Below, one piece after another: positions 1 to 64,000 of a DNA stretch of 64,000 bases. The stretch's first letter is position 1. Each line of letters opens with the position of its first letter. A model generated the notes under the pieces. It made no database searches, was not told the origin of the DNA, and saw only the letters and a program-made list of their open reading frames with translations. This DNA is from Gilvimarinus gilvus (GTDB lineage Bacteria; Pseudomonadota; Gammaproteobacteria; Pseudomonadales; Cellvibrionaceae), in assembly GCF_030518155.1 (NCBI RefSeq), contig NZ_JAULRU010000731.1, positions 62,001 to 126,000 of the forward strand, in the 5' to 3' direction. Both the position numbers and the translations under genes were made by a program.

Positions 1-1
1 G

Positions 2-541
2 ACGCCCGGGGTATTGGCTGGCGCCTTTTTAGCAACATTTATTGCCGCCTACATACCTTCTAAGCCTTTAGCCATTTTTTTTGCGGGATTTATGACGGTT
101 ATTGCAGGCTACATGATCTGGGGGCGTACCCCGCGTCCCGATCGTATGTTGCCACACCCAGCCGGGTTGATCGGTGTGGGAGCCGGTATTGGTGGAGTGT
201 CGTCTTTGGTGGCGATAGGTGGCGGTTCGCTGACAGTGCCATTTTTACTTTGGTGTAATCAAAGCGCGCAGCGCGCCATAGGCACCTCGGCGGCGCTCGG
301 TATACCCATCGCGTTTGCGGGTGCTTTGGGTTACATTGTGAATGGCTGGCATGTCAGTACAGAGTTACCAACGCTGGGCTTTGTGGTATGGCCGGCGGTA
401 CTTGTGATGGCCAGCGTAAGTTTCATGACTGCGCCATTAGGCGCAAAGTTGGCGCACACGCTGCCGGTAAGGCGGCTCAAGCGTATCTTCGCACTGATAA
501 TGATCGCCCTCGCCCTTAAAATGCTTCACGGTGTTTGGTGA
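2..541 (+). CDS. TauE/SafE-family anion permease, C-terminal part
   Basis: C-terminal portion of a TauE/SafE (DUF81) membrane transporter, a family that exports sulfite, sulfoacetate or related organosulfonates across the inner membrane. The reading frame is open to the left window edge, so the N-terminal half lies outside; the internal TTG at 14 is not a believable start. The visible part has hydrophobic segments around residues 5-35, 55-80, 95-120, 125-150 and 155-175, and the glycine-rich family signature GVGAGIGGVSSLVAIGGG, which opens the second repeat of this internally duplicated family. Substrate cannot be told. It converges on hemH with a 15-base gap. Confidence 0.85.
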   Translation, partial: TPGVLAGAFLATFIAAYIPSKPLAIFFAGFMTVIAGYMIWGRTPRPDRMLPHPAGLIGVGAGIGGVSSLVAIGGGSLTVPFLLWCNQSAQRAIGTSAALGIPIAFAGALGYIVNGWHVSTELPTLGFVVWPAVLVMASVSFMTAPLGAKLAHTLPVRRLKRIFALIMIALALKMLHGVW

Positions 542-556
542 GCTTGCCCCCGGTTA

Positions 557-1567
557 TTAAAGTCGCTTTTCAATGATCGACACCAATGCATCGATATGGT
601 CGTCCCGATCATTCAATGCTGCTATATAGCGGTAGCTCTCGCCACCTGCATGCTTGAAGATTTCACGGTTTTCAACCTCCAGCTCTTCTAACGTTTCCAG
701 ACAGTCGGCGCTGAATGCAGGGCTGACGATAGCAATATTTTTAATGCCTTCTTTAGGCAATGCTTCCAGGGTTTTATCGGTATAAGGTTTAAGCCACTCG
801 GCTTTGCCAAAGCGCGACTGAAAGGTAGTGATACAGTCGTCGGGGTTAAGCCCGGCCCTGAATGCGGCCTGGCGGGTAGATTTGATGCAAAAACAGTAAT
901 AGGGGTCGCCTTTCTCAAGGCAGAATTTAGGCGTGCCGTGGTAGGAAAAAACCCACTTTTGCGGAGCACCATGCTCAGCCTGATGGTCTCCTAAAGATGC
1001 GGCTAAGGCATCGATGTAGCGCTCGTCTTCTGAGTAGCCGCTGATAAAGCTGATTTCTGGTACCCAACGCCAAGAGTTGAGCGATTTGGCGATAGCATCA
1101 AAGGTGGAGCCTACCGTAGCGGCGGCATACTGAGGGTAGAGAGGCAGAACAATGATTTTTCTAACCCCAGCTTGTTGCAGCTCGTTAAGAGCATTGGCTA
1201 TCGAAGGGTTGCCGTAGCGCATCCCAAGCGCGACCTGCGCGCGACCTTCGAGTTTAGCGGCAATTTTTTGTCTCTGTTTTTGCGCGATAGCCAACAGTGG
1301 CGAGCCGTCATCGGTCCAGACACTGGCGTAAAGTGCGGCTGATTTCTTCGGCCGAACCCTTAAAATAATGCCGTGTAAGATGATGAGCCATAGCACCTTG
1401 GGGATCTCGATGATTCGCGGGTCCGACAGGAACTCTGCGAGGTAGCGCCGCAGCGAGGGTGCATCGGGGGCGTCGGGGGTGCCCAGATTGGTCAGGAGCA
1501 CACCGACTTGAGGCGCCTGTTTGGCTGTCTCGTGCGCGTTCTCGGTTAAAGCGGTGTACTTGGCCAT
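557..1567 (-). CDS. hemH: Ferrochelatase
   Basis: Protoporphyrin/coproporphyrin ferrochelatase, which inserts Fe2+ into the porphyrin in the last steps of haem synthesis. It has 336 residues, normal for the family. The N-terminal signature VGVLLTNLGTPDAP begins at residue 21. The metal-binding histidine is His210 in FSYHGTP, and the catalytic glutamate motif ETLEELEVE starts near residue 291. The stretch GDPYYCFC (220-227) is typical of the proteobacterial type. The start is the ATG at 1567. It stands alone, between a convergent transporter gene and a divergent DCC-family gene. Identification rests on full-length motif agreement. Confidence 0.96.
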   Translation of the reverse strand: MAKYTALTENAHETAKQAPQVGVLLTNLGTPDAPDAPSLRRYLAEFLSDPRIIEIPKVLWLIILHGIILRVRPKKSAALYASVWTDDGSPLLAIAQKQRQKIAAKLEGRAQVALGMRYGNPSIANALNELQQAGVRKIIVLPLYPQYAAATVGSTFDAIAKSLNSWRWVPEISFISGYSEDERYIDALAASLGDHQAEHGAPQKWVFSYHGTPKFCLEKGDPYYCFCIKSTRQAAFRAGLNPDDCITTFQSRFGKAEWLKPYTDKTLEALPKEGIKNIAIVSPAFSADCLETLEELEVENREIFKHAGGESYRYIAALNDRDDHIDALVSIIEKRL

Positions 1568-1674
1568 AGAGTTTTTCCACTGTGGTTTTCGCGTATTTTA
1601 ACAAGTTCGGTGCGAATCTGTGATCGCGCTCTTTTAATACGTCGTATTGCCAAAATAAATCACTGGTAATTGCG

Positions 1675-2019
1675 ATGAAAGCAACATTGTATTTTGATGG
1701 GAAATGTCCGTTGTGCCGGCGCGAAATTCGGTTGTTAAAGCGAGTTGTCTCTAGTCGGCTGCGTTTTGTCGATGTTCACGGCGCGAGCTTGGCGGAGGAT
1801 CAGCGCGCCGCTATGTTACAGCAACTGCACCTGCAAACCGCTGATGGCAAGTGGTTAGTTGGGCTGGCGGCAAATGTCGCGGCTTGGCGAATGACTCCGC
1901 TCGGATTTTTATTCGCACCCCTGCTTTGGCCTGGCATTAAGCCAGTAGCAGAGCACTGTTACCAGCGGTGGGCTGCGCGCCGTGCCCGGCGGTGCGAATG
2001 GATACCCCCGATGACCTAA
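1675..2019 (+). CDS. DCC-family thiol-disulfide oxidoreductase-like protein (DUF393)
   Basis: A 114-residue protein of the DUF393/DCC family, named after the N-terminal D-x-C-x-x-C motif. Here the motif is DGKCPLC at residues 9-15, placed after a first beta strand as in thioredoxin folds, so a redox role is plausible but not proven for the family. The C-terminal half carries a hydrophobic stretch with APLLWPGIKP followed by a basic tail, as is usual. It is divergent from hemH with about 107 bases between them. No signal peptide is seen. The substrate is unknown. Confidence 0.85.
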   Translation: MKATLYFDGKCPLCRREIRLLKRVVSSRLRFVDVHGASLAEDQRAAMLQQLHLQTADGKWLVGLAANVAAWRMTPLGFLFAPLLWPGIKPVAEHCYQRWAARRARRCEWIPPMT

Positions 2020-2075
2020 CGTGTGCCCGCAGGCACAAGGGAAGGCTGGCAAGGTTCAACCTACAGAGGTGTGTG

Positions 2076-2237
2076 ATGAAGCAATCCGAAAAGTTCATGA
2101 TTCTGTCGATCAGTGAGTGCCCTTTTTATTTGTTGGCAAAGGGCGATATATACAATACTCAAATGATTAAAAATGCTGACGGTAAGCCGAAAAAATTCAA
2201 CAGCCTGCTAGTGAATGAGTCCCCTTTGACGAAATGA
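2076..2237 (+). CDS. Possible small protein, 53 residues, unknown
   Basis: A short open frame starting at the ATG at 2076, preceded by AGAGGTGTG as a possible ribosome binding site. The product is lysine-rich and has no recognised domain; near its end it reads KKFNSLL. The 328 bases between the DCC gene and the PQQ dehydrogenase gene hold nothing else I can name. The 16-base string that encodes the FNSLL region recurs at 7546-7561 in another intergenic gap, which argues that this may be a remnant or repeat rather than a real gene. Confidence 0.25.
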   Translation: MKQSEKFMILSISECPFYLLAKGDIYNTQMIKNADGKPKKFNSLLVNESPLTK

Positions 2238-2347
2238 TTGGCAATCACGGCCCCGTTCGTGATGCCATGCCGCTATAACTAGGGCGCAGTGAATATGATC
2301 AGCCCATAGGGTACAGCGCGAGCTGAAGCGCCCACGCTGCAATGTCG

Positions 2348-3478
2348 TTAGTCGCTCGGTGTAAGACGAATAATTTTGCCATCGCCCTGATCTGTCAGTA
2401 AATATAAGTAGCCGTCCGGGCCCTGGGTGACGTGGCGAATACGCTCGCCGAGCTCATCGCTAAGCATACGCTCCTCGTGCAGTACCCGACCATTTTCAAT
2501 GTCGAGGCGCGAGAGGGTCTCGGCGCGAAGGCTGGCAACAAATAAATCGCCCTGCCAATCCGGGAATTTGTCGCCGCTATAAAAGGTTAGCCCCGCCGTG
2601 GCCAGTGAAGGTAGCCAGTAGTAAATGGGCGCCTCCATCCCTGCTTTTTTAAAGCCTTCGCCAATTTTACCGCCGCCGTAGTTCTCGCCATAGGTAATGA
2701 CGGGCCAGCCATAATTGACACCGGCACGGTCAATGTTAATTTCGTCGCCGCCTTGCGCGCCGTGCTCACCACTCCAGAACTCACCGGTTTCGGGGTGTAT
2801 GGTGCCACCTTGCATGTTGCGGTGGCCGTAGGACCAAATTTCAGGCAGCGCCCCCTCGGTTTGCAGAAAAGGGTTGTCGGCAGGAACGCTGCCGTCGGTA
2901 TTGATACGAATGACCTTGCCGTGATGGTTGTCCAACGTTTGCGCGTCGTCCATGCGCGAATAGCGGTCACCCAAGGTTAAGAATAGGGTGCCGTCGCCTT
3001 TAAACACAATACGCGAGCCAAAGTGTGCATTGCTCTTTACCTTGGGTTTTTGACTGAAGATAACCTCCAGGTCTACCAGGGTTTGGCCATCTATACGAGC
3101 GCGGGCCAGTGCCGTGCTGTTGGTGTCGTTCTCGCCCGGCTCAGAATAACTGAAGTAGACGTAGCCATTGTTGGCATAGTCCGGGTCGGTGGCGATGTCG
3201 AGTAACCCCCCCTGGCCTTTAACGACGATGTCCGGTAGTCCGCTCAGGGGCTCGCTAACCTCGCCGTTGGCACTAACGCGCCGAATATTACCGACGCGTT
3301 CAGTTACCAGCATCGAGCCGTCAGGCAGGAAAGTTAATCCCCACGGATTTTTCAGATCATCGGCAATGGTACTTAGTTTGAATTCGGCACGCTCACTTTC
3401 AATGGTTTTAGCCGACAGCGCCGGCGCCAAAGCCACGGCGGTTATTAAGGCGGTAGCGCATAGGGTGCGAAGGCCCAT
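2348..3478 (-). CDS. PQQ-dependent sugar dehydrogenase (YliI/Asd type)
   Basis: Soluble, periplasmic six-bladed beta-propeller dehydrogenase of the glucose/sorbosone dehydrogenase family, similar to E. coli aldose sugar dehydrogenase YliI. A signal peptide of about 23 residues ends at LSA-K. Family motifs appear in order: NPWGLTFLPDGSMLVTER (about 44-61), FGSRIVFKGDGTLFLTLGDR (about 153-172), SYGHRNMQGG and GEHGAQGGDEIN (about 216-247), then NYGWPVITYGENY. The enzyme would oxidise aldoses with PQQ and Ca2+ in the periplasm; exact substrate is not predictable. It is divergent from the xylanase gene, so it could act on sugars released from hemicellulose, but this is inference from position only. 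Confidence 0.9.
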   Translation of the reverse strand: MGLRTLCATALITAVALAPALSAKTIESERAEFKLSTIADDLKNPWGLTFLPDGSMLVTERVGNIRRVSANGEVSEPLSGLPDIVVKGQGGLLDIATDPDYANNGYVYFSYSEPGENDTNSTALARARIDGQTLVDLEVIFSQKPKVKSNAHFGSRIVFKGDGTLFLTLGDRYSRMDDAQTLDNHHGKVIRINTDGSVPADNPFLQTEGALPEIWSYGHRNMQGGTIHPETGEFWSGEHGAQGGDEINIDRAGVNYGWPVITYGENYGGGKIGEGFKKAGMEAPIYYWLPSLATAGLTFYSGDKFPDWQGDLFVASLRAETLSRLDIENGRVLHEERMLSDELGERIRHVTQGPDGYLYLLTDQGDGKIIRLTPSD

Positions 3479-3642
3479 AGGTCATCTCCTGATGAACGTA
3501 AATATTAATCTCAAAGGGTATCAAGCGCACGGCTTGGCGGCAACGATGCCTGCGCTTGCATTATAATGGTCATAGTGACAATATCTTATGGCGGAGTACC
3601 GTTAGTAACCCTGCATATCTATAAAAATAAAATAGGTGAGTC

Positions 3643-4929
3643 ATGAAATTACTGATTTTGCACGCTGTATCTTTATCGACCATTTTAGTCTTGGCCGCTT
3701 GTGGTGGCGGTTCGGGTGGGGGCTCTGGCGGCTCTCAACCTTCGAGCTCTGCTGCAAGTTCGGAATCCTCCAGTTCCGAATCTTCGAGCTCTGAATCATC
3801 TAGCTCAGAGTCCAGCAGTTCTTCTGAGTCCTCCAGCTCAGAGTCCTCCAGTAGCGTTAGTAGTTGGGCTGTTACTGAGGCGCATCTCTACGATAATGCC
3901 AGTTTTCCTATTGGTGTGGCGGTAAGTGCCGGTAATGAGTCTTACAGTATTGTGGAAGACTCGGAGGCAGGAGAGAAGCGCCGGCAAGTGGTCGTGCAAC
4001 ACTTTAGCAATATGACCGCCGGCAACATTATGAAGATGAGTTACCTGCATCCCGAGGAAGACTCCTATACCTATGGCGATGCCGACGAGCTGGTCCAGTT
4101 TGCGGCCGATAATGGCATGACCATTCACGGTCATGCGCTGGTTTGGCACTCGGACTATCAGGTACCAGCCTGGATGAAAAACTACAGTGGTGACTGGGAG
4201 GCTATGCTGCGTGAACATGTGACTAATATCGTCAGTCATTTTGCGGGCTCAGGTGTTGTGCCGAGCTGGGATGTAGTGAATGAGGCGTTTGTGGACGATG
4301 GCAGTTACCGCTCGGCTGACAGCGTGTTTCATCAAAATATGGGGGAGTCCTATCTGGAAGTTGCCTTTCAGGCTGCGCGCGATGCAGACCCCGCCGCCGA
4401 GCTGTACTACAACGACTACAGTCTGGCTCAGGGCGGAGCTAAGCTTGATGCCGTCATTGCCATGGCAGAGGACTTTATCGACCGGGACGTGCCAATCGAT
4501 GGTATAGGGTTTCAGGGGCATATTCAGATCGATTGGCCCAGCGCGACCAATATTGAGCAAAGCTTTGCTCAGGCTGCGGCGACAGGCCTGAAAGTGCGGC
4601 TAACTGAGTTGGATGTCCCGATTAATAACCCGTATGGGGGTAGCTATGATTACCCCAATAACTACCATGCAGAGTTGACGCTGGAGCTTGCCAATCAGCA
4701 GAAACAACGCTATTGCCAGGTCGTTGAAGCATATATGAATGCGGTACCAGAGGCGCAGCGTGGTGGTATCAGTGTTTGGGGCGTGGAAGACCCAAGCTCG
4801 TGGCTGATTGGGCAGTTATTTGATAATAATCACGATGATTGGCCGCTGTTGTTTGATGAACATTTAAGCGCCAAGCCGGCACTGCAAGGCGTGGCTGATG
4901 CCCTCAACGGTCAGCCGTGTGAGCCGTAA
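3643..4929 (+). CDS. Endo-1,4-beta-xylanase, GH10, serine-linker lipoprotein
   Basis: Cleaves internal beta-1,4 bonds of xylan, retaining mechanism. The N-terminus is a lipoprotein signal with lipobox LAAC (Cys20), followed by a Gly-rich stretch and a serine linker of repeated ESSSS units (about residues 32-72) typical of Cellvibrionaceae secreted enzymes. The GH10 barrel runs from about 78 to 425. Family landmarks: HGHALVWHSD, the acid/base in WDVVNEA (Glu214), and the nucleophile in RLTELDVP (Glu322). There is no carbohydrate-binding module, so the protein is probably held on the outer membrane and acts on short or soluble xylan. The start has GGTG(A) five bases upstream. The linker DNA (about 3737-3860) is low-complexity. 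Confidence 0.95.
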   Translation: MKLLILHAVSLSTILVLAACGGGSGGGSGGSQPSSSAASSESSSSESSSSESSSSESSSSSESSSSESSSSVSSWAVTEAHLYDNASFPIGVAVSAGNESYSIVEDSEAGEKRRQVVVQHFSNMTAGNIMKMSYLHPEEDSYTYGDADELVQFAADNGMTIHGHALVWHSDYQVPAWMKNYSGDWEAMLREHVTNIVSHFAGSGVVPSWDVVNEAFVDDGSYRSADSVFHQNMGESYLEVAFQAARDADPAAELYYNDYSLAQGGAKLDAVIAMAEDFIDRDVPIDGIGFQGHIQIDWPSATNIEQSFAQAAATGLKVRLTELDVPINNPYGGSYDYPNNYHAELTLELANQQKQRYCQVVEAYMNAVPEAQRGGISVWGVEDPSSWLIGQLFDNNHDDWPLLFDEHLSAKPALQGVADALNGQPCEP

Positions 4930-5023
4930 GCAAATGCGTTAAAAGCGGCCACAAAAGTGTCGTACCCGCTCGGCATGTGTGCTAACTTGGGCCATTCAGT
5001 GGAAGAGGTCAGGTTTAGCGCAC

Positions 5024-5995
5024 ATGTTGATGTTTTACCCCGAAATAAAACCCTATGCACGCCATCAAATTCCAGTTGAAGCTCCCCACGAGCTGTACGT
5101 TGATGAGTCCGGTAATCCCGATGGTATTCCTGTTCTGTTTATCCATGGTGGGCCCGGGGCCGGATGTGGCAAGTACGACAGGCGATTTTTTGACCCGGAA
5201 CTCTATCGCATTATTCTTTTTGATCAGCGTGGTTGTGGTCGCTCCACCCCGCACGCTGAGCTTGAGGGCAACAATACCCACAAGCTGGTTGAAGATATCG
5301 AACATATTCGCAATCAGCTGGGCATCGATAAATGGGCCATTTTTGGCGGTTCATGGGGGTCAACCTTGGGGTTGGTCTACGCTGAAACTCACCCCGAGCG
5401 GGTGTTGGGGTTAATTCTGCGGGGTATTTTTCTATGCCGCGATCAGGACCTGCATTGGTTTTATCAGCACGGTGCGAGCTCTATCTTTCCCGATTATTGG
5501 CAGGACTTTCTCACGCCTATCCCGGAAGCAGAGCGCGGCGATTTAATGAAAGCCTACTATCAGCGTTTGACCAGCGACAATGAACTGCAAATGATGTCTG
5601 CAGCTAAAGCCTGGTCGTTGTGGGAAGGCCGGTGCGCTACTCTGCGTCCCAATCAAGATGTCGTCGATGCGTTTTCCAATCCCTTTAAAGCGTTGGCGTT
5701 GGCAAAAATCGAGGCGCATTACTTCATCCATAAAGCGTTTTTAGAGGACAACCAAATCCTCGCCAATGCCGATAAGCTTGCGGGTATTCCAGGGATGATT
5801 GTGCACGGGCGTTACGATATGGTTTGCCCGCTAGACAACGCTTTTGCTTTGCAAAAGGCCTGGCCCGACGCTGAGCTGCAAATCATTCGCGATGCCGGTC
5901 ACGCGTCACGTGAAGCGGGTATTGTCGATGCGCTGATTCGCGCAACCGATGCGTTGGCGCGCAAACTGCGCAATGATACTGATCAAATGGCTTAG
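5024..5995 (+). CDS. pip: Proline iminopeptidase, alpha/beta hydrolase (S33)
   Basis: Cytoplasmic aminopeptidase of family S33 that releases N-terminal proline. The oxyanion motif FIHGGPGAG, then LFDQRGCGRS, and the nucleophile elbow GGSWGS are all present; the C-terminal catalytic histidine lies in DAGHAS. Length is about 323 residues from the chosen ATG at 5024, which has AGAGGTCAGG upstream and begins MLMFYPEIKPY, as in relatives. A GTG at 4979 would add 15 residues not seen in the family. It is followed after 15 bases by dtd, a pairing often seen in gammaproteobacteria. Confidence 0.93.
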   Translation: MLMFYPEIKPYARHQIPVEAPHELYVDESGNPDGIPVLFIHGGPGAGCGKYDRRFFDPELYRIILFDQRGCGRSTPHAELEGNNTHKLVEDIEHIRNQLGIDKWAIFGGSWGSTLGLVYAETHPERVLGLILRGIFLCRDQDLHWFYQHGASSIFPDYWQDFLTPIPEAERGDLMKAYYQRLTSDNELQMMSAAKAWSLWEGRCATLRPNQDVVDAFSNPFKALALAKIEAHYFIHKAFLEDNQILANADKLAGIPGMIVHGRYDMVCPLDNAFALQKAWPDAELQIIRDAGHASREAGIVDALIRATDALARKLRNDTDQMA

Positions 5996-6010
5996 CTTAG
6001 CCTTGGTTCC

Positions 6011-6448
6011 ATGAAAGGTTTGATTCAACGCGTTAAGCGCGCCTCAGTCGACGTTGATGGTACCTGCATTGGTGCTATTGACCATGGCCTGCTGTTATTG
6101 CTCGCAGTAGAGTGTGATGATACCAAAACTAATGCCGATAAACTCCTCAAGAAATTACTCGCCTATCGAATTTTCTCCGATGCCGACGGTAAGATGAACC
6201 TCAATGTCGCTCAGGTAGGCGGAGGTGTTTTGGCTGTGTCGCAATTTACGCTGGCAGCTGATACCAGTAAGGGGTTGCGCCCGGGCTTTTCCAACGCGGC
6301 CAGTCCCGATCAAGCCCTGATGTTATACAACTATTTTGTAGCACAGCTGCGTGACGTTCACCCGGTGGTTGCGACCGGCGAGTTTGCCGCCGATATGCAG
6401 GTGTCGTTAATCAATGACGGCCCGGTCACCTTTATGCTGAACAGTTAG
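6011..6448 (+). CDS. dtd: D-aminoacyl-tRNA deacylase
   Basis: Hydrolyses D-aminoacyl-tRNA (and glycyl-tRNAAla), a translation proofreading enzyme. The 145-residue length and start [13 protein letters not shown] are canonical. The two cross-subunit motifs are seen: SQFTLAAD near residue 78, holding the catalytic threonine region, and the C-terminal NDGPVTF near 136-142. It lies 15 bases after the pip stop and is probably co-transcribed with it. Confidence 0.96.
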
Positions 6449-6495
6449 ATCAAATCTAATAAATTAAATCTATACCAATACGTGAGGGAATCACA

Positions 6496-7368
6496 ATGCA
6501 AAAAATTAAAATGGGGTTGTTGGCGGCTTGTCTCAGTGCTTGTGCTTTGTTGGCTAACTTTGCCAGCGCTGAGGCCATGGTATGGGAAGTGAGCCGAGGC
6601 GATAATACCGTCTATTTGGCGGGCACTATTCACATGCTCAAGCCCAGCGACTATCCATTGCCAGCCGAGTACGAAGAGGCTTTCGCAGTATCCGACACGA
6701 TTGTGTTGGAAACGGATATGGAGGCGGTGCAGTCGCCACAATTTGCAATGCAAATGTCGCAGAAGATGATGTTGCCCGAAGGGCAGAGTCTATCGACAGT
6801 GTTGAATGCGGACGTGTATGAGCAGGTGCGGGCTTTTTCTTCGGAGCGCGGTCTACCGTTGCAGGCTATTGCCAATTTTCAGCCAGCATTTATTGCACTG
6901 ACGTTGTCTGTGCTCGAGATGCAAAAGCTGGGGTTTGCCGAAGGTGTCGATGTTCTCTATGCAAAAAAGGCTAAGGAGGCGGGTAAGGCCTTGGGCGCTT
7001 TGGAGACGCCGGAACAGCAACTGGGGTTTATTATGGCCATGACCGAACTCGACCCAAACGAATTTATGCTGTTCACTCTTGAGGATATGAAAAACCTACC
7101 TGTTCTGATGGACGATATGGTCAAAGCATTTAAAACTGGTGATGCAGACGGTCTCTATCGTTTGGGCGGCGAACCCATGATCGACTATTCACGCGAGCTT
7201 TACCAAACTATTCTTACCGATCGCAATCGCGCCTGGCTGACGGATATCGAACAATTCTTGGCAACCTCAGACACCGAGATGGTCATGGTAGGGGCATTAC
7301 ATTTAGCAGGACCCGACAGTGTCCCCGCACTGCTTAAACAAAAAGGAATTTCCGTTAAGCGCTTGTAG
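6496..7368 (+). CDS. TraB/GumN-family exported protein
   Basis: A 290-residue TraB/GumN (PF01963) protein with a signal peptide of about 26 residues ending in NFASA. This family shares a fold with Tiki metalloproteases. It keeps the two GxxH-type signatures: GTIHML near residue 43 and GALHLAG near residue 261, and a conserved glutamate in VLETDM. A periplasmic metal-dependent hydrolase role is plausible, but bacterial members have no established substrate. TGAGGGAATCAC precedes the ATG. It follows dtd by 47 bases. Confidence 0.85.
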   Translation: MQKIKMGLLAACLSACALLANFASAEAMVWEVSRGDNTVYLAGTIHMLKPSDYPLPAEYEEAFAVSDTIVLETDMEAVQSPQFAMQMSQKMMLPEGQSLSTVLNADVYEQVRAFSSERGLPLQAIANFQPAFIALTLSVLEMQKLGFAEGVDVLYAKKAKEAGKALGALETPEQQLGFIMAMTELDPNEFMLFTLEDMKNLPVLMDDMVKAFKTGDADGLYRLGGEPMIDYSRELYQTILTDRNRAWLTDIEQFLATSDTEMVMVGALHLAGPDSVPALLKQKGISVKRL

Positions 7369-7703
7369 GTGGGCGTAGAGACAGGGATGTTGTTTGATAT
7401 ACTTGAGAATGACTATAGTCCCGCAGGGCGTGGCCTGAAGCGCACATCTGCTGTGCCCTGCCTCTAGCAAAGGCAACCATCCTGTCCGTCGAGACAAGAC
7501 ACAACATCTGCACGCTTCAGGCCACGCTGAGCATGCATGGGGTTTTTCAACAGCCTGCTAGGCTTTATGGCCCCGAAATCGCTCAAACATTTACCAGTGA
7601 CGAGCTTACCTCGACGCAAGAGTTTGACCTACTTCGAGACTGTATCGATGCTGTTAAGGGGCGCGTAGACTGAGCTGTGGTTGAGCTTGGCGCTTGTTAA
7701 AAA
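7369..7703 (+). other. Intergenic stretch with alternative hairpins
   Basis: There is no convincing gene in these 335 bases. A perfect 15-base inverted repeat (GCGTGGCCTGAAGCG, 7428-7442, and its complement at 7513-7527) encloses 70 bases. The left arm overlaps a second, mutually exclusive pairing (GCAGGGC 7423-7429 with GCCCTGC 7455-7461). A 46-codon open frame (7533-7673) has no ribosome binding site and no recognised family. The string TTCAACAGCCTGCTAG at 7546-7561 is shared with 2196-2211. Could be a structured RNA leader of the glutaredoxin gene, a small RNA or a decayed mobile element. Confidence 0.4.
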
Positions 7704-7715
7704 ATGGGTGGAGCT

Positions 7716-8051
7716 ATGAAGACTATCGTTTTTGTGTTTATTGCTATTGCGGTGGCAATAAAAATTTTTGCCGGAAGTGGAGTCTCAGGTGGTACAGAGC
7801 GTGTTGATCAGTACTCAGGCGAAGTCGTGCTTTACGCAACGCCGTGGTGCGGTTACTGCAAGAAGACGCGTGAGTTGTTGCGCGACAATGACATTGTTTT
7901 TACTGAGTATAATATTGAGAAATCTAACCGTGGCCGTCGCGAGTACAACGATTTAAACGGTCAGGGCATACCGCTAATGGTTATCGATGGTCAGGTGGTG
8001 CGTGGTTACCAACCGCGTCAAATACTATCGCTGGCTAAAGCTACCCAGTAG
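7716..8051 (+). CDS. Membrane-anchored glutaredoxin-like protein
   Basis: A short glutaredoxin with an N-terminal hydrophobic helix (about residues 3-20) and a C-terminal glutaredoxin fold. The redox motif is PWCGYC, with Cys45 and Cys48 counted from the ATG at 7716, followed by the family's cis-proline region GIPLMVIDG and GYQP. The helix may be a membrane anchor or uncleaved signal, putting the thiol domain in the periplasm; this is inference. An upstream in-frame ATG at 7704 would add MGGA, but those codons contain the GGTGGAG that looks like the ribosome binding site. Confidence 0.85.
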   Translation: MKTIVFVFIAIAVAIKIFAGSGVSGGTERVDQYSGEVVLYATPWCGYCKKTRELLRDNDIVFTEYNIEKSNRGRREYNDLNGQGIPLMVIDGQVVRGYQPRQILSLAKATQ

Positions 8052-8063
8052 CTAAACATCTTC

Positions 8064-8097
8064 CGTTCCCCGTTCCCCGTACCCCGTACCCCGTCCC
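8064..8097. repeat. Five-copy 7-bp tandem repeat
   Basis: Two copies of CGTTCCC, two of CGTACCC and a final six-base CGTCCC follow one another without a gap. The array fills the space between the convergent glutaredoxin and lipoprotein genes and touches the lipoprotein stop codon. Such 7-mers vary in copy number by slippage. No promoter or coding role is evident. Confidence 0.85.
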
Positions 8098-8510
8098 TAT
8101 TTCTCTGCAATACAGCGCGCATCCTCCAACACCCATTCGCGCTCACTCTCCTCATGTTTCAGGATGCACTGTTTGCCTTGCTTCCACAGTGTGAAGTGAT
8201 CGGGCCGACCTAAATCCATGCCTTGCCGATGACCGTTAATGGATTTGGGGCGGGGTGCATCAATGATTAACCGGTTGGAGTCTGTTAATGCGCGGCTGGA
8301 TAAAATAACGTTGCTGCCTAATGCGTAGGAGACACGTTTTTGCAGCATTTGTTGTACGGATTTTTCCGGGGAGTCGAGCCGTGCTGGCTGTGCTGTGCCG
8401 ATGACATTCTGACAGCCAGCCGTCACAACGGTTACGGTTAACAACAAAAAGGCCAGTGCGAGTTTACTCGCGCCGGCCTCTTTGTGGTTTGCTGTCTTTG
8501 TGCAATTCAA
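8097..8510 (-). CDS. Small lipoprotein, unknown function
   Basis: A 137-residue predicted lipoprotein. A basic N-terminus and hydrophobic segment lead to the lipobox VTAGC with Cys33 and Gln at +2, which favours the outer membrane. The mature part has a short helix-rich region, then RLIIDAPRP and a C-terminal pair of cysteines (in KQCILKHE and DARCIAEK) that could form a disulfide. No family recognised. It lies 37 bases after the S41 protease gene on the same strand and may be co-transcribed with it. Confidence 0.7.
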   Translation of the reverse strand: MNCTKTANHKEAGASKLALAFLLLTVTVVTAGCQNVIGTAQPARLDSPEKSVQQMLQKRVSYALGSNVILSSRALTDSNRLIIDAPRPKSINGHRQGMDLGRPDHFTLWKQGKQCILKHEESEREWVLEDARCIAEK

Positions 8511-8547
8511 GAGTTCACAGTTTCAGCGCGTCAAGTGCCGCCAGCCG

Positions 8548-10230
8548 TTACGGCTGGCCTCGCAGTATGGCGTCACCCATGCCGGGCGGGTGGAACATAA
8601 CGCCGTCGCTGCGCGTAATACTGCTTTTGGCCGCGCCGGTGGTTGTTTTACTGCCGGCCTCTACCGGACAGCTGCCGTTGTCGCGGTAGTAAAGTGCCGT
8701 TGCCAGGCGAGCTTCATTGCTATCACCCAGGGAATGTTCGTAATCATCGGCGACGACGCAGCCAGGTAATTCCGAAGCATCAGCACTATTGTTATCACCG
8801 GGGAAGAAGCCCCCAGCGTAATCACCAAACCCTTTGGCGTTTGCCCCTTTAAATTGAATGGTGAAATAAGACAGACCGCAATTATCAACCACATAAGCGC
8901 CGTACGGCTTGCCGCAAGTGGGGTTGCCAACCTGAATCACTTCCACATCGACGCCGGCCAAACCATTCATAATTGCCTCTGACGCAGAGCAGGTGTTACC
9001 ACCGGTGAGTACGAACACTCGATTCAGGTCTAAGGTGGGCAGGGCTTGGCCTACCGGCTCAGAGAAGCCCAGGGTTGTACTGTGAAATTGTATTGGCTCT
9101 ATGGTATTGCCGTTAAACGGGTCTGTGGTTGGGTGTTTGTCGTTAAATTCGGTGGTGTAGAAGTCCTTTCCGGCAGTATTGCTGCCCCCTATCATATAAC
9201 CCAATTCGCTGGCGATATCCAAATAGCCGCCGCCATTGTAGCGAATATCCAGTATCAAATCGGACACGCCGCTATTGGCGAAACTCTCTATGGCGATTGC
9301 CAGGTCGGTCTCGGCGGTGGCGATGTGGTTATTAAAGAGCATATAGCCCACATCCCCGGTTGGCGTGCTAATAACATTGGTGGTTTGTACGGCGGAAACC
9401 GTCAGTTCACTCGCAGTGAGAACAACGTCGCGGCTGCTGCTACTGCCTAAATCTTGCACGGTAAACGTGTGTGACTGACCAACCTCAGATGGGAACAGTG
9501 CCGTATTCAGCACATCTACACCGGCTTGTGAGTCGTCGTTGACTAAATCGACGCCATCAATCGCAAGAATTCGGGCGCCGCGGGAAAGCCCCGCATCGCT
9601 GGCCGAAGAGGAGGGTACCGTGTAGGCGATCACCGCTTCGCGTGGCGGCAGGGTAGATAAAAGTACCCATTGCAAACCATAACCGACACTGACGCCTGAG
9701 TCTTGGCGCGTGCGATAGGTATCTGTATTTTCGTACCAGTGGAATTGGTCTTTAAGGGCGCCAGACGGCGTCCTTTCTTCAGTTACCAGAAGACTAAAGT
9801 AGGTGGTTGTGTCATAGAGAATGGGGTTGCGATCGATAATCTCGTCGTACCAAAGGTAAAACTCGTTGCTGAAAGAACGCAAAAAGACGTTTTCATCAAT
9901 GTAAGTGCCCGCCATATCCGGATATGGTTCACCGTTGTAGGGGGCAACCCCTTGGCGTGGGTTTTCGCACAGAGACCAGTAGTCGTCCATATTCGGAAAT
10001 GCGCCCTGTTCCCAAACGAAGTCTTCGCCACTGCCGCTAACCGAGCTGGACGAACTGCTTACTGAGCTGGAGGAGCTGCTAACGGAGCTGGACGAGCTGC
10101 TGCCAACGACGTCTTCCAGAGAGTCGCCGCTGCTGCTGCCTCCGCCACAGGCGCTTAGCGCTACAGCTGAAAGCAGTGCCCCCAGCAGGGCCAGCTGGCG
10201 TGTGTAGGGTGTTTGGGTCGAGTTTAACAT
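8548..10230 (-). CDS. S41-family (C-terminal processing) peptidase lipoprotein
   Basis: A 560-residue serine protease. It has a lipobox LSAC (Cys28), then a low-complexity serine linker (about 44-68) like that of the GH10 xylanase here. A PDZ-like segment (GLSRGARILAIDGVDL, about 214-229) precedes the S41 catalytic domain (about 285-480) with LILDIRYNGGGY and the catalytic serine in TCSASEA (Ser415); Lys441 in CGKPYG is placed 26 residues on, as expected for the Ser/Lys dyad. An N-terminal domain (about 75-170, DENVFLRSFSNEFYLWYDE) is typical of the secreted S41 subfamily. Probably cell-surface, substrate unknown. Confidence 0.88.
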   Translation of the reverse strand: MLNSTQTPYTRQLALLGALLSAVALSACGGGSSSGDSLEDVVGSSSSSSVSSSSSSVSSSSSSVSGSGEDFVWEQGAFPNMDDYWSLCENPRQGVAPYNGEPYPDMAGTYIDENVFLRSFSNEFYLWYDEIIDRNPILYDTTTYFSLLVTEERTPSGALKDQFHWYENTDTYRTRQDSGVSVGYGLQWVLLSTLPPREAVIAYTVPSSSASDAGLSRGARILAIDGVDLVNDDSQAGVDVLNTALFPSEVGQSHTFTVQDLGSSSSRDVVLTASELTVSAVQTTNVISTPTGDVGYMLFNNHIATAETDLAIAIESFANSGVSDLILDIRYNGGGYLDIASELGYMIGGSNTAGKDFYTTEFNDKHPTTDPFNGNTIEPIQFHSTTLGFSEPVGQALPTLDLNRVFVLTGGNTCSASEAIMNGLAGVDVEVIQVGNPTCGKPYGAYVVDNCGLSYFTIQFKGANAKGFGDYAGGFFPGDNNSADASELPGCVVADDYEHSLGDSNEARLATALYYRDNGSCPVEAGSKTTTGAAKSSITRSDGVMFHPPGMGDAILRGQP

Positions 10231-10263
10231 TGCGTGCTTATCTCCTTGCCGCAGTTTCAGTTA

Positions 10264-10295
10264 TGGTAATGAGTAGATAGTAATCAACATTACCA
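10264..10295. promoter_or_regulatory. Inverted repeat upstream of the S41 protease gene
   Basis: TGGTAATG (10264-10271) and CATTACCA (10288-10295) form a perfect 8-base inverted repeat with a 16-base spacer, 34 bases upstream of the protease start. It may be an operator; no regulator is assigned. Confidence 0.3.
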
Positions 10296-10302
10296 GAAGT
10301 CG

Positions 10303-10318
10303 CGGGTGTGAACACCCG
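10303..10318 (-). terminator. Hairpin after ubiB
   Basis: A 7-base perfect stem (CGGGTGT/ACACCCG) with a 2-base centre lies about 26 bases downstream of the ubiB stop on the minus strand. There is no U-tract, so it is a weak terminator candidate at best. Confidence 0.3.
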
Positions 10319-10343
10319 TTAATCAATAAAGTTTGTGTCGGTG

Positions 10344-12002
10344 TTAGCGTTTTAGTGTCAGCAAAATAGTGCCGATGGCAGCCAGAGCCCAGCTGGTGGT
10401 CGGTATATGGGTCAAATCAAGCATAGGTGCACTCGCAGACAGTATTGCCCAGTGTGGTAGCAGGCATACGATGGCACCAATAAAACTGGCGCTGGCGGCC
10501 AATGAGAGGCGCCTGCGCATGCTCGCCTTGCGCAGCTGTTCAGCGTGCTGTTGGCGCTGCTCGCTGAGTTCCTGGCGTACTTCGTCCAAATTCTGAACCT
10601 GCTGCAATGCATTGAATACCAGGTGCGGTATTTCGGGGAACTTTTCCATCCACTCCGGTCCGTAGCGTTTGAAATCCGTCCACAGGGATTTTGGGTGAAA
10701 GCGTTGTTTAAGCCAGCGCTCTAAAAATGGGTGTGCCGTTTCCCATAGGTTGAGCTCTGGGTAAAGCTGCCGGCCAAGGCCTTCGATGTTGAGCAGTGTT
10801 TTTTGCAGCAACACCAACTGGGGCTGTACTTCCATATTAAAGCGCCGCGCCGTACGAAACAGGTTAAGCAATACATGGCCAAATGAGATGTCCTTTAAGG
10901 GGCGCTCGAAGATGGGCTCACACACAGTGCGCACCGCGGCTTCCAACTCCTCGGTGCGCGTTGATTCCGGCACCCAGCCACTTTGAATGTGGAGCTCCGC
11001 GACTTGACGGTAGTCGCGCCTAAACATGGCCAGCATATTGCGGGCTAAATAGTACTGATCGGCACGATTGAGCGACCCGACAATCGCCATATCCACAGCG
11101 ATATACTGAGGTTGGTCCGGGTGTTCGCGGGCGACAAAGATATTGCCCGGGTGCATGTCGGCATGAAAAAAATTGTGCTCGAAAACCTGAGTAAAAAAGA
11201 TTTCTACACCGCGCTCGGCCAGTTTTTTCATGTTTGTATTTTGTGCATGCAACTGGTCAAGGTCGGTCACTGGAATGCCGGAAATGCGCTCCAAAACCAG
11301 AACATTGGCGCGACAGTAGTCCCACATGACTTCGGGTACATACAGCAAAGGTGAGTGCAAAAAATTGCGGCGCAACTGGGAGGCATTGGCCGCTTCACGC
11401 TGCAAGTCGAGTTCATCAAAAATAGTCGTGCGGTAATCTTCGACAATTTCAACAGGCCGCAAGCGCTTGCCGTCGCTGCTGTAGCGCTCTACCGCGCGAG
11501 CCATTAAAGTGAGTAGCCGGGTGTCCTGCTCGATGACGCGGGCTATGCCCGGGCGGATAACTTTTACGACTACTTCGCGACCATCGTGTAGAGTCGCTGC
11601 GTGGACCTGGGCGACCGACGCTGAGGCCAGAGGCTCGCGGTCAAAGTGCTTAAATATTTGATCTACGCTTTCGCCATGCGACGTCTCCACCAAGGCCAAA
11701 AACTGCTCCTTAGCAAAGGGCGGGACTCGGTCTTGCAGGGCTTTCAGCTCGGTGACGATATCCTCGGGTATCAGATCGGGGCGAGTGGAAAGCAATTGGC
11801 CAAACTTGATAAAAATAGGGCCGAGTGATTCCATGGCTAGACGCAAACGTTGACCGCGACTGTAGTTGCGTTGGGGGAACAGGCTAAGGGGCAACAGTAA
11901 TAGCCTCAGCCACCAGGGTAAGCTGTGGCGAGGTAGCAAAAGGTCAAGGCGGTAACGGGCAGCCGTAACAAGAATTTTTAGAAGTCGAAACAAACTGGTC
12001 AT
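10344..12002 (-). CDS. ubiB: Ubiquinone biosynthesis kinase-like protein UbiB
   Basis: ABC1/ADCK/UbiB atypical kinase-like protein needed for ubiquinone synthesis. At 552 residues it is full length. The family KxGQ motif is KFGQ at residues 66-69, followed by [12 protein letters not shown]; the nucleotide-binding lysine lies in VVVKVIRPG, and the catalytic and metal loop is [10 protein letters not shown], then VDMAIVG. Two hydrophobic helices close the C-terminus (about 500-550), the usual membrane anchor. The gene overlaps ubiJ by four bases, so translation is probably coupled in the order ubiE-ubiJ-ubiB. Confidence 0.96.
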
Positions 12003-12622
12003 TGCGGTTGTGCATTCCCTGTGCTCGCTAGTCGCTCTATTCTGGCTTGGAGTCGGTCCAGTGCTAGGCGTGTTTGGTTGATGTCTGCGCTAAAGAGCTC
12101 AAACTCATTGCGGCCTAATCCGGAACCGCTCTCTTCGCGTAAATACTCGCCACCGAGGCGTTCGGCACTGGCAACACGTTCTTCGCCCCAGTGTTTGGCT
12201 TGGCGAAAATGCTTCGCCATAAAGTGCGCCGGTAGTGTGCCAATGGCATCGGCCAGCCACATCTCCCAGTCGATATCTAGTGTGTTGAATATGTTTTGCA
12301 ATTCTACCAGCAGCTGAGTGCTGCCGGTCAGGGTCACACCTGTACCATGCAGGCTATGAACATCGCTGGCAGCGACTTGTAACAATTGATCCATGCGCCC
12401 GCTCAGTGAGCTGGTGATGTCTCCGTCGTAAAATTGTTGTAGCTTTATGTTTGCGCCCGGCAGTATATAAAGGGTAATTTGCGGCGCGCGGCAGTGAATC
12501 GCTAAACATTGCCCCTCTAGTGCCTGCAGTCGTAACCGACTGCCAGGGTCGTAAGCCAGAGATTTGTGGCAAAGGGTTTCCAGCGCGCTGGCGAGTGCAG
12601 CGACAGCGGTGCTACCAAGCAT
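11999..12622 (-). CDS. ubiJ: Ubiquinone biosynthesis accessory factor UbiJ
   Basis: SCP2-domain accessory factor of the Ubi complex, binding polyprenyl lipids. 207 residues; the SCP2 fold covers about 20-115, and a helical C-terminus (about 165-200) ends the protein. The assignment leans on its invariant position between ubiE and ubiB, with 1-base and 4-base overlaps, together with the SCP2-like pattern [18 protein letters not shown]. Confidence 0.9.
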
Positions 12623-13371
12623 TAGGGTTTAATTCCCGTATGCAGAGCGACAATTCCGCCGGTCATGTTGTGATACTCCGTCATAACAAAACCGGCATTA
12701 TCCATCATACTCTGGAGCGTTTTTTGATCTGGGTGCATGCGAATCGATTCCGCCAAATAACGGTAGCTATCGGCGTCTCCGGTGACCCACTTGCCCATGT
12801 TGGGCAAAATCTTGAATGAGTAGGTATCGTAGACTTTTTCTAGCATGGCATTGGTGGGCTTGGAAAACTCCAGTACCAGTAATTTACCGCCGGGTTTTAA
12901 TACCCGCAGCATAGAGGCGAGCGCCACGTCTTTATCCGTCACATTGCGCAGGCCAAAGGCGATCGTAATTCGGTCAAAGGTGTTGTCCGCAAAGGGCAAA
13001 AACTGGGCGTCGGCTTGAGCCACATCGAGATTGCCAACAACCCCCTTGTCCAGCAGTTTATCGCGGCCGACTTTGAGCATAGAGTCGTTGATGTCGGCCA
13101 AGATTACCAAGCCATCTTTACCGACCTGGCGGGCAAACTGGTATGAGAGGTCGCCTGTCCCACCGGCAATATCCAATACTTTGTGACCCGGGCGGACGGC
13201 CGCTTTTTCAATGGTCAGGCGTTTCCAGAGGCGATGCACACCGCCGGACATGAGGTCGTTCATCAGGTCGTACTTGCCCGCTACCGAGTGGAATACGCTG
13301 GCTACCCGCTCAGCTTTTTTATCGGTGTCGACGGTTTCAAACCCAAAGTGGGTGGTTTTCTTATCGCTCAT
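12622..13371 (-). CDS. ubiE: Ubiquinone/menaquinone C-methyltransferase UbiE
   Basis: SAM-dependent methyltransferase for the C-methylation step of ubiquinone (and menaquinone) synthesis. 249 residues. The SAM-binding motif [10 protein letters not shown] is at about 67-76. The family signatures [17 protein letters not shown] and the later [27 protein letters not shown] and [16 protein letters not shown] are all present. First gene of the ubiE-ubiJ-ubiB operon; 78 bases separate it from the RDD gene start side upstream. Confidence 0.97.
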
Positions 13372-13449
13372 TGCGTCGCCTGTTTCGCGCCTTTCGTGGG
13401 AGGAGTATTGTACATTGAAGCGCCGCAGGCGTCAGTCATCGCTCACCTG

Positions 13450-13926
13450 CTATGGCGCATTCTCTTTATTCTCAGCCTGAATGACCAAAGTGCGGGCTAG
13501 TTTGTCATGCCAACCCTGCTTTTTCGGGTCCAGCGCAATCCATATGAAGCCCAGAAACAAAGGCAGTGCCGACAGGTAGTAACCCAAATAGCGCACCACC
13601 AGTTGCCAGCGTGCGGGTTTTTGCAGGGTGATGGCATCCACAATTACGGCACCCAGCAGCATTTTCCCTGGTGTGGCGGATTTTATCAGCCAAAATATTA
13701 GGGTAAAGGCGGCGGGCACACCGTAGTTAAGCCAAGGATTTTTGGCGCTAGCCAACAGCATGCTAAACCAGTCGCCTGAGTGCTGGTATAAGCCAATTGC
13801 CACCGCAATGACGATCGGGGTTACGACCAGTGAGTCGACAATAAACGCGAGAAAACGCAGCCAAAAGCCGGTGTAGATGGGGGTGTTGACGGTCATGGTG
13901 TTCCTTTTGTCAAATTTGTCAGTCAC
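13450..13926 (-). CDS. RDD-family membrane protein
   Basis: A 158-residue inner-membrane protein of the RDD family. The N-terminal segment GFWLRFLAFIVDSLVVTPIV carries the Arg and Asp that give the family its name, and the second conserved block is SATPGKMLLGAVIVDA. Three or so transmembrane segments. Function is unknown for most members; some relate to Na+/H+ exchange. It is upstream of ubiE on the same strand with a 78-base gap, and divergent from the YeeE-like pair. Confidence 0.85.
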   Translation of the reverse strand: MTDKFDKRNTMTVNTPIYTGFWLRFLAFIVDSLVVTPIVIAVAIGLYQHSGDWFSMLLASAKNPWLNYGVPAAFTLIFWLIKSATPGKMLLGAVIVDAITLQKPARWQLVVRYLGYYLSALPLFLGFIWIALDPKKQGWHDKLARTLVIQAENKENAP

Positions 13927-13975
13927 TTTGTCATAAGTGTGCCGTAATTGGCTGGCAATGGCGACTCAATGGTGG

Positions 13976-14003
13976 CATAGGCCCATTAAATAGGGGGCCT
14001 ATG
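13976..14003. promoter_or_regulatory. Perfect 9-bp inverted repeat next to a sigma-54 promoter
   Basis: CATAGGCCC (13976-13984) and GGGCCTATG (13995-14003) are exact complements with a 10-base spacer, ending three bases before the -24 element of the YeeE-pair promoter. Its place in the upstream region of a sigma-54 promoter makes it a candidate activator or repressor site, though enhancer sites usually lie further upstream. Confidence 0.4.
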
Positions 14004-14006
14004 GTT

Positions 14007-14021
14007 TGGCCTCAAACTTGC
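14007..14021 (+). promoter_or_regulatory. Sigma-54 (-24/-12) promoter for the YeeE/YedE pair
   Basis: TGGC at 14007-14010 and TTGC at 14018-14021 give the GG and GC dinucleotides with the exact 12-base pitch of the RpoN consensus. Transcription would start near 14033, before the ATG at 14068. The same TGGCCT-N5-TTGC layout is found before the dioxygenase gene at 16356. The FisR-like activator coded between the two is the obvious partner. Confidence 0.75.
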
Positions 14022-14067
14022 TCTAACGGTTTAAGTGTATGCAATTCAACGATCGGGTGGTGAACTT

Positions 14068-14478
14068 ATGACTCAATTTTTACCGGCACTGGCCGGAGGT
14101 CTGCTTATTGGCGCCTCGGCGGTAGGTCTGCTTTATTGGTTGGGACGGATTGCCGGCATCAGCGGTATTTTGTGGGGAGCATTAAGTGGCGCCGCTGATA
14201 ACTTGTGGCGCTGGGTATTTGTGGCGGGGTTGCTCGGCGGTGCCTGGCTGTTTCATGCGCTCAGTGGCGTGCATTATCCCGCACCCAGTCAGTTGCCAAT
14301 GTGGCAGGCGATATTGGGTGGCTTGGTGGTGGGTATCGGAGTCAAACTTGGCAGCGGTTGTACCAGTGGTCACGGGGTGTGCGGTATTGGCCGTTTATCG
14401 CCGCGCTCGATTGTGGCCACCATGCTGTTTATGTCTACCGGTATTGCCACGGTTTACCTGATTCGCCACATTCTTTAA
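14068..14478 (+). CDS. YeeE/YedE (sulphur transport) half-protein, N-terminal type
   Basis: A 136-residue inner-membrane protein of the YeeE/YedE family, whose members bring thiosulfate or sulfane sulfur into the cell. About four hydrophobic segments are visible. The family cysteine signature is present as GSGCTSGHGVCG near residues 92-103. The ATG at 14068 is preferred over the upstream GTG at 14035, because the sigma-54 start site falls at about 14033 and GGTGG sits before 14068. It is followed after nine bases by the second half-protein; together they equal one full-length YeeE. The pair probably forms one transporter. Confidence 0.88.
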   Translation: MTQFLPALAGGLLIGASAVGLLYWLGRIAGISGILWGALSGAADNLWRWVFVAGLLGGAWLFHALSGVHYPAPSQLPMWQAILGGLVVGIGVKLGSGCTSGHGVCGIGRLSPRSIVATMLFMSTGIATVYLIRHIL

Positions 14479-14487
14479 GGAGGCTCT

Positions 14488-14901
14488 ATGAAAAATACAT
14501 TCGCATTGTTCTGTGGTCTTTTGTTTGGGGCGGGCCTGGCGATGTCGGGTATGACCGATACGGCTAAAGTGCTGGGTTTTTTGGATATATTGGGTGCTTG
14601 GGATCCGACGCTTATATTTGTGATGGGGGGCGCTGTGGCGGCTACATTACTGGGCTTTCACTGGGTGCTTAAATGCCAAAGCCCTGTGTGCGCCGATCGC
14701 TTTCAATTGCCGGCCGGCCGGAGCGTCGATCGCAAGCTTGTTGCCGGATCAGCCATGTTCGGCATTGGCTGGGGGATTTATGGCTATTGCCCGGGGCCGG
14801 CGATGTCGGCTTTAGTGTACCTGGATGTGCAAACCTTTGCCTTTGTGGCCGCTATGTTGGCGGGCATGGCAGGCGTAGCGCTTGTGCAGAAAAAAGTCTA
14901 A
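14488..14901 (+). CDS. YeeE/YedE-related half-protein, C-terminal type (DUF6691)
   Basis: Partner of the preceding gene: 137 residues, about four hydrophobic segments, start MKNTFALFCGLLFGAGLAMS with GGAGGC upstream. Family features are LAMSGMTDTAKVLGFLD at about 18-34 and the second conserved cysteine motif YCPGPA near residues 106-111. Such split pairs are common in proteobacteria next to persulfide dioxygenases. It converges on the regulator gene with a 7-base gap, so the two transcripts run into each other. Confidence 0.88.
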   Translation: MKNTFALFCGLLFGAGLAMSGMTDTAKVLGFLDILGAWDPTLIFVMGGAVAATLLGFHWVLKCQSPVCADRFQLPAGRSVDRKLVAGSAMFGIGWGIYGYCPGPAMSALVYLDVQTFAFVAAMLAGMAGVALVQKKV

Positions 14902-14908
14902 TCGGCGA

Positions 14909-16225
14909 TCAGTTTTCTTTTAGCTTCCGGTACAGAGTTCGCACACTGATACCGGCGGCTTTGGCGGCGGCCTGTTTGTCGCCGCCATGCTCTTCCAGTA
15001 ATTTCTCCAGGTGCCGTAATTGCAAAGACTTAAAGTCCTGCTCCGGGTTGAGCGTTTGTATGGACTCTTGGTGGTGGCGCTCGCAGGCCCGGTCCGCCGC
15101 CACAGCCCACTCTAATGTTGTGGTGCTGATTTCAGTGCTGTTTTCTAGTAGACAGGCTCGTTCCAGAACGTTGCGCAACTCGCGTATATTGCCTTGAAAG
15201 GACTGATCGCTTAACCACCTTTCGGCGCTCGGGGTCAGCGTTAAACGCGATTGTAGTTTGTGCAAAAGAGCGCTGGCGACTAAAGGGATATCCTCGCGTC
15301 GTTCACGCAATGGCGGTAGGCAAATAGGAAATACATTGATGCGAAAATAGAGGTCCTGACGAAACTTGCCGTCCGCCACCATAGTCTTCAGATTTTTATG
15401 AGTGGCGCAAACCAAACGAAAGTCGGCCGGTTGCGGTTGCACACTGCCGATTGGGCGGTAAGTGCCCGATTCTATAAGGCGCAGAAGTTTAACTTGTAGA
15501 TGCAGGGGAATATCCCCAACCTCATCTAAAAACAAAGTGCCGCCCTGAGCGGATTCGACTAGGCCTCGTTTGCGGTAGCTTGCGCCAGTAAATGCGCCCT
15601 TTAAGTGGCCGAATAATTCGCTTTCAAACAGTGTGTCAGTAAGTCCCGCGCACTCGACAATGACAAAAGGCTTGTCACGGCGGGGACTGGCATCGTGTAC
15701 GGCGCGAGCTGCGAGCTCCTTGCCAGTACCGGACTCCCCCAGCAGCAATACAGATGCTTCGCTGGGACCGACCCGATTGATTAAATCAACGGCATTGTTA
15801 AAGGCAGGGCTGGTGCCTACCATTTTGGGGGTAGATACATCGACACTGGCGGTGCGAACGGGCTTGAGTAACTCAACAAAATATTTTAGCTGGCCGTACT
15901 GCCCCTTGATAGGAATCATTTGAACATCGACATGCTCGCGACCGCGCGGTGTGTTGTGAATGTGTAGCACACGCTCTTTTCTGCCAGACTCCTTACAAGC
16001 TGCCAGAGGGCAAGATTCACCGGCTTGATCGCAGGGGCGGTCGTAACCATGGGAAACCTGATAACAATGTGGTGTGCGGACCGGGTCAATAGCGCCAAAG
16101 GTTGAGGTGTATAAGTCGTTGGCGGCCAACACCTTGTAGTCGGCACTCATTAATATTGCTGGGCAATCGTAGCCGTCCAGCATACGGGCGGTATCGAGTT
16201 CGGTGTCCCGGACAATTATTTGCAT
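14909..16225 (-). CDS. fisR: Sigma-54-dependent activator, FisR-like sulfane-sulfur sensor
   Basis: A 438-residue enhancer-binding protein. The N-terminal PAS-like domain (about 10-130) contains Cys54, Cys65 and Cys72, the spacing (11 then 7) of the three sensing cysteines reported for FisR of Cupriavidus, which reacts with polysulfide. The AAA+ domain has Walker A GESGTGKE (about 163-170), GAFTGA (about 210-215, sigma-54 contact) and Walker [12 protein letters not shown]. The C-terminus is a Fis-type helix-turn-helix ([20 protein letters not shown]). The ATG at 16225 with AAGG upstream is preferred over a GTG at 16291. It is divergent from the dioxygenase gene, which it likely activates. Confidence 0.9.
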
Positions 16226-16355
16226 TGTGTCAGCCTTGTCTAAGTTTATGTCAATTATGGCAAAAAACTCAGCTGGCTGCTGTGTTACCACTGGATCTAG
16301 GTTGAAAGCCTATAAAAATCAAAGAGTTGGGGCTTTTTGCTGCATTGTGGAATCT

Positions 16356-16370
16356 TGGCCTAGGGGTTGC
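16356..16370 (+). promoter_or_regulatory. Sigma-54 (-24/-12) promoter for the persulfide dioxygenase operon
   Basis: TGGC at 16356-16359 and TTGC at 16367-16370 show the strict RpoN spacing. The start site would be near 16382, just before the AGGAGG-like ribosome binding site at 16392-16397. An 8-base inverted repeat (TAGGGGTT 16361-16368, AACCCCTA 16383-16390) spans the promoter and leader. The 130 bases between the regulator start and this promoter are where activator sites would be expected. Confidence 0.78.
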
Positions 16371-16405
16371 AATACAACGTATAACCCCTAACGGAGGAAT
16401 GAACT

Positions 16406-17308
16406 GTGGAAAAAGTCACCTTACCCTTTGCCGCCGATATGAATCTGCATCCGGTGGTGATTGCCTTTTTTGATGAGCCCACTAATACCTTCTCGTATAT
16501 CGTGAAGGACCCGGAGTCGGAAGCTTGTGCCGTGGTGGATTCGGTGATGGAGATTGATTATGCCTCGGGGCGTACCGATTTAAGTGGTGCCGATAAAATC
16601 ATCGAGTATATCCGCGATAATGGCTGGAGACTTGAGTGGATTATTGAGACTCATGTGCACGCCGACCATTTATCCGCCGCGCCTTATATTCAGGAAAAGC
16701 TCGGCGGTAAGCTCGGCATTGGCGATCAGATTACTCTGGTGCAGGAAACGTTTGCCAAGGTTTTTAATGAGGGCACGGACTTCGCTCGCGATGGTTCCCA
16801 GTTTGATCGGTTGTTTGCTGACGGAGACACCTACACTATTGGCAGTATGACCGCATTTGCGCTGCACACACCGGGGCATACGCCTGCCTGCATGACGCAT
16901 GTTATTGGCGATGCGTCTTTTGTGGGGGACACCCTGTTTATGCCAGACGGCGGCACAGCGCGGGCAGACTTTCCCGGTGGCGATGCCAAAACACTGTATC
17001 GGTCCATCGGCCGGGTGTTGTCGTTGCCAGACGATATGCGCCTTTTTATGTGTCACGACTATTTACCTAACGGCCGTCCCGCGGCATGGGAGACGACGGT
17101 GGGCGACGAGAGGGCTGCCAATATTCATGTTAGGGAGGGTATTGGTGAGCAGGAATTTGTCAGCATGCGTCAGGCGCGCGATGCGACTTTGGGCATGCCT
17201 AAGCTAATTTTGCCGAGCCTGCAGGTCAATATGCGAGCGGGTCATTTGCCGCCGCCTGAAGACAATGGGCAGGTATTTCTGAAAGTACCGTTAAACACCC
17301 TATCGTGA
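16406..17308 (+). CDS. Persulfide dioxygenase (metallo-beta-lactamase fold)
   Basis: ETHE1/Blh-type persulfide dioxygenase: oxidises glutathione persulfide to sulfite with one non-haem iron. 300 residues. The metal motif is THVHADH (His83, His85, Asp87, His88), with HTPGHT near 152-157 and VGDTLF near 172-177 adding ligands; the long insertion and the C-terminal extension ending in GHLPPPEDNG are typical of the bacterial type often found beside sulfide:quinone reductase. GTG start at 16406 with ACGGAGGA 9 bases upstream; an ATG start in another frame at 16399 is not coding. No rhodanese domain. It is under a sigma-54 promoter and overlaps the SulP gene by four bases. Confidence 0.92.
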   Translation: MEKVTLPFAADMNLHPVVIAFFDEPTNTFSYIVKDPESEACAVVDSVMEIDYASGRTDLSGADKIIEYIRDNGWRLEWIIETHVHADHLSAAPYIQEKLGGKLGIGDQITLVQETFAKVFNEGTDFARDGSQFDRLFADGDTYTIGSMTAFALHTPGHTPACMTHVIGDASFVGDTLFMPDGGTARADFPGGDAKTLYRSIGRVLSLPDDMRLFMCHDYLPNGRPAAWETTVGDERAANIHVREGIGEQEFVSMRQARDATLGMPKLILPSLQVNMRAGHLPPPEDNGQVFLKVPLNTLS

Positions 17309-19077
17309 GCGGCTTGAACAACGAAAACAAGGTGAGGCAGAAGCCCAAAATGAATGTATCACTGGAGCGCTATCTGCCGATCCTCGATTGGTCCAGGCGC
17401 TACACCAAAGCAACACTAGTCGATGATTTGTTGGCCGCTGGCATTGTTACCGTCATGCTGATTCCGCAATCGCTTGCCTATGCGTTGTTGGCGGGTTTGC
17501 CACCAGAGGTGGGCTTGTATGCTTCGCTGCTGCCGCTAATTTGTTATGGGCTGTTGGGTACAAGTCGAGTCATGGCGGTGGGGCCCGTCGCTGTTGTGTC
17601 TCTGATGACCGCGGCGGCCGTCGGTGGTTTGGGACTGGTGTCTGTCGAACAAAAGCTGGCAGCGGCTGCAGGATTGGCACTCGTCAGTGGGGGCTTCTTA
17701 CTGTTGCTGGGAGTTTTGCGGTTGGGTTTCTTGGCGAACTTTCTCTCGCACCCGGTTATTGCGGGTTTTATTGCGGCTTCTGGGATTTTAATTGCCCTGA
17801 GTCAGGTGCAACATTTGGTCGGCGTGAGTATTGAGGGGGATACCTTGCCTGAGTTGTTGCACGGGCTATGGCTCGCCCAAGCGGATATCAATGTCATTAC
17901 GTTCGCTCTCGGCCTGGCCACTTTAGTGTTCCTGTTTTGGGTGCGAGCGGCGCTCGCGCCCTTACTGGAAAGGTTAGGCTTAGCGAAGCGCACCGCGTCA
18001 CTGCTGGCGAAGGCCGGACCTGTTATGGCCGTGGTGGTAGGTACTGTGTGCGCATGGGCGTTTGAGCTGGGGGGCGATGGTGTGGCCTTAGTGGGGAGTG
18101 TGCCCGGTAACTTACCTGCACTCGCTGTGCCGCGCCTCGATTGGGCGCAGTGGCAACAGCTGGCTGTTCCCGCCTTGCTCATCGCCGTTATTGGATTTGT
18201 CGAGTCTGTTTCTGTGGCGCAAACACTTGCCGCAAAACGCCGGCAGCGCATTGATCCGGACCAGGAATTAATCGCACTTGGCGCTGCCAATATAGCGTCG
18301 GGCTTAAGTCAGGGCATTCCTGTAACCGGAGGTTTCTCGCGCTCGGTGGTTAGCTTTGATGCCGGCGCGCAGACACCGGCAGCAGGCATTTTTACGGCGG
18401 TGGGAATGGTCTTGGCGGTACTGTTTCTAACGCCTGCACTGTACTTTTTACCCAAAGCAACCTTGGCTGCAAGCATTATCGTGGCGGTCTTGTCGCTAGT
18501 CGATTTGTCGATACTGTGGCGCGCCTGGAGCTACGCTTTGGCTGACTTTATTGCCACGGCTTCAACAATTACTCTGACCTTGCTGGCAGGTGTCGAGTGG
18601 GGGGTTAGCGTGGGTGTGTTGGCGTCCATTGCCATCTACCTGATTAAAGCCTCGCGACCGCATATGGCCGTTGTGGGGCAGGTGCCAGGCACGGAACATT
18701 ATCGCAATGTCGAGCGCCATAAGGTTATTACGCAACCGCATGTGCTCGCCTTGCGTATCGATGAAAACCTATTTTTCGCCAATGCACGATTTTTGGAAAC
18801 AAAGGTCTACGATCAGATCGCGGCAAACCCAAAGATACTCCATGTAATACTTCAGTGCAGTGCAATTAACTCTATAGACTTAAGCGCATTGGAGTCGCTT
18901 GAAGCGATAAACCAGCGGTTGTTCGAAAGTGGCGTCCGTTTGCACTTGTCAGAGGTCAAAGGGCCCGTGATGGACCGTTTGCGGCGCAGTCACTTTCCCG
19001 AGGCGCTATCGGGAAAAATATTCCTCTCGCATCATCTGGCGGTGATGGAACTGGACGAAGAAGATTTTGTCATCTAA
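17305..19077 (+). CDS. SulP-family anion permease with STAS domain
   Basis: A 590-residue SulP/SLC26 transporter. The membrane domain starts with YTKATLVDDLLAAGIVTVMLIPQSLAYA, and its second signature block is GLSQGIPVTGGFSRSVV (about 333-349); a cytoplasmic STAS domain covers about 475-580 with NSIDLSALESLEAI. Relatives carry sulfate, bicarbonate or other anions. The GTG at 17305 overlaps the dioxygenase stop; an in-frame ATG at 17350 with AAGGTGAGG upstream is an alternative. Coupling to the dioxygenase suggests it exports sulfite or sulfate made from persulfide, or imports sulfate; sequence alone cannot decide. Confidence 0.9.
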   Translation: MSGLNNENKVRQKPKMNVSLERYLPILDWSRRYTKATLVDDLLAAGIVTVMLIPQSLAYALLAGLPPEVGLYASLLPLICYGLLGTSRVMAVGPVAVVSLMTAAAVGGLGLVSVEQKLAAAAGLALVSGGFLLLLGVLRLGFLANFLSHPVIAGFIAASGILIALSQVQHLVGVSIEGDTLPELLHGLWLAQADINVITFALGLATLVFLFWVRAALAPLLERLGLAKRTASLLAKAGPVMAVVVGTVCAWAFELGGDGVALVGSVPGNLPALAVPRLDWAQWQQLAVPALLIAVIGFVESVSVAQTLAAKRRQRIDPDQELIALGAANIASGLSQGIPVTGGFSRSVVSFDAGAQTPAAGIFTAVGMVLAVLFLTPALYFLPKATLAASIIVAVLSLVDLSILWRAWSYALADFIATASTITLTLLAGVEWGVSVGVLASIAIYLIKASRPHMAVVGQVPGTEHYRNVERHKVITQPHVLALRIDENLFFANARFLETKVYDQIAANPKILHVILQCSAINSIDLSALESLEAINQRLFESGVRLHLSEVKGPVMDRLRRSHFPEALSGKIFLSHHLAVMELDEEDFVI

Positions 19078-19091
19078 ACCAGTGGTCTAAG

Positions 19092-19103
19092 ATTGGGCCC
19101 AAT
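19092..19103. promoter_or_regulatory. 12-bp perfect palindrome after the SulP gene
   Basis: ATTGGGCCCAAT reads the same on both strands and lies 15 bases after the SulP stop and 170 before tamA. It may be an operator for tamA or chance; no U-tract follows, so it is not a typical terminator. Confidence 0.25.
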
Positions 19104-19175
19104 GTCGTGAAACTTACCCAGACAGCTGCTGTAAACACATTTACTGTAAAGGCTGTGCGGGTGGATTAGTCCCAA

Positions 19176-19184
19176 TGATATAAT
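19176..19184 (+). promoter_or_regulatory. Extended -10 promoter candidate for tamA-tamB
   Basis: TGATATAAT is a perfect extended -10 (TGnTATAAT), about 80 bases before tamA. The -35 position holds no good TTGACA match, as is usual for extended -10 promoters. It is the only strong promoter-like match in the gap. Confidence 0.5.
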
Positions 19185-19263
19185 GCGGTTTATGTTAAAT
19201 AATCGTCGCCGATAGCGTCGATTATAGCTGAACGCATCGAAATTGGATTTTTATCGGGACTTT

Positions 19264-20988
19264 ATGTCACATCTTCTTCTACGCTGCCTAGTGTTCGTGG
19301 CCCTGCTGCCGTTCACTGCGTTGGCTGCGTCTCCTAAGCTCGAAATCAGCGGCGGCAACGATTCTCTGCAAAACAACATTCGCGCGTACTTGGCGGTTCC
19401 TGAGCGTAACTGTGAACTTTCGCCCTGGCACAAAGGCAGTTTTTCCCAAGAAATCACTGAAAAGGTTACAGATGCGGGGCGTGCGCTGGGTTACTACCAT
19501 TTGCAGTTTGAGTCTCATATCGTCGAGAAGGACGGTTGTTGGACGGTTACAGTTACGCTTCAGCCGGGTAACCCGGTTGTTTACGCGAGTGTAGTGGCTC
19601 ACCTGGAAGGTGACGGTGCGGAAAACCCGGTGTTGCAGAAAACTATTGCCAGCAACCCAATGATTGTCGGCGCCACCTTTAATCACAGCGAGTATGAAAG
19701 CTATAAAAGTAGGCTTTTGCACACAGCTAGCTCACAAGGCTTTTTTGACGCGCGTTTTATACGATCCCAGGTGCTGGTGTCGAGAGAAGACAACAGTGCC
19801 AGAGTGACATTAATACTGAATACGGGCAGTCGATACCGGATTGGTAAAATCACCATAAATCACGATATTCTCAACCGCTCGCTTATTGATCGCTACGTTC
19901 AGTTGCAGTCGGGGCAGGCCTATCGATCAGAAGATTTGGTGAGCCTTAAAAGCGAATTTCAGTCCAGTGGCTACTTTGAATCTGTGACAGTGGAGCCGCG
20001 CTTAGGCGAGCTAAGTGGCGGCGAAGTACCGGTGTCAATTGATTTGCTTGCCGGGTCAAAACACCATTATGTGATTGGCGCTGGGTACTCTTCCGATACC
20101 GGCGCACGTATTCGTCTGGGTTACGAAAATCGCTACATCAATAGTGCCGGTCACAATCTGGATGCGACGGTCAATGCCTCCGAGGTAATAACGACTTATC
20201 AGCTGGGCTATTCCATACCAATGGCTAGGCCCGCGTATCAAGTTCTACGTCTGTATACCGGGTTCAGTCAGGAGGACATCAACGATAGCATCAGTAACCG
20301 TTTGGTGACGGGACTTAACTACTCTAGCTGGGAGTCAAGTCAATGGTTGAACAACTATGGTTTGAGCTATGAAGAGGAAGAGTTTTCATTTGGTGAAGAC
20401 CCGTCAACCCATTCAGAATTTGTCATCCCTATGTTTAGTACATCGTACACAATGGCCGATGGAGTCAAGTACCCCCGGCGTGGTTGGAGTGCATTTGTTC
20501 GAGTTAAAGGTGCGAGCGACTCAGTTGTATCAAGCACCGATTTTGCGCAAGTTTTTGGCCGCTTAAAGTTGATTTTCCCTGCGGGCGAAGGGCGCATAAT
20601 GGTGCGTTTTGAGGGGGGCATTACCGAAGTTGATGATTTTTCCAAGTTGCCAATTTCGCAACGGTTTTTTGCCGGCGGTGATGCCAGCGTACGCGGCTAT
20701 GACTATAAAACGTTGGGTCCAGTAAACGATGATGATATTGTCGTTGGTGGTTCACGGTTGGTGACAAGTTCTATTGAATACGACCGTAAAGTCTACGGTG
20801 ATTTTGTACTGGCAGCGTTTTATGACGAGGGTACCGCTTTTAATAAAGGCTACCTAGATCCTTACCGTGGTATCGGTGTCGGTCTGCGCTGGCTATCCCC
20901 GGTGGGACCGGTGCGTGCTGATGTTGCCAAGGCACTCGATGGTCATGAAGGGTGGCGCTTACATTTGAGTGTAGGGCCTGATTTATGA
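19264..20988 (+). CDS. tamA: Translocation and assembly module subunit TamA
   Basis: Outer-membrane Omp85-family protein that works with TamB in outer membrane protein and lipid transport. The N-terminal signal peptide ends near ALAAS. Three POTRA domains (about 25-265) precede a 16-strand barrel; the Omp85 lid-lock signature VRGY occurs in GGDASVRGYDYKTLGP (about 470). The protein ends LHLSVGPDL. The ATG at 19264 with CGGGA upstream gives a clean signal peptide; a TTG at 19243 would add seven residues. Its stop overlaps the tamB ATG. Confidence 0.93.
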   Translation: MSHLLLRCLVFVALLPFTALAASPKLEISGGNDSLQNNIRAYLAVPERNCELSPWHKGSFSQEITEKVTDAGRALGYYHLQFESHIVEKDGCWTVTVTLQPGNPVVYASVVAHLEGDGAENPVLQKTIASNPMIVGATFNHSEYESYKSRLLHTASSQGFFDARFIRSQVLVSREDNSARVTLILNTGSRYRIGKITINHDILNRSLIDRYVQLQSGQAYRSEDLVSLKSEFQSSGYFESVTVEPRLGELSGGEVPVSIDLLAGSKHHYVIGAGYSSDTGARIRLGYENRYINSAGHNLDATVNASEVITTYQLGYSIPMARPAYQVLRLYTGFSQEDINDSISNRLVTGLNYSSWESSQWLNNYGLSYEEEEFSFGEDPSTHSEFVIPMFSTSYTMADGVKYPRRGWSAFVRVKGASDSVVSSTDFAQVFGRLKLIFPAGEGRIMVRFEGGITEVDDFSKLPISQRFFAGGDASVRGYDYKTLGPVNDDDIVVGGSRLVTSSIEYDRKVYGDFVLAAFYDEGTAFNKGYLDPYRGIGVGLRWLSPVGPVRADVAKALDGHEGWRLHLSVGPDL

Positions 20989-23900
20989 TCAAGCGTGTAT
21001 TGGTGCGCGCACTGTTAGTGTTTTCCCTAGTTGTCATGTCATTGTTGCTGCTGATCTCAGCGGTTGTGGCTACTGAGCCCGGGACACGCTGGCTATTAGA
21101 GCGAGTGAGTGCTGCAACCAATGTAGAGCTTCGTTATGTCGAAGGTGCATTGCTGCGGGGCGTCACTTTACGCGACGTTCGATACCAATCTGCTGCGGTG
21201 GAATTTGCAAGCGAAGAGTTGGAGCTAGCCTGGCGCCCGGCGACTTTTGTTTGGGGGGTGATTTACGTTGACCGCCTTGCGCTCGATAGTGTTTTGGTCA
21301 ATGTAGCCCAAGCTGAGAGCTCTGCGGCAACGGCAGGCGAGTTTACCGGTTGGCCCGACCTCGATCTTCCGGTTCGGCTCACGTTAAAAGAATTAGTCAT
21401 TGCAGAGCTGACAGTAAAACAAGGGGATGCTCCCGAACTTTTTATTGAGTCTGTAGAAGCGTCGGCTTCCTATGGCGTGGGTGAAGTAAGCATTGAGCGC
21501 ATACTGATCGAGTCAGCGGGCGACCGGTTACAGTTAAGTGGTTCGGGAGCGCTGAGTTACCCCTATGACTTTAATGCAAAAGTAGCTGTGCGGTTGTTGT
21601 CTCGCCAAGACAATGTTGCCCCAAGCGTATTTTCGGCTTTCTTGCCGGCAGCCGTGCTTGCAGAGTCTTGGAGCACAGGGCTGAAAGCGAAAGGTAATCT
21701 GGAAAAAATTGAGTTTACTCTCAATAACTCGCAACCCTTGCCGGTGATTGTAAAGGGGGGGCTTGAAACGGGCTTCAATTCTACACAGGCAGTTCTGCAG
21801 CCAAACGTAAATGCAAGTGCCCGAATTGAGGAGCAGTCTTTGCCTCAAGTGCTGATGGGGATCGATGTGGGGCCAGTGCAGACATTGGGCGCTGAAGTCG
21901 ACTTCAATGGTTGGTTGACTGGCTACGATATAAGCGTCCAGGCCAAGACAAAAATAGAGCCGTTGGATGATTTGACGCTTTCACTTACCGCCAGCGGTGA
22001 TACGGAACGATTAACGTCGGCACAGCTAGGCCTGACGATGAACAAGGTCAGAGTCGGGTTAAATGGCAAGGTGTCCTGGCGGGATGGATTGCGCTGGTCG
22101 GCGAGTGTGACTGGGGAGGACGTAGATCCTTCAGTCCTTGCTAAAAACTGGCCCGGGCAAATTCAGTTTCAGTTAAACAGTGACGGGAGTTGGATTGACG
22201 AGCGCCTTGTCGCCTCCGCTGATGTGGCTAATCTGCAAGGACAACTGCGCGCGCTGATGATTCAGGGCCAAGGAGCGGTTCAGTACGATAATGGATCTTG
22301 GCAGCTAAAGCAGGTGAAAACCTCATTAGGGGCTAACCAAGTCGAGCTGAATGGTTCTTGGGGGGATTCAATCGATATGACAGGGGTGATAGCGGCGCCC
22401 TTGCTCGCGCAAATTGACCCTAAGATAGGTGGCGAGCTGAAGGCTTCGGGTAATCTGCGGGGAACTCGGCAAGAGCTGCGATTTAACGGTGATGTCGATG
22501 CCAATAACCTGCGTTGGCAAGATTATTCAGTTGAACGATTTGAGTTGCAATCAAGCATGGAACGTGTGGTGGGGCGTGAGCTTGCGATAAAGGCCATTGC
22601 ATCAGGCATCGACCTTGCCGGTAAACATGTAGATAAGATGTCAGTTTCTGGTGGCGGCAAGTTAAATGATCACCGGTTTGCTTTTGACATAAAAGCGGAA
22701 GATACCAGCTTGCACGCGGACGTGACGGGAGCTCTAAGTGCAGAGATTTGGCAGGGCAGCATTCTGAAGTTTTCGGTGAGTTCTCCCTACACTCATCACA
22801 TTGAGCTTGAAGCGCCGGCCTCAGCTTTCTTATCCCCAGCAAAGGCAGAGTTGCAGACGGTTTGTTTGCATATGCCAAATGATTCAGACGAAACCAATGA
22901 CGTGGGTGTATTTGCCCGTGGCTGTGCCGATGTGCTCTGGTCTGTTGATGATGGACTGCGGTCGAAGTTTAATATTGATCGGGTAGATCTGGCATTGTTT
23001 GATCCGTGGTTGAAAAATGGCATGAAGTTGGGGGGGTACTTACAATCGGACGGTGAGCTGACCTGGGGGAAAAATGAACCCAAAAAGTTGTCTGCAAGTA
23101 TGCATACTGTCAATGCAGAACTTGTGCATCAATTGAGCGAAACAGACTTTAATCACTACCCACTGGGCGAACTATCGGCAAATCTGGAAGGTGACGACAA
23201 GGCAGTAAGGGTAGATTCTAAAATTATGATTGGTGAGTTTGGTCGGGCAATGGCCAGTGCCAGTTACCAGATGGACAGTAAACAAGTCTCGGGGCAAGTG
23301 AATGCCAATATTGACAATCTAAAGCCACTGATGGCTTTGATTCCGGGAGTCAGTGACCTGAAGGGCGAGTTTATTCTGGACGCTGATGTTGGGGGAACTC
23401 TGGGAGCGCCAGAACTCGCTTTGAATTTGGAAGTTGTTGATGCCTCAATGGGAGTCCCGCCTTTAGGGATTGAGGTTACTTCGCTCAATGCCAAAGCCCG
23501 TGGCGATCACTCTGCCATGACAATGAAAGCACAGGCCAAACTTGAGCAAGGCAGTATGAATTTGCAGGTTTCAGCTGAAAATTTATTGAATGAAGACTGG
23601 GGCGTCAGTGCAGATTTAAGTGGGGAAAATGCGCAAATATTTAACCTTCCGCAGTTGTCGTTGTGGCTAAATCCTGATATTCATGTTGCCGCGAGTAAGA
23701 AAAAAATCGAAGTGAGAGGCTCGGCAAACTTGCCTAAGGGACGAGCGTTAATAAGCACGCTACCTGTCAGTGCAGTAAAGGTTTCCAATGATGTGGTGGT
23801 TATTGATGAGCAGCAAGACCAACCTGATAAAATACCTTTGCATATGGATTTGGCGTTAACCTTGGGTGATGATGTTGATGTAGAGGCTGCCGGTTTCAAA

Positions 23901-24536
23901 TCCAGCCTCGGGGGTAAAATGTCACTGAATAAAACTCCGACGCGGGAGCTCTATGCCATTGGCGATATTGTTGTCGAGGACGGGAAGTACGAGGCGTATG
24001 GTCAAAAGCTCGAGGTGGAGCGAGGCGTAATATCCTTTCAGGGACCATTGGATAATCCTGGGTTAAATATTACGGCGACCCGCAGGGTGGAGGATGTTGT
24101 CGTTGGCCTTATCATAACCGGAACTTTACAGTACCCGGAAACCGAAATTTATTCTCGTCCGCCACAATCGGAAAGCAATGCAATGGCTATGCTGTTCACC
24201 GGCAAAAAACTTGAGTATGCATCATCCGGCGAAGCAACCATGTTGATAAACGCCGTCGCCAAACTTGGCGTAAAACGTGGCCAGTTTCTCGCAGACGATA
24301 TAGCTAAGAAGTTCGGGTTGGATGAGTTGACGATTAAATCAGAAGATAATGTAGATGCGAGCCAGCTATGGTTGGGTAAGTATTTGACCAAAGACATCTA
24401 CATTCACTACGCCGTGGGCCTGTTCGACAGTATATCCACTGTAGGTTTGACTTATTTTATCTCCGACAATTTGCGAATTGAGGCTGAGTCTGGGGTTGTG
24501 CAAAGTGCGGATATTATTTACAGCATGGAAAGGTGA
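20985..24536 (+). CDS. tamB: Translocation and assembly module subunit TamB
   Basis: A 1183-residue AsmA-like bridge protein anchored in the inner membrane by one N-terminal helix (about 5-27) and reaching TamA in the outer membrane. Most of the protein is the repetitive beta-rich groove typical of bridge-like lipid transfer proteins. The conserved C-terminal TamB domain (DUF490, about 850-1183) shows LYAIGDIVVEDGKYEAYGQ, ISFQGPLDNPGLNI and the end pattern SAD-IIYSMER. Overlaps tamA by four bases (ATGA), so translation is coupled. Confidence 0.94.
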   Translation: MIKRVLVRALLVFSLVVMSLLLLISAVVATEPGTRWLLERVSAATNVELRYVEGALLRGVTLRDVRYQSAAVEFASEELELAWRPATFVWGVIYVDRLALDSVLVNVAQAESSAATAGEFTGWPDLDLPVRLTLKELVIAELTVKQGDAPELFIESVEASASYGVGEVSIERILIESAGDRLQLSGSGALSYPYDFNAKVAVRLLSRQDNVAPSVFSAFLPAAVLAESWSTGLKAKGNLEKIEFTLNNSQPLPVIVKGGLETGFNSTQAVLQPNVNASARIEEQSLPQVLMGIDVGPVQTLGAEVDFNGWLTGYDISVQAKTKIEPLDDLTLSLTASGDTERLTSAQLGLTMNKVRVGLNGKVSWRDGLRWSASVTGEDVDPSVLAKNWPGQIQFQLNSDGSWIDERLVASADVANLQGQLRALMIQGQGAVQYDNGSWQLKQVKTSLGANQVELNGSWGDSIDMTGVIAAPLLAQIDPKIGGELKASGNLRGTRQELRFNGDVDANNLRWQDYSVERFELQSSMERVVGRELAIKAIASGIDLAGKHVDKMSVSGGGKLNDHRFAFDIKAEDTSLHADVTGALSAEIWQGSILKFSVSSPYTHHIELEAPASAFLSPAKAELQTVCLHMPNDSDETNDVGVFARGCADVLWSVDDGLRSKFNIDRVDLALFDPWLKNGMKLGGYLQSDGELTWGKNEPKKLSASMHTVNAELVHQLSETDFNHYPLGELSANLEGDDKAVRVDSKIMIGEFGRAMASASYQMDSKQVSGQVNANIDNLKPLMALIPGVSDLKGEFILDADVGGTLGAPELALNLEVVDASMGVPPLGIEVTSLNAKARGDHSAMTMKAQAKLEQGSMNLQVSAENLLNEDWGVSADLSGENAQIFNLPQLSLWLNPDIHVAASKKKIEVRGSANLPKGRALISTLPVSAVKVSNDVVVIDEQQDQPDKIPLHMDLALTLGDDVDVEAAGFKSSLGGKMSLNKTPTRELYAIGDIVVEDGKYEAYGQKLEVERGVISFQGPLDNPGLNITATRRVEDVVVGLIITGTLQYPETEIYSRPPQSESNAMAMLFTGKKLEYASSGEATMLINAVAKLGVKRGQFLADDIAKKFGLDELTIKSEDNVDASQLWLGKYLTKDIYIHYAVGLFDSISTVGLTYFISDNLRIEAESGVVQSADIIYSMER

Positions 24537-24559
24537 TGGCGAGCCACAGTCTCGCCATC
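24535..24559. terminator. Hairpin between tamB and the PstS-like gene
   Basis: GATGGCGAG (24535-24543) pairs perfectly with CTCGCCATC (24551-24559) across a 7-base loop, between two convergent genes. There is no long U-tract on either side. A bidirectional stop or transcript-stabilising hairpin is likely. Confidence 0.55.
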
Positions 24560-24569
24560 GATCGCTATA

Positions 24570-24974
24570 CTATGGCGTTAATACGACCTTAACACTGTCA
24601 TCTACCTCAGAGGCGTCTATGTACCCAATTGCCCCAGGCGTGCTGGCTACAGCAGATTTTACTGATGCCGACGAGTCGAGTGTTCGTGGCGGTTGTCCTT
24701 TGCCGGTAAAAACCTGCTTTGACCAGAACGCATTGAGCTGCGCTTGCGATCGGCCTGTTACTTTATCGTGAAACTCTTCCCGCAATGGCTGCCCTTGATC
24801 GAGATCAATCGGATCCGCCGACTGGCCGTTGGGGAGCTGTTTGCTTCGACCTATAAATAAGTCTCGCACTTGATTGTTTTCCATGCTGTCAGGCCCCGAG
24901 GGGTGCGTGATAACAACAACGTCGGCGAAAGCAGATGAAGCACTAAAGAGTATTCCTAGCAATATATATTTCAC
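24570..24974 (-). CDS. Small PstS-like periplasmic protein
   Basis: A 134-residue exported protein related to phosphate ABC-transporter binding proteins, but about half the length of PstS, so only one lobe is kept. Signal peptide ends at SSAFA. Visible family features are VRDLFIGRSKQLPNGQ, RSQAQLNAFWSKQVFTGKG and the near-C-terminal GAIGYIDASE. The GTG at 24974 is chosen because GAGGGTGGG lies seven bases upstream and the signal peptide follows directly; the frame is open further up to 25094 but that would destroy the signal. No permease or ATPase genes are nearby. It is last in the chemoreceptor-porin-PstS-like set. Confidence 0.8.
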   Translation of the reverse strand: MKYILLGILFSASSAFADVVVITHPSGPDSMENNQVRDLFIGRSKQLPNGQSADPIDLDQGQPLREEFHDKVTGRSQAQLNAFWSKQVFTGKGQPPRTLDSSASVKSAVASTPGAIGYIDASEVDDSVKVVLTP

Positions 24975-24987
24975 GTTATACCCACCC

Positions 24988-26211
24988 TCAAAATGCTGCA
25001 TCAAGTTTAATGGTGTATACATCCGCGTCATCATAGACAACGACGGGTGTAAAATTATTACCAGACAAGCCGCCTCCGGTATCGCCAAAGCCACTGGCTC
25101 GGGTAACGTCGAATTTTAGTGCGACGTTACTCATAACGTCCCAGCGTAGACCTAAGCTGTAAGCGCTGCGTTCCGTATTTTGCACATCCGATAGTGCAAT
25201 GGCCTCGCTGTTGCCAAAGAAAGGGCTGGCTGGGTTGGTGATGGCAGCAAAAATAAATCCCCGGGAGTAAGGACGTTCGTCGTCGTCAGTAGACTCTCGT
25301 ACCGAATATGTGGCGTAAGGCGTTACAGATCCAAAAGTATAGGCAGCCGTAAAATAAGCCGCATCCGCATCGGGAGTGGCGCCGTCGATTTCTAATCGGG
25401 TGAATTCCGAGAGTAGCTGCAGCCGACCATTGTTGTAGCCAAAGCCTAAGCCGTAGAACTCCGTTGGAATGTCGTCGCCTCCCCCGGTATTAATGTCGGT
25501 GACGGCAACATTACCGCGCAAAGTCCAGGTAAAGTCGGTCCACGTCGCGGACCCGCCTAGCAAGTCATTCACCTCTAATTCGACTACTTGGCCTAATTGC
25601 GTTATATCTTCTTTGGATTCTCCAACAAAAGCTTGCAATGTTAAGGTCGACATGTCGAAGTTAATATCGTAAAGGCCATCAATACCCGTGTAACTTGTAA
25701 CGGGTATTGCGCCGTAAATTTCTTCTGGCGGCCGCAGCCAAGGTTGAGCATAGCCCACTTCCAGAGAGTCAGAATACATAAATAGCGGTAGGCGCATTTT
25801 TCCGGCTCGAGCTTTAAAGTCTGAAGAGAAGCTGTGACTAATGTAGGCCCACTCTAGCGAAGGCTCCCAATTTTCATTGCCTCGCCCCACCAATTGCATG
25901 GTGACCTCAGTTTGGTCGGTAATAGTAAATGCGCCTTGCAAGCCGAATAAACTTTCGTTTTCAAAGGTGCCTTCCTTCATATAACCAATGTAGCCAGCGT
26001 CATTGCTGGCAGCGCCGTAGGCAACACTAAAGAAGCCGTTAAAACGCACTCTGTTTTCAATAGGTTTGTTGACTTGCTGTTGCAATGACTGAACTTGCTG
26101 TTCCAGTTTGTCGATTCGGTCTTGGTCTTGCGCTAAGGCCGACCCACTCGCGAGAACGACTCCGGCGGCACAGGACAATAAAGTGTAATAAGTGACGCGA
26201 TTAAAGCTCAT
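24988..26211 (-). CDS. Outer-membrane porin-like beta-barrel protein
   Basis: A 407-residue outer-membrane protein. The signal peptide ends at SALA-Q. A short coiled coil (RIDKLEQQVQSLQQQVNK, about 31-48) precedes a beta barrel with alternating-pattern strands and a C-terminal phenylalanine (LDAAF), the signal for barrel assembly. The coiled coil plus barrel layout resembles phosphate- or polyanion-selective porins of gammaproteobacteria; the exact family is not certain. It lies 13 bases upstream of the PstS-like start, which hints at a shared ligand, and 24 bases after the chemoreceptor gene. Confidence 0.8.
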   Translation of the reverse strand: MSFNRVTYYTLLSCAAGVVLASGSALAQDQDRIDKLEQQVQSLQQQVNKPIENRVRFNGFFSVAYGAASNDAGYIGYMKEGTFENESLFGLQGAFTITDQTEVTMQLVGRGNENWEPSLEWAYISHSFSSDFKARAGKMRLPLFMYSDSLEVGYAQPWLRPPEEIYGAIPVTSYTGIDGLYDINFDMSTLTLQAFVGESKEDITQLGQVVELEVNDLLGGSATWTDFTWTLRGNVAVTDINTGGGDDIPTEFYGLGFGYNNGRLQLLSEFTRLEIDGATPDADAAYFTAAYTFGSVTPYATYSVRESTDDDERPYSRGFIFAAITNPASPFFGNSEAIALSDVQNTERSAYSLGLRWDVMSNVALKFDVTRASGFGDTGGGLSGNNFTPVVVYDDADVYTIKLDAAF

Positions 26212-26235
26212 GACTCTCTCCTTTGGAGAATTATT

Positions 26236-27837
26236 TTATACCTTAAACTGTGAGGCAACGTCTCCCAGTCGTTTTGAAATATTGTCAATGTCTTGGCAAA
26301 TGCTGTTTGTGGTGCTTGTACTTTCGGTGACTTTCTCGGTATTACTGTGAATGTCGGTAACATGATTCATAACCTCCGAGAAAGTAGAACTTTGCTCATG
26401 GGTTGCGCTGGCGATCTGCTCATTGAATGCACTGATTTCCTGCACGCTGGTGAGGATGCTCGTCAGAGCAATTTCCGATTCGCGTGTCGCTTCAACGCCA
26501 GAGTTGACGCGCTCAACACTGTTTTCCATGGAGGCTACAGCACTTTGCGACACGCTTTGTAGCTCGCTAATGACGGCGTGAATCTCATCGGTGGCCTGCC
26601 GTGTTCTGACTGCAAGTTCGCGCACTTCATCGGCTACTACAGCAAATCCTCGGCCATGTTCACCGGCGCGGGCGGCCTCAATAGCGGCATTCAGTGCGAG
26701 TAGGTTAGTTTGCTCTGCTACATTTTGAATCGTGTTGAGCAGTTGGCCGACGTCGGTACTGAAGGTTTCAAATTTGTTAACGACCTCGGCGGAGCTCTTA
26801 ATGTCATCCGCGAGCGCGGTAATCGTGTCGACATTGCGGTTAAGGGTTTGCTTACCCTGTTCAGCGGTGGTGTTTATTTCGGCGGCTTTCTGCGATCCGC
26901 TGCCGGCGAGCTCGGCCACCTGCTCTACACTTGCCATGAGTTCGGCGATAGCATTGCGCGTGGCGGAAATGGCGCGGGCCTGCGCATCAATTTCCGTAAC
27001 GTTCTTTCCACTTGTGTCTGTTAGTCTTGATGACACCGAAGACAGTGAATTTACATCGTTCAGTATTTCTGCAAATGAAGCGTGTAGCTTTTCTACAAAG
27101 CGGTTGAAGTTTTCCGCCAAGGGCAAAATCTCGTCCTGACCGCGATAATCAATACGACAGGTTAGGTCGCCATCTCCAGATGCCATGTCATGTAATGATT
27201 GGGTAACCTGATGCAAATTACTGGTAATAGAGCGCCCAATAATTAAACTCATGACCACTAAAACTACGACAGCGACAATAGAGATGCCCAGTGAAATTCC
27301 TGAGGCACGCGAGGCGCCGGCCAGCGTTTCAGAAATGGAATTGGTGAAGTTTGCTTCGGTGTTGGACTTCATTAGCTCCAGCGATTGGGTCAGCGATTTT
27401 AATCTGTCGGCATTTCTCTTCGCGTCTTCGGCAACCCGGCTGAAGTCCACGGTGCCATCGATAAACCCCTCAGCTATTTGCGTAGCCGTACTGTACCACT
27501 CGTCTAAATCACTGAGCGCTTTGTCAATGCTGGGGGTGCCAAGCACTTGCAGCCGCTTTAGGTTTGACGCAATTAAGTCGTATTGACTGGATGCTTGCTC
27601 GAGAATATCGGGGTCGCCAGTCGTCACTGCCGAGCTGATATTCTGCTCCATAGACAGTAATGTGCCGAGGTTTATGGTTGTCAATTCCAGTGAGGGATAC
27701 AGGTTTTTTTGCACATCGACTAAGCGTGCGGCGTTGCCGCGTTCTACATACAAGGTATAGCCCTGACTGATAACGAAAGCTATGAGTGCAATGCCGACAA
27801 TCAGCAATAATTTGTGCGAAATTTTCAAAGCAAACAC
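26236..27837 (-). CDS. Methyl-accepting chemotaxis protein
   Basis: A 533-residue transmembrane chemoreceptor. One helix at about 9-29, a helical periplasmic sensor domain (about 30-180) and a second helix at about 182-202 are followed by a HAMP domain (about 205-260) and the signalling domain. The highly conserved hairpin tip reads [20 protein letters not shown], then [15 protein letters not shown]. It is the first gene of a minus-strand set with porin and PstS-like genes, spaced 24 and 13 bases, so a common signal (perhaps phosphate or another oxyanion) is possible but unproved. Confidence 0.94.
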
Positions 27838-28179
27838 GCAGACATCCTTTTATTGAATAAGTATCGCCGAGCCATTTTGCCTTAACAGGGAGTCCAAATA
27901 TGGAGATGGGTTATATCAGGTATAGCAGTAGGGACACGGCGCCGCAAATTTTGCCAGTGCGCTGGCCAATTCGTTATCGACTTTCTCACAATTGGAAATA
28001 AGAAGGGTGTCAGATTATCGCTAAAAGTTGTTGAAAGCCCGATTGTCTTGACGCCTTGGGCAATGATCGTAAATAAAATATAGCGTATAGCTATCAATTA
28101 GATTGGGAGCATTGCTTTGATTGTTTAAATGAGAATGGATATTATTACTAAAAGGTTGGCGATCAATGAGGAGGCCGTA
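27838..28179. other. Intergenic region between divergent chemoreceptor and DUF2061 genes
   Basis: No gene is supported in these 342 bases. TTGACG at 28048-28053 is a fair -35, but TAAATA (28070-28075) and TAAAAT (28074-28079) sit at 16 and 20 bases, so the -10 is uncertain. The AT-rich string around 28070-28100 contains TATAGCGTATAGCTATC. Both genes must be started from here. Confidence 0.4.
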
Positions 28180-28392
28180 ATGACTAAGACAATTTCATTT
28201 GCAGTATTGCATTTCACTGTCGCTTTTACAGTGACCTACATATTGACTGGCGACCTACTCATAGGCAGTGCCGTTGCGTTAGTGGAGCCTGCCATCAATA
28301 CTGTGGCCTTTTATTTCCACGAAATGGGTTGGAAGCGCTGGGCGGACGAAAAAGAGTCCATTATCGAGAGCTTTGCGCACCGCGCAGCTTAG
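28180..28392 (+). CDS. DUF2061 small membrane protein
   Basis: A 70-residue protein with two hydrophobic segments and the DUF2061 ending FYFHEMGWKRW (about 45-55). Function unknown; members are small inner-membrane proteins. The ATG at 28180 has GGAGG eight bases upstream and is preferred over an in-frame ATG at 28129. The stop overlaps the end of tatC by four bases on the opposite strand. Confidence 0.8.
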   Translation: MTKTISFAVLHFTVAFTVTYILTGDLLIGSAVALVEPAINTVAFYFHEMGWKRWADEKESIIESFAHRAA

Positions 28393-29135
28393 GCTGCGCC
28401 GGGTTCTTCGCGGCGCTTTTGCAGAAGGCGGCCAAAGAAAATTCCAGTTTCAAACAAGAGCCACATGGGCAGTGCCAACAGGGTTTGTGAAATTATATCT
28501 GGCGGTGTTAGTAGCATTCCGACAATAAAGCAGCCAACGACGACATAGGGGCGTTTCTTTGCCATGCCATCGGCGCTAATGGCGCCCGCCAGAATCAGTA
28601 GAATTGTGGCGATGGGTATCTCAAAAGCGACGCCAAAAGCGAAAAAGATCTTCAAAACAAAGTCTAAATATCGGCTAATGTCGGTCATGATGGCGACATT
28701 TTCCGGCCCCACAGACGTGAAAAAGCCGAAAATGAGTGGGAACACCACAAAATAGGCAAATGCCATCCCCAAGTAAAACAGCGCTACCGATGACGCCAAA
28801 AGTGGCAGCGCCAGGCGCTTTTCATGGCGATAGAGCCCCGGCGCAATAAAAGCCCAAATTTGATAAAGCACGTAGGGAATACTGGCGACAAAGGCTGTAA
28901 ACAAGGTTAGCTTAAATGGAGTTAGGAATGGTGATGCCACATCTGTGGCAATCATGCTGTTATTTTCCGGTAAATAGGCTTGCAGCGGCGCCGATACAAA
29001 CTCATAGATTTCGCTGGCAAAGGGCAATAGACATGCGCAAACCGCCCCGACCACAAGCAGTGCTTTAAGCAAGCGGTTACGCAATTCAATCAGGTGTTGT
29101 ACCAGTGGCAGTTCCTGGTCGGTAGATTCACTCAT
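28389..29135 (-). CDS. tatC: Sec-independent protein translocase TatC
   Basis: Multi-spanning receptor of the twin-arginine translocase, which exports folded proteins. 248 residues with six membrane helices. The N-terminal signature QELPLVQHLIELRNRLLK (with the conserved Glu-Leu-Arg), FLTPFKLTLF and the PYVLYQIWAFIAPGLY block are diagnostic. Overlaps tatB by four bases. Confidence 0.97.
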   Translation of the reverse strand: MSESTDQELPLVQHLIELRNRLLKALLVVGAVCACLLPFASEIYEFVSAPLQAYLPENNSMIATDVASPFLTPFKLTLFTAFVASIPYVLYQIWAFIAPGLYRHEKRLALPLLASSVALFYLGMAFAYFVVFPLIFGFFTSVGPENVAIMTDISRYLDFVLKIFFAFGVAFEIPIATILLILAGAISADGMAKKRPYVVVGCFIVGMLLTPPDIISQTLLALPMWLLFETGIFFGRLLQKRREEPGAA

Positions 29136-29506
29136 GACTTTTCGCTGCTAGAGGCCGATGCTTCGGTATTGTCCGGGGGAGTTTCACTGTGGGCGTGGTC
29201 CGGTGCTTCGGTGGGCGCGCCATAGTCTTTTTGCATACGCTCTGCGCGCTCGGGCTCCATTGCCTGTTCAATGTCGCGTTTGGTCGCTTCCAGGTTGCGC
29301 ATAATCTCTTCGTTGTGCAGTTGGCGGCGAATGTCGTCTGCGCCAATCTGCTTTTCAATCTCGCTGCGCGTTTCGCGCAAGCTGCGTTTGAGCCTACCGA
29401 CCCATAGGCTTACGGCGCGCACCGTTTCCGGTAAGCGTTCAGGGCCAATGACCACCAAAGATACAATGGCAATTAGCAAAAGCTCGAAAAACCCCATATC
29501 GAACAC
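29132..29506 (-). CDS. tatB: Sec-independent protein translocase TatB
   Basis: Tat substrate-receptor subunit. The N-terminal helix MFDMGFFELLLIAIVSLVVI carries the Glu at position 8 that marks TatB, then the GPERLP hinge at about 22-27 and an amphipathic helix. The acidic, Glu/Ala-rich tail (about 75-124) is variable in the family. Lies 14 bases downstream of tatA. Confidence 0.95.
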   Translation of the reverse strand: MFDMGFFELLLIAIVSLVVIGPERLPETVRAVSLWVGRLKRSLRETRSEIEKQIGADDIRRQLHNEEIMRNLEATKRDIEQAMEPERAERMQKDYGAPTEAPDHAHSETPPDNTEASASSSEKS

Positions 29507-29520
29507 GAGTGGCCGTCTGC

Positions 29521-29748
29521 TCAGCGACTTTCGGTTTTATCTTCGCTTTTCGACGCACTGTCCGTGGGCTTTTCTTCGGCTTCCAGTGACTTGGTGTCTT
29601 CGGCTTTGTCGTCATCGCTGACGGATTTTTTGAAGCCTTTAATCGCCTCGCCTAGGTCCGAGCCCATGCCGCGCAGGCGCTTGGTGCCAAACAGCAGAAA
29701 AACAATGGCGAGAATAATGAGTAATTGCCAGAGGCTGATGCCAGCCAT
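29521..29748 (-). CDS. tatA: Sec-independent protein translocase TatA
   Basis: Pore-forming subunit of the Tat system: 75 residues with a short membrane helix ([17 protein letters not shown]), the FG hinge followed by [20 protein letters not shown] amphipathic helix and a charged tail. It lies 14 bases after hisE, in the his-tat arrangement common in gammaproteobacteria and pseudomonads. Confidence 0.96.
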
Positions 29749-29762
29749 AGTGATACCCTCTA

Positions 29763-30122
29763 TTAATGGTGTGTGGTTTTTGATTGCGAGCGGGAGGCTT
29801 TTTCGTCGTGCCCGGAAACCCCGAAGCGGCGAGCAAGCTCCTGCATGACGCTGTCTGCCGACTCATCAAGGTGAGATAGCATCACCAGCGAGTGAAACCA
29901 CAAGTCGGCAGTTTCGGCAATCAGGTCTTTGGTGTCGCCAGTCGCTTCGGCGTCCTTGGCGGCGAGAATGGTTTCGGTGGCCTCTTCGCCCACCTTTTCC
30001 AAAATCTTATTCAAGCCTTTTTGGTGCAGGCTCGCCACATAGGATTTATCGCCGTCGCCGCCTTTTTTGCGCTCGGCCAATATTTTTGTTAAAGCCGCTA
30101 GAACGTCAGTGTTGTTTGTCAT
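29763..30122 (-). CDS. hisE: Phosphoribosyl-ATP pyrophosphatase
   Basis: Second step of histidine synthesis. 119 residues; MazG-like helical fold with [21 protein letters not shown] (about 27-47, metal-binding Glu residues) and [17 protein letters not shown]. Separate from HisI, unlike the fused enteric protein. Overlaps hisI by four bases. Confidence 0.95.
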
Positions 30123-30517
30123 TGGTATATTTCACCCGGATCTTTGATGACAGCTTCGACGCTTTGCCAATGGTCGCCGTCGAGCTTGCGATAAAAACAG
30201 CTTTCCCGGCCCGTATGACAGGCGATACCGCCTATTTGCTCTACCGTAAGCAGTACCACGTCGGCGTCGCAGTCGAGTCGCATTTCGTGCAACTTTTGCA
30301 CGTGGCCGGAGGATTCACCTTTGCGCCAGAGTTTGCCACGCGAGCGCGACCAGTAAATGGCCCGGCCCTCTTGTGCGGTGAGTGACAATGCCTCGCGGTT
30401 CATCCAGGCCATCATCAGAATGCGGCCGCTGGCCACATCTTGGGCGATGGCGGGCACTAAACCGTTGTCGTCCCATTTTACCTCATCCAGCCAGCTGGCC
30501 GGTGAATTTTCAGTCAT
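30119..30517 (-). CDS. hisI: Phosphoribosyl-AMP cyclohydrolase
   Basis: Third step of histidine synthesis, a zinc enzyme. The metal and substrate motif [17 protein letters not shown] with [12 protein letters not shown] (about 92-122) is complete. The ATG at 30517 ([15 protein letters not shown]) has GGAG eight bases upstream; an earlier ATG at 30544 would add nine unusual residues. It overlaps the AKR stop by 8 bases. Confidence 0.95.
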
Positions 30518-31313
30518 GCTGCAGGCTCCGCTTTGCCTTGGCAATGTTATCAGATAGATGCTGCGGGTTTATGGTGCCCACAATGGCCGAGCTAACACTC
30601 GGGTGGGCAAACACATAATTCATGCTCGCCTGAATAGGGTCACTCTGCGTCGCTGTATGGCATATGTGACCACTGGCCAGGGCTTTTTTGAGCAAAACCC
30701 CTTTGTTAAGGCGCTGGCATTCATCCAGTACCGCCACTTCGCTGGCGTGGCCCAGATTATAGGTAACCATGACACAGTCAGATTCCCGCGCGGCGAGTAT
30801 ACCGCCTTCCACCGTTTTGGTGGACATTCCATACGCTTTTATTACCCCTGCCTGTTTGAGCTTGTCGAGTTCTGTAAAGGCATCGGTATTTTCAATAATG
30901 TCGACGTCTTCGCCATTGGAGTGCACTAATACCAAGTCTAGGGTGTCTCGCCCTAAGCGTTGCAGGCTGCGCTCGACACTAAAGCGTGTGTGCCTGGCAC
31001 TAAAATCAAACCAGCTTTTGCCATTGTCGAACTCTTCCCCAGTTTTAGTGCCGACCACCCAGCGCGCGTGTTCTCCCTTAAGCAGCTGCCCTAAGCGTTC
31101 TTCACTAATGCCGTAAGCCGGGGCTGTATCGATAAAATTAATGCCCAGTTCCCATGCCAGGCTCAGTAGGGCTTTGGCCTGCTCATCACTGGGTAGTTCA
31201 AACTGGGTAGGGTACTTAACACCCTGGTTGCGGCCGAGTTTCACTGTACCGAGACCCAGTGCACTGATGTGCAGACCGCTACTGCCCAGCGGGCGGTGTT
31301 GAAAGCCGTTCAT
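30510..31313 (-). CDS. Aldo/keto reductase
   Basis: A 267-residue NADPH-dependent oxidoreductase of the AKR superfamily. Seen: [11 protein letters not shown] near the N-terminus, [19 protein letters not shown] with catalytic Asp and Tyr, the Lys in GTKTG, and [12 protein letters not shown] near the C-terminus for cofactor phosphate. The usual catalytic His position is in DLVLVHSNG. Substrate unknown. It is joined by 4-base overlaps to the FAD oxidoreductase upstream and 8 bases to hisI downstream. Confidence 0.88.
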
Positions 31314-32506
31314 TGTCGCTCCCAGGGTAGTGAGGCTATTTGCGGCGCAGACAGTTTGGCACGTAATTTTTCTAACCCATCGCTCGAGGTCTGCGGTGGT
31401 GTCAGATGAGCCAAAACCTGCTGCGCCATATTGGGTACAAGCGTGAGTTTGGTCGGCCAGGCGACCAATGTATTGTCTATACCGGGGGCTGGTTCGGCAT
31501 AGGCCTGGTCTGGCCGCACCAGACCAGGCTGGCGTGGCTCGGCCCGCTCGATAAATAGTGTGCTGAAGGTCGCCTCACTAAAATCCAGCCAGGGAAACAA
31601 ATGCTCTAATTCCCGTCGCCCGCTAGCCACTAATTGTTCATCCGTCAGCTTCGCGCCGTCTTCGGCCAGGCTACCGCCTAGGTACCAAACCATTTCACCG
31701 TTTGAGTTCGGGTGGCTTGAGATAGTCAGACGCGGGGTTTTATCGGCGCCCAGGCAGTGGCCGTAAAAAGCGTGTGGGTGGCGATGACGCACAACCAGTT
31801 GGCGCAGCGGGCGCAGTTGTTGTTCGGGCTTGTCACAGCCGAGCGCATGCAAGCACTCGGCGTTGCCCTTGCCGGCAGTGAGCACAACCTGTCGGGCCTT
31901 GATTGCGGTGCCATCTTGCAGCCTTATCACCGCTTGATTGTTTTCGCGAGTCAGCTGGTCTTGCTCCGACAGGCTGAATAAATGACCACTATTATTTTGC
32001 GCAAGGTTACTTACCAAAGACGGTACATCGAGCACCATATCGACCAAACGGTATAGGCTGCCCTTGAACTGATCGGTTTGAAACAGTGAAGGCCGTGCGC
32101 TGGTCGTTACTTTGTCGACACGGCCCCGCAACGCCTTGCTGGCGAAAAAGCTGGTTAGGCGGCCCACGGTTGATGATGACCACATGTAAAAGTGATCACT
32201 CAATACCCGGGAGCGCTGTAAATCGACGTCCCCTTGTCCCTGCAAACACGCGCGCCAGTGTTCGGGCATATCGGCGATGGCTTCGGACGCACCGCTTAAG
32301 CTGCCGGCCAATGTGTACTTAACACCACCGTGAATCATGCCTTGCGAGGCAACGGTTTGACCGCTACCCAGCGGCGCGCGGCTGAACAGGGCGGCTTGAT
32401 AGCCCGAGCGGCGCAAACGTTCGAGTAGCCAGAGCCCGGCTATGCCACCGCCGATAATGGCGACATCCAAGTTGACGTCAGTGTTGTTTTCAGGTGAAGC
32501 GGACAT
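31310..32506 (-). CDS. FAD-dependent oxidoreductase (DAO family)
   Basis: About 398 residues. The N-terminal dinucleotide-binding motif is AIIGGGIAGLWLLERLRRSG, followed by a second conserved region SGQTVASQGMIHGG, as in glycine oxidase, glycerol-3-phosphate dehydrogenase and other DAO-fold enzymes. The FAD-adjacent GKGNAE and the substrate region are less typical. The ATG at 32506 is preferred to a GTG at 32551. First gene of the FAD-AKR-hisI-hisE-tatABC run. Substrate not predictable. Confidence 0.85.
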   Translation of the reverse strand: MSASPENNTDVNLDVAIIGGGIAGLWLLERLRRSGYQAALFSRAPLGSGQTVASQGMIHGGVKYTLAGSLSGASEAIADMPEHWRACLQGQGDVDLQRSRVLSDHFYMWSSSTVGRLTSFFASKALRGRVDKVTTSARPSLFQTDQFKGSLYRLVDMVLDVPSLVSNLAQNNSGHLFSLSEQDQLTRENNQAVIRLQDGTAIKARQVVLTAGKGNAECLHALGCDKPEQQLRPLRQLVVRHRHPHAFYGHCLGADKTPRLTISSHPNSNGEMVWYLGGSLAEDGAKLTDEQLVASGRRELEHLFPWLDFSEATFSTLFIERAEPRQPGLVRPDQAYAEPAPGIDNTLVAWPTKLTLVPNMAQQVLAHLTPPQTSSDGLEKLRAKLSAPQIASLPWERQ

Positions 32507-32664
32507 GAAAAGTGAGTAACCAGGTCGGTTGCGGTTGCCACAAAGCAACACTTAAAGTGAGTTGCGACCATTATATCGGTTACGGCTCACTTTTGCTGTA
32601 TTTGCCCTGACACGCAAGTTCTGGTTGGTTAACATAGCGCCTGCTCAACAACGGAGGAATCACC

Positions 32665-34398
32665 TTGACAGGAAAATCACGCATAGCCGCCGCACTTATC
32701 ATTGTTGCTTTTGTATTTATCGGCGGTCTCTATCTATGGGCTGGGGGTGAGCAAGCGCGACTTGTCGGTTACGGTTTTTTAAAGTTAGACCGCGGTCAAA
32801 TGACGGTAAATTTTGATCGGCATTGGGTTTGGCTGGATGCCAATGGTCGCGAAGGCCGATCACTGGATTTGGCCGCGGTAGATCTGCATCCTGTGGCAGA
32901 TTATGACTTTTTTGCCAACGGCGATCTGCTGGTTTTGCACCGGGCAGCGCAGCGCTCAGTATGGCAGAATTTGCGGGCATTTCTGCGCATCAGTGAAGGT
33001 CCGCAAAGCGCAGCCGGGACTGCGCAGGGGCGACAAGACGGCTTTTATCGTTGCCAATTGCTGCCACTTAATTGTGAGCGTCTGGCTAAGATCACGCAGC
33101 TGCCAGCGCGCAGCTCTCGGCTCGTTATAGACCGGCAAAGCGATACGGTTTACCTGGTGGATACAGCGGATCACAGTCTGTATAAATACAGTGCGTCGGG
33201 TCGGTTGTTGGCACAACAGAGCACGGGTTTTAAATTTCCCAATCAGCTGCTTTTGACTGAAGGTCAATTGTGGCTTGCTGATACCAACAATCACCGGGTC
33301 GTTCGCCTGGCTACGGCAGAGGATACTTTTGGCGAAGTACTGGAAACCCACAACATTAATCTCGGCGGAGAATACCGCTGGCCTCATCAACTGGCGGCGT
33401 CTGCGGCCGGGCTCTGGGTGTTGGTCGGTAACAATGCAATGGCCGATGGAAAATTGCGGTTAATAGAGCCAAGTGGCGACCTCGCAGCGCCCATTTCCAG
33501 CCAGGCATTAGCCAAAGTTGGCATCGGAGATCCATTGGCCCTACATTTTTGGCAAAAGCGTCTGTGGATCAATGACTTTGATGCGCCCAAGCTTATCTTG
33601 TTTGATCCGAACTCAGGCACTAGTACTCGCGCCCAGTCGCCGACATTAACGCAACTGGAGCAGGCGCATATTGAGCGCTGGGAGTACTATCAACTAATGC
33701 AGCGCATCGCCCTAATTCTCTTTGTGGTTTTATTGATCGGCGGCTTTGCGGCGGCGTGGCGTCTAGAACGGCAGCAAACGTTGGATAAGTTTAAGTCGGT
33801 TAAGAACGCTAACAGCCTATCGGTAGACGGCGAAATAACCCCCACTGGCCAAAGCGGCGTTATGTGGATTAGCTCGGGTTTAAAGCCCTGGCACCATTGG
33901 ATGATCTACGTGTTATGGGCGTGTACGTTGATGTGTTCAGTGTTGCTGATTTACTTGTATGTGACCAACGATAAGCTAGGTTCGGGTTTCCTGGCAGTGA
34001 TGGGCGCGATGATCGTTTTTTTGCTGCTGATCAGTTTGGTGGTCAGTAAAATATTTCGCAGTATTGTCAGCGCTAAATTAGGCGTGGTGGGCGAGTCGCT
34101 GGTGTTGGATGACGGCTTTGGCAATAGCACTATTGCCAAAGATGGTGCGCTGGCTTATACCGCGCATTTTATTTTTGCAGATGATGTGGCAATCGCGCTC
34201 GGCAATCAAAATGTTAAGTTCTTTGCCAGGAATGAGCTGGAAAAATGGGTGTACCCGAGGCTTAAACGGGCGCGCAAGCTGTCGGCCTGGGAGCAGACTG
34301 TGCACTTGTGGCGTTTGCGCCACCCGCAAATGATCTATATGGCTATTATTTTGGCTGCCATGCTCGCATTGCTGATATTTTTGGAGCTTTTTTCTTGA
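32665..34398 (+). CDS. NHL-like propeller protein with membrane helices, unknown function
   Basis: A 577-residue protein of unknown function. TTG start with ACGGAGGA seven bases upstream. One N-terminal helix (about 6-26) is followed by a probably periplasmic region with NHL/beta-propeller-like repeats (VDTADHSLYKYSASG; LWLADTNNHRVVRL at about 195-215; NDFDAPKLILFDPNSG). Four more helices lie at about 347-367, 411-437, 438-464 and 555-577. No catalytic motif recognised. It is flanked by a divergent FAD oxidoreductase gene and a 350-base gap, so context adds little. Confidence 0.75.
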   Translation: MTGKSRIAAALIIVAFVFIGGLYLWAGGEQARLVGYGFLKLDRGQMTVNFDRHWVWLDANGREGRSLDLAAVDLHPVADYDFFANGDLLVLHRAAQRSVWQNLRAFLRISEGPQSAAGTAQGRQDGFYRCQLLPLNCERLAKITQLPARSSRLVIDRQSDTVYLVDTADHSLYKYSASGRLLAQQSTGFKFPNQLLLTEGQLWLADTNNHRVVRLATAEDTFGEVLETHNINLGGEYRWPHQLAASAAGLWVLVGNNAMADGKLRLIEPSGDLAAPISSQALAKVGIGDPLALHFWQKRLWINDFDAPKLILFDPNSGTSTRAQSPTLTQLEQAHIERWEYYQLMQRIALILFVVLLIGGFAAAWRLERQQTLDKFKSVKNANSLSVDGEITPTGQSGVMWISSGLKPWHHWMIYVLWACTLMCSVLLIYLYVTNDKLGSGFLAVMGAMIVFLLLISLVVSKIFRSIVSAKLGVVGESLVLDDGFGNSTIAKDGALAYTAHFIFADDVAIALGNQNVKFFARNELEKWVYPRLKRARKLSAWEQTVHLWRLRHPQMIYMAIILAAMLALLIFLELFS

Positions 34399-34542
34399 TC
34401 GGTCGTTGTGCAGTTTGACTGCAATGTGTACTATTAACCCTTGCTTATTCGGTGGCCAAAATTTGTTGCTTAGTTCGGACAATTTGTCTGATTTATTTCG
34501 CAATAGTTGCCCGCCGAATCCCGATTAAACAGTGAGTCGACG

Positions 34543-34644
34543 ATGATGACACGCATGCATACACAAAAACACATGAACCTGGCGGGTCAAACCTGTCGAG
34601 GTTATGTGCGCGTGCACATTTCGCAGCTCTCACTGAACGATTGA
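34543..34644 (+). CDS. Possible 33-residue ORF ahead of a hairpin
   Basis: A short frame (start MMTRMHTQKHMN, end HISQLSLND) preceded by AGTGAG and followed 11 bases later by a GC-rich hairpin. It is His- and Met-rich at the start. No family recognised. The rest of the gap 34399-34748 holds no other coding signal. It may be a leader peptide, a small protein or chance. Confidence 0.3.
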   Translation: MMTRMHTQKHMNLAGQTCRGYVRVHISQLSLND

Positions 34645-34654
34645 AAATAACAGG

Positions 34655-34680
34655 GGCCGCGAATCAATTGCGGCCTTTGT
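34655..34680 (+). terminator. Hairpin terminator candidate
   Basis: GGCCGC (34655-34660) and GCGGCC (34670-34675) pair over a 9-base loop, followed by TTTGT. It could terminate transcripts from the NHL-like gene 250 bases upstream or from the short frame at 34543. Confidence 0.5.
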
Positions 34681-34748
34681 CAGAACTTTTTATTTCCCCT
34701 CTGTATTAGCCCGCATTGATTGAGCCCCCTACACATGGAGTGTTGGGG

Positions 34749-34922
34749 ATGTTTGAGTTTATTAAAAAAATAATAAGGTTTAGACGCAGGAAAATCACAG
34801 GCGCTGACGGCTTATCATCGCGCCTGCAAAAAGATGCAGGGGTGCGGGTCACACGCATTCGTTTGCCTAGTGGTGCCGAGGTTGTAATAACCCATAGGGA
34901 AGACGGCTCCGAGTCGCTATAA
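34749..34922 (+). CDS. Small basic protein, unknown
   Basis: A 57-residue product (start MFEFIKKIIRFRRRK) with GGAG eight bases upstream. Strongly basic N-terminal amphipathic stretch, then RVTRIRLPSGAEVVITHRE as a beta-hairpin-like end. No family recognised. Its stop is 26 bases before the esterase start, so the two may share a transcript. Confidence 0.5.
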   Translation: MFEFIKKIIRFRRRKITGADGLSSRLQKDAGVRVTRIRLPSGAEVVITHREDGSESL

Positions 34923-34948
34923 TGAGCCTCCAATATAAGGAGAATGCC

Positions 34949-36031
34949 ATGAATTCTATGCCCATACGCGCTTTGTTGGCGGGATGGTTTGCACTTGCAT
35001 GTGTGAACACTTTTGCCGAGCAAACCTTTGCGCCAGATGCCGACCACTTTAGCTATCGCGGACGTATTGATTTCTCTGCACCGCACAAGCCTGAATTGAG
35101 CTGGCCCAGCAGTCGTATCGACTTCCGTTTTCACGGCACCTCCGTGGCGGTAACGCTCGATGACGACACCGGCAATAATTTTTACGGTGCCTTTATTAAC
35201 GGTAACTGGGAAGACCCTGTTGTGCTTGACCTAGACAGCGGCGCTAAGCGGTATGTCATTGCCGATGGCCTGGAACAGCGAGAGCACCGTGTAACGCTGG
35301 TTAAGCGCACCGAAGGTGAAGAGGGGGCTACCCGCTTTTTGGGTGTTGCACTCAACGATGGCGCTGAGCTATTACCGGCACCCCCGCTACCGTCGCGCCG
35401 GATTGAGATCTTTGGTGACTCGATTACCAGCGGTATGGGGAACATGGCCGAGCTTCGCGCCGGCGATGGTAATCTGGCAGAAAAGAATGCCTTTATGTCC
35501 TACGGGGCGATTGCGGCTCGTGAGCTGGATGCCGATTATCGAAGTATTTCACAAAGCGGAATCGGGATCATGATCAGCTGGTTCGGCTTTACCATGCCGG
35601 ATTTTTACGACCAGTTGAATGCCGTGGGTGATAACGACAGTCGCTGGGATTTCTCCCGGTGGACGCCCGATGTAGTGGTGATCAACCTGTTGCAGAATGA
35701 TAGCTGGCTGGTAGAGGACAGGCTCGACCCAGTGCCTACCGCCCAACAGAGGGTTCAGGCCTACTATGACTTCTTGGCGTCGGTGCATAAAGAATATCCC
35801 AAGGCTTTTATCATTGCGGCTTTGGGTAGTATGGATGCGACAAAGGAAGGGTCACCCTGGCCCGGCTATATTGCGGCAGCGGTCGCTCAGTACCAGAAGG
35901 CTCATTCTGAGGCGCGATTGGCAACGCTGGTCTTTCCCTTTACCGGCTACGGTCAACACCCACGGGTCGTTCACCATCGCGCCAATGCGATGCTGTTGAC
36001 CGATTTAATCCGGCTGGAAATGGGCTGGTAA
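34949..36031 (+). CDS. SGNH/GDSL esterase, CE2-like
   Basis: A 360-residue exported esterase. The start at 34949 has AAGGAG six bases upstream and leads into a signal peptide ending NTFA-EQ. An N-terminal beta-sandwich (about 25-150, SYRGRIDF, RFHGTSVAVTLDD) precedes an SGNH hydrolase domain with block I IEIFGDSITSGMGN (catalytic Ser in GDSI) and a C-terminal HPRVVHHRAN holding the catalytic histidine. This two-domain order matches carbohydrate esterase family 2, which deacetylates xylo- and glucomannan oligosaccharides. Probable role: deacetylation of hemicellulose fragments, in line with the xylanase elsewhere in the window. Confidence 0.85.
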   Translation: MNSMPIRALLAGWFALACVNTFAEQTFAPDADHFSYRGRIDFSAPHKPELSWPSSRIDFRFHGTSVAVTLDDDTGNNFYGAFINGNWEDPVVLDLDSGAKRYVIADGLEQREHRVTLVKRTEGEEGATRFLGVALNDGAELLPAPPLPSRRIEIFGDSITSGMGNMAELRAGDGNLAEKNAFMSYGAIAARELDADYRSISQSGIGIMISWFGFTMPDFYDQLNAVGDNDSRWDFSRWTPDVVVINLLQNDSWLVEDRLDPVPTAQQRVQAYYDFLASVHKEYPKAFIIAALGSMDATKEGSPWPGYIAAAVAQYQKAHSEARLATLVFPFTGYGQHPRVVHHRANAMLLTDLIRLEMGW

Positions 36032-36172
36032 CAATAATTCACTCACAGCAGTGGGTTTTTACCAAAAACGCCCAATCAGGTCTTGAAACTTTGTCGCTTA
36101 GCCCGCAGTCTTAGTGCAGGGATTGATACTTCCCTAGCCCCAAAAGGGCGCCTCTATTACTGCGGGCCAAAC

Positions 36173-36508
36173 ATGTTGAAAGCAGCACAACCAATGCGGG
36201 CGAAAGCTCAAAATATGACCGGGTACGTCACCGGCGTGGTTCTGTGTCTGTGGCTTGCGCTTAACTTTCTCTTCCCAGTCTCAATCAATAATTCCGGTTT
36301 CGATTTATCAGGCTCGATGGAATTAACCGAGCCGGTGCATATTCCAGTGGGGTTCGACACCTCCGAGGGCGCTGAAGATGACGCCACTCTAGGCCGCGTG
36401 GAGCACACGATCCCTGTAACGCTGACGGCGTTAGCGTTGTTGGCACTTCTGCTTATCGGCTGTGGGCAGAAATATTCCGGTTTCAGTGCCCGCGCACCTC
36501 CAGTCTGA
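36173..36508 (+). CDS. Hypothetical membrane protein
   Basis: A 111-residue frame with two hydrophobic segments (about 15-32 and 82-98, counted from ATG 36173). Between them is an acidic region with LTEPVHIPVGFDTSEG. The frame is open up to 36083, but that part reads as non-coding. There is no good ribosome binding site, and no family is recognised, so the call is tentative. The space 36032-36172 holds nothing else clear. Confidence 0.4.
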   Translation: MLKAAQPMRAKAQNMTGYVTGVVLCLWLALNFLFPVSINNSGFDLSGSMELTEPVHIPVGFDTSEGAEDDATLGRVEHTIPVTLTALALLALLLIGCGQKYSGFSARAPPV

Positions 36509-36543
36509 CGCACACCTAAGTTTGCAAAAATTGTGTGTCTTAA

Positions 36544-36557
36544 CCGCCTCGTGGCGG
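36544..36557. terminator. Short GC-rich hairpin before the CBS gene
   Basis: CCGCC-TCGT-GGCGG forms a tight stem with a tetraloop, 22 bases upstream of the CBS-protein start. TTAA on both sides extends it imperfectly. It may end the preceding transcript. Confidence 0.35.
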
Positions 36558-36579
36558 CTTAAAACTGTGAGGCTCTACT

Positions 36580-37158
36580 ATGAAACCTGTACCTCGTATA
36601 CCTGTTTGCCGTTTAAACCATTCTCTGCAATTGAGTAATGTGCAAAAGCCCGAAATCAGCTTAACCAGCCCTGCCGAGTTGGTGTTTTGGGATTTTGAAT
36701 ACGCTCCCCCTATGATTGTCAGTCCGGCCGTTAGTGTCGATGATGCCGCTTACCTGATGCATGTTACCAACGCTAAGCTCAAGCTTGTGATCGACTCGCG
36801 CAAGCGTCTGTCGGGTATTATCAGCCTGCGTGATATTGAAAGTGTCAAAGTGCTTGCAACCGCATCTGCCATGGGCGTGGGGCGTCAAGACTTGACGGTG
36901 AAAGACATTATGACGCCGATTGTTCGTCTTAACGGTATTCATCGCAAGGATCTCAATGAAGCCCGCATCAAGGACCTGCTCGATATTCTCGAGTTTGAAG
37001 GGCAGCACTACCTACTTATTCTCGGTGATCAAAATGAAGTGTGTGGCCTGGTAAGCGCTGAGGAAATCTCACATCGGCTCGGACGGCAAATTAACATTGA
37101 GCCGGTCGTGCACAACTTTAGCGATGTATTTAATGCGCTAAACGTCAGTAACCACTAG
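36580..37158 (+). CDS. CBS-domain protein
   Basis: A 192-residue cytoplasmic protein with a CBS pair: first CBS at about 45-100 (MIVSPAVSVDDAAYLMHVTNAK, then LSGIISLRDIES), second at about 108-170 (TVKDIMTPI, then VCGLVSAEEIS). CBS pairs bind adenosyl nucleotides. There is no attached enzyme domain, so the partner is unknown. ATG at 36580 is preceded by GTGAGG. Confidence 0.85.
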   Translation: MKPVPRIPVCRLNHSLQLSNVQKPEISLTSPAELVFWDFEYAPPMIVSPAVSVDDAAYLMHVTNAKLKLVIDSRKRLSGIISLRDIESVKVLATASAMGVGRQDLTVKDIMTPIVRLNGIHRKDLNEARIKDLLDILEFEGQHYLLILGDQNEVCGLVSAEEISHRLGRQINIEPVVHNFSDVFNALNVSNH

Positions 37159-37169
37159 CAAAGTTAGGC

Positions 37170-37193
37170 TGGCGGCCTTTCCCTAGGCCGCCA
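37170..37193. terminator. Hairpin after the CBS gene
   Basis: TGGCGGCC (37170-37177) and GGCCGCCA (37186-37193) form a perfect 8-base GC-rich stem over an 8-base loop, 11 bases after the CBS-protein stop and 40 before waaA. No U-tract. Confidence 0.5.
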
Positions 37194-37233
37194 CTGTCGC
37201 TATCCTGTCGCTTTTCCCTGCGGTAAGTGATGT

Positions 37234-38508
37234 ATGCGGCTTTTATATACTGTTATCTACTACTTAGCGGTGCCTGTGGTAATGCTTCGCCAGATATGGC
37301 GAGCCCGCCGCGATCGCCGACATATCGAGCGCTTGCCAGAGCGCTTTGGTTTTATTGGCCCTATCACCGGCCAGCAGACCCGTATCTGGTTGCATACCGT
37401 GTCGGTGGGCGAGTTTCTGGGGGCCCTACCGCTAATTCATCAATTGTTGGCGCGGCCCAATACTGAGCTCATTGTTACCTGCATGACCTTAACCGGCTCC
37501 GAGCGTATCCGCGCATCGCTGGGCGATCGGGTGCATCATTTTTATATGCCCTATGACTTGCCCGGTGCTATTCGGCGCTTTATTAAAACGGCCGAGCCGG
37601 ATTTGTTGGTTATTATGGAAACAGAGCTTTGGCCCAATACCCTTGCTGAGTGTCACGCTCGTGGTGTGGCAACTCTACTGATAAATGCCCGCCTGTCAGA
37701 ACGCTCGGCAAAGGGGTATGCCAGATTGCCCAGGTTGACGACCGCTATGCTGTCGCGTCTTGGTGGCGCTGCTATTCAGCAACAGATGGACGCGGAGCGG
37801 TTTGTGCAATTGGGGCTCGACCGAGAGAAGGTTCAGGTAACCGGCAATATTAAATTTGATGTAGAGCTGACTCAATCCATGCGCGAGCAAGCGCTATCTC
37901 TGCAAGAGCAGTGGACTCTAGGAGGGCAGCGTAAGGTTTGGTTGGTGGCCAGCACTCACCCGGGCGAAGATGAGATTGTTCTCGATACCTTGGCTCGCCT
38001 GCGCAAAAGAGGTATTGCTTCGGGTCAGCTGTTATTGGTGCTCGTGCCACGCCACCCAGAGCGCTTCGATCAGGTAGCGCAGATGGCCCGGCGAGCGGGC
38101 TTTGAAATCGAACGTCGCACAAGTGGTACAGCACCAGGCATTGCCACGGATGTGTTGCTTGGCGACACCATGGGCGAGCTGCAGCTGATGTATGGTGCCA
38201 GTGACTTCGTGTTTATGGGGGGGTCATTGGCACCTGTCGGCGGGCATAATTTTATCGAGGCCGCGCTCTGGGCCAAACCTCTGTTAAGCGGGCCGCACCT
38301 ATTTAATTTTTCCGGAGTGTCCGCCATGCTGCGCGAGGCCGAGGCTTTGCGCGTGGTGGAGGGCGCTGAAAGTTTAACGGCGGAGCTGGTCGGGTTAATC
38401 GGGGATGACACTCGCGCGCAATCGATGGGGGCCGCGGCTTTAAATGTGGCCGAGGCTAATCGCGGCGCATTGGACAAAACCCTGAAGATGATCGAATCGC
38501 TTGTTTAG
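37234..38508 (+). CDS. waaA: 3-deoxy-D-manno-octulosonic acid (Kdo) transferase
   Basis: GT30 glycosyltransferase that adds Kdo to lipid A precursors at the inner membrane. 424 residues, N-terminal membrane anchor (about 3-20). The GT30 signatures IWLHTVSVGEFLGALPLI (about 51-68), MPYDLPGAIRRFI, METELWPN and the C-terminal GGHNFIEAALWAKP are present. It is followed by a bidirectional terminator shared with tolC. Confidence 0.96.
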   Translation: MRLLYTVIYYLAVPVVMLRQIWRARRDRRHIERLPERFGFIGPITGQQTRIWLHTVSVGEFLGALPLIHQLLARPNTELIVTCMTLTGSERIRASLGDRVHHFYMPYDLPGAIRRFIKTAEPDLLVIMETELWPNTLAECHARGVATLLINARLSERSAKGYARLPRLTTAMLSRLGGAAIQQQMDAERFVQLGLDREKVQVTGNIKFDVELTQSMREQALSLQEQWTLGGQRKVWLVASTHPGEDEIVLDTLARLRKRGIASGQLLLVLVPRHPERFDQVAQMARRAGFEIERRTSGTAPGIATDVLLGDTMGELQLMYGASDFVFMGGSLAPVGGHNFIEAALWAKPLLSGPHLFNFSGVSAMLREAEALRVVEGAESLTAELVGLIGDDTRAQSMGAAALNVAEANRGALDKTLKMIESLV

Positions 38509-38525
38509 AGGCAATCGCCGGAAAC

Positions 38526-38554
38526 AAAAAAAGCAGCGATACGCTGCTTTTTTT
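38526..38554. terminator. Bidirectional rho-independent terminator, waaA/tolC
   Basis: A run of seven A, the stem AGCAGCG-ATA-CGCTGCT and a run of seven T give a symmetric hairpin with U-tracts in both directions, between the convergent waaA and tolC genes. Confidence 0.92.
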
Positions 38555-38574
38555 GGGTCAAATGAAAGTCGGCA

Positions 38575-39957
38575 CTAAATACCGTAGTCGCTGCGCCGCA
38601 CCATTTTTCCATTGATTAAGAAGTTATTAATGCGCTCTACATCAGCAGGCGTTAGCATGCCCGCGGTTTCGCGCAGGCGAGTTTGTTGAATGATGTAATC
38701 GTACAGCGCATTCGAGTAGTCGCGGCGTGCCTGGTAAAGCGAGCGCTGCGCGAGCAGCACTTCAACCAGGTTGCGAGTGCCGACTTCAAAGCCAGATTGG
38801 GTTGCCCGAACGGCACTTTCATTGGAAACAATCGCTTGTTTGCGGGCCTTAACTCGCGCAACCCCAGTTTCAACCGCCAAGTGCAGCGAGCGGGTATTTT
38901 GAATTACATTGCGCTGTTGAAAATTAAAGTTCTCATCGGCTTGCATTGAGCGGGCGTACGCCTGGCGACGCGAGCCCGACGTGCGCAAACCGCTAAACAG
39001 TGGCACACGTAAACTAACGCCAAACGAGTGGCCTTCGCTGTCCGAATAATTGAATGGATTACTTTCAATATCTCTTTCGGTTTCGCTTTCAGAATAACTG
39101 GCCGAAGCGCTCAAGGTCGGTAAGTGGTTGGCCCGGGCGGCTTTGGCCTGCTCTTCGGCGGCAGCGGCGGCAGCGCCTGAAGCTTTAAGAATAAAGTTGT
39201 TTTCTAAGGCGAAAGTCACCCAATCATGGCGGTTGGCCGGGCTTGGTGGCACCACCGGAAACTCATCACTTAAAGGCGCGATGGCATCGTGTGACTGACC
39301 GGTCAACACTTCCAGCGCTTCATAGCGGATACCCAATTGGCCGCGGCCTTCCAGGGTGGCGGCTTGTGCGCTGTCGTAAGCGGCTTGCGCATCGTGCACA
39401 TCGGTAATGGGGGTTAGGCCCACTTCGAAGCGCTGCTTGGTTTGTTCAAGTTGTTGTTCCAACGCTTTTTCTTCGGCAATGGTTGCTTCTAAGTTATCAA
39501 TGGCGCGCAGCACGTTGAAGTAGGCTTCGGCAACACGCACGATCAAGCTTTGTTGGTCGGCAGAGTATTGCGCCTGTGCCTGCTCACTGAGAGCGATACC
39601 CTGTTGGTAAGTATGCCAGGCATTGAGGTCAATTAAGGCCTGATCCAGACTCACGTTCCAGCTGGTGACGTTACTTTCCGTGGTGGCGGAGCCCTCATCA
39701 ACAATCACGCCGTTACTGATGGTGGCGCTAGAGTCGGACTCGCTCACTGTATAGCTGGCGCCGGCATTTATTTGTGGCAACAGACCCGCGCGGCCAATGG
39801 TTTTGTTTTCAAGCCCGGCCTGGAAGGCCGCCCGGTCAGCTTTTAACTGAGGGTCGTTTTCCAGCGCCAAATTATAAATATCCAGGATGGAGTTGGCCTG
39901 AGCGCTGCCGCTTGCAGCAATCAGGGCAGCCAGAAGGTAGCGTTTCATGATTTTCAT
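38575..39957 (-). CDS. tolC: Outer-membrane efflux channel TolC
   Basis: Outer-membrane factor of tripartite efflux and type I secretion. About 460 residues, signal peptide ending SAQA-NS, then the TolC pattern ILDIYNLALENDPQLKADRAAF and the two internal repeats with GLTPITDVHDAQAAYDSA and GTRNLVEVLLAQRSLYQARRDY. Start at 39957 (MKIMKRYLL) with GGGA upstream; 39948 and 39984 are alternatives. Its place near nudF, divergently, is the usual gammaproteobacterial arrangement, here with the thi genes between. Confidence 0.94.
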   Translation of the reverse strand: MKIMKRYLLAALIAASGSAQANSILDIYNLALENDPQLKADRAAFQAGLENKTIGRAGLLPQINAGASYTVSESDSSATISNGVIVDEGSATTESNVTSWNVSLDQALIDLNAWHTYQQGIALSEQAQAQYSADQQSLIVRVAEAYFNVLRAIDNLEATIAEEKALEQQLEQTKQRFEVGLTPITDVHDAQAAYDSAQAATLEGRGQLGIRYEALEVLTGQSHDAIAPLSDEFPVVPPSPANRHDWVTFALENNFILKASGAAAAAAEEQAKAARANHLPTLSASASYSESETERDIESNPFNYSDSEGHSFGVSLRVPLFSGLRTSGSRRQAYARSMQADENFNFQQRNVIQNTRSLHLAVETGVARVKARKQAIVSNESAVRATQSGFEVGTRNLVEVLLAQRSLYQARRDYSNALYDYIIQQTRLRETAGMLTPADVERINNFLINGKMVRRSDYGI

Positions 39958-40175
39958 GTATTTTCCCAGTGGTGGTACTTCCATAAATGGGCGACAGGCG
40001 AGCCCTATATGTATTGCCCGCTATTAGTAGGACGCAGAGGCTCATAAAAAAGTTGCATCGGTGTGCGGCCCGGCGCCTTAGTCAGTGCAAGAGTGTAGCG
40101 ATTTGTGCCCCTAAGGTACAGGTGAATGCTTATTCATTTTCGCGGTTTTGGAGTAAAAAACCGTAAATCGTTTGC

Positions 40176-40204
40176 TTTACAGTGTCTGCAGAGTTCTCTA
40201 GACT
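40176..40204 (+). promoter_or_regulatory. Sigma-70 promoter for the TPP riboswitch-thiDC transcript
   Basis: TTTACA (40176-40181) and TAGACT (40199-40204) are 17 bases apart. Transcription would start near 40211, directly before the riboswitch. The rest of the tolC-thiD gap upstream shows nothing else clear. Confidence 0.6.
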
Positions 40205-40214
40205 GCTTGCATTC

Positions 40215-40296
40215 TTGTCGGGGTGCTTCGATTTTCGAGGCTGAGAGAGTCCCGTCGACCTGATCCGGTTAATGCCGGCGTAGGGAACGAGAGCCA
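40215..40296 (+). promoter_or_regulatory. TPP riboswitch (THI element)
   Basis: The conserved blocks GGGGTGC, GCTGAGAG and ACCTGATCCGGTTAATGCC-GGCGTAGGGAA follow in the THI-element order. Binding of thiamine pyrophosphate is expected to shut off thiD-thiC, most likely by hiding the start region, about 120 bases downstream. A 68-codon open frame on the opposite strand across it is not a gene. Confidence 0.95.
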
Positions 40297-40418
40297 GCAA
40301 TGATATCAGTAGATTTATCAATTTCTGCCCAATCACTGTATCCGCTGTACGTGGCCTCCGGCCGGTATAGCAGCTTTGCGGCTAGCTCTGGTTCCTGTAT
40401 TTCCCCGCGGAGCCAACA

Positions 40419-43189
<2,771 letters not shown>

Positions 43190-43198
43190 GGAAGGCTA

Positions 43199-43825
43199 AT
43201 GCCGAAAACAGCGCCACAATTTGCTCTTGCTGATGTCGAAATCTTAGCGCGGCAGGGCTTGTATCGGGGATTTTTTCGCGCCGAAAAGGTCACTCTGCGC
43301 CACCGCCTGTTTCGCGACAGTCAGTGGAGTCAGCCACTCAGCCGTGAAATCGTCTATCACAAAGAGGCTGTGGGGGTGCTGTTGTACGATCCGGCGCGCG
43401 ATGAAATTGCTCTGGTTGAGCAGTTTCGTATCGGCGCCATGGCCGAGGCCTCCGGCCCCTGGTGTCTGGAGGTGGTTGCCGGCATGGTGGAGGCTGGTGA
43501 GGTGCCGGATGAGGTTGCTCGGCGCGAACTGATGGAAGAAGCAGGAATTGATCAGGTAGAGCTGAATTATATCGGTAACTATCTGGCCAGCCCCGGTGGT
43601 TGTGACGAAAAGCTGCACTTGTACTGTGGTGTGTGCGATCTCGCCAATGCCGGTGGTATATTTGGGTTAGCCGAAGAAAATGAGGATATTAAAGTCCATG
43701 TGCTGGCGGCTGACGAGGTATTTGCCACCCTATTTACTGGCCGCTGGAATAATCCGGCTGCCCTAATTACCCTGCAGTGGTTACAATACAACAGAGAGTC
43801 TTTAATTAAGCGTTGTGAGGGCTAA
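43199..43825 (+). CDS. nudF: ADP-ribose pyrophosphatase (Nudix)
   Basis: Hydrolyses ADP-ribose. The Nudix box GX5EX7REUXEEXGU is read as GMVEAGEVPDEVARRELMEEAG (about residues 99-121, interrupted here only by normal variation). The N-terminal VEILARQGLYRGFF matches NudF. It opens the nudF-DUF1249-cpdA-yqiA-parE gene order shared with E. coli. Confidence 0.94.
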   Translation: MPKTAPQFALADVEILARQGLYRGFFRAEKVTLRHRLFRDSQWSQPLSREIVYHKEAVGVLLYDPARDEIALVEQFRIGAMAEASGPWCLEVVAGMVEAGEVPDEVARRELMEEAGIDQVELNYIGNYLASPGGCDEKLHLYCGVCDLANAGGIFGLAEENEDIKVHVLAADEVFATLFTGRWNNPAALITLQWLQYNRESLIKRCEG

Positions 43826-43834
43826 CCCATCGCA

Positions 43835-44284
43835 TTGAAAGAGCGTTACAAAGTCGACTTCCCGCTGCATATGGCGCAGTGTGAGGCCAATTACTGGTTG
43901 TTGCAGAAACTGATGCCCGCATCAGAGGTTCGCGACAACTGGGAGTTCGCCGTGGAAAGAGCCGAGGGACGCTGGGAAGTGCGCATTGAGATCACCGAGC
44001 GAATGCGCTACACCACCACAGTGCAGGTGTTTCGCCAAGATGCGGAGGCCAGTGAGTGGCTGCAGTCTCCGCGCTTACTGGTACGCCTATACCACGACGC
44101 CAATGTGGCCGAAGTCATGGCCTGTGAGGGCCACCGCCGGTTAGATGTTAAATACAGCTACCCCAATCAGAAGATGTATCAGGCCGATGAAAAGGCTCAG
44201 TTCAATCGCTTTTTAGGCGAGTGGTTGCGCCACTGCCTGGCCAATGGCCACTCTCTTAGTGAAATATCCCTTCCTGTTCGCTGA
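43835..44284 (+). CDS. DUF1249 protein (YqiB-like)
   Basis: A 149-residue protein with the DUF1249 start YKVDFPLHMAQCEANYWLL and the end FNRFLGEWLRHCLANGHSL. Function not established. TTG start at 43835, eleven bases after nudF. Syntenic with yqiB of E. coli. Confidence 0.88.
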   Translation: MKERYKVDFPLHMAQCEANYWLLQKLMPASEVRDNWEFAVERAEGRWEVRIEITERMRYTTTVQVFRQDAEASEWLQSPRLLVRLYHDANVAEVMACEGHRRLDVKYSYPNQKMYQADEKAQFNRFLGEWLRHCLANGHSLSEISLPVR

Positions 44285-44443
44285 TTTTTTGCAATAGAAA
44301 GCGTCGTTATCGGTGTTTTTTGAGCTAAATATCATACTTTTCACATTTGCTCCGGGCTTTCGCTGGCGTCTTAATCGGTAAGCGTTTATCGTTACCAATA
44401 AGAACTATGTTGAACACGAATGGAATAAGGAAGCTCTAGGTCG

Positions 44444-45268
44444 ATGGCGGGTAAGGTCAGCACCACGATTGCCGGCGCTAAACCGATGCGTTTGGTACAC
44501 ATTACTGACACCCATCTCGGAATGGCCGATGGGGAAACCCTATTGGGCCTGAATACTGACCAGAGCCTGAAGGATGTGCTTGAGCTGATTCAGCGCGAGC
44601 AACCACACATTGACGCCATGGTGTGCACCGGCGATATCGCAAGCTCCCCAGAACCCGACTGCTACCGTCGTTATATCGATACGGTTCTTGAGCGTTTTGC
44701 TTGCCCACAGGGTTGGCTGCCAGGCAACCACGACTCGACCGAGGTTATGCTCAACCTCGATCATCCCCACTTACCCGTTTGCCGCACCATGGATATGGGC
44801 GCCTGGCTCATAGTATTGCTCGATTCCAGCGTGCCGGGCCATGTGCACGGCGAATTGACCGCGTCCGAGCTTGGCTTTCTCGATGATACGCTCAGTGCCA
44901 ATGCCGATCGTCCAACGCTGGTTATGTTGCACCATCAACCGGTGGCAGTAGGCAGTGGTTGGATTGACCAATATATTGTGCGCAACAGTGAACAGTTGTT
45001 TGCGGTCATTGAACGCCATTCGCAGGTGAAGGCGCTTAGCTGGGGACATGTTCACCAACTCTTTGATGAATACAGAGGCGGTGTTCAACTGCTGGCCACT
45101 CCATCCACTTGTGTGCAATTCAAACCCGATTGCGATGACTTTACCGTTGATACCGCCATGCCGGGCTATCGGTGGTATGACCTGTATCCGGACGGACGCA
45201 TGGAAACGGGTATCGCCCGTGTTACTGGCAAGGACTACGTGATCGATTACCGCTCTGCCGGGTACTAG
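44444..45268 (+). CDS. cpdA: 3',5'-cyclic AMP phosphodiesterase
   Basis: Class III calcineurin-like phosphodiesterase that breaks down cAMP. Metal-binding blocks are ITDTHLG (about 20-26), CTGDIA (about 64), PGNHDS (about 90-95) and, later, LHHQP and WGHVH. 274 residues. Supported by synteny with DUF1249 and yqiA. Confidence 0.92.
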   Translation: MAGKVSTTIAGAKPMRLVHITDTHLGMADGETLLGLNTDQSLKDVLELIQREQPHIDAMVCTGDIASSPEPDCYRRYIDTVLERFACPQGWLPGNHDSTEVMLNLDHPHLPVCRTMDMGAWLIVLLDSSVPGHVHGELTASELGFLDDTLSANADRPTLVMLHHQPVAVGSGWIDQYIVRNSEQLFAVIERHSQVKALSWGHVHQLFDEYRGGVQLLATPSTCVQFKPDCDDFTVDTAMPGYRWYDLYPDGRMETGIARVTGKDYVIDYRSAGY

Positions 45269-45563
45269 CCAGCCTGTTGTGACTAAAAATTTACCAATCA
45301 AGGGGCGAGGAGAGTGGTTTGGTCATTCCAAGTGAAGGGCGAGCACTGCAAAGTGGCAAATTTTTAGCCACAACCCGAATACTTACATGGGCCTTCGGTA
45401 TTAGAGCAAAGCAGGAGCCATTGCCGAGGGCCGTGGCCAACTTTGCTCCCGGCGCTGTCGCCGCATACTTATCTGGATTGGCCAAACCTCGCTTGCGGCG
45501 CCCGGCTGACAATAAAACTGTCGTCCGGCAGGCGCGTCCAAATCACAACGGCAGGCTCTAGCC
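45269..45563. other. Intergenic spacer of unknown nature between cpdA and yqiA
   Basis: This 295-base gap interrupts an otherwise compact gene order. It has open frames on both strands over the same bases (80 codons plus, 73 minus) but no ribosome binding site or family on either. An inverted GTGGC/GCCAC pair flanks an AT-rich core near 45352-45372. It may be a dispersed repeat; no copy elsewhere in the window was found by eye. Confidence 0.35.
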
Positions 45564-46163
45564 ATGGCCTGCGTTATTTATGTGCATGGCTTTTTAAGCT
45601 CTCCGCTCTCCCACAAGGCTCAAGTCACCAAGCGTTGGTTGACCGAACACTGCCCCCAGGTGAGCTTTCACTGCCCGCATTTAACGCCTTACCCTGCGCA
45701 AACGGCGGAAGAGCTCGATGCCCTTATCGAGTTTTTGCAGCCTGAGCCCATATGGTTAATGGGCAGTTCGCTGGGTGGATTTTGGGCGACGTGGCTGGCC
45801 GAGCGCTACAACCGCCCGGCCGTATTGATTAACCCCTCTGTCGCACCCTGGCAATTTATGCCCGAGTTTTTGGGTGTTGACCTGAAGTCGTATCACACCG
45901 ATCATAGCTATCGCCTTGCAGCCGCTCATATTGATGAGATCAAAGCGGTGGACGTATCGCCGGTTACCCGCCACGCCAATTTTTGGCTTATGGTACAAAC
46001 CGGTGACGAAACGTTGGACTACCGCCAAGCTGTTGCCAAATATCAGGGCTGCAGGCAGCTGGTAGAGCCAGATGGTGATCATGGGTTTGTTGATTTTGAT
46101 CAGCACTTACCCGCCATATTCGATTTTTTTCAGGCGTTTGAGGCTACTCACGGCGCCCGATAA
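45564..46163 (+). CDS. yqiA: YqiA-family esterase
   Basis: A 199-residue alpha/beta hydrolase of the UPF0227/YqiA group. Seen: IYVHGFLSSPLSHKAQ near the start, the nucleophile elbow MGSSLGGFWA (catalytic Ser near residue 73), NPSVAP and, at the end, DGDHGFVDF with the catalytic histidine. Natural ester is not known. Ahead of parE, as in E. coli. Confidence 0.9.
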   Translation: MACVIYVHGFLSSPLSHKAQVTKRWLTEHCPQVSFHCPHLTPYPAQTAEELDALIEFLQPEPIWLMGSSLGGFWATWLAERYNRPAVLINPSVAPWQFMPEFLGVDLKSYHTDHSYRLAAAHIDEIKAVDVSPVTRHANFWLMVQTGDETLDYRQAVAKYQGCRQLVEPDGDHGFVDFDQHLPAIFDFFQAFEATHGAR

Positions 46164-46201
46164 AACCACAGAACTAAGCCGAAGAAACATAGAAACAATA
46201 T

Positions 46202-48091
46202 ATGGCCAATTATTCCGCAGAAGATATTGAAGTCCTCACTGGGCTGGACCCCGTTAAAAAACGCCCGGGCATGTACACCGAAACCACCCGACCCAATCAC
46301 TTGGCACAAGAGGTTATTGATAACAGTGTCGACGAAGCGCTGGCAGGCCACGCCAAAACGCTCAGTGTAACCTTGCATAAAAATCACTCCGTCACTGTTT
46401 CCGATGATGGGCGCGGTATGCCAGTGGACATTCACCCGGAACAAGGTAAACCCGGGGTTGAAGTGATTTTGTCGACCCTGCACGCGGGCGGCAAGTTCTC
46501 CAACAAAAACTATCAGTTTTCCGGTGGTTTGCACGGGGTGGGTGTTTCAGTCGTAAACGCCCTATCGGACTTACTGGAAGTGACCATTCGCCGCGACGGG
46601 CAAGTGCATCAAATCGTATTTTCCAACGGTGAGAAAACCTCCGACCTTACCGTGATCGATACCTGCGGCAAGCGCAATACCGGCACCAGTGTACGCTTTG
46701 TGCCCAACACCAGCTATTTTGACTCGCCCAAATTTTCAGTGAGTCGATTGCGCCATGTGTTGCGCGCAAAGGCCGTACTGTGCCCGGGGTTAACCGTCAA
46801 CTTTAATGACGAAACCTCCGGCGAGAAAGACACCTGGTATTTTGAAGACGGCCTGCGCGATTACCTAAGTGGTAATACTCAGGGTTATGAAGTGTTGCCG
46901 GCACAACCTTTTGTGGGTGAATTTTCAGGCTCTACTGAGGCGGCCAGTTGGGCGGTACAGTGGCTGCCCGAAGGCGGTGAACTGACCCAGGAAAGTTACG
47001 TCAACCTGATTCCTACCGCGCAGGGCGGTACGCACGTCAATGGTTTACGCACCGGCCTGCTCGATGCCATGCGTGATTATTGCGAATTTCGCAGTTTAGT
47101 TCCGCGCGGCGTGAAATTGGCGCCGGAGGATGTGTGGGCCAACTGCAGTTATGTACTTTCCTCCAAATTGTCGGACCCGCAATTTTCCGGGCAAACCAAA
47201 GAGCGTTTAAGTTCGCGCGAGGCGGCGGCTTTTGTCTCCGGTATTGCCAAAGACGCTTTCGCACTGTGGCTAAATCAGCATACCGAGGAAGGCGATAAAA
47301 TTGCCGACTTGTGTATTCACAATGCGCAAAAGCGGGTTCGCTCCTCGAAAAAAGTGGCGCGTAAAAAAATTACACAAGGGCCAGCACTGCCCGGTAAACT
47401 CGCGGATTGCTCCAGCAATGACCCGGCCAACAGTGAACTGTTTTTGGTGGAAGGGGATTCGGCGGGTGGTTCTGCCAAGCAGGCGCGCGATCGCGAGTAC
47501 CAGGCCATTATGCCGCTGCGCGGAAAAATTCTTAACACCTGGGAAGTAGACTCCAGCGAGATTTTTTCCAACCAGGAGGTGCACGATATTTCTGTTGCGC
47601 TCGGTGTAGACCCTGCAACGGATTCACTGGAAGGTTTGCGTTACAACAAAGTGTGTATTCTTGCCGATGCTGACTCCGATGGCCTGCACATCGCTACCTT
47701 GCTGTGCGCGCTGTTTGTTCGCCATTTCCGACCCTTGGTAGCGGCGGGGCATGTGTATGTGGCCATGCCGCCCCTGTACCGAATCGATGTGGGTAAAGAT
47801 GTTTACTACGCGCTTGATGACAGCGAGAAAGCCGGTGTGCTCGACCGTATTGAAGCGGAAAAGAAAAAAGGCAAAGTGGGGGTGCAACGCTTTAAAGGTC
47901 TGGGGGAAATGAACCCGCTACAGCTGCGCGAAACCACCATGGCTAAAGATACGCGCCGACTGGTTCAGCTGCGCGTGGAAGACGGCGACGATACCAATCA
48001 AATGCTCGACATGCTGCTCGCCAAAAAGCGGTCAGCCGATCGAAAAAGTTGGTTGGAGTCGAAGGGCAATTTGGCGGAAGTGGTTGTTTAG
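46202..48091 (+). CDS. parE: DNA topoisomerase IV subunit B
   Basis: ATPase subunit of topoisomerase IV (decatenation of chromosomes). 629 residues. GHKL ATPase motif QEVIDNSVDEALAGH (about 35-49), GGLHGVGVSVVNALS, and the Toprim region with LVEGDSAGGSAKQARDR and DADSDGLHIATLL. Length and IMPLRGKILNTWEVD favour ParE over GyrB. Followed by a strong terminator. No parC in the window. Confidence 0.96.
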   Translation: MANYSAEDIEVLTGLDPVKKRPGMYTETTRPNHLAQEVIDNSVDEALAGHAKTLSVTLHKNHSVTVSDDGRGMPVDIHPEQGKPGVEVILSTLHAGGKFSNKNYQFSGGLHGVGVSVVNALSDLLEVTIRRDGQVHQIVFSNGEKTSDLTVIDTCGKRNTGTSVRFVPNTSYFDSPKFSVSRLRHVLRAKAVLCPGLTVNFNDETSGEKDTWYFEDGLRDYLSGNTQGYEVLPAQPFVGEFSGSTEAASWAVQWLPEGGELTQESYVNLIPTAQGGTHVNGLRTGLLDAMRDYCEFRSLVPRGVKLAPEDVWANCSYVLSSKLSDPQFSGQTKERLSSREAAAFVSGIAKDAFALWLNQHTEEGDKIADLCIHNAQKRVRSSKKVARKKITQGPALPGKLADCSSNDPANSELFLVEGDSAGGSAKQARDREYQAIMPLRGKILNTWEVDSSEIFSNQEVHDISVALGVDPATDSLEGLRYNKVCILADADSDGLHIATLLCALFVRHFRPLVAAGHVYVAMPPLYRIDVGKDVYYALDDSEKAGVLDRIEAEKKKGKVGVQRFKGLGEMNPLQLRETTMAKDTRRLVQLRVEDGDDTNQMLDMLLAKKRSADRKSWLESKGNLAEVVV

Positions 48092-48114
48092 TTTCTATAC
48101 ACTCCTGGTAAGAA

Positions 48115-48145
48115 CGAAAACGAGACTTTCGGTCTCGTTTTTTTT
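48115..48145 (+). terminator. Rho-independent terminator after parE
   Basis: AAAACGAGAC and GTCTCGTTTT pair over a 5-base loop (TTTCG), followed by a run of T. It ends the nudF-to-parE unit. Confidence 0.92.
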
Positions 48146-48213
48146 GCTCTGGATTTCGATATTTTCAGGCTAATGTTCTAATATTTACATGGTTATCGAG
48201 TGGGGGAAGTGAA

Positions 48214-48567
48214 ATGGATTCCAAGCTGGGAAGTTGTCATTGTGGGGCGGTTACTTTTGAAGTAATTTTTAAAAATGGAATGCAGAACATTAGACGGTGT
48301 GATTGCTCGTTGTGTAAGCGAAAAGGCGCGATTATGGTAAGTGTTCCTCTGGCGGATCGAACCGTGACTAACGGTAAGGATGCTCTAACCCTGTACCAAT
48401 GGAACACGAAAACCGCCAAGCATTATTTTTGCAAAGAATGTGGTATCTATACTCACCATCAAAGAAGAAGTGTGCCGACTGAATTTGGTGTTAACGTTGG
48501 TTGCCTTGAAGGCGTAGACCCACTTTCATTGAAAGATGTGGTCATAGGCAACGGGGCGGCGCAATGA
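48214..48567 (+). CDS. GFA/CENP-V-family zinc protein
   Basis: A 117-residue member of the glutathione-dependent formaldehyde-activating (GFA) fold. Zinc-binding cysteines are seen in GSCHCGAV (about 6-13), CDCSLCKRKG (about 30-39) and FCKECG (about 70-75). The GFA family is broad and most members are not formaldehyde enzymes, so no substrate is claimed. Ribosome binding site GGGGGAAGTG precedes the ATG. Confidence 0.85.
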   Translation: MDSKLGSCHCGAVTFEVIFKNGMQNIRRCDCSLCKRKGAIMVSVPLADRTVTNGKDALTLYQWNTKTAKHYFCKECGIYTHHQRRSVPTEFGVNVGCLEGVDPLSLKDVVIGNGAAQ

Positions 48568-48813
48568 GAACTGTAGTGACAGGCGTCGTGAGTGCTACGT
48601 TAAAAAATAGGGTTGGTAGCGTTGTTCATGTGGTTTGACTGGCGTCAAAGGCTCTTTGTTCGTCGGAATATGGTATTGGTTGTTACGTTTTCGTCGTTTT
48701 TGACAAATTGGCGGCTTATCTGTAAAGCTGTTATAACCTTATCGAGCGCAGTTTATTGAGTTATTAATTGCTTGCTCAGTAGTTGTGCCAATCGTTTAGA
48801 CAAGCTGCTGCCT

Positions 48814-49701
48814 ATGCCTGATTCACAGTTCGTAAACCGTTTTAGTTCCAACCGAAAATACTTTGAGCCCTATGGTTTGGCCTGTGTTTATTGGCAGCCT
48901 ACGTCAATGCCGCGCCCAGATTATCACAATGAAATTGAGCTGAATTTTCTGCTTAAGGGCAGTGTCACCTACTTGTTTGGGGGGCATAAAATAACGCTTG
49001 AGGCGGGTAAGTTGGCTGCGTTTTGGGCCGCGATTCCTCACCAGGTTGTCGAATTCTCCAATGATGTCGTTTATTTTGCTGCGACCATACCTTTGCATAC
49101 CTTCTTACAGTGGCGGTTGCCTGACCCTTTTGTGCAGCCTTTATTGCAGGGACATTTATTACAGGAGCTTAGTTGCAACAACAGTGTGACCGATGCCAGC
49201 TTGTTTAAAGGTTGGGAGAGAGATTTGTGCGGTGAAGCGCCTGAACTGGAAGAGATTGTACTGTTGGAAATGCATGCTCGCTTAAGGCGTCTTGCTGTTT
49301 CGCACAGCGGTCAGCCTGTGGCGAGTCAAAGGGGAAATTCTCACCTCGCTGTGCCGGCATCTGAGCTTAGCAGCGTTGAGCAAATGGCGTGCTACATTAT
49401 GAAGAACTACGCCGATAAAATTACGATTCAGCAAGTCAGTGACAGTGTAGGGCTGACTCCCAACTATGCTATGAACCTTTTTAGGCAAACCTTTGGGGCC
49501 ACTATTGGTGATTATCTGACGCAGCACCGCTTGTCACACGCCCAACGATTACTTGTCACTACGACGCTGCCGATTACCAACGTAGCGCTTGAAGCAGGGT
49601 TTGGCTCCATCAGTCGGTTTAATGAGGTGTTTAGCCTTAGTAATGGTTGCTCGCCCCGTCAGTACCGGAAAAAATACTGTATCCGGCAAGGGAAGCAATA
49701 A
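48814..49701 (+). CDS. AraC-family transcriptional regulator
   Basis: About 295 residues: an N-terminal cupin ligand domain (HNEIELNFLLKGSVTYLFGG, about 35-54) and a C-terminal pair of helix-turn-helix motifs (ITIQQVSDSVGLTPNYAMNLF and LPITNVALEAGFGSISRFNEVF). The ATG at 48814 is a guess; the frame is open to a TTG at 48772 and neither has a strong ribosome binding site. It precedes the Sde182/GH115 genes on the same strand and is the likely local regulator, with a sugar or sugar acid as inducer. Confidence 0.88.
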   Translation: MPDSQFVNRFSSNRKYFEPYGLACVYWQPTSMPRPDYHNEIELNFLLKGSVTYLFGGHKITLEAGKLAAFWAAIPHQVVEFSNDVVYFAATIPLHTFLQWRLPDPFVQPLLQGHLLQELSCNNSVTDASLFKGWERDLCGEAPELEEIVLLEMHARLRRLAVSHSGQPVASQRGNSHLAVPASELSSVEQMACYIMKNYADKITIQQVSDSVGLTPNYAMNLFRQTFGATIGDYLTQHRLSHAQRLLVTTTLPITNVALEAGFGSISRFNEVFSLSNGCSPRQYRKKYCIRQGKQ

Positions 49702-49825
49702 GCAAATACCCAACAATAATCATAGTATCCCGGCAGTTTGTGGTGTTATTTAGGAGGAAGTGCGGAATTGGTGGGATTATTATGGGGGTATCTATTCAAA
49801 TAACGATCAATAGGTCGCGCATATT

Positions 49826-51232
49826 ATGAATTACTTTTTAGGACTTCTACTCGTCTTCGTCCCCCTGTTCGGGTTGGCTGAGCCAGCTCATACACCCCTC
49901 AAGCCTCGTATTGTCGTTTTGACCGATATATCGCCGAATCACATCGAGCCCGATGACATGGAGTCGATCATTCGGTTGTTTGCTTACGCCGATCTGTTTG
50001 AAATTGAGGGTATCGTCGCTACAACGGGTTGGAGCAGCGCAGGGGATAACGCCGAGTGGATCAGCTTAATACATGACGCCATTGACGCTTATGAACAAGA
50101 CTTGCCCAAGCTTTCCCGCCGCTCTGGGCAAAAGGAATTCTCCGAGCAAGAAAAGACTCAATGCATTGGGTACTGGCCTAGCCCGGATTATTTAAGGTCA
50201 GTGACTCTGGTTGGCAGTCAGGTTAGGGGAATCGAACATATAGGTGCGGATAACAATACCCCTGGCAGTGAATTGTTGATTGATGTTGCCAGCGAGTCGG
50301 ATGAGCGCCCGGTGTGGGTGCTTGCCTGGGGTGGGGCAAATACTATGGCTCAGGCTGTCTGGCAGTTGCAAAATCAGGGTACAGAGGCAGAACTTACCCA
50401 TTTTTTGAATAAAGTACGCTTGTACACCATCACCGATCAGGATCGCAGCTACAAGAGCGGTACTCCTTTTGATATCAGTGCTCATCAATGGCTGCGCCGT
50501 GAGTTTAAAGAAAAGCTCTTTTTCATCTGGGATGAAAGCGCCTGGCGGTATCAAAACGGTACCGGAAAAGCCAATTGGGAAGAATATGCAAAACACGTCC
50601 AGGGTAAAGGGGCTATGGGCGAGCTATACCCAAAATATAAATATGGTGTTGAGGGGGACTCTCCATCCTTCTTTTATGTATTGCCCAACGGTTTGAATAA
50701 TCCCGAGCGGCCCTCGTGGGGCGGCTGGGGTGGCTACTTTGAATGGGCTATTACGCCGGACGAAGAAACTTACGCGCTGACAAACCATGAAGATATTGAA
50801 GCGGGGAAAATTTCAAGAAAGTACGAAGAGAAATTTTACCCCGCAATATTTAACGATTTTGTAGCGCGTATGGATTGGGTAGAAAATGGCAGTGGGAATC
50901 GTAACCCCGTAGCAACGGTCGATGGGGATCAGAGTCTTAGCCCACTGATGAAAACGCCAACTGCTGGCTCATCCATTACTCTTGACGGTTCTGCCAGCTT
51001 TGATCCCGATGGAGATAATATTAAGGTCTCATGGTGGATTCTGCCAGAGGCGGGCACTTACCAGAAGGAAGTAGAGATTCAGGGTGATGAAAAGGGACGT
51101 GTTAGCGTAACTATTCCGTCCGATGCTGTTGGGCAAAGCTTTCACATAATTATGGAGGTTACGGACGATGGAACCCCTGCACTGACCAGTTACCGACGGG
51201 TTATTGTTAAGCCTGTGAAAGATAAATCATAA
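49826..51232 (+). CDS. Sde182-type nucleoside hydrolase-like exported protein (DUF1593)
   Basis: A 468-residue exported protein of the DUF1593 family, named from the cellulose-binding Sde182 of Saccharophagus. Signal peptide ends near GLA-EP. A nucleoside-hydrolase-like domain (about 27-345) shows VVLTDISPNHIEPDDMES, with the acidic cluster where nucleoside hydrolases hold Ca2+, and WVLAWGGANTMAQAVW. The C-terminal domain (about 370-465) is a beta-sandwich with LDGSASFDPDGDNIKVSWW. It is a tandem partner of the next gene. Biochemical role is not established. Confidence 0.88.
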   Translation: MNYFLGLLLVFVPLFGLAEPAHTPLKPRIVVLTDISPNHIEPDDMESIIRLFAYADLFEIEGIVATTGWSSAGDNAEWISLIHDAIDAYEQDLPKLSRRSGQKEFSEQEKTQCIGYWPSPDYLRSVTLVGSQVRGIEHIGADNNTPGSELLIDVASESDERPVWVLAWGGANTMAQAVWQLQNQGTEAELTHFLNKVRLYTITDQDRSYKSGTPFDISAHQWLRREFKEKLFFIWDESAWRYQNGTGKANWEEYAKHVQGKGAMGELYPKYKYGVEGDSPSFFYVLPNGLNNPERPSWGGWGGYFEWAITPDEETYALTNHEDIEAGKISRKYEEKFYPAIFNDFVARMDWVENGSGNRNPVATVDGDQSLSPLMKTPTAGSSITLDGSASFDPDGDNIKVSWWILPEAGTYQKEVEIQGDEKGRVSVTIPSDAVGQSFHIIMEVTDDGTPALTSYRRVIVKPVKDKS

Positions 51233-51286
51233 AGTTATACGTTAAAGCGGCGGCTGATGGCCACTGGCTCCAATGTAGAGGTGCAA

Positions 51287-52876
51287 ATGTTTTTATTTAA
51301 TAAGTTTGCTGTGGTCGCCCTTCTTGTAGTTTCGGGTTTTGCTCAAGGCAATGCACTGACCGGTACGGTAAAAGACGAGAGCACTAATATTCCCATTGTC
51401 GGGGCGAAGGTCAGCTTGGCTAATCAAGGTGTAACGGTAGTCACAAACAGTGAGGGAGAATTTACTCTTAAGTATGAAAATTCTGATTCCCCAAGTGTTA
51501 TCCAAGTAACAGAAAGGCGGTACTGGCAGAGGGAAATCCCATCTTCACTTAATGATAGCTCCCCATTGAATGTCCGCCTGCAGGCGAAAAAGCAAAGACT
51601 CATTATTACCACAGATATAGGCGGCGTTGATCCTGATGACTTACAGTCTTTGCTTCATGCCTTACTCTTATCAAATGAATATGATTTGGAGGGAATTATT
51701 TATGGTCATGCCTGGGTAGAGTCAAGTCCAGAGCGGGGAAGAAGTCGAATTGAAAAAGCGATTGATGCCTACGGCAAGGTTTATGAAAATTTAACAGTGC
51801 ACTCAACAGAGTATCCGACCCCTAATTACTTAAGATCGATAGTAAGAGCGGGGCAGGCCGAGCCGCGAATGGAAGGTGCCGGGAAGGGAAAGGACAGCGA
51901 AGGCTCGAATTTGATTGTTACGCTAGTTGAAAACGACGATCCGAGGCCAGTGTGGATAAATGCCTGGGGTGGTGCCAATACCATCGCTCAGGCTTTCTGG
52001 AAAGTTAATGCGACGCGCTCAAAGGGCGACCTTGATAAATTTGTCAGTAAGGTCAGGGTTTATGATATTTTGGGGCAAGATGATAGTGGCTCGTGGATCG
52101 CAAAAACATTTCCCAATGTGACCTATATTCGCAACGCAGACGGAGTATATGGTTGGGCACCGGAGAAAGCTTGGACGGCAGAGCATGTACAAAGTCATGG
52201 TCCCATCGGTAGTTTATACCCTACCTCTAAATGGGCGACAGAAGGTGATTCTCCGGCATTTTTACACCTTGCATCGCGAGGATTAAACAATCCGAATAGT
52301 TTAACGCAAGGTGGTTGGGGAGGAAGATTTGGCGCCCAAAAGACTACCGGCGTGAAGCTGTTTAGTTGGGCTGAGAAAACTCCAGAAGTGTATGCCCATG
52401 AACAAACGTTGAAACCTTACGCGTTGTACACCAATACAGCGGAGGGTGCCGCAGCGATCAAAAAATGGCAGCCAGATATTGATAACAGCCTGGCTGTGCG
52501 AATGGATTGGTCAGTAACACCTAACTGGACGGATGCAAATCATTTTCCTGTTGCTATTTTAGAGGGAGATAAAACCCGACAAATACTGGAGCGGTCGGTA
52601 ACTGCCGGAGAGGAAATTATTCTTAGTGCGGACGGCTCGTCAGATCCGGATAATGACTCTTTGGTTTTCTCATGGCTGTATTATAATAAGGCAAGCACGT
52701 ACGATGGTGCTGTTGACTTACAGGGTCACACTACTCCCGCCGTTAAAATTAAAGTTCCTGAAGATTCATTTGGTAAGACTATTCACATTATCTTAGCAGT
52801 GCGCGATAGCGGAGCGCCTACCCTTGCGGCTTATAGAAGAATGATATTAAAGGTGAAAAATCCTTCGCCGCCATAA
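51287..52876 (+). CDS. Second Sde182-type protein with CarboxypepD_reg-like N-domain
   Basis: About 529 residues. The ATG at 51287 has AGAGGTG upstream and opens a signal peptide ending near FAQGNA. Unlike its neighbour it carries an extra N-terminal beta-sandwich (about 22-100, GTVKDESTNIPIVGAKVSLA; carboxypeptidase-regulatory-like). Then come the nucleoside-hydrolase-like domain (TTDIGGVDPDDLQS, WINAWGGANTIAQAFW) and the C-terminal Sde182 domain (LSADGSSDPDNDSLVFSWLY). It follows the first copy by 54 bases. Codon use is visibly more AT-rich than that of the first copy, which suggests separate origins rather than a recent tandem copy. Confidence 0.87.
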   Translation: MFLFNKFAVVALLVVSGFAQGNALTGTVKDESTNIPIVGAKVSLANQGVTVVTNSEGEFTLKYENSDSPSVIQVTERRYWQREIPSSLNDSSPLNVRLQAKKQRLIITTDIGGVDPDDLQSLLHALLLSNEYDLEGIIYGHAWVESSPERGRSRIEKAIDAYGKVYENLTVHSTEYPTPNYLRSIVRAGQAEPRMEGAGKGKDSEGSNLIVTLVENDDPRPVWINAWGGANTIAQAFWKVNATRSKGDLDKFVSKVRVYDILGQDDSGSWIAKTFPNVTYIRNADGVYGWAPEKAWTAEHVQSHGPIGSLYPTSKWATEGDSPAFLHLASRGLNNPNSLTQGGWGGRFGAQKTTGVKLFSWAEKTPEVYAHEQTLKPYALYTNTAEGAAAIKKWQPDIDNSLAVRMDWSVTPNWTDANHFPVAILEGDKTRQILERSVTAGEEIILSADGSSDPDNDSLVFSWLYYNKASTYDGAVDLQGHTTPAVKIKVPEDSFGKTIHIILAVRDSGAPTLAAYRRMILKVKNPSPP

Positions 52877-53115
52877 AAGTGTTCGAGATTGTTGTCAGAA
52901 GAATGGTAGAAATATCGTTTTACATCAGTTTTGGATTCAATGTAGTTGAACAGATATGGTCGGCAGCTCTGCAGCCGTAAGCCTTGTCCGAACGGCATTG
53001 ATTGATTATTTTAGTATGGCTGCCGCTTCGTTCAGATTTGTTTGAAGCTTATCGCTAAATGGAGAAGGTGCCGTCACCAGAATGAAGGTGGTAACTTTAT
53101 GTAACTACTCGTGCG

Positions 53116-53150
53116 ATGTTGCCCGTGAAGGGATTGCTCACGGGCAACAT
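53116..53150. terminator. Hairpin between the Sde182 and GH115 genes
   Basis: A perfect 13-base stem (ATGTTGCCCGTGA with its complement TCACGGGCAACAT, 9-base loop) lies between the convergent genes. It is not followed by an immediate U-tract, but T-rich sequence starts about 10 bases on. The rest of 52877-53178 holds nothing recognised. Confidence 0.6.
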
Positions 53151-53178
53151 AGACAATCGCTTTTGCCTTCTTTTTTGA

Positions 53179-55755
53179 TTACTGTTTTATCGGCGTATCT
53201 GTTTTTGCTGATTTAATAATCAGTTTTTCAAGTACCATGTTGTCATCAATCCGGAAGACTTTTAACTCATGCTCGCCTGTAGTGAGCTCGGTAAAGGTCA
53301 TTTCAAGCAGCTGTTTGTTGTTTATAACTGCTTTGGCCCAGGCTTTTTCCTGGGGGGTATGCTGGCCGCCACCGGTGGCGTGTAAGTCAAAGCTGAGGGT
53401 TTTAGCAGGCTTGCCATCAACGGCTACGGCTAAACGAACACCGCCGCGCGCTATCGTATCCAAGGTGGGGCTGAGTTCCAGAGTTACGTGAGCATCGCCA
53501 TGGTGGGGTTGATTGAACTTGTAGCTCAAGGCGATATTATCACCCACTGATGTTGGCTTTTGTCCTTGGGGCAGGGCGAGCATGCCCGCATTGGACTGGC
53601 CCAAGTGCTTCACCGCAGTCCAGGTAAGCCCTTTGGCGTTGGATGCGGTGTCAAAATCACTGGCATCAATTACCTGAATGTTTTCAGGTTGATCCATAGC
53701 CTCAAACTGAACCTCGATATTGTTTTTACCGCCGTAAATTTTTGACACAGTTGGCATGGTCTGTTCTTCCGGGTCATTCCAGGTCACATAATTCATATGC
53801 ACCTGATTGATCATGCCATCCCACTTTCCATCGTTAATTTGGTGATACTTATCGGTCAGATCCGAATCACGCTGGAAATTGGTCTGCACAAGTTCCATAA
53901 AATGATTGGAGCGTGCATCCCCGACCTCCACCAGCGCTTTGTTCCAGGCGGCGGCAAAGTACATCTCATACAAATTGCTCATTGAGGCGATGGGCCACTC
54001 CACCAATTGGAAGAATGCGGAATATTGCGCTTTATTGATTTGCTTTTTCACCGCAATCATATCCTGCTCGAGCCGCTGCCATTTGGTGTAATGGCCATAG
54101 AACTCTCCACCCTTAAGTTTTGGCTCGGCAATTTCACCAATCTCAAAAGTATTCTCGTTCAGTAGCTCCGGCTTGCGCATGGCGGCGTAGGTACCATAGC
54201 GCTCTATCAGGTCGGCCACTTTTGGCGCTAATTCTGTACCGAAAGACTGCGCGGCGAACTGCTCTGCATAGTCGCGCAGAGCGTGAGTATCCATGGCTTC
54301 GGGGTTCCATGCCATGGTCAGAAAGAAATCAATGGGAAATTCGATGGGTTTTAAATCGCCCACATTGACCACCCATAGATCCTCGGCACCGCGTTGGTAG
54401 GATAAATTCATCTGCTGCCAGACCTTGCCGATCTGCACAGTATTGGTCCATTTGTAGTTGCGCGGCACACCTACATAGTCAAAATGATAATAAACACCGA
54501 AACCGCCTTCGCGATTGACGTCTTTGGTTGGCAGGCGACGTACTAACCCCCAGTTATCGTCGGCGAACAGCAAGGTTACGTCATCGGGTACTGTCATTCC
54601 TTTGTCGTAATAATCTTGCACTTCTTTATACAGCGCCCATACTTGCGGAGTTTGCTTGGCAGGTTTTTCGGTCACATCGGCAATAATGTCTCGTTGGTCG
54701 GCAACCACTTGTTCCAGCAGTTCGATGGCTGTGCCCTCAGACATAGGCTCATCGCCATCGCCACGCATACCTACAGTTACCAGTGACTCATAGGGCGTGC
54801 CATCTTTTTTAGACATCATGCGCTCGATGCCGCCCCGCCAGAATTTACGAATACTTTCACCGTTGGTTTCGTAATTCCAGGCTCCGCCACCTGTTGGGTT
54901 TTCGGATTTACGGTGCCACTCGGCATGGGCTCGGGTCATGGGTTCGTGGTGTGAGGTGCCCATGACAATACCCATGTCATCAGCCAATGCTGTATTTTTG
55001 GGGTCATCTAGATGAAAAGCCTTGCCCCACATGGCCGGCCAGATATAGTTGCCCTTGAGGCGCAGAAGTAGATCAAAGACCTTTTCATACATGCCCGAGT
55101 TAACGCCACCAAATTTTTTCTGCGCCCAGCCTTTTAACGCCGGATCTTCATCATTGATGAAAATTCCACGATAACGAACTTTAGGTTGGTCGCTTCTGCT
55201 GCCTGGCGTCACATATACGTTGTTTTGTTGTTGAGTTGGTACATCGGCAAACCAGTACCAAGGTGATACGCCCATTTGTTCTGATAGATCAAAGGTGCCA
55301 AATACTGCACCGCGGCGATCCGAGCCAACTACGACCAAGGCCTGATCGACTCCTGGCCAGGGTTTGTCGACAACGGCAACCTGATAAGCCTCCCATTGTC
55401 CGCGTATGGCATCGACATCCAATTTCCCCTGGCTCACTAACTCTTCAATCAGCGGATTTTCGCCCAACACCCCAATAAGGACGAGCGAACCCTCAGCCTG
55501 TTTGACGCTGGTGAGGAGCTCGCTGTTCGAGCCGCTAACCCTCTCTAAGTCGTCGCTAAATGCATCGGCTGCTCGGCGAACCGCAGAATTAGCATTGGCA
55601 GAGATGACTACAGGTAGCGGCTTGCCGTTCTGAATAAGAGGGAAGCCACTATTTTCGTCCAGACAAATAGTCGCCGGTGACTCGCACGCCCATGCGCCCG
55701 TTGATACTGATGAAATTGCGCATAAAAATGCGGCTGATTTAATGATAGATCGCAT
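53179..55755 (-). CDS. Xylan alpha-1,2-glucuronidase, GH115
   Basis: An 858-residue exported GH115 enzyme that removes (4-O-methyl)glucuronic acid from xylan. Signal peptide ends at GAWA-CE. A first domain (about 25-190) precedes the catalytic barrel with YRGIFINDEDPAL, YIWPAMWGKAF and the motif GTSHHEPM (about 265-272) and GMRGDGDEPM (about 328-337). A C-terminal helical region and beta-sandwich end the protein. No lipobox, so periplasmic or secreted. It is divergent from a second GH115 gene. Confidence 0.93.
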   Translation of the reverse strand: MRSIIKSAAFLCAISSVSTGAWACESPATICLDENSGFPLIQNGKPLPVVISANANSAVRRAADAFSDDLERVSGSNSELLTSVKQAEGSLVLIGVLGENPLIEELVSQGKLDVDAIRGQWEAYQVAVVDKPWPGVDQALVVVGSDRRGAVFGTFDLSEQMGVSPWYWFADVPTQQQNNVYVTPGSRSDQPKVRYRGIFINDEDPALKGWAQKKFGGVNSGMYEKVFDLLLRLKGNYIWPAMWGKAFHLDDPKNTALADDMGIVMGTSHHEPMTRAHAEWHRKSENPTGGGAWNYETNGESIRKFWRGGIERMMSKKDGTPYESLVTVGMRGDGDEPMSEGTAIELLEQVVADQRDIIADVTEKPAKQTPQVWALYKEVQDYYDKGMTVPDDVTLLFADDNWGLVRRLPTKDVNREGGFGVYYHFDYVGVPRNYKWTNTVQIGKVWQQMNLSYQRGAEDLWVVNVGDLKPIEFPIDFFLTMAWNPEAMDTHALRDYAEQFAAQSFGTELAPKVADLIERYGTYAAMRKPELLNENTFEIGEIAEPKLKGGEFYGHYTKWQRLEQDMIAVKKQINKAQYSAFFQLVEWPIASMSNLYEMYFAAAWNKALVEVGDARSNHFMELVQTNFQRDSDLTDKYHQINDGKWDGMINQVHMNYVTWNDPEEQTMPTVSKIYGGKNNIEVQFEAMDQPENIQVIDASDFDTASNAKGLTWTAVKHLGQSNAGMLALPQGQKPTSVGDNIALSYKFNQPHHGDAHVTLELSPTLDTIARGGVRLAVAVDGKPAKTLSFDLHATGGGQHTPQEKAWAKAVINNKQLLEMTFTELTTGEHELKVFRIDDNMVLEKLIIKSAKTDTPIKQ

Positions 55756-56245
55756 AGTTGAGCCACGCCCCTGAGTATATTGTCATTTTATTGGTCATTT
55801 AAACCGTAATATCTTATGCTGCTGGGGTACTAGTATGCAAGCTGTGTGGTTGATGCTCGGGAAGACCTTAGTCTCTCCTCCGGCAGCCAGGCGGATACCC
55901 AAGCCAGTGACGGGCTTTTACGGTTAGGCTCTGATCGGCACGGCCATGGCTAATAGGCTTAATCCATACGATTGTCTAAAGATGTTTTTTAAGCCCTGCC
56001 CAACGTGCAGAGCGTTGAGGGTGTAAAAAAGCTGATACCTGGGAGCTTTGCCAAACCGCATGAACAGTGCAACAGGAGCATTGGCGTGAGGTGCCCCGCG
56101 CATTGCCTTTTTTAAGAGAGGGTATAGAGTATAGTCGCTATCACCATAAGCTGGTTGGCTACAGAACCTGTAGAGACAAAAACGCTCCCTAGGTAAGCTG
56201 CTGGTCTCTGTGATTAATAATAATATTTTTAGAGGTTTAGTTTTT
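55756..56245. promoter_or_regulatory. Shared upstream region of two divergent GH115 genes
   Basis: 490 bases with no supported gene; the open frames here are on the wrong strand or run into the second enzyme's signal peptide. An 8-base palindrome TACTAGTA (55828-55835) and an AT-rich stretch (55780-55815) lie near the minus-strand gene and are candidate operator and promoter. The AraC regulator or a GntR-type regulator outside the window could act here. Confidence 0.35.
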
Positions 56246-59215
56246 ATGATATCTCTTAACCGATTTTCCAGGGCGATGGCAGTGTTGCTTGCGGTGGCAA
56301 TTGTTGGCTGCTCGAAGGTTGCAGATACGGATAGTTCGAGTGAGGGGTGGGTGCCGTACGACGGCATGATGCCCGTCGCCACCGAAGCCCACCATTATTT
56401 TGCTGTGCCCTTTATGGAAGTTCTTGAGTCTCCTGCAAGTGGTGCTCTGGAGATCGCTGCCAACGGTGCAGTGACCTCAATCTACCATAGCGCAGAAGAC
56501 GCGAAGGTTGTGGAGATTGCCTCTGCCGCCCTGCGCGACGACATTGAGCGGGTGACCGGATTGCGGGCCTCCGTCAGTACGGATACTCCACAGTCAGCAT
56601 CGGCTATTCTGGTTGGTACCGTAGGGCAAAGCCCTTTAATAGACGGGCTCGTCGATGCTGGAAAAATTGATGTCGCAGCTATTAAAGGAAAATGGGAGGC
56701 TTATACCGCAGCCGTTGTCGACAATCCTTTGCCCGGTGTCGAGCGCGGACTGGTTATTGCGGGCAGCGACAGGCGCGGTACCGCCTTCGGCGTTTTTGGC
56801 TTGTCCGAATCCATAGGGGTATCACCTTGGCATTTTTGGGGCGACGTACCGGCTCCGCAAAAGCCTTCGCTCTATATTGCCGGTAGCCATACCCAGCACT
56901 CTCCCGGTGTAAAGTACCGCGGTATTTTTATTAATGACGAAGACTGGGGTTTTCAGCCTTGGGCGGCGAACACCTTTGAGCCAGAGGTTGGCAATATTGG
57001 GCCTCGAACCTACGCGACGGTATTTGAACTTGTGCTGCGCCTATACGGCAACGTTATCTGGCCTGCCATGCACGAATTTCCGGTTAAGAGTACCCCCTTT
57101 TATGAAATTCCGGAAAACAAAGTAGTCGCAGACAACTACGCGATTGTTATTAGCACGTCACATCACGAGCCCATGCTCACCAATAGCCACGAATACGATG
57201 AGGACATTCACGGCCCTTACGATTATTGGAGCAATCGCGACCGTATATTTGATTTTTGGCAAGATCGTGTAAAAGAAACGGCCGACTACGAAAATATCTA
57301 CACCATTGGTATGCGCGGGCGTCGGGACGAGGGCATGATGGCTCCGGAAGGTACAACGAATGAGGAGAAAGCGGCGAAAATTCAGAATACCATTATTCCC
57401 GATCAGCGGAGTATGATCGCCAATTTTGTGCATCCAACTCCCTCGGACGTTCCCCAGATATTCATTCCTTATAAGGAAACTCTGGTGCAATACCAGTCGG
57501 GCCTAAAATTACCCGAAGATGTCATCATTTTGTGGCCCGATGATAATCACGGTTATATTCGCCAACTCTCAACGCCCGAGGAAAGTGCGCGCTCTGGCGG
57601 GTCAGGCGTCTACTATCACATGCAATACTGGGGCGTGCCGCGCAGTTATTTATGGTTTCATAGCACCCCGTTAGGGATGACCCATTCAGAAATGTTAAAA
57701 GCCTGGGATTTTAATGCTCATAATATCTGGATCAACAACGTGGGTGATATTAAACCCTATGAAATTGGCACTGAGTTCTTTATGCGCCTGGCCCGCAACC
57801 CAGAAGCCTTCAGGAATTTTGACCAGCATGAATATTTGACCCAGTGGGCGGCACGTACCTTTGGCAACGAATACGCCGATGCTATTGCCGCGATTTTAGG
57901 GGACTACTATCGCCTCAATATCGTTAAGCGGCCTGAGCAACTCGATTTAAATAACAGTGGATTTAGCCATGTAGAAAACGGTGATGAAGCACAGCAGCGC
58001 CTGGATGCTTTTGCTGATTTAACCGCAAGGGCCAACGGGGTTTATGAGCAGCTGCCGGCATCACACAAACCTGCCTTCTACGAAATGGTGCTCTATTCGG
58101 TCCGCGCATCTGATTTGATTAATCAGAAAGTTCTTCTGGCGGAGCGGAGCCGATTGTGGGAAATCCAGGGCCGCGCCGCCACTGTATCCTCGGCCGCAAA
58201 GGCGCAAGCCGCCCAGAAAGCCCTGCTAGAGGAAGTGCGCTTTTACAACAAAGAAAACGCCAATGGCAAATGGGACGGTATGGTGAGCCCCATGCCTTTG
58301 TCAGAATTACCAAACTGGGCCCACGACACTCAGCGCGCCTGGACCATGCCAGAGGTTGGCGACTACAACCCAGGCTCAGAGGCGGGTCTCGGGGTAATGG
58401 TAGAGGGCTCCTCTGAGCCACTTAACGACAACCCAGCCGAGCTACCTACATTCAGTCGCCCGGCGGATGCCAGCCACTTTATTGATATTTTTAATCGTGG
58501 GGATGAGGCCCTCAGCTGGACTGCGGAACCAAGTGAGCCATGGATTAATCTGAGCCAAACCCGCGGAGTGTACGATGTTCGTATCTGGGTGAGTATAGAT
58601 TGGGCGAAGGCGCCTTACGATAACGCGGTGTCCGGGGCTATTACAGTTACCGGCGCGGGCTCAACGCGTACTATCAATCTTAACGCCTATAACCCTGAGG
58701 GCCTAGAGCTCGCAGCGCTCCCGGATGCCGTCGAACACAATGGTGTGACAGGACTTTTGGCGGTTGACTTTAAGGCGCGTAAAGACCTTGATAACGGCAC
58801 GGGCTGGCGTCGGGTCAGCCAGGCAACGGCTTCCGGTGATGGTATGACGATTCAGCCGGTAACAGCCCCGACTATCGACCTGGATAACCTCGCTCAGAGC
58901 AGTCCATCTCTGAGTTATGATTTTTATGCGTATAACACAGGGGCAGCCACCATTTACACCCAGACGCTGCCCACCCATAAGCTCACCTCAGGCCATAAAG
59001 GTTTACGCTATGCCATTTCATTGAACGGCGACAAGCCGCGTATTGTCGATATCCATGCGGATGAATACACCGAAGCCTGGAACGCCAACACGCTGAGGGC
59101 CGCAGCCATTGGCGTGACGAAACATCAAATCGCAGCGCCTGGTTTGCAAACGATTCAGGTTTGGATGGTTGATGCAGGCGTAATGCTAGAAAAGTTCACG
59201 GTTAAGGTGGAATAA
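56246..59215 (+). CDS. GH115 alpha-glucuronidase, lipoprotein
   Basis: About 989 residues. ATG at 56246 with AGAGG ten bases upstream; lipobox VAIVGC (Cys22) marks a lipoprotein. The catalytic barrel shows YRGIFINDEDWG, NVIWPAMHEFP, STSHHEPM (about 302-309) and GMRGRRDEGM (about 355-364). It has a longer C-terminus than the divergent enzyme, with an extra beta-sandwich (about 740-830). The GDGDEP segment of the first enzyme is GRRDEG here, so the two are likely to prefer different substrates or placements on xylan. Surface-anchored while the other is soluble is a sensible pair. Confidence 0.92.
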   Translation: MISLNRFSRAMAVLLAVAIVGCSKVADTDSSSEGWVPYDGMMPVATEAHHYFAVPFMEVLESPASGALEIAANGAVTSIYHSAEDAKVVEIASAALRDDIERVTGLRASVSTDTPQSASAILVGTVGQSPLIDGLVDAGKIDVAAIKGKWEAYTAAVVDNPLPGVERGLVIAGSDRRGTAFGVFGLSESIGVSPWHFWGDVPAPQKPSLYIAGSHTQHSPGVKYRGIFINDEDWGFQPWAANTFEPEVGNIGPRTYATVFELVLRLYGNVIWPAMHEFPVKSTPFYEIPENKVVADNYAIVISTSHHEPMLTNSHEYDEDIHGPYDYWSNRDRIFDFWQDRVKETADYENIYTIGMRGRRDEGMMAPEGTTNEEKAAKIQNTIIPDQRSMIANFVHPTPSDVPQIFIPYKETLVQYQSGLKLPEDVIILWPDDNHGYIRQLSTPEESARSGGSGVYYHMQYWGVPRSYLWFHSTPLGMTHSEMLKAWDFNAHNIWINNVGDIKPYEIGTEFFMRLARNPEAFRNFDQHEYLTQWAARTFGNEYADAIAAILGDYYRLNIVKRPEQLDLNNSGFSHVENGDEAQQRLDAFADLTARANGVYEQLPASHKPAFYEMVLYSVRASDLINQKVLLAERSRLWEIQGRAATVSSAAKAQAAQKALLEEVRFYNKENANGKWDGMVSPMPLSELPNWAHDTQRAWTMPEVGDYNPGSEAGLGVMVEGSSEPLNDNPAELPTFSRPADASHFIDIFNRGDEALSWTAEPSEPWINLSQTRGVYDVRIWVSIDWAKAPYDNAVSGAITVTGAGSTRTINLNAYNPEGLELAALPDAVEHNGVTGLLAVDFKARKDLDNGTGWRRVSQATASGDGMTIQPVTAPTIDLDNLAQSSPSLSYDFYAYNTGAATIYTQTLPTHKLTSGHKGLRYAISLNGDKPRIVDIHADEYTEAWNANTLRAAAIGVTKHQIAAPGLQTIQVWMVDAGVMLEKFTVKVE

Positions 59216-59677
59216 AATCATTGAATAAAAGGTGGTGCCTCTCTATTAAGTTGAGTCGAGAGCGCTCAACTGGCAAATAGCGACACAGAGGGTCTGCTTA
59301 TTCTAAACATTGTGTTAAAAGTGATGGTAAAGCGGGATGATTTAATGAACCGTTTTGTTCACCACCTTTGCAAATTCTAAAGGTTGAAGCTCTGCAGGCT
59401 GCGCTTTGTTGCAGAAAAATGGTGCGCAGTGTGCTTACCTTATTTGTGGCAGAGTCTATAGAAGTGGGGCGGGCCATTTTGAATGGCCTGCCCCACTTTC
59501 TTCGAAGCAGTAGTTCATGGCAAAGGAGTACAAAAACAACGCGATGACAACCGTCGTGTGTGCTACATTGAAAGTATGTGAAGGAGTAATAGAAGCAGCA
59601 TTGTCAATCGGACGGTTTTATTAAGTTTGTAGGCCAAACAGTGGTTGTTTGATCTTCCCTCTTTAGGTTGAGAGTTT
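59216..59677. other. Intergenic region after the GH115 lipoprotein
   Basis: 462 bases without a supported gene apart from a strong hairpin at 59462-59498. A 26-codon frame at 59544 has no recognised product; the sequence at 59541-59573 matches 48573-48605 at 25 of 33 positions by eye. Confidence 0.4.
59462..59500. terminator. Long hairpin terminator
   Basis: A 17-base stem (AAGTGGGGCGGGCCATT with AATGGCCTGCCCCACTT, one G-U pair) with a 3-base loop, flanked by short A and T runs. It lies about 250 bases after the GH115 stop, so it ends a long 3' leader or a small RNA. Confidence 0.7.
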
Positions 59678-60061
59678 ATGTGGCGATACGTTTTGACTGT
59701 ATTGCTGCTTTCTGCAGCGTTAGTACTTGCTGATCCGGTTGAAGAAGCCGAATCAGTATCGTTAGATGATGCAAAGAAGCTCTCCAATTTGCATTTTGAC
59801 TGGCACAGCTACTTCGTACGTCGTACTTTACTGCCCGAATACAGCGATATGGGATCAAAAGTAATAAGATACTGTGAAAGTAAGGGGCCAGTATATGCAG
59901 AGTATGCAGTAATTTTTGAATTAAACGAGAAGGGGTTCGTTGAGCGTTTGTATTTTGAAACGCCAGAGTATCAGCTTAATTGTGTCAAACAGCAGATGAA
60001 AAGAATGTCTTTTACTGAGCCGCCTATCGCTCCTTTCTATTTACATGTCCATCAGTTCTGA
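59678..60061 (+). CDS. Small exported protein, unknown
   Basis: A 127-residue protein with a signal peptide (MWRYVLTVLLLSAALVLA). The mature part has a helix, then a beta pattern EYAVIFELNEKGFVERLYFE and two cysteines (in YCESKG and QLNCVKQ). The shape recalls TonB C-terminal-like small domains, but no family is recognised. It converges on the kinase gene. Confidence 0.6.
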   Translation: MWRYVLTVLLLSAALVLADPVEEAESVSLDDAKKLSNLHFDWHSYFVRRTLLPEYSDMGSKVIRYCESKGPVYAEYAVIFELNEKGFVERLYFETPEYQLNCVKQQMKRMSFTEPPIAPFYLHVHQF

Positions 60062-60119
60062 CACTTTTTCGCAGTAGGTTGAGTGCCAGCGCCTAAGTTG
60101 CTTGCATGAGATACATTGT

Positions 60120-61700
60120 CTAAGCCAGTTTTTTAGTTAGATGTTCAACCAATGGCTTGAATCGGTAGTTCTGTAAGTAAGGCTTGAGCTCCTCCGCGAA
60201 GCCTTGATAGTGTTCATCTATTTCCAGTTTTTCTACCGCTTTTCTTAAGGCTAAAATATTGTGCTTCTGGGCAAGCTCAATCAACGCTTCAATTTTCTCT
60301 GTTGGCGGAGCGTTTACACGGGAGCTTTGTTTGGCTGAAGGGTTAAACATCGCGGCGTTACTTGCGGCGAGTCCTTGCGCTGTAGCAAGGTGGAGGTTAA
60401 AGAAAAAGTCGCTGCCTTGGTCCGGTGTGCTGGAAACTTTGAGCTTGGCGTTCATTAGCTGCAAAATCCTCTGGCTAATGGTTAGTCCAAGGCCAGACCC
60501 CTCAGAGCGTGTGATGTCGTTGTCCACTTGAACAAAGGGTACAAAAATCATCGCTAAGTCACTGGTGGAAATGCCAATGCCGGTATCGCGAATGCTAAAG
60601 CGAAGGTCGGCAGAGTCGTTTCCCGTTTTCAGAAGTTCAACTCTGAGGGTTACTCTGCCTTTTTCGGTAAATTTAATCGCGTTGCCAATTAGATTCAGTA
60701 AGACCTGTCTCAGTCGTTTTTCATCGGCGTGTACCGCCGTTGGTAAACGTTCCGGAACCTCGCAGACAAACTCTATGCCTTTGGGGCGAGCATGAGCTTG
60801 CGCCATGTCACATATTGTTTTCAAAAAGTGAATAAATGATGTTTCTACAGCAGTGAGGGTTATTGTGTCTTGATTGGTGCGGGAGAAGTCGAGAATGTCA
60901 TTGATCATCAGCAGCAAATGGTCAGCACTGCGATCAATGGTTTCAATCCCCTGGCGGTGCGTCTTCATCAGTGCACCATCTTCTTTGTACAGTTGGGTGT
61001 AGCCCAGTATGGCGTTGAGTGGCGTACGCAATTCGTGCGTTACGTTTGCCATAAATCGAGTTTTCGCGCGGTCAGAATCTTCAATGACTTGTTTGGCGGC
61101 GTTGAGTCGGTAGAACATCACCAGCATGGTAAGCCAAACGACCACCATTAGGGCTAGTGCAACACTGGACTCCGCCATCAGCTTAGACTTCATTTCCTGA
61201 CTGAGGTCTTGAAAGTAAGCGTCGCTGAGCTTGAAGTCGGCGATACCGATAAGTTCACCGTTAGTGGTGAACAGCGGGATACTTGCGTGAAAGCAACTGG
61301 CGCACGCGGTATTGCCCTCGATAAAATCCAAAGATCCTGACTGCGCCTCAACGGTTTGATAGTCGAGCTCCAGAGTAAGGCCTTCCACGATACTTTGGCC
61401 AATTGCGGGGTCCTCCACCAGCAGAATTTCCTGCACTGTATCATTTAGATGGTTAGGTTGTCCGCTTGCAAGTGCCAGGCTAAGGGACTGTTGCAGTAGG
61501 TTGGCCTGCGACTCTGCGAGGATAGTCGCCTGTGTCTCTGCGGTGCGATACAGTCTTGGTTGTAAGCTATTAGACCAGTATCTATTGAGGGCTACAACGA
61601 AGCTGGTGATGAGCACTAAGAATACGATGCAGATAACCAGCGGTGTTTTTATGCCGCCAATTTTAAGTGCATGGGCAATGGTAGACACGGTTCTATTCAT
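60120..61700 (-). CDS. Membrane sensor histidine kinase
   Basis: A 526-residue kinase. Helices at about 18-38 and 180-197 enclose a periplasmic sensor domain (about 40-178) with the motif CASCFH (Cys133, Cys136, His138), one residue off the c-type haem CxxCH. The phospho-accepting motif THELRTPLN (His222) and an HATPase domain with N, G1 and G2 boxes (LNLIGNAIKF, RDTGIGIS, GSGLGLTISQ) follow. No receiver domain, and no response regulator in the window. Overlaps the YfiR-like gene by eight bases. Confidence 0.92.
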   Translation of the reverse strand: MNRTVSTIAHALKIGGIKTPLVICIVFLVLITSFVVALNRYWSNSLQPRLYRTAETQATILAESQANLLQQSLSLALASGQPNHLNDTVQEILLVEDPAIGQSIVEGLTLELDYQTVEAQSGSLDFIEGNTACASCFHASIPLFTTNGELIGIADFKLSDAYFQDLSQEMKSKLMAESSVALALMVVVWLTMLVMFYRLNAAKQVIEDSDRAKTRFMANVTHELRTPLNAILGYTQLYKEDGALMKTHRQGIETIDRSADHLLLMINDILDFSRTNQDTITLTAVETSFIHFLKTICDMAQAHARPKGIEFVCEVPERLPTAVHADEKRLRQVLLNLIGNAIKFTEKGRVTLRVELLKTGNDSADLRFSIRDTGIGISTSDLAMIFVPFVQVDNDITRSEGSGLGLTISQRILQLMNAKLKVSSTPDQGSDFFFNLHLATAQGLAASNAAMFNPSAKQSSRVNAPPTEKIEALIELAQKHNILALRKAVEKLEIDEHYQGFAEELKPYLQNYRFKPLVEHLTKKLA

Positions 61701-62283
61701 GCCTCTTGGCCACCTTTAAGTAAAAGCTTTTGATATCGATACCGCTCGATTCGAGAGTTGTTATATTGATAAGAGGCTTAATGGTTGCTTCGACGGATAG
61801 CCCGCCAAGTACACCACCTTCAACATCCCCCTCGTACGGGGAAAACGAAATAATGTGCTGTTCAATGGTGTAGTGAACTACCGTGGCCAGTTCGTTGCTG
61901 TTTAGCTTCTGTGAAATAAACAGCGCTCGCGGCGTGAAATTTTTGGTGTGGCTAATCGCGTCTAATGCGATGGTTTTAGCGGGTGGGGTACCCGAGTATG
62001 CGGTACTTTCGTTGAACTGTAGAGCGTGCTGTTCGGCCAAGGTTTGATCGGTGACATAGACAAAGTAAATATCGTCGCCGGCATCGCTCGTAACGTTTTG
62101 TTCGGCGGCGAGCAAGGTGCGGAATAACTTAATGCCGACGTGCGCACGCCGGTCACTGAATGAATCGGCAACCAAGCTCTGGCTGGGAAGGGAAAGCAGA
62201 AGGCACAACAGCAGTAGCTGAACGCCTTGAGCTAACTTTGCTATCCCTTTACCCCTTGTCAATGGCTGAATACATCGTTGCAC
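61693..62283 (-). CDS. YfiR-like exported protein (DUF4154), tentative
   Basis: A 196-residue protein with a long N-terminal hydrophobic segment (about 21-38) and a predicted cleavage near LVA-DS. The mature region has LFRTLLAAEQ, a Rossmann-like alternation and the C-terminal GGLSVEATIKPLINI, the region that in YfiR-family proteins gives the conserved strand. YfiR-type proteins are periplasmic and hold back partner membrane signalling proteins. The neighbourhood (receptor upstream, kinase overlapping downstream) fits such a sensor role. The family call is by pattern only. Confidence 0.55.
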   Translation of the reverse strand: MQRCIQPLTRGKGIAKLAQGVQLLLLCLLLSLPSQSLVADSFSDRRAHVGIKLFRTLLAAEQNVTSDAGDDIYFVYVTDQTLAEQHALQFNESTAYSGTPPAKTIALDAISHTKNFTPRALFISQKLNSNELATVVHYTIEQHIISFSPYEGDVEGGVLGGLSVEATIKPLINITTLESSGIDIKSFYLKVAKRHE

Positions 62284-62313
62284 AAAGACGTCTCATAGTC
62301 TGTCACTTCCGTG

Positions 62314-64000
62314 TTAAAAGCGGTACTCAAACTGACCGCTCAGGCGGCGTTCACCTTGCGGTAATCCATGTGGGTACTGCGCTGGTGTGGGCACGCTATT
62401 GTAGTGCTCGTCAAGTAGGTTGATGGCGCTGGCGCGAAAACTCAAACCATTAATACCAAAAACTCGCGCCACTGTCAGGGTGTAGTTAAGAGAGTTGTAC
62501 GCGGCGAAGGTCTCGGAGTGCGGGTTGCGTAAGCGCAGCTCCCAACCTTCTTGCTCGCCAACATATCGGTACTGCAAAGTATGGTCAAATGTGTCGCTGG
62601 CGTGCCAGGTAACGCCAGCATTGACTAACCATTTAATGCTGCCAAGCAGGCGTCCGTCTTCATCAAAGGCATCATCCGCATCAGCGTATGAAACGTTGGC
62701 ATTCCAGTCCAGGGTGCGTCCTATACTTTGTTGCCATTCGAATTCCACACCTTGAGTGGTGATGTCGCCACGGTTGCGCCAAAATGGTGGTTCGCCCGGC
62801 TGCAAGTGAAATTCAATAAGGTCTTCAACCTCAATATAAAATGCCGTGGTGCTGAGTTTTAATCCAGCGCTACGATATATGTAAGCAATTTCAGTCGATT
62901 TTAGTGATTCTTCTGAGAGAGAATCCGCTGATATTTGGCCTGGAAAGGAGTTCGGCCCAGGGTAGCTTTCTGACAAAGTAGGCGGTCGAAAAGCCTCTGC
63001 GTACTGGGTTTTAATAATGTGTTTGTCACTCGCCTGCCAAACGGCAGCAACACGCGGTGATTGATGTTGGCCCCAGTCGTCGTAGTCATCAACGCGCAGG
63101 CCCATGGTTAGGTGAAGCTGTGGGTTTATTTGCCATTGGTCTTGTACGGTGAAGCTCAAGTGCTCGCGCTTGGCGCCTGGTAAAACTAAAAGTGCATCAT
63201 CTGGTGCGCTAAGTGCGGGCCCCAGATCTCTTTGCCGAGTTTTAAAGGCGCTGTCGACTTCGCTATCACTATAGCCTAGTTCAAAATATAAGGTGTGTGC
63301 CTCAGATGCTCGCCAATGGGCACTGACTTCGGTGTTGAATTCTGAGTCTTTAGCTCCGTCGCGAAGATAATCATTGCTTTCGATAACCCCGTTGCCGCCG
63401 GGGCCGCGCACACCGGCAGGTATTGGTAAATACGCGGCGTGGTTTAGTTCTGTTTGTAGGTAGCTTGCCTGCAGCCGGATATCGAGTGAGTCAAGGGGAG
63501 CCCAATTCTGTTGCAGTTGCAGTTTGTTGACGGTTTCTTGTCTGGGCTCGAGTTCGTAGGGCATGGCGGCATTGCGGCCGTACCAAGGACCTCGCTCCAT
63601 GTCGGCAAAATACCACTCGGCGCTGAAGCCCGCATAGCCTAAACCAGTAAATAGTGATGTACCTTGCTGTTGGTCATAGATGGGGGCAGGTGAAAACCCA
63701 TTACCGTTGTCGGCAAAGTTGTCCAGATTAGTCAGATTGCCGCTGGCGTCGTTGCTCCAGTAGCCAGCAGAGGCAATTAACTCGATACCGTTGTCGAGTT
63801 TGTGGTAGGCATTGCCGGTTACGGTGTTTGAATTGTCGTATCCCGCGCGAGCTGTAAGGGTATTGCTTTGTGGGGTTATGACGTTTACCGTCCCGGAAAA
63901 TGCATACTCGCCATACAGTGGCGAGCCGGGGCCGCGAATCACCTCGATACGGTCGACTTGTTCTAATGGAAGTCGCAGTACCCAGTCGGCCGAGCCGTCG
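62314..64000 (-). CDS. TonB-dependent receptor, C-terminal part
   Basis: Outer-membrane receptor for active uptake. The frame is open to the right window edge, so the signal peptide, TonB box and first part of the plug are missing; the GTG at 63942 is not the start. The plug end VIRGPGSPLYGEYAFSGTVNVIT and the barrel up to the terminal FEYRF are present. The ligand (iron chelate, vitamin, oligosaccharide) cannot be told. Thirty bases separate its stop from the YfiR-like gene start on the same strand. Confidence 0.9.
   Translation of the reverse strand, partial: DGSADWVLRLPLEQVDRIEVIRGPGSPLYGEYAFSGTVNVITPQSNTLTARAGYDNSNTVTGNAYHKLDNGIELIASAGYWSNDASGNLTNLDNFADNGNGFSPAPIYDQQQGTSLFTGLGYAGFSAEWYFADMERGPWYGRNAAMPYELEPRQETVNKLQLQQNWAPLDSLDIRLQASYLQTELNHAAYLPIPAGVRGPGGNGVIESNDYLRDGAKDSEFNTEVSAHWRASEAHTLYFELGYSDSEVDSAFKTRQRDLGPALSAPDDALLVLPGAKREHLSFTVQDQWQINPQLHLTMGLRVDDYDDWGQHQSPRVAAVWQASDKHIIKTQYAEAFRPPTLSESYPGPNSFPGQISADSLSEESLKSTEIAYIYRSAGLKLSTTAFYIEVEDLIEFHLQPGEPPFWRNRGDITTQGVEFEWQQSIGRTLDWNANVSYADADDAFDEDGRLLGSIKWLVNAGVTWHASDTFDHTLQYRYVGEQEGWELRLRNPHSETFAAYNSLNYTLTVARVFGINGLSFRASAINLLDEHYNSVPTPAQYPHGLPQGERRLSGQFEYRF

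Follow-up and report, generated by a model that had tools for sequence, protein, structure and literature searches.

The window, a 64,000-nucleotide stretch of DNA from Gilvimarinus gilvus, contains a locus of five genes with the following features:

48772..49701, plus strand, AraC/MelR-like transcriptional regulator (PF12833, 71 bits; PF00165)
49826..51232, plus strand, Sde182-type protein 1, Sde1 (PF07632, 254.6 bits; PF21027, 100.4 bits)
51287..52876, plus strand, Sde182-type protein 2, Sde2 (PF13715; PF07632, 282.7 bits; PF21027, 82.2 bits)
53179..55755, minus strand, GH115a, predicted alpha-glucuronidase (PF15979, 494 bits; PF17829, 99 bits)
55756..56245, no strand, intergenic region of the divergent GH115 pair, expected to hold their promoters (from the sequence)
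56246..59215, plus strand, GH115b, predicted lipoprotein with a variant active site (PF15979, 403 bits; PF17829, 102 bits)

A sequence-only reading had described an AraC regulator, two tandem Sde182-type genes and two divergent GH115 genes lying together. Profile searches found all of them, with the AraC gene just upstream of the range 49826-59215 given in that reading. The probable true start of the AraC gene is ATG 48814, and its product reaches 175 bits with the MelR model, under the cut-off of 253. Sde1 and Sde2 are both above the curated cut-offs of PF07632 (26.8) and PF21027 (27). Sde1 consists of a signal peptide (assigned by eye), a nucleoside-hydrolase-like domain and a C-terminal beta-sandwich, while Sde2 comprises a signal peptide (also by eye), a CarboxypepD_reg-like domain, a nucleoside-hydrolase-like domain and a C-terminal PF21027 domain. 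The Sde2 reading frame is listed from 51257 with a likely start at ATG 51287, and that of GH115b from 56210 with a likely start at ATG 56246 and a lipobox, IVGC; the likely starts of the two GH115 genes are 490 bp apart. A scan of 48000-60200 for consensus promoters and terminators gave 12 and 14 sites, which is not above shuffled sequences. The cluster does not combine an endo-xylanase with a sugar-type TonB receptor, as a complete xylan utilisation locus would: we found no xylanase or xylosidase in it, the nearest GH10 gene found (3643-4929) is 45 kb off, and the receptor encoded from 62314 onwards best matches B12, haem and siderophore models, below their cut-offs.

The type protein of PF07632/PF21027 is Sde_0182 from Saccharophagus degradans (2yhg), which, like Sde1 and Sde2, joins a nucleoside-hydrolase-like domain to a C-terminal beta-sandwich. 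This two-domain fold is found in the predicted structure of Sde1 (pLDDT 90.8; Z 49.4 to 2yhg, rmsd 1.4, 395 residues aligned) and, by sequence only, in Sde2 (phmmer, 424 bits). Sde_0182 carries CBM2 and malectin-like domains that both window proteins lack, whereas Sde2 has its CarboxypepD_reg-like domain, and the first metal loop of Sde1 has a longer insert than that of Sde_0182. The gene for Sde_0182, whose product is identical to 2yhg at 414/415 residues, has a GH10-CBM gene as neighbour at a distance of some 50 bp. A gene for a xylan-type enzyme thus adjoins in both settings, the partner being GH10 there and GH115 in the window.

The Sde1 model also matches nucleoside hydrolases (Z about 17-19, rmsd 2.7-3.5, 232-250 residues aligned, 9-17% identity), several of which were solved with ribose, and it places Sde1 in the nucleoside-hydrolase fold. 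The inosine-uridine nucleoside hydrolases of E. coli (YbeK), Leishmania and Crithidia share with Sde1 the fold, the Asp cluster of the first loop and the late Asp, whereas altered motif spacing, predicted export and the C-terminal sandwich distinguish the Sde182 proteins. The canonical N-terminal motif of nucleoside hydrolases is DTDxGxDD; in its place Sde1 has TDISPNHIEPDD and Sde2 TDIGGVDPDD, so that the Asp residues are kept and their spacing is altered. The position of the acid His in these enzymes appears, as we take it, to be Gly277 in Sde1. Among the aligned stretches with a letter at the position, the putative metal-site aspartates are kept as follows: D34 in 127/127, D43 in 129/129, D44 in 126/129 and D278 in 126/129. 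W301 is unchanged and Q205, D206 and E276 are nearly so, even where subfamily identity falls to 28%, and this conservation of pocket residues suggests a working pocket. A profile of 34 Sde1 relatives gave no signal against E. coli RihC (probability 0.15%), which entered as one sequence and so makes for a weak test.

In the open literature, with subscription journals outside the scope of the search, we found no paper on DUF1593 or PF07632; the sole match to 'Sde182' was the locus tag Sde_1825, another gene, and 'Sde0182' gave one review. Likewise, no paper linking Sde182 to GH10 or to apiosidase and no demonstrated substrate for the fold was found there. The available part of PMC8910321 states that Sde_0182 keeps a Ca ion and is inactive on nucleosides, the only substrates it names as tested, and calls the protein a catalytically inactive, furanose-interacting module. 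In the available part of PMC5294722, an A. niger gene with an Sde182 domain (printed as DUF159) is expressed at about 30 FPKM and clusters with plant-polysaccharide CAZyme genes on straw. Read with what is available of these two sources, the nucleoside-hydrolase fold suggests a furanose substrate for Sde182. The earlier suggestion that these proteins act on sugar-acid products gains no specific pointer from our data.

The closest solved structures to GH115a are 4zmh and 4c90, and to GH115b 4zmh (535 bits), then 5by3 (452 bits). Aligned with SdeAgu115A (4zmh), BoAgu115A (4c90) and wtsAgu115A (7pug), GH115a keeps the equivalents of Asp177, Arg299, Asp303, Tyr403, Asp407 and Trp220 (wtsAgu115A numbering, from the available part of PMC9063842) in its motifs FINDED/WPAMWG/MRGDGD/YYHFDYV. 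Compared with the GH115 xylan alpha-1,2-glucuronidases, GH115b (FINDEDWG/WPAMHE/MRGRRD/YYHMQYW) retains, by alignment and motif, the first four of these residues, including Asp303, the general acid proposed for wtsAgu115A (PMC9063842), whereas Asp407 is Gln and Trp220 is His; the use of Trp220 and Asp407 as wtsAgu115A-like markers is our own choice. GH115b resembles BtGH115A (5by3) in INDEDWG, WPAMHE and a non-Asp at 407; for BtGH115A, the same excerpt describes activity on arabinogalactan and none on xylan-linked GlcA. GH115b differs from BtGH115A in matching 4zmh over more length and in having Trp at the Trp633 position, where BtGH115A has Phe. The available part of PMC9063842 describes Trp633 as invariant in the xylan-specific members of known structure; Trp stands there in GH115a (against 7pug) and GH115b (against 4zmh), in a region which that paper warns aligns poorly. 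Judged from these alignments, GH115a carries the residues of xylan-active members, while two residues of the substrate or metal site are missing from GH115b, whose target may be another glycan. The proposal of two glucuronoxylan enzymes is therefore too strong.

The pairing of Sde182 and GH115 genes recurs in the host's family. The host genome has three PF07632 and five GH115 copies, and each of the three PF07632 copies has a GH115 gene no more than a few kb away. Across 18 genomes of the family, GH115 lies within 10 kb of 6 of the 31 Sde182 loci (0.23 expected) and GH10 within 10 kb of 6 (two of them fusions; 0.65 expected); either family is present at 10/31. The expectations treat genes as evenly spread and genomes as independent, and neither is strictly true. 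The control family, GH43, was counted by eye at 2 loci or more, a lower bound, against 1.16 expected. As the compared genomes are related, the counts are not independent, and some genomes, G023 and G082 included, are fragmented, so that a miss there does not equal absence. The 31 loci derive from 42 PF07632 rows minus two, namely the second piece of a frameshifted gene in G155 and a match below cut-off in G162, with copies starting less than 15 kb apart merged; G012 was counted despite a partial match (51 bits) at which a separate Sde182 profile found no gene. For PF13204, seven strong copies were used; one that barely passes the cut-off, at 27.0 bits, and three that fall short of it were excluded.

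A congener (G007) has the AraC (66% identical), Sde1 (72%) and GH115a (58%) genes in collinear order, and in G026 an AraC gene (56% identical), two Sde182 genes and GH115b (66%) adjoin on mixed strands. The order in G091 is GH115, Sde182, GH115, D-mannonate dehydratase ManD (725 bits, cut-off 550) and GH43. Upstream of the G091 block lie a TonB receptor and a tryptophan halogenase, and in the congener a GH51-type arabinofuranosidase gene precedes AraC. Among the nearest relatives of Sde1, taken as the best 80 of at least 565 confirmed loci, GH115 is near 1/80, GH10 is in or near 4/80, an AraC/MelR-like gene lies within 2 kb of the Sde182 gene in 11/80, and 14/80 have two or more Sde182 genes; in one of the loci (L061), a glucuronyl esterase gene follows two Sde182 genes. 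A draw of Bacteroidota gave GH115 within 10 kb at 1/37 loci (0.13 expected). A neighbour tally covered 96 proteins from 26 of the 80 loci, out of 320 listed within 2.5 kb; the excluded ones include four AraC-type genes that a profile had already picked up (L059, L070, L071, L072). In this sample it revealed no frequent family (AraC-type 5, GH43 3, others scattered), which makes arguments from neighbourhood weaker in Bacteroidota. Overall, the pairing in the host's family is not due to chance, and it is a feature of this gammaproteobacterial family and not universal. The sequence-only reading had named a lack of co-occurrence in other genomes as one half of what would speak against it; co-localisation does recur in other genomes. 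GH115 genes also tend to lie by GH10 genes (4/27 within 10 kb of one), so part of the Sde182 signal may reflect a general clustering of xylan genes.

Fusions of an Sde182 domain with GH10 occur in three proteins from two lineages, one copy being frameshifted. L057, within the Sde1 clade of the tree, is a GH10-GDSL-Sde182 protein, and L131 and the frameshifted L126, from the same genus, are GH10-CBM5/12-Sde182. L055 is an Sde182-GDSL protein, and other fusions carry a fucosidase-like or gluconolactonase-like domain. The GDSL-esterase fusions in two Sde1 relatives lend slight support to the idea of deacetylated xylan products as substrates. Some Sde182 domains are linked to xylan by their GH10 fusions and neighbours, which, with the recurrent GH115/GH10 pairing and the GH10 gene beside Sde_0182, speak for xylan side chains as the target of some members at least.

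We consider it very likely that the five genes are a functional unit for a plant glycan, and rather probable that the substrate is xylan-type. There is about an even chance that they form an AraC-regulated module for side-chain removal from xylan or a closely related GlcA-bearing plant glycan, with Sde182 acting on a terminal furanosyl decoration. All four enzyme-like products would be exported, as the signal peptides seen by eye and the GH115b lipobox suggest. GH115a would take off alpha-linked (4-O-methyl-)glucuronic acid, and GH115b perhaps does likewise on a different acceptor. Through the metal site of the fold, the Sde182 domains would hold a terminal furanosyl (pentose) decoration of these same chains by its vicinal hydroxyls and most likely hydrolyse its O-glycosidic bond, after which xylanases and GH115 could proceed; the AraC protein would respond to a released sugar. 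Catalysis by Sde182, as opposed to binding alone, has about an even chance. More tentatively, the domain may represent a new metal-dependent glycoside hydrolase family that removes O-linked furanosyl (or capped-GlcA pentosyl) xylan decorations and thereby unblocks GH115. If so, a nucleoside-hydrolase fold would have been recruited for polysaccharide breakdown, with paralogues across xylan, pectin and possibly apiose-bearing glycans. A catalytic Sde182 would be a new way of debranching plant fibre. The structure of this enzyme-like fold was released in 2011, and the question is assayable with available substrates.

The seeming loss of the general acid, presumably a His, at Gly277 would suit a different role, in which Sde182 domains are non-catalytic furanose-binding modules that anchor GH115 or xylanases to the substrate. 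The description of Sde_0182 as inactive and furanose-interacting (PMC8910321, available part) and the presence of CBM2 and malectin-like domains in this protein fit such a role as well. We regard it as rather unlikely: D34, W301, Q205, D206, E276 and D278 are near-invariant down to 28% identity, nucleosides alone are named as tested in that excerpt, and Sde1 and Sde2 are free-standing, without fusion to an enzyme.

Similarly doubtful is an action of the module on another GlcA-bearing glycan, such as an arabinogalactan protein, RG-II or other pectin, or an algal polymer, in place of xylan. GH115a with its xylan-type residues, Trp at the Trp633 position in both GH115 proteins (in the poorly aligning region) and the links to GH10 by fusion or neighbourhood, including one within the Sde1 clade, argue for xylan, against the likeness of GH115b to BtGH115A, reported as active on arabinogalactan (PMC9063842), in WPAMHE and the non-Asp 407, the other Sde182 copies beside GH140-like, GH88 and GH78 genes, and the GH115 placed in a predicted ulvan locus in the available part of PMC13050008.

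That the genes lie together by chance, or were carried along on a carbohydrate island gained by horizontal transfer, would agree with the patchy distribution of PF07632 in the genus (4/8 genomes) and with a GC content that is 0.51-0.55 over 30-48 kb and drops to 0.46-0.50 over 48-56 kb, although 22-28 kb and 60-62 kb show comparable dips; it is improbable given 6/31 loci against 0.23 expected and the neighbours common to two other genomes. Ordinary nucleoside hydrolases for salvage, lying beside GH115 by chance, would explain the match to ribose-bound enzymes (Z about 19) and are very improbable in view of the signal peptides seen by eye, the DTDxGxDD spacing broken by insertion in Sde1, the reported inactivity of the crystallised relative Sde_0182 on nucleosides and the fusions of Sde182 domains to CAZymes.

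Other Sde182 subfamilies lie beside pectin-type genes (GH140-like, GH88, GH78, pectate lyase). In G159 (L127/L128), several paralogues stand next to genes for a xylose-isomerase-like TIM barrel, a split transketolase, an FGGY kinase, a ribose-type ABC importer, GH88, GH78 and a GH140-like protein, a set which we take to resemble a D-apiose pathway. As no NCBIfam model matched in this set names that pathway and the kinase passes the glycerol-kinase subfamily cut-off (553.9 vs 498), the apiose idea was set aside as a lead; it concerns subfamilies other than those of the window. L128:9221-10600 and L123:16026-17417 are GH88 genes by PF07470.

The sequence-only reading had described an AraC regulator, two tandem Sde182-type proteins and two divergent GH115 genes at 49826-59215 of the window. 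We found all five genes, the regulator lying just outside this interval.

48772-49701, + strand: AraC-type regulator, first gene in order
49826-51232, + strand: Sde1, Sde182-type protein
51287-52876, + strand: Sde2, Sde182-type protein
53179-55755, - strand: GH115a
56246-59215, + strand: GH115b

The Pfam matches of Sde1, Sde2, GH115a and GH115b are far over the curated cut-offs, and every gene of the cluster belongs to a known family. Export signals were predicted by eye at the N-termini of the same four proteins; GH115b carries the lipobox AVAIVGC, and Sde2 has an extra CarboxypepD_reg-like domain. The two GH115 genes diverge from a 490-bp gap. GC content is 0.46-0.50 at 48-56 kb versus 0.51-0.55 at 30-48 kb, with comparable dips also at 22-28 and 60-62 kb. 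Downstream (60120-63942) come genes for a histidine kinase, for a small exported protein that matches no family and for a TonB receptor, whose N-terminus runs beyond the window edge into the rest of the genome. Two GH10 genes sit about 12 kb apart on one contig (window 3643-4929 and G000:C792:53326-54345, in the same genome), both at least 45 kb left of the GH115 cluster.

The pairing of Sde182 with GH115 is not confined to the window. The host genome holds three copies of PF07632, the nucleoside hydrolase-like domain of Sde182, and five GH115 genes; all three copies lie near a GH115, two at the window cluster and one on contig C464. The congeneric genome G007 has AraC, Sde1 and GH115a in direct succession on one strand (identity 66, 72 and 58%, respectively), with a GH51-type arabinofuranosidase upstream of AraC. 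G026, which belongs to a different genus, has AraC, a pair of Sde182 genes and a GH115b orthologue adjacent on mixed strands. The run in G091 comprises GH115, Sde182, GH115, the D-mannonate dehydratase ManD and GH43, with a TonB receptor and a tryptophan halogenase upstream.

Across 144 Cellvibrionaceae genomes, PF07632 was over cut-off in 18 and GH115 in 56. GH115 was present in 12 of the 18 PF07632 genomes versus 44 of the 126 others (Fisher p 0.018, kinship being ignored). Within these 18 genomes GH115 lies at most 10 kb from 6 of 31 Sde182 loci (in five genomes), where 0.23 would be expected from copy number and genome size. The controls gave at least two loci for GH43 (167 copies, 1.16 expected) and two for the GH140-like PF13204 (7 strong copies, 0.10 expected). 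For GH10 (75 copies) the count was six loci, including two fusions, against 0.65 expected, and 10 of the 31 loci are near either GH115 or GH10. To gauge how far such genes cluster anyway, we counted the GH115 copies with a GH10 no more than 10 kb away and found 4 of 27.

Outside the family the picture is sparser. We scanned named genomes with the Sde182 alignment and retained the 80 loci with the greatest similarity to Sde1; judging from the record titles, most come from Bacteroidota, with some from Planctomycetota and other groups. Only one of these 80 has a GH115 nearby (at most 10 kb per side, often less at contig ends), while GH10 occurs in or near the Sde182 gene at four (L043, L057, L071 and L104). 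Of 296 sampled Bacteroidota genomes, 27 contained PF07632 and 14 of these had GH115 matches, three of them weak or partial; among their 37 loci, GH115 lies within 10 kb at one (0.13 expected) and within 30 kb at three (0.38 expected). The pairing with GH115 is thus genuine, yet found mostly in a single gammaproteobacterial family.

The link of Sde182 to xylan extends beyond the window through GH10. Three Sde182 proteins carry a naturally fused GH10 xylanase, and they represent two lineages because L131 and L126 share one genus.

L057:8018-11302: GH10-GDSL esterase-Sde182 fusion, Planctomycetes bacterium CA13, in the Sde1 clade of the tree
L131:7491-11144: GH10-CBM5/12-Sde182 fusion
L126:6870-10558: GH10-CBM5/12-Sde182 fusion in the same order as L131, the Sde182 part split between two frames

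At L030, L043, L071, L104, L123, L131 and L132, a GH10 gene likewise stands 1.3 to 8.2 kb away from Sde182, and L055 encodes an Sde182-GDSL fusion. Moreover, the type protein of the family, Sde_0182, starts about 50 bp past a co-directional GH10-CBM5/12 gene (L139:6639-11208). This 933-aa protein of Saccharophagus degradans 2-40, with CBM2, malectin-like and nucleoside hydrolase-like domains, matches the crystal structure 2yhg at 414 of 415 aligned residues. Fusions to an alpha-L-fucosidase-like (L094) and a gluconolactonase-like domain (L100) do not speak for xylan. As far as our search of the open-access literature shows, what appears to be new is the joint evidence of GH115 pairing, GH10 fusion and the GH10 neighbour of the type protein.

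The AlphaFold2 model of Sde1 (34-sequence alignment, mean pLDDT 90.8, pTM 0.90) superimposes on 2yhg with Z 49.4 and rmsd 1.4 over 395 residues. Nucleoside hydrolases follow at Z about 17-19 (232-250 residues), and several of those structures contain ribose or an inhibitor. A profile comparison with E. coli RihC gave no sequence signal. From nucleoside hydrolase numbering and the fold, we take four aspartates of Sde1 as a putative metal site. Among 152 aligned stretches from proteins of at least 400 aa, some giving several stretches, D34 is kept in 127/127, D43 in 129/129, and D44 and D278 each in 126/129 of the rows with a letter there. Three paralogues of one genome, G034 (L034, L035 and L036), change both D44 to E and D278 to G, and the family GH115 search found no GH115 in that genome. 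This double change is a naturally occurring way to test the importance of the putative metal site.

The best-supported reading of the cluster is a regulated debranching module. GH115 would take off glucuronic acid, as expected from knowledge of its family, and the Sde182 metal site would engage a terminal furanosyl unit, most likely hydrolysing it. The literature supports a furanose link but no activity. PMC8910321 reports Sde_0182 to be inactive on nucleosides, with Ca preserved. According to PMC5294722, an A. niger gene with the Sde182 domain (printed as DUF159), whose expression reaches about 30 FPKM, is among the genes that cluster with plant-polysaccharide CAZyme genes on straw, and its structure suggests action on furanose sugars, none being shown. 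Among the rival readings, a binding role for Sde182 is the strongest.

Next after a binding role comes another GlcA-bearing glycan as the substrate. In wtsAgu115A numbering (PMC9063842; index offset two), both GH115 enzymes retain Asp177, Arg299, Asp303 and Tyr403. Judged by alignment, they differ at other active-site positions: GH115a also retains Trp220 and Asp407, which are His and Gln in GH115b. BtGH115A, which the same source reports to be active on arabinogalactan and not on xylan-linked GlcA, likewise has His at position 220, with Ser at 407. However, GH115b has a Trp aligned at Trp633, where BtGH115A has Phe, which would count against the parallel; PMC9063842 describes Trp633 as fully conserved among structurally determined xylan-specific members, but cautions that sequences align poorly in this region. 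Relatives of GH115b with nearly identical motifs adjoin Sde182 in G026 and G091.

Other subfamilies lie in G155 and G159 near a pentose-type catabolic operon and genes for GH88, GH78 and GH140-like proteins, or elsewhere beside a pectate lyase, so the Sde182 family as a whole is not confined to xylan. In Stieleria sedimenti (L093:9920-18236), a pectate lyase lies among four Sde182 genes, one of whose products has two nucleoside hydrolase-like domains. On contig C39 of G159 (L127 and L128), five Sde182 genes occupy about 32 kb together with a TIM-barrel isomerase, a split transketolase, an FGGY kinase, a ribose-type ABC importer, GH88, GH78 and GH140-like genes, a set that possibly encodes a branched-pentose (apiose-like) pathway.
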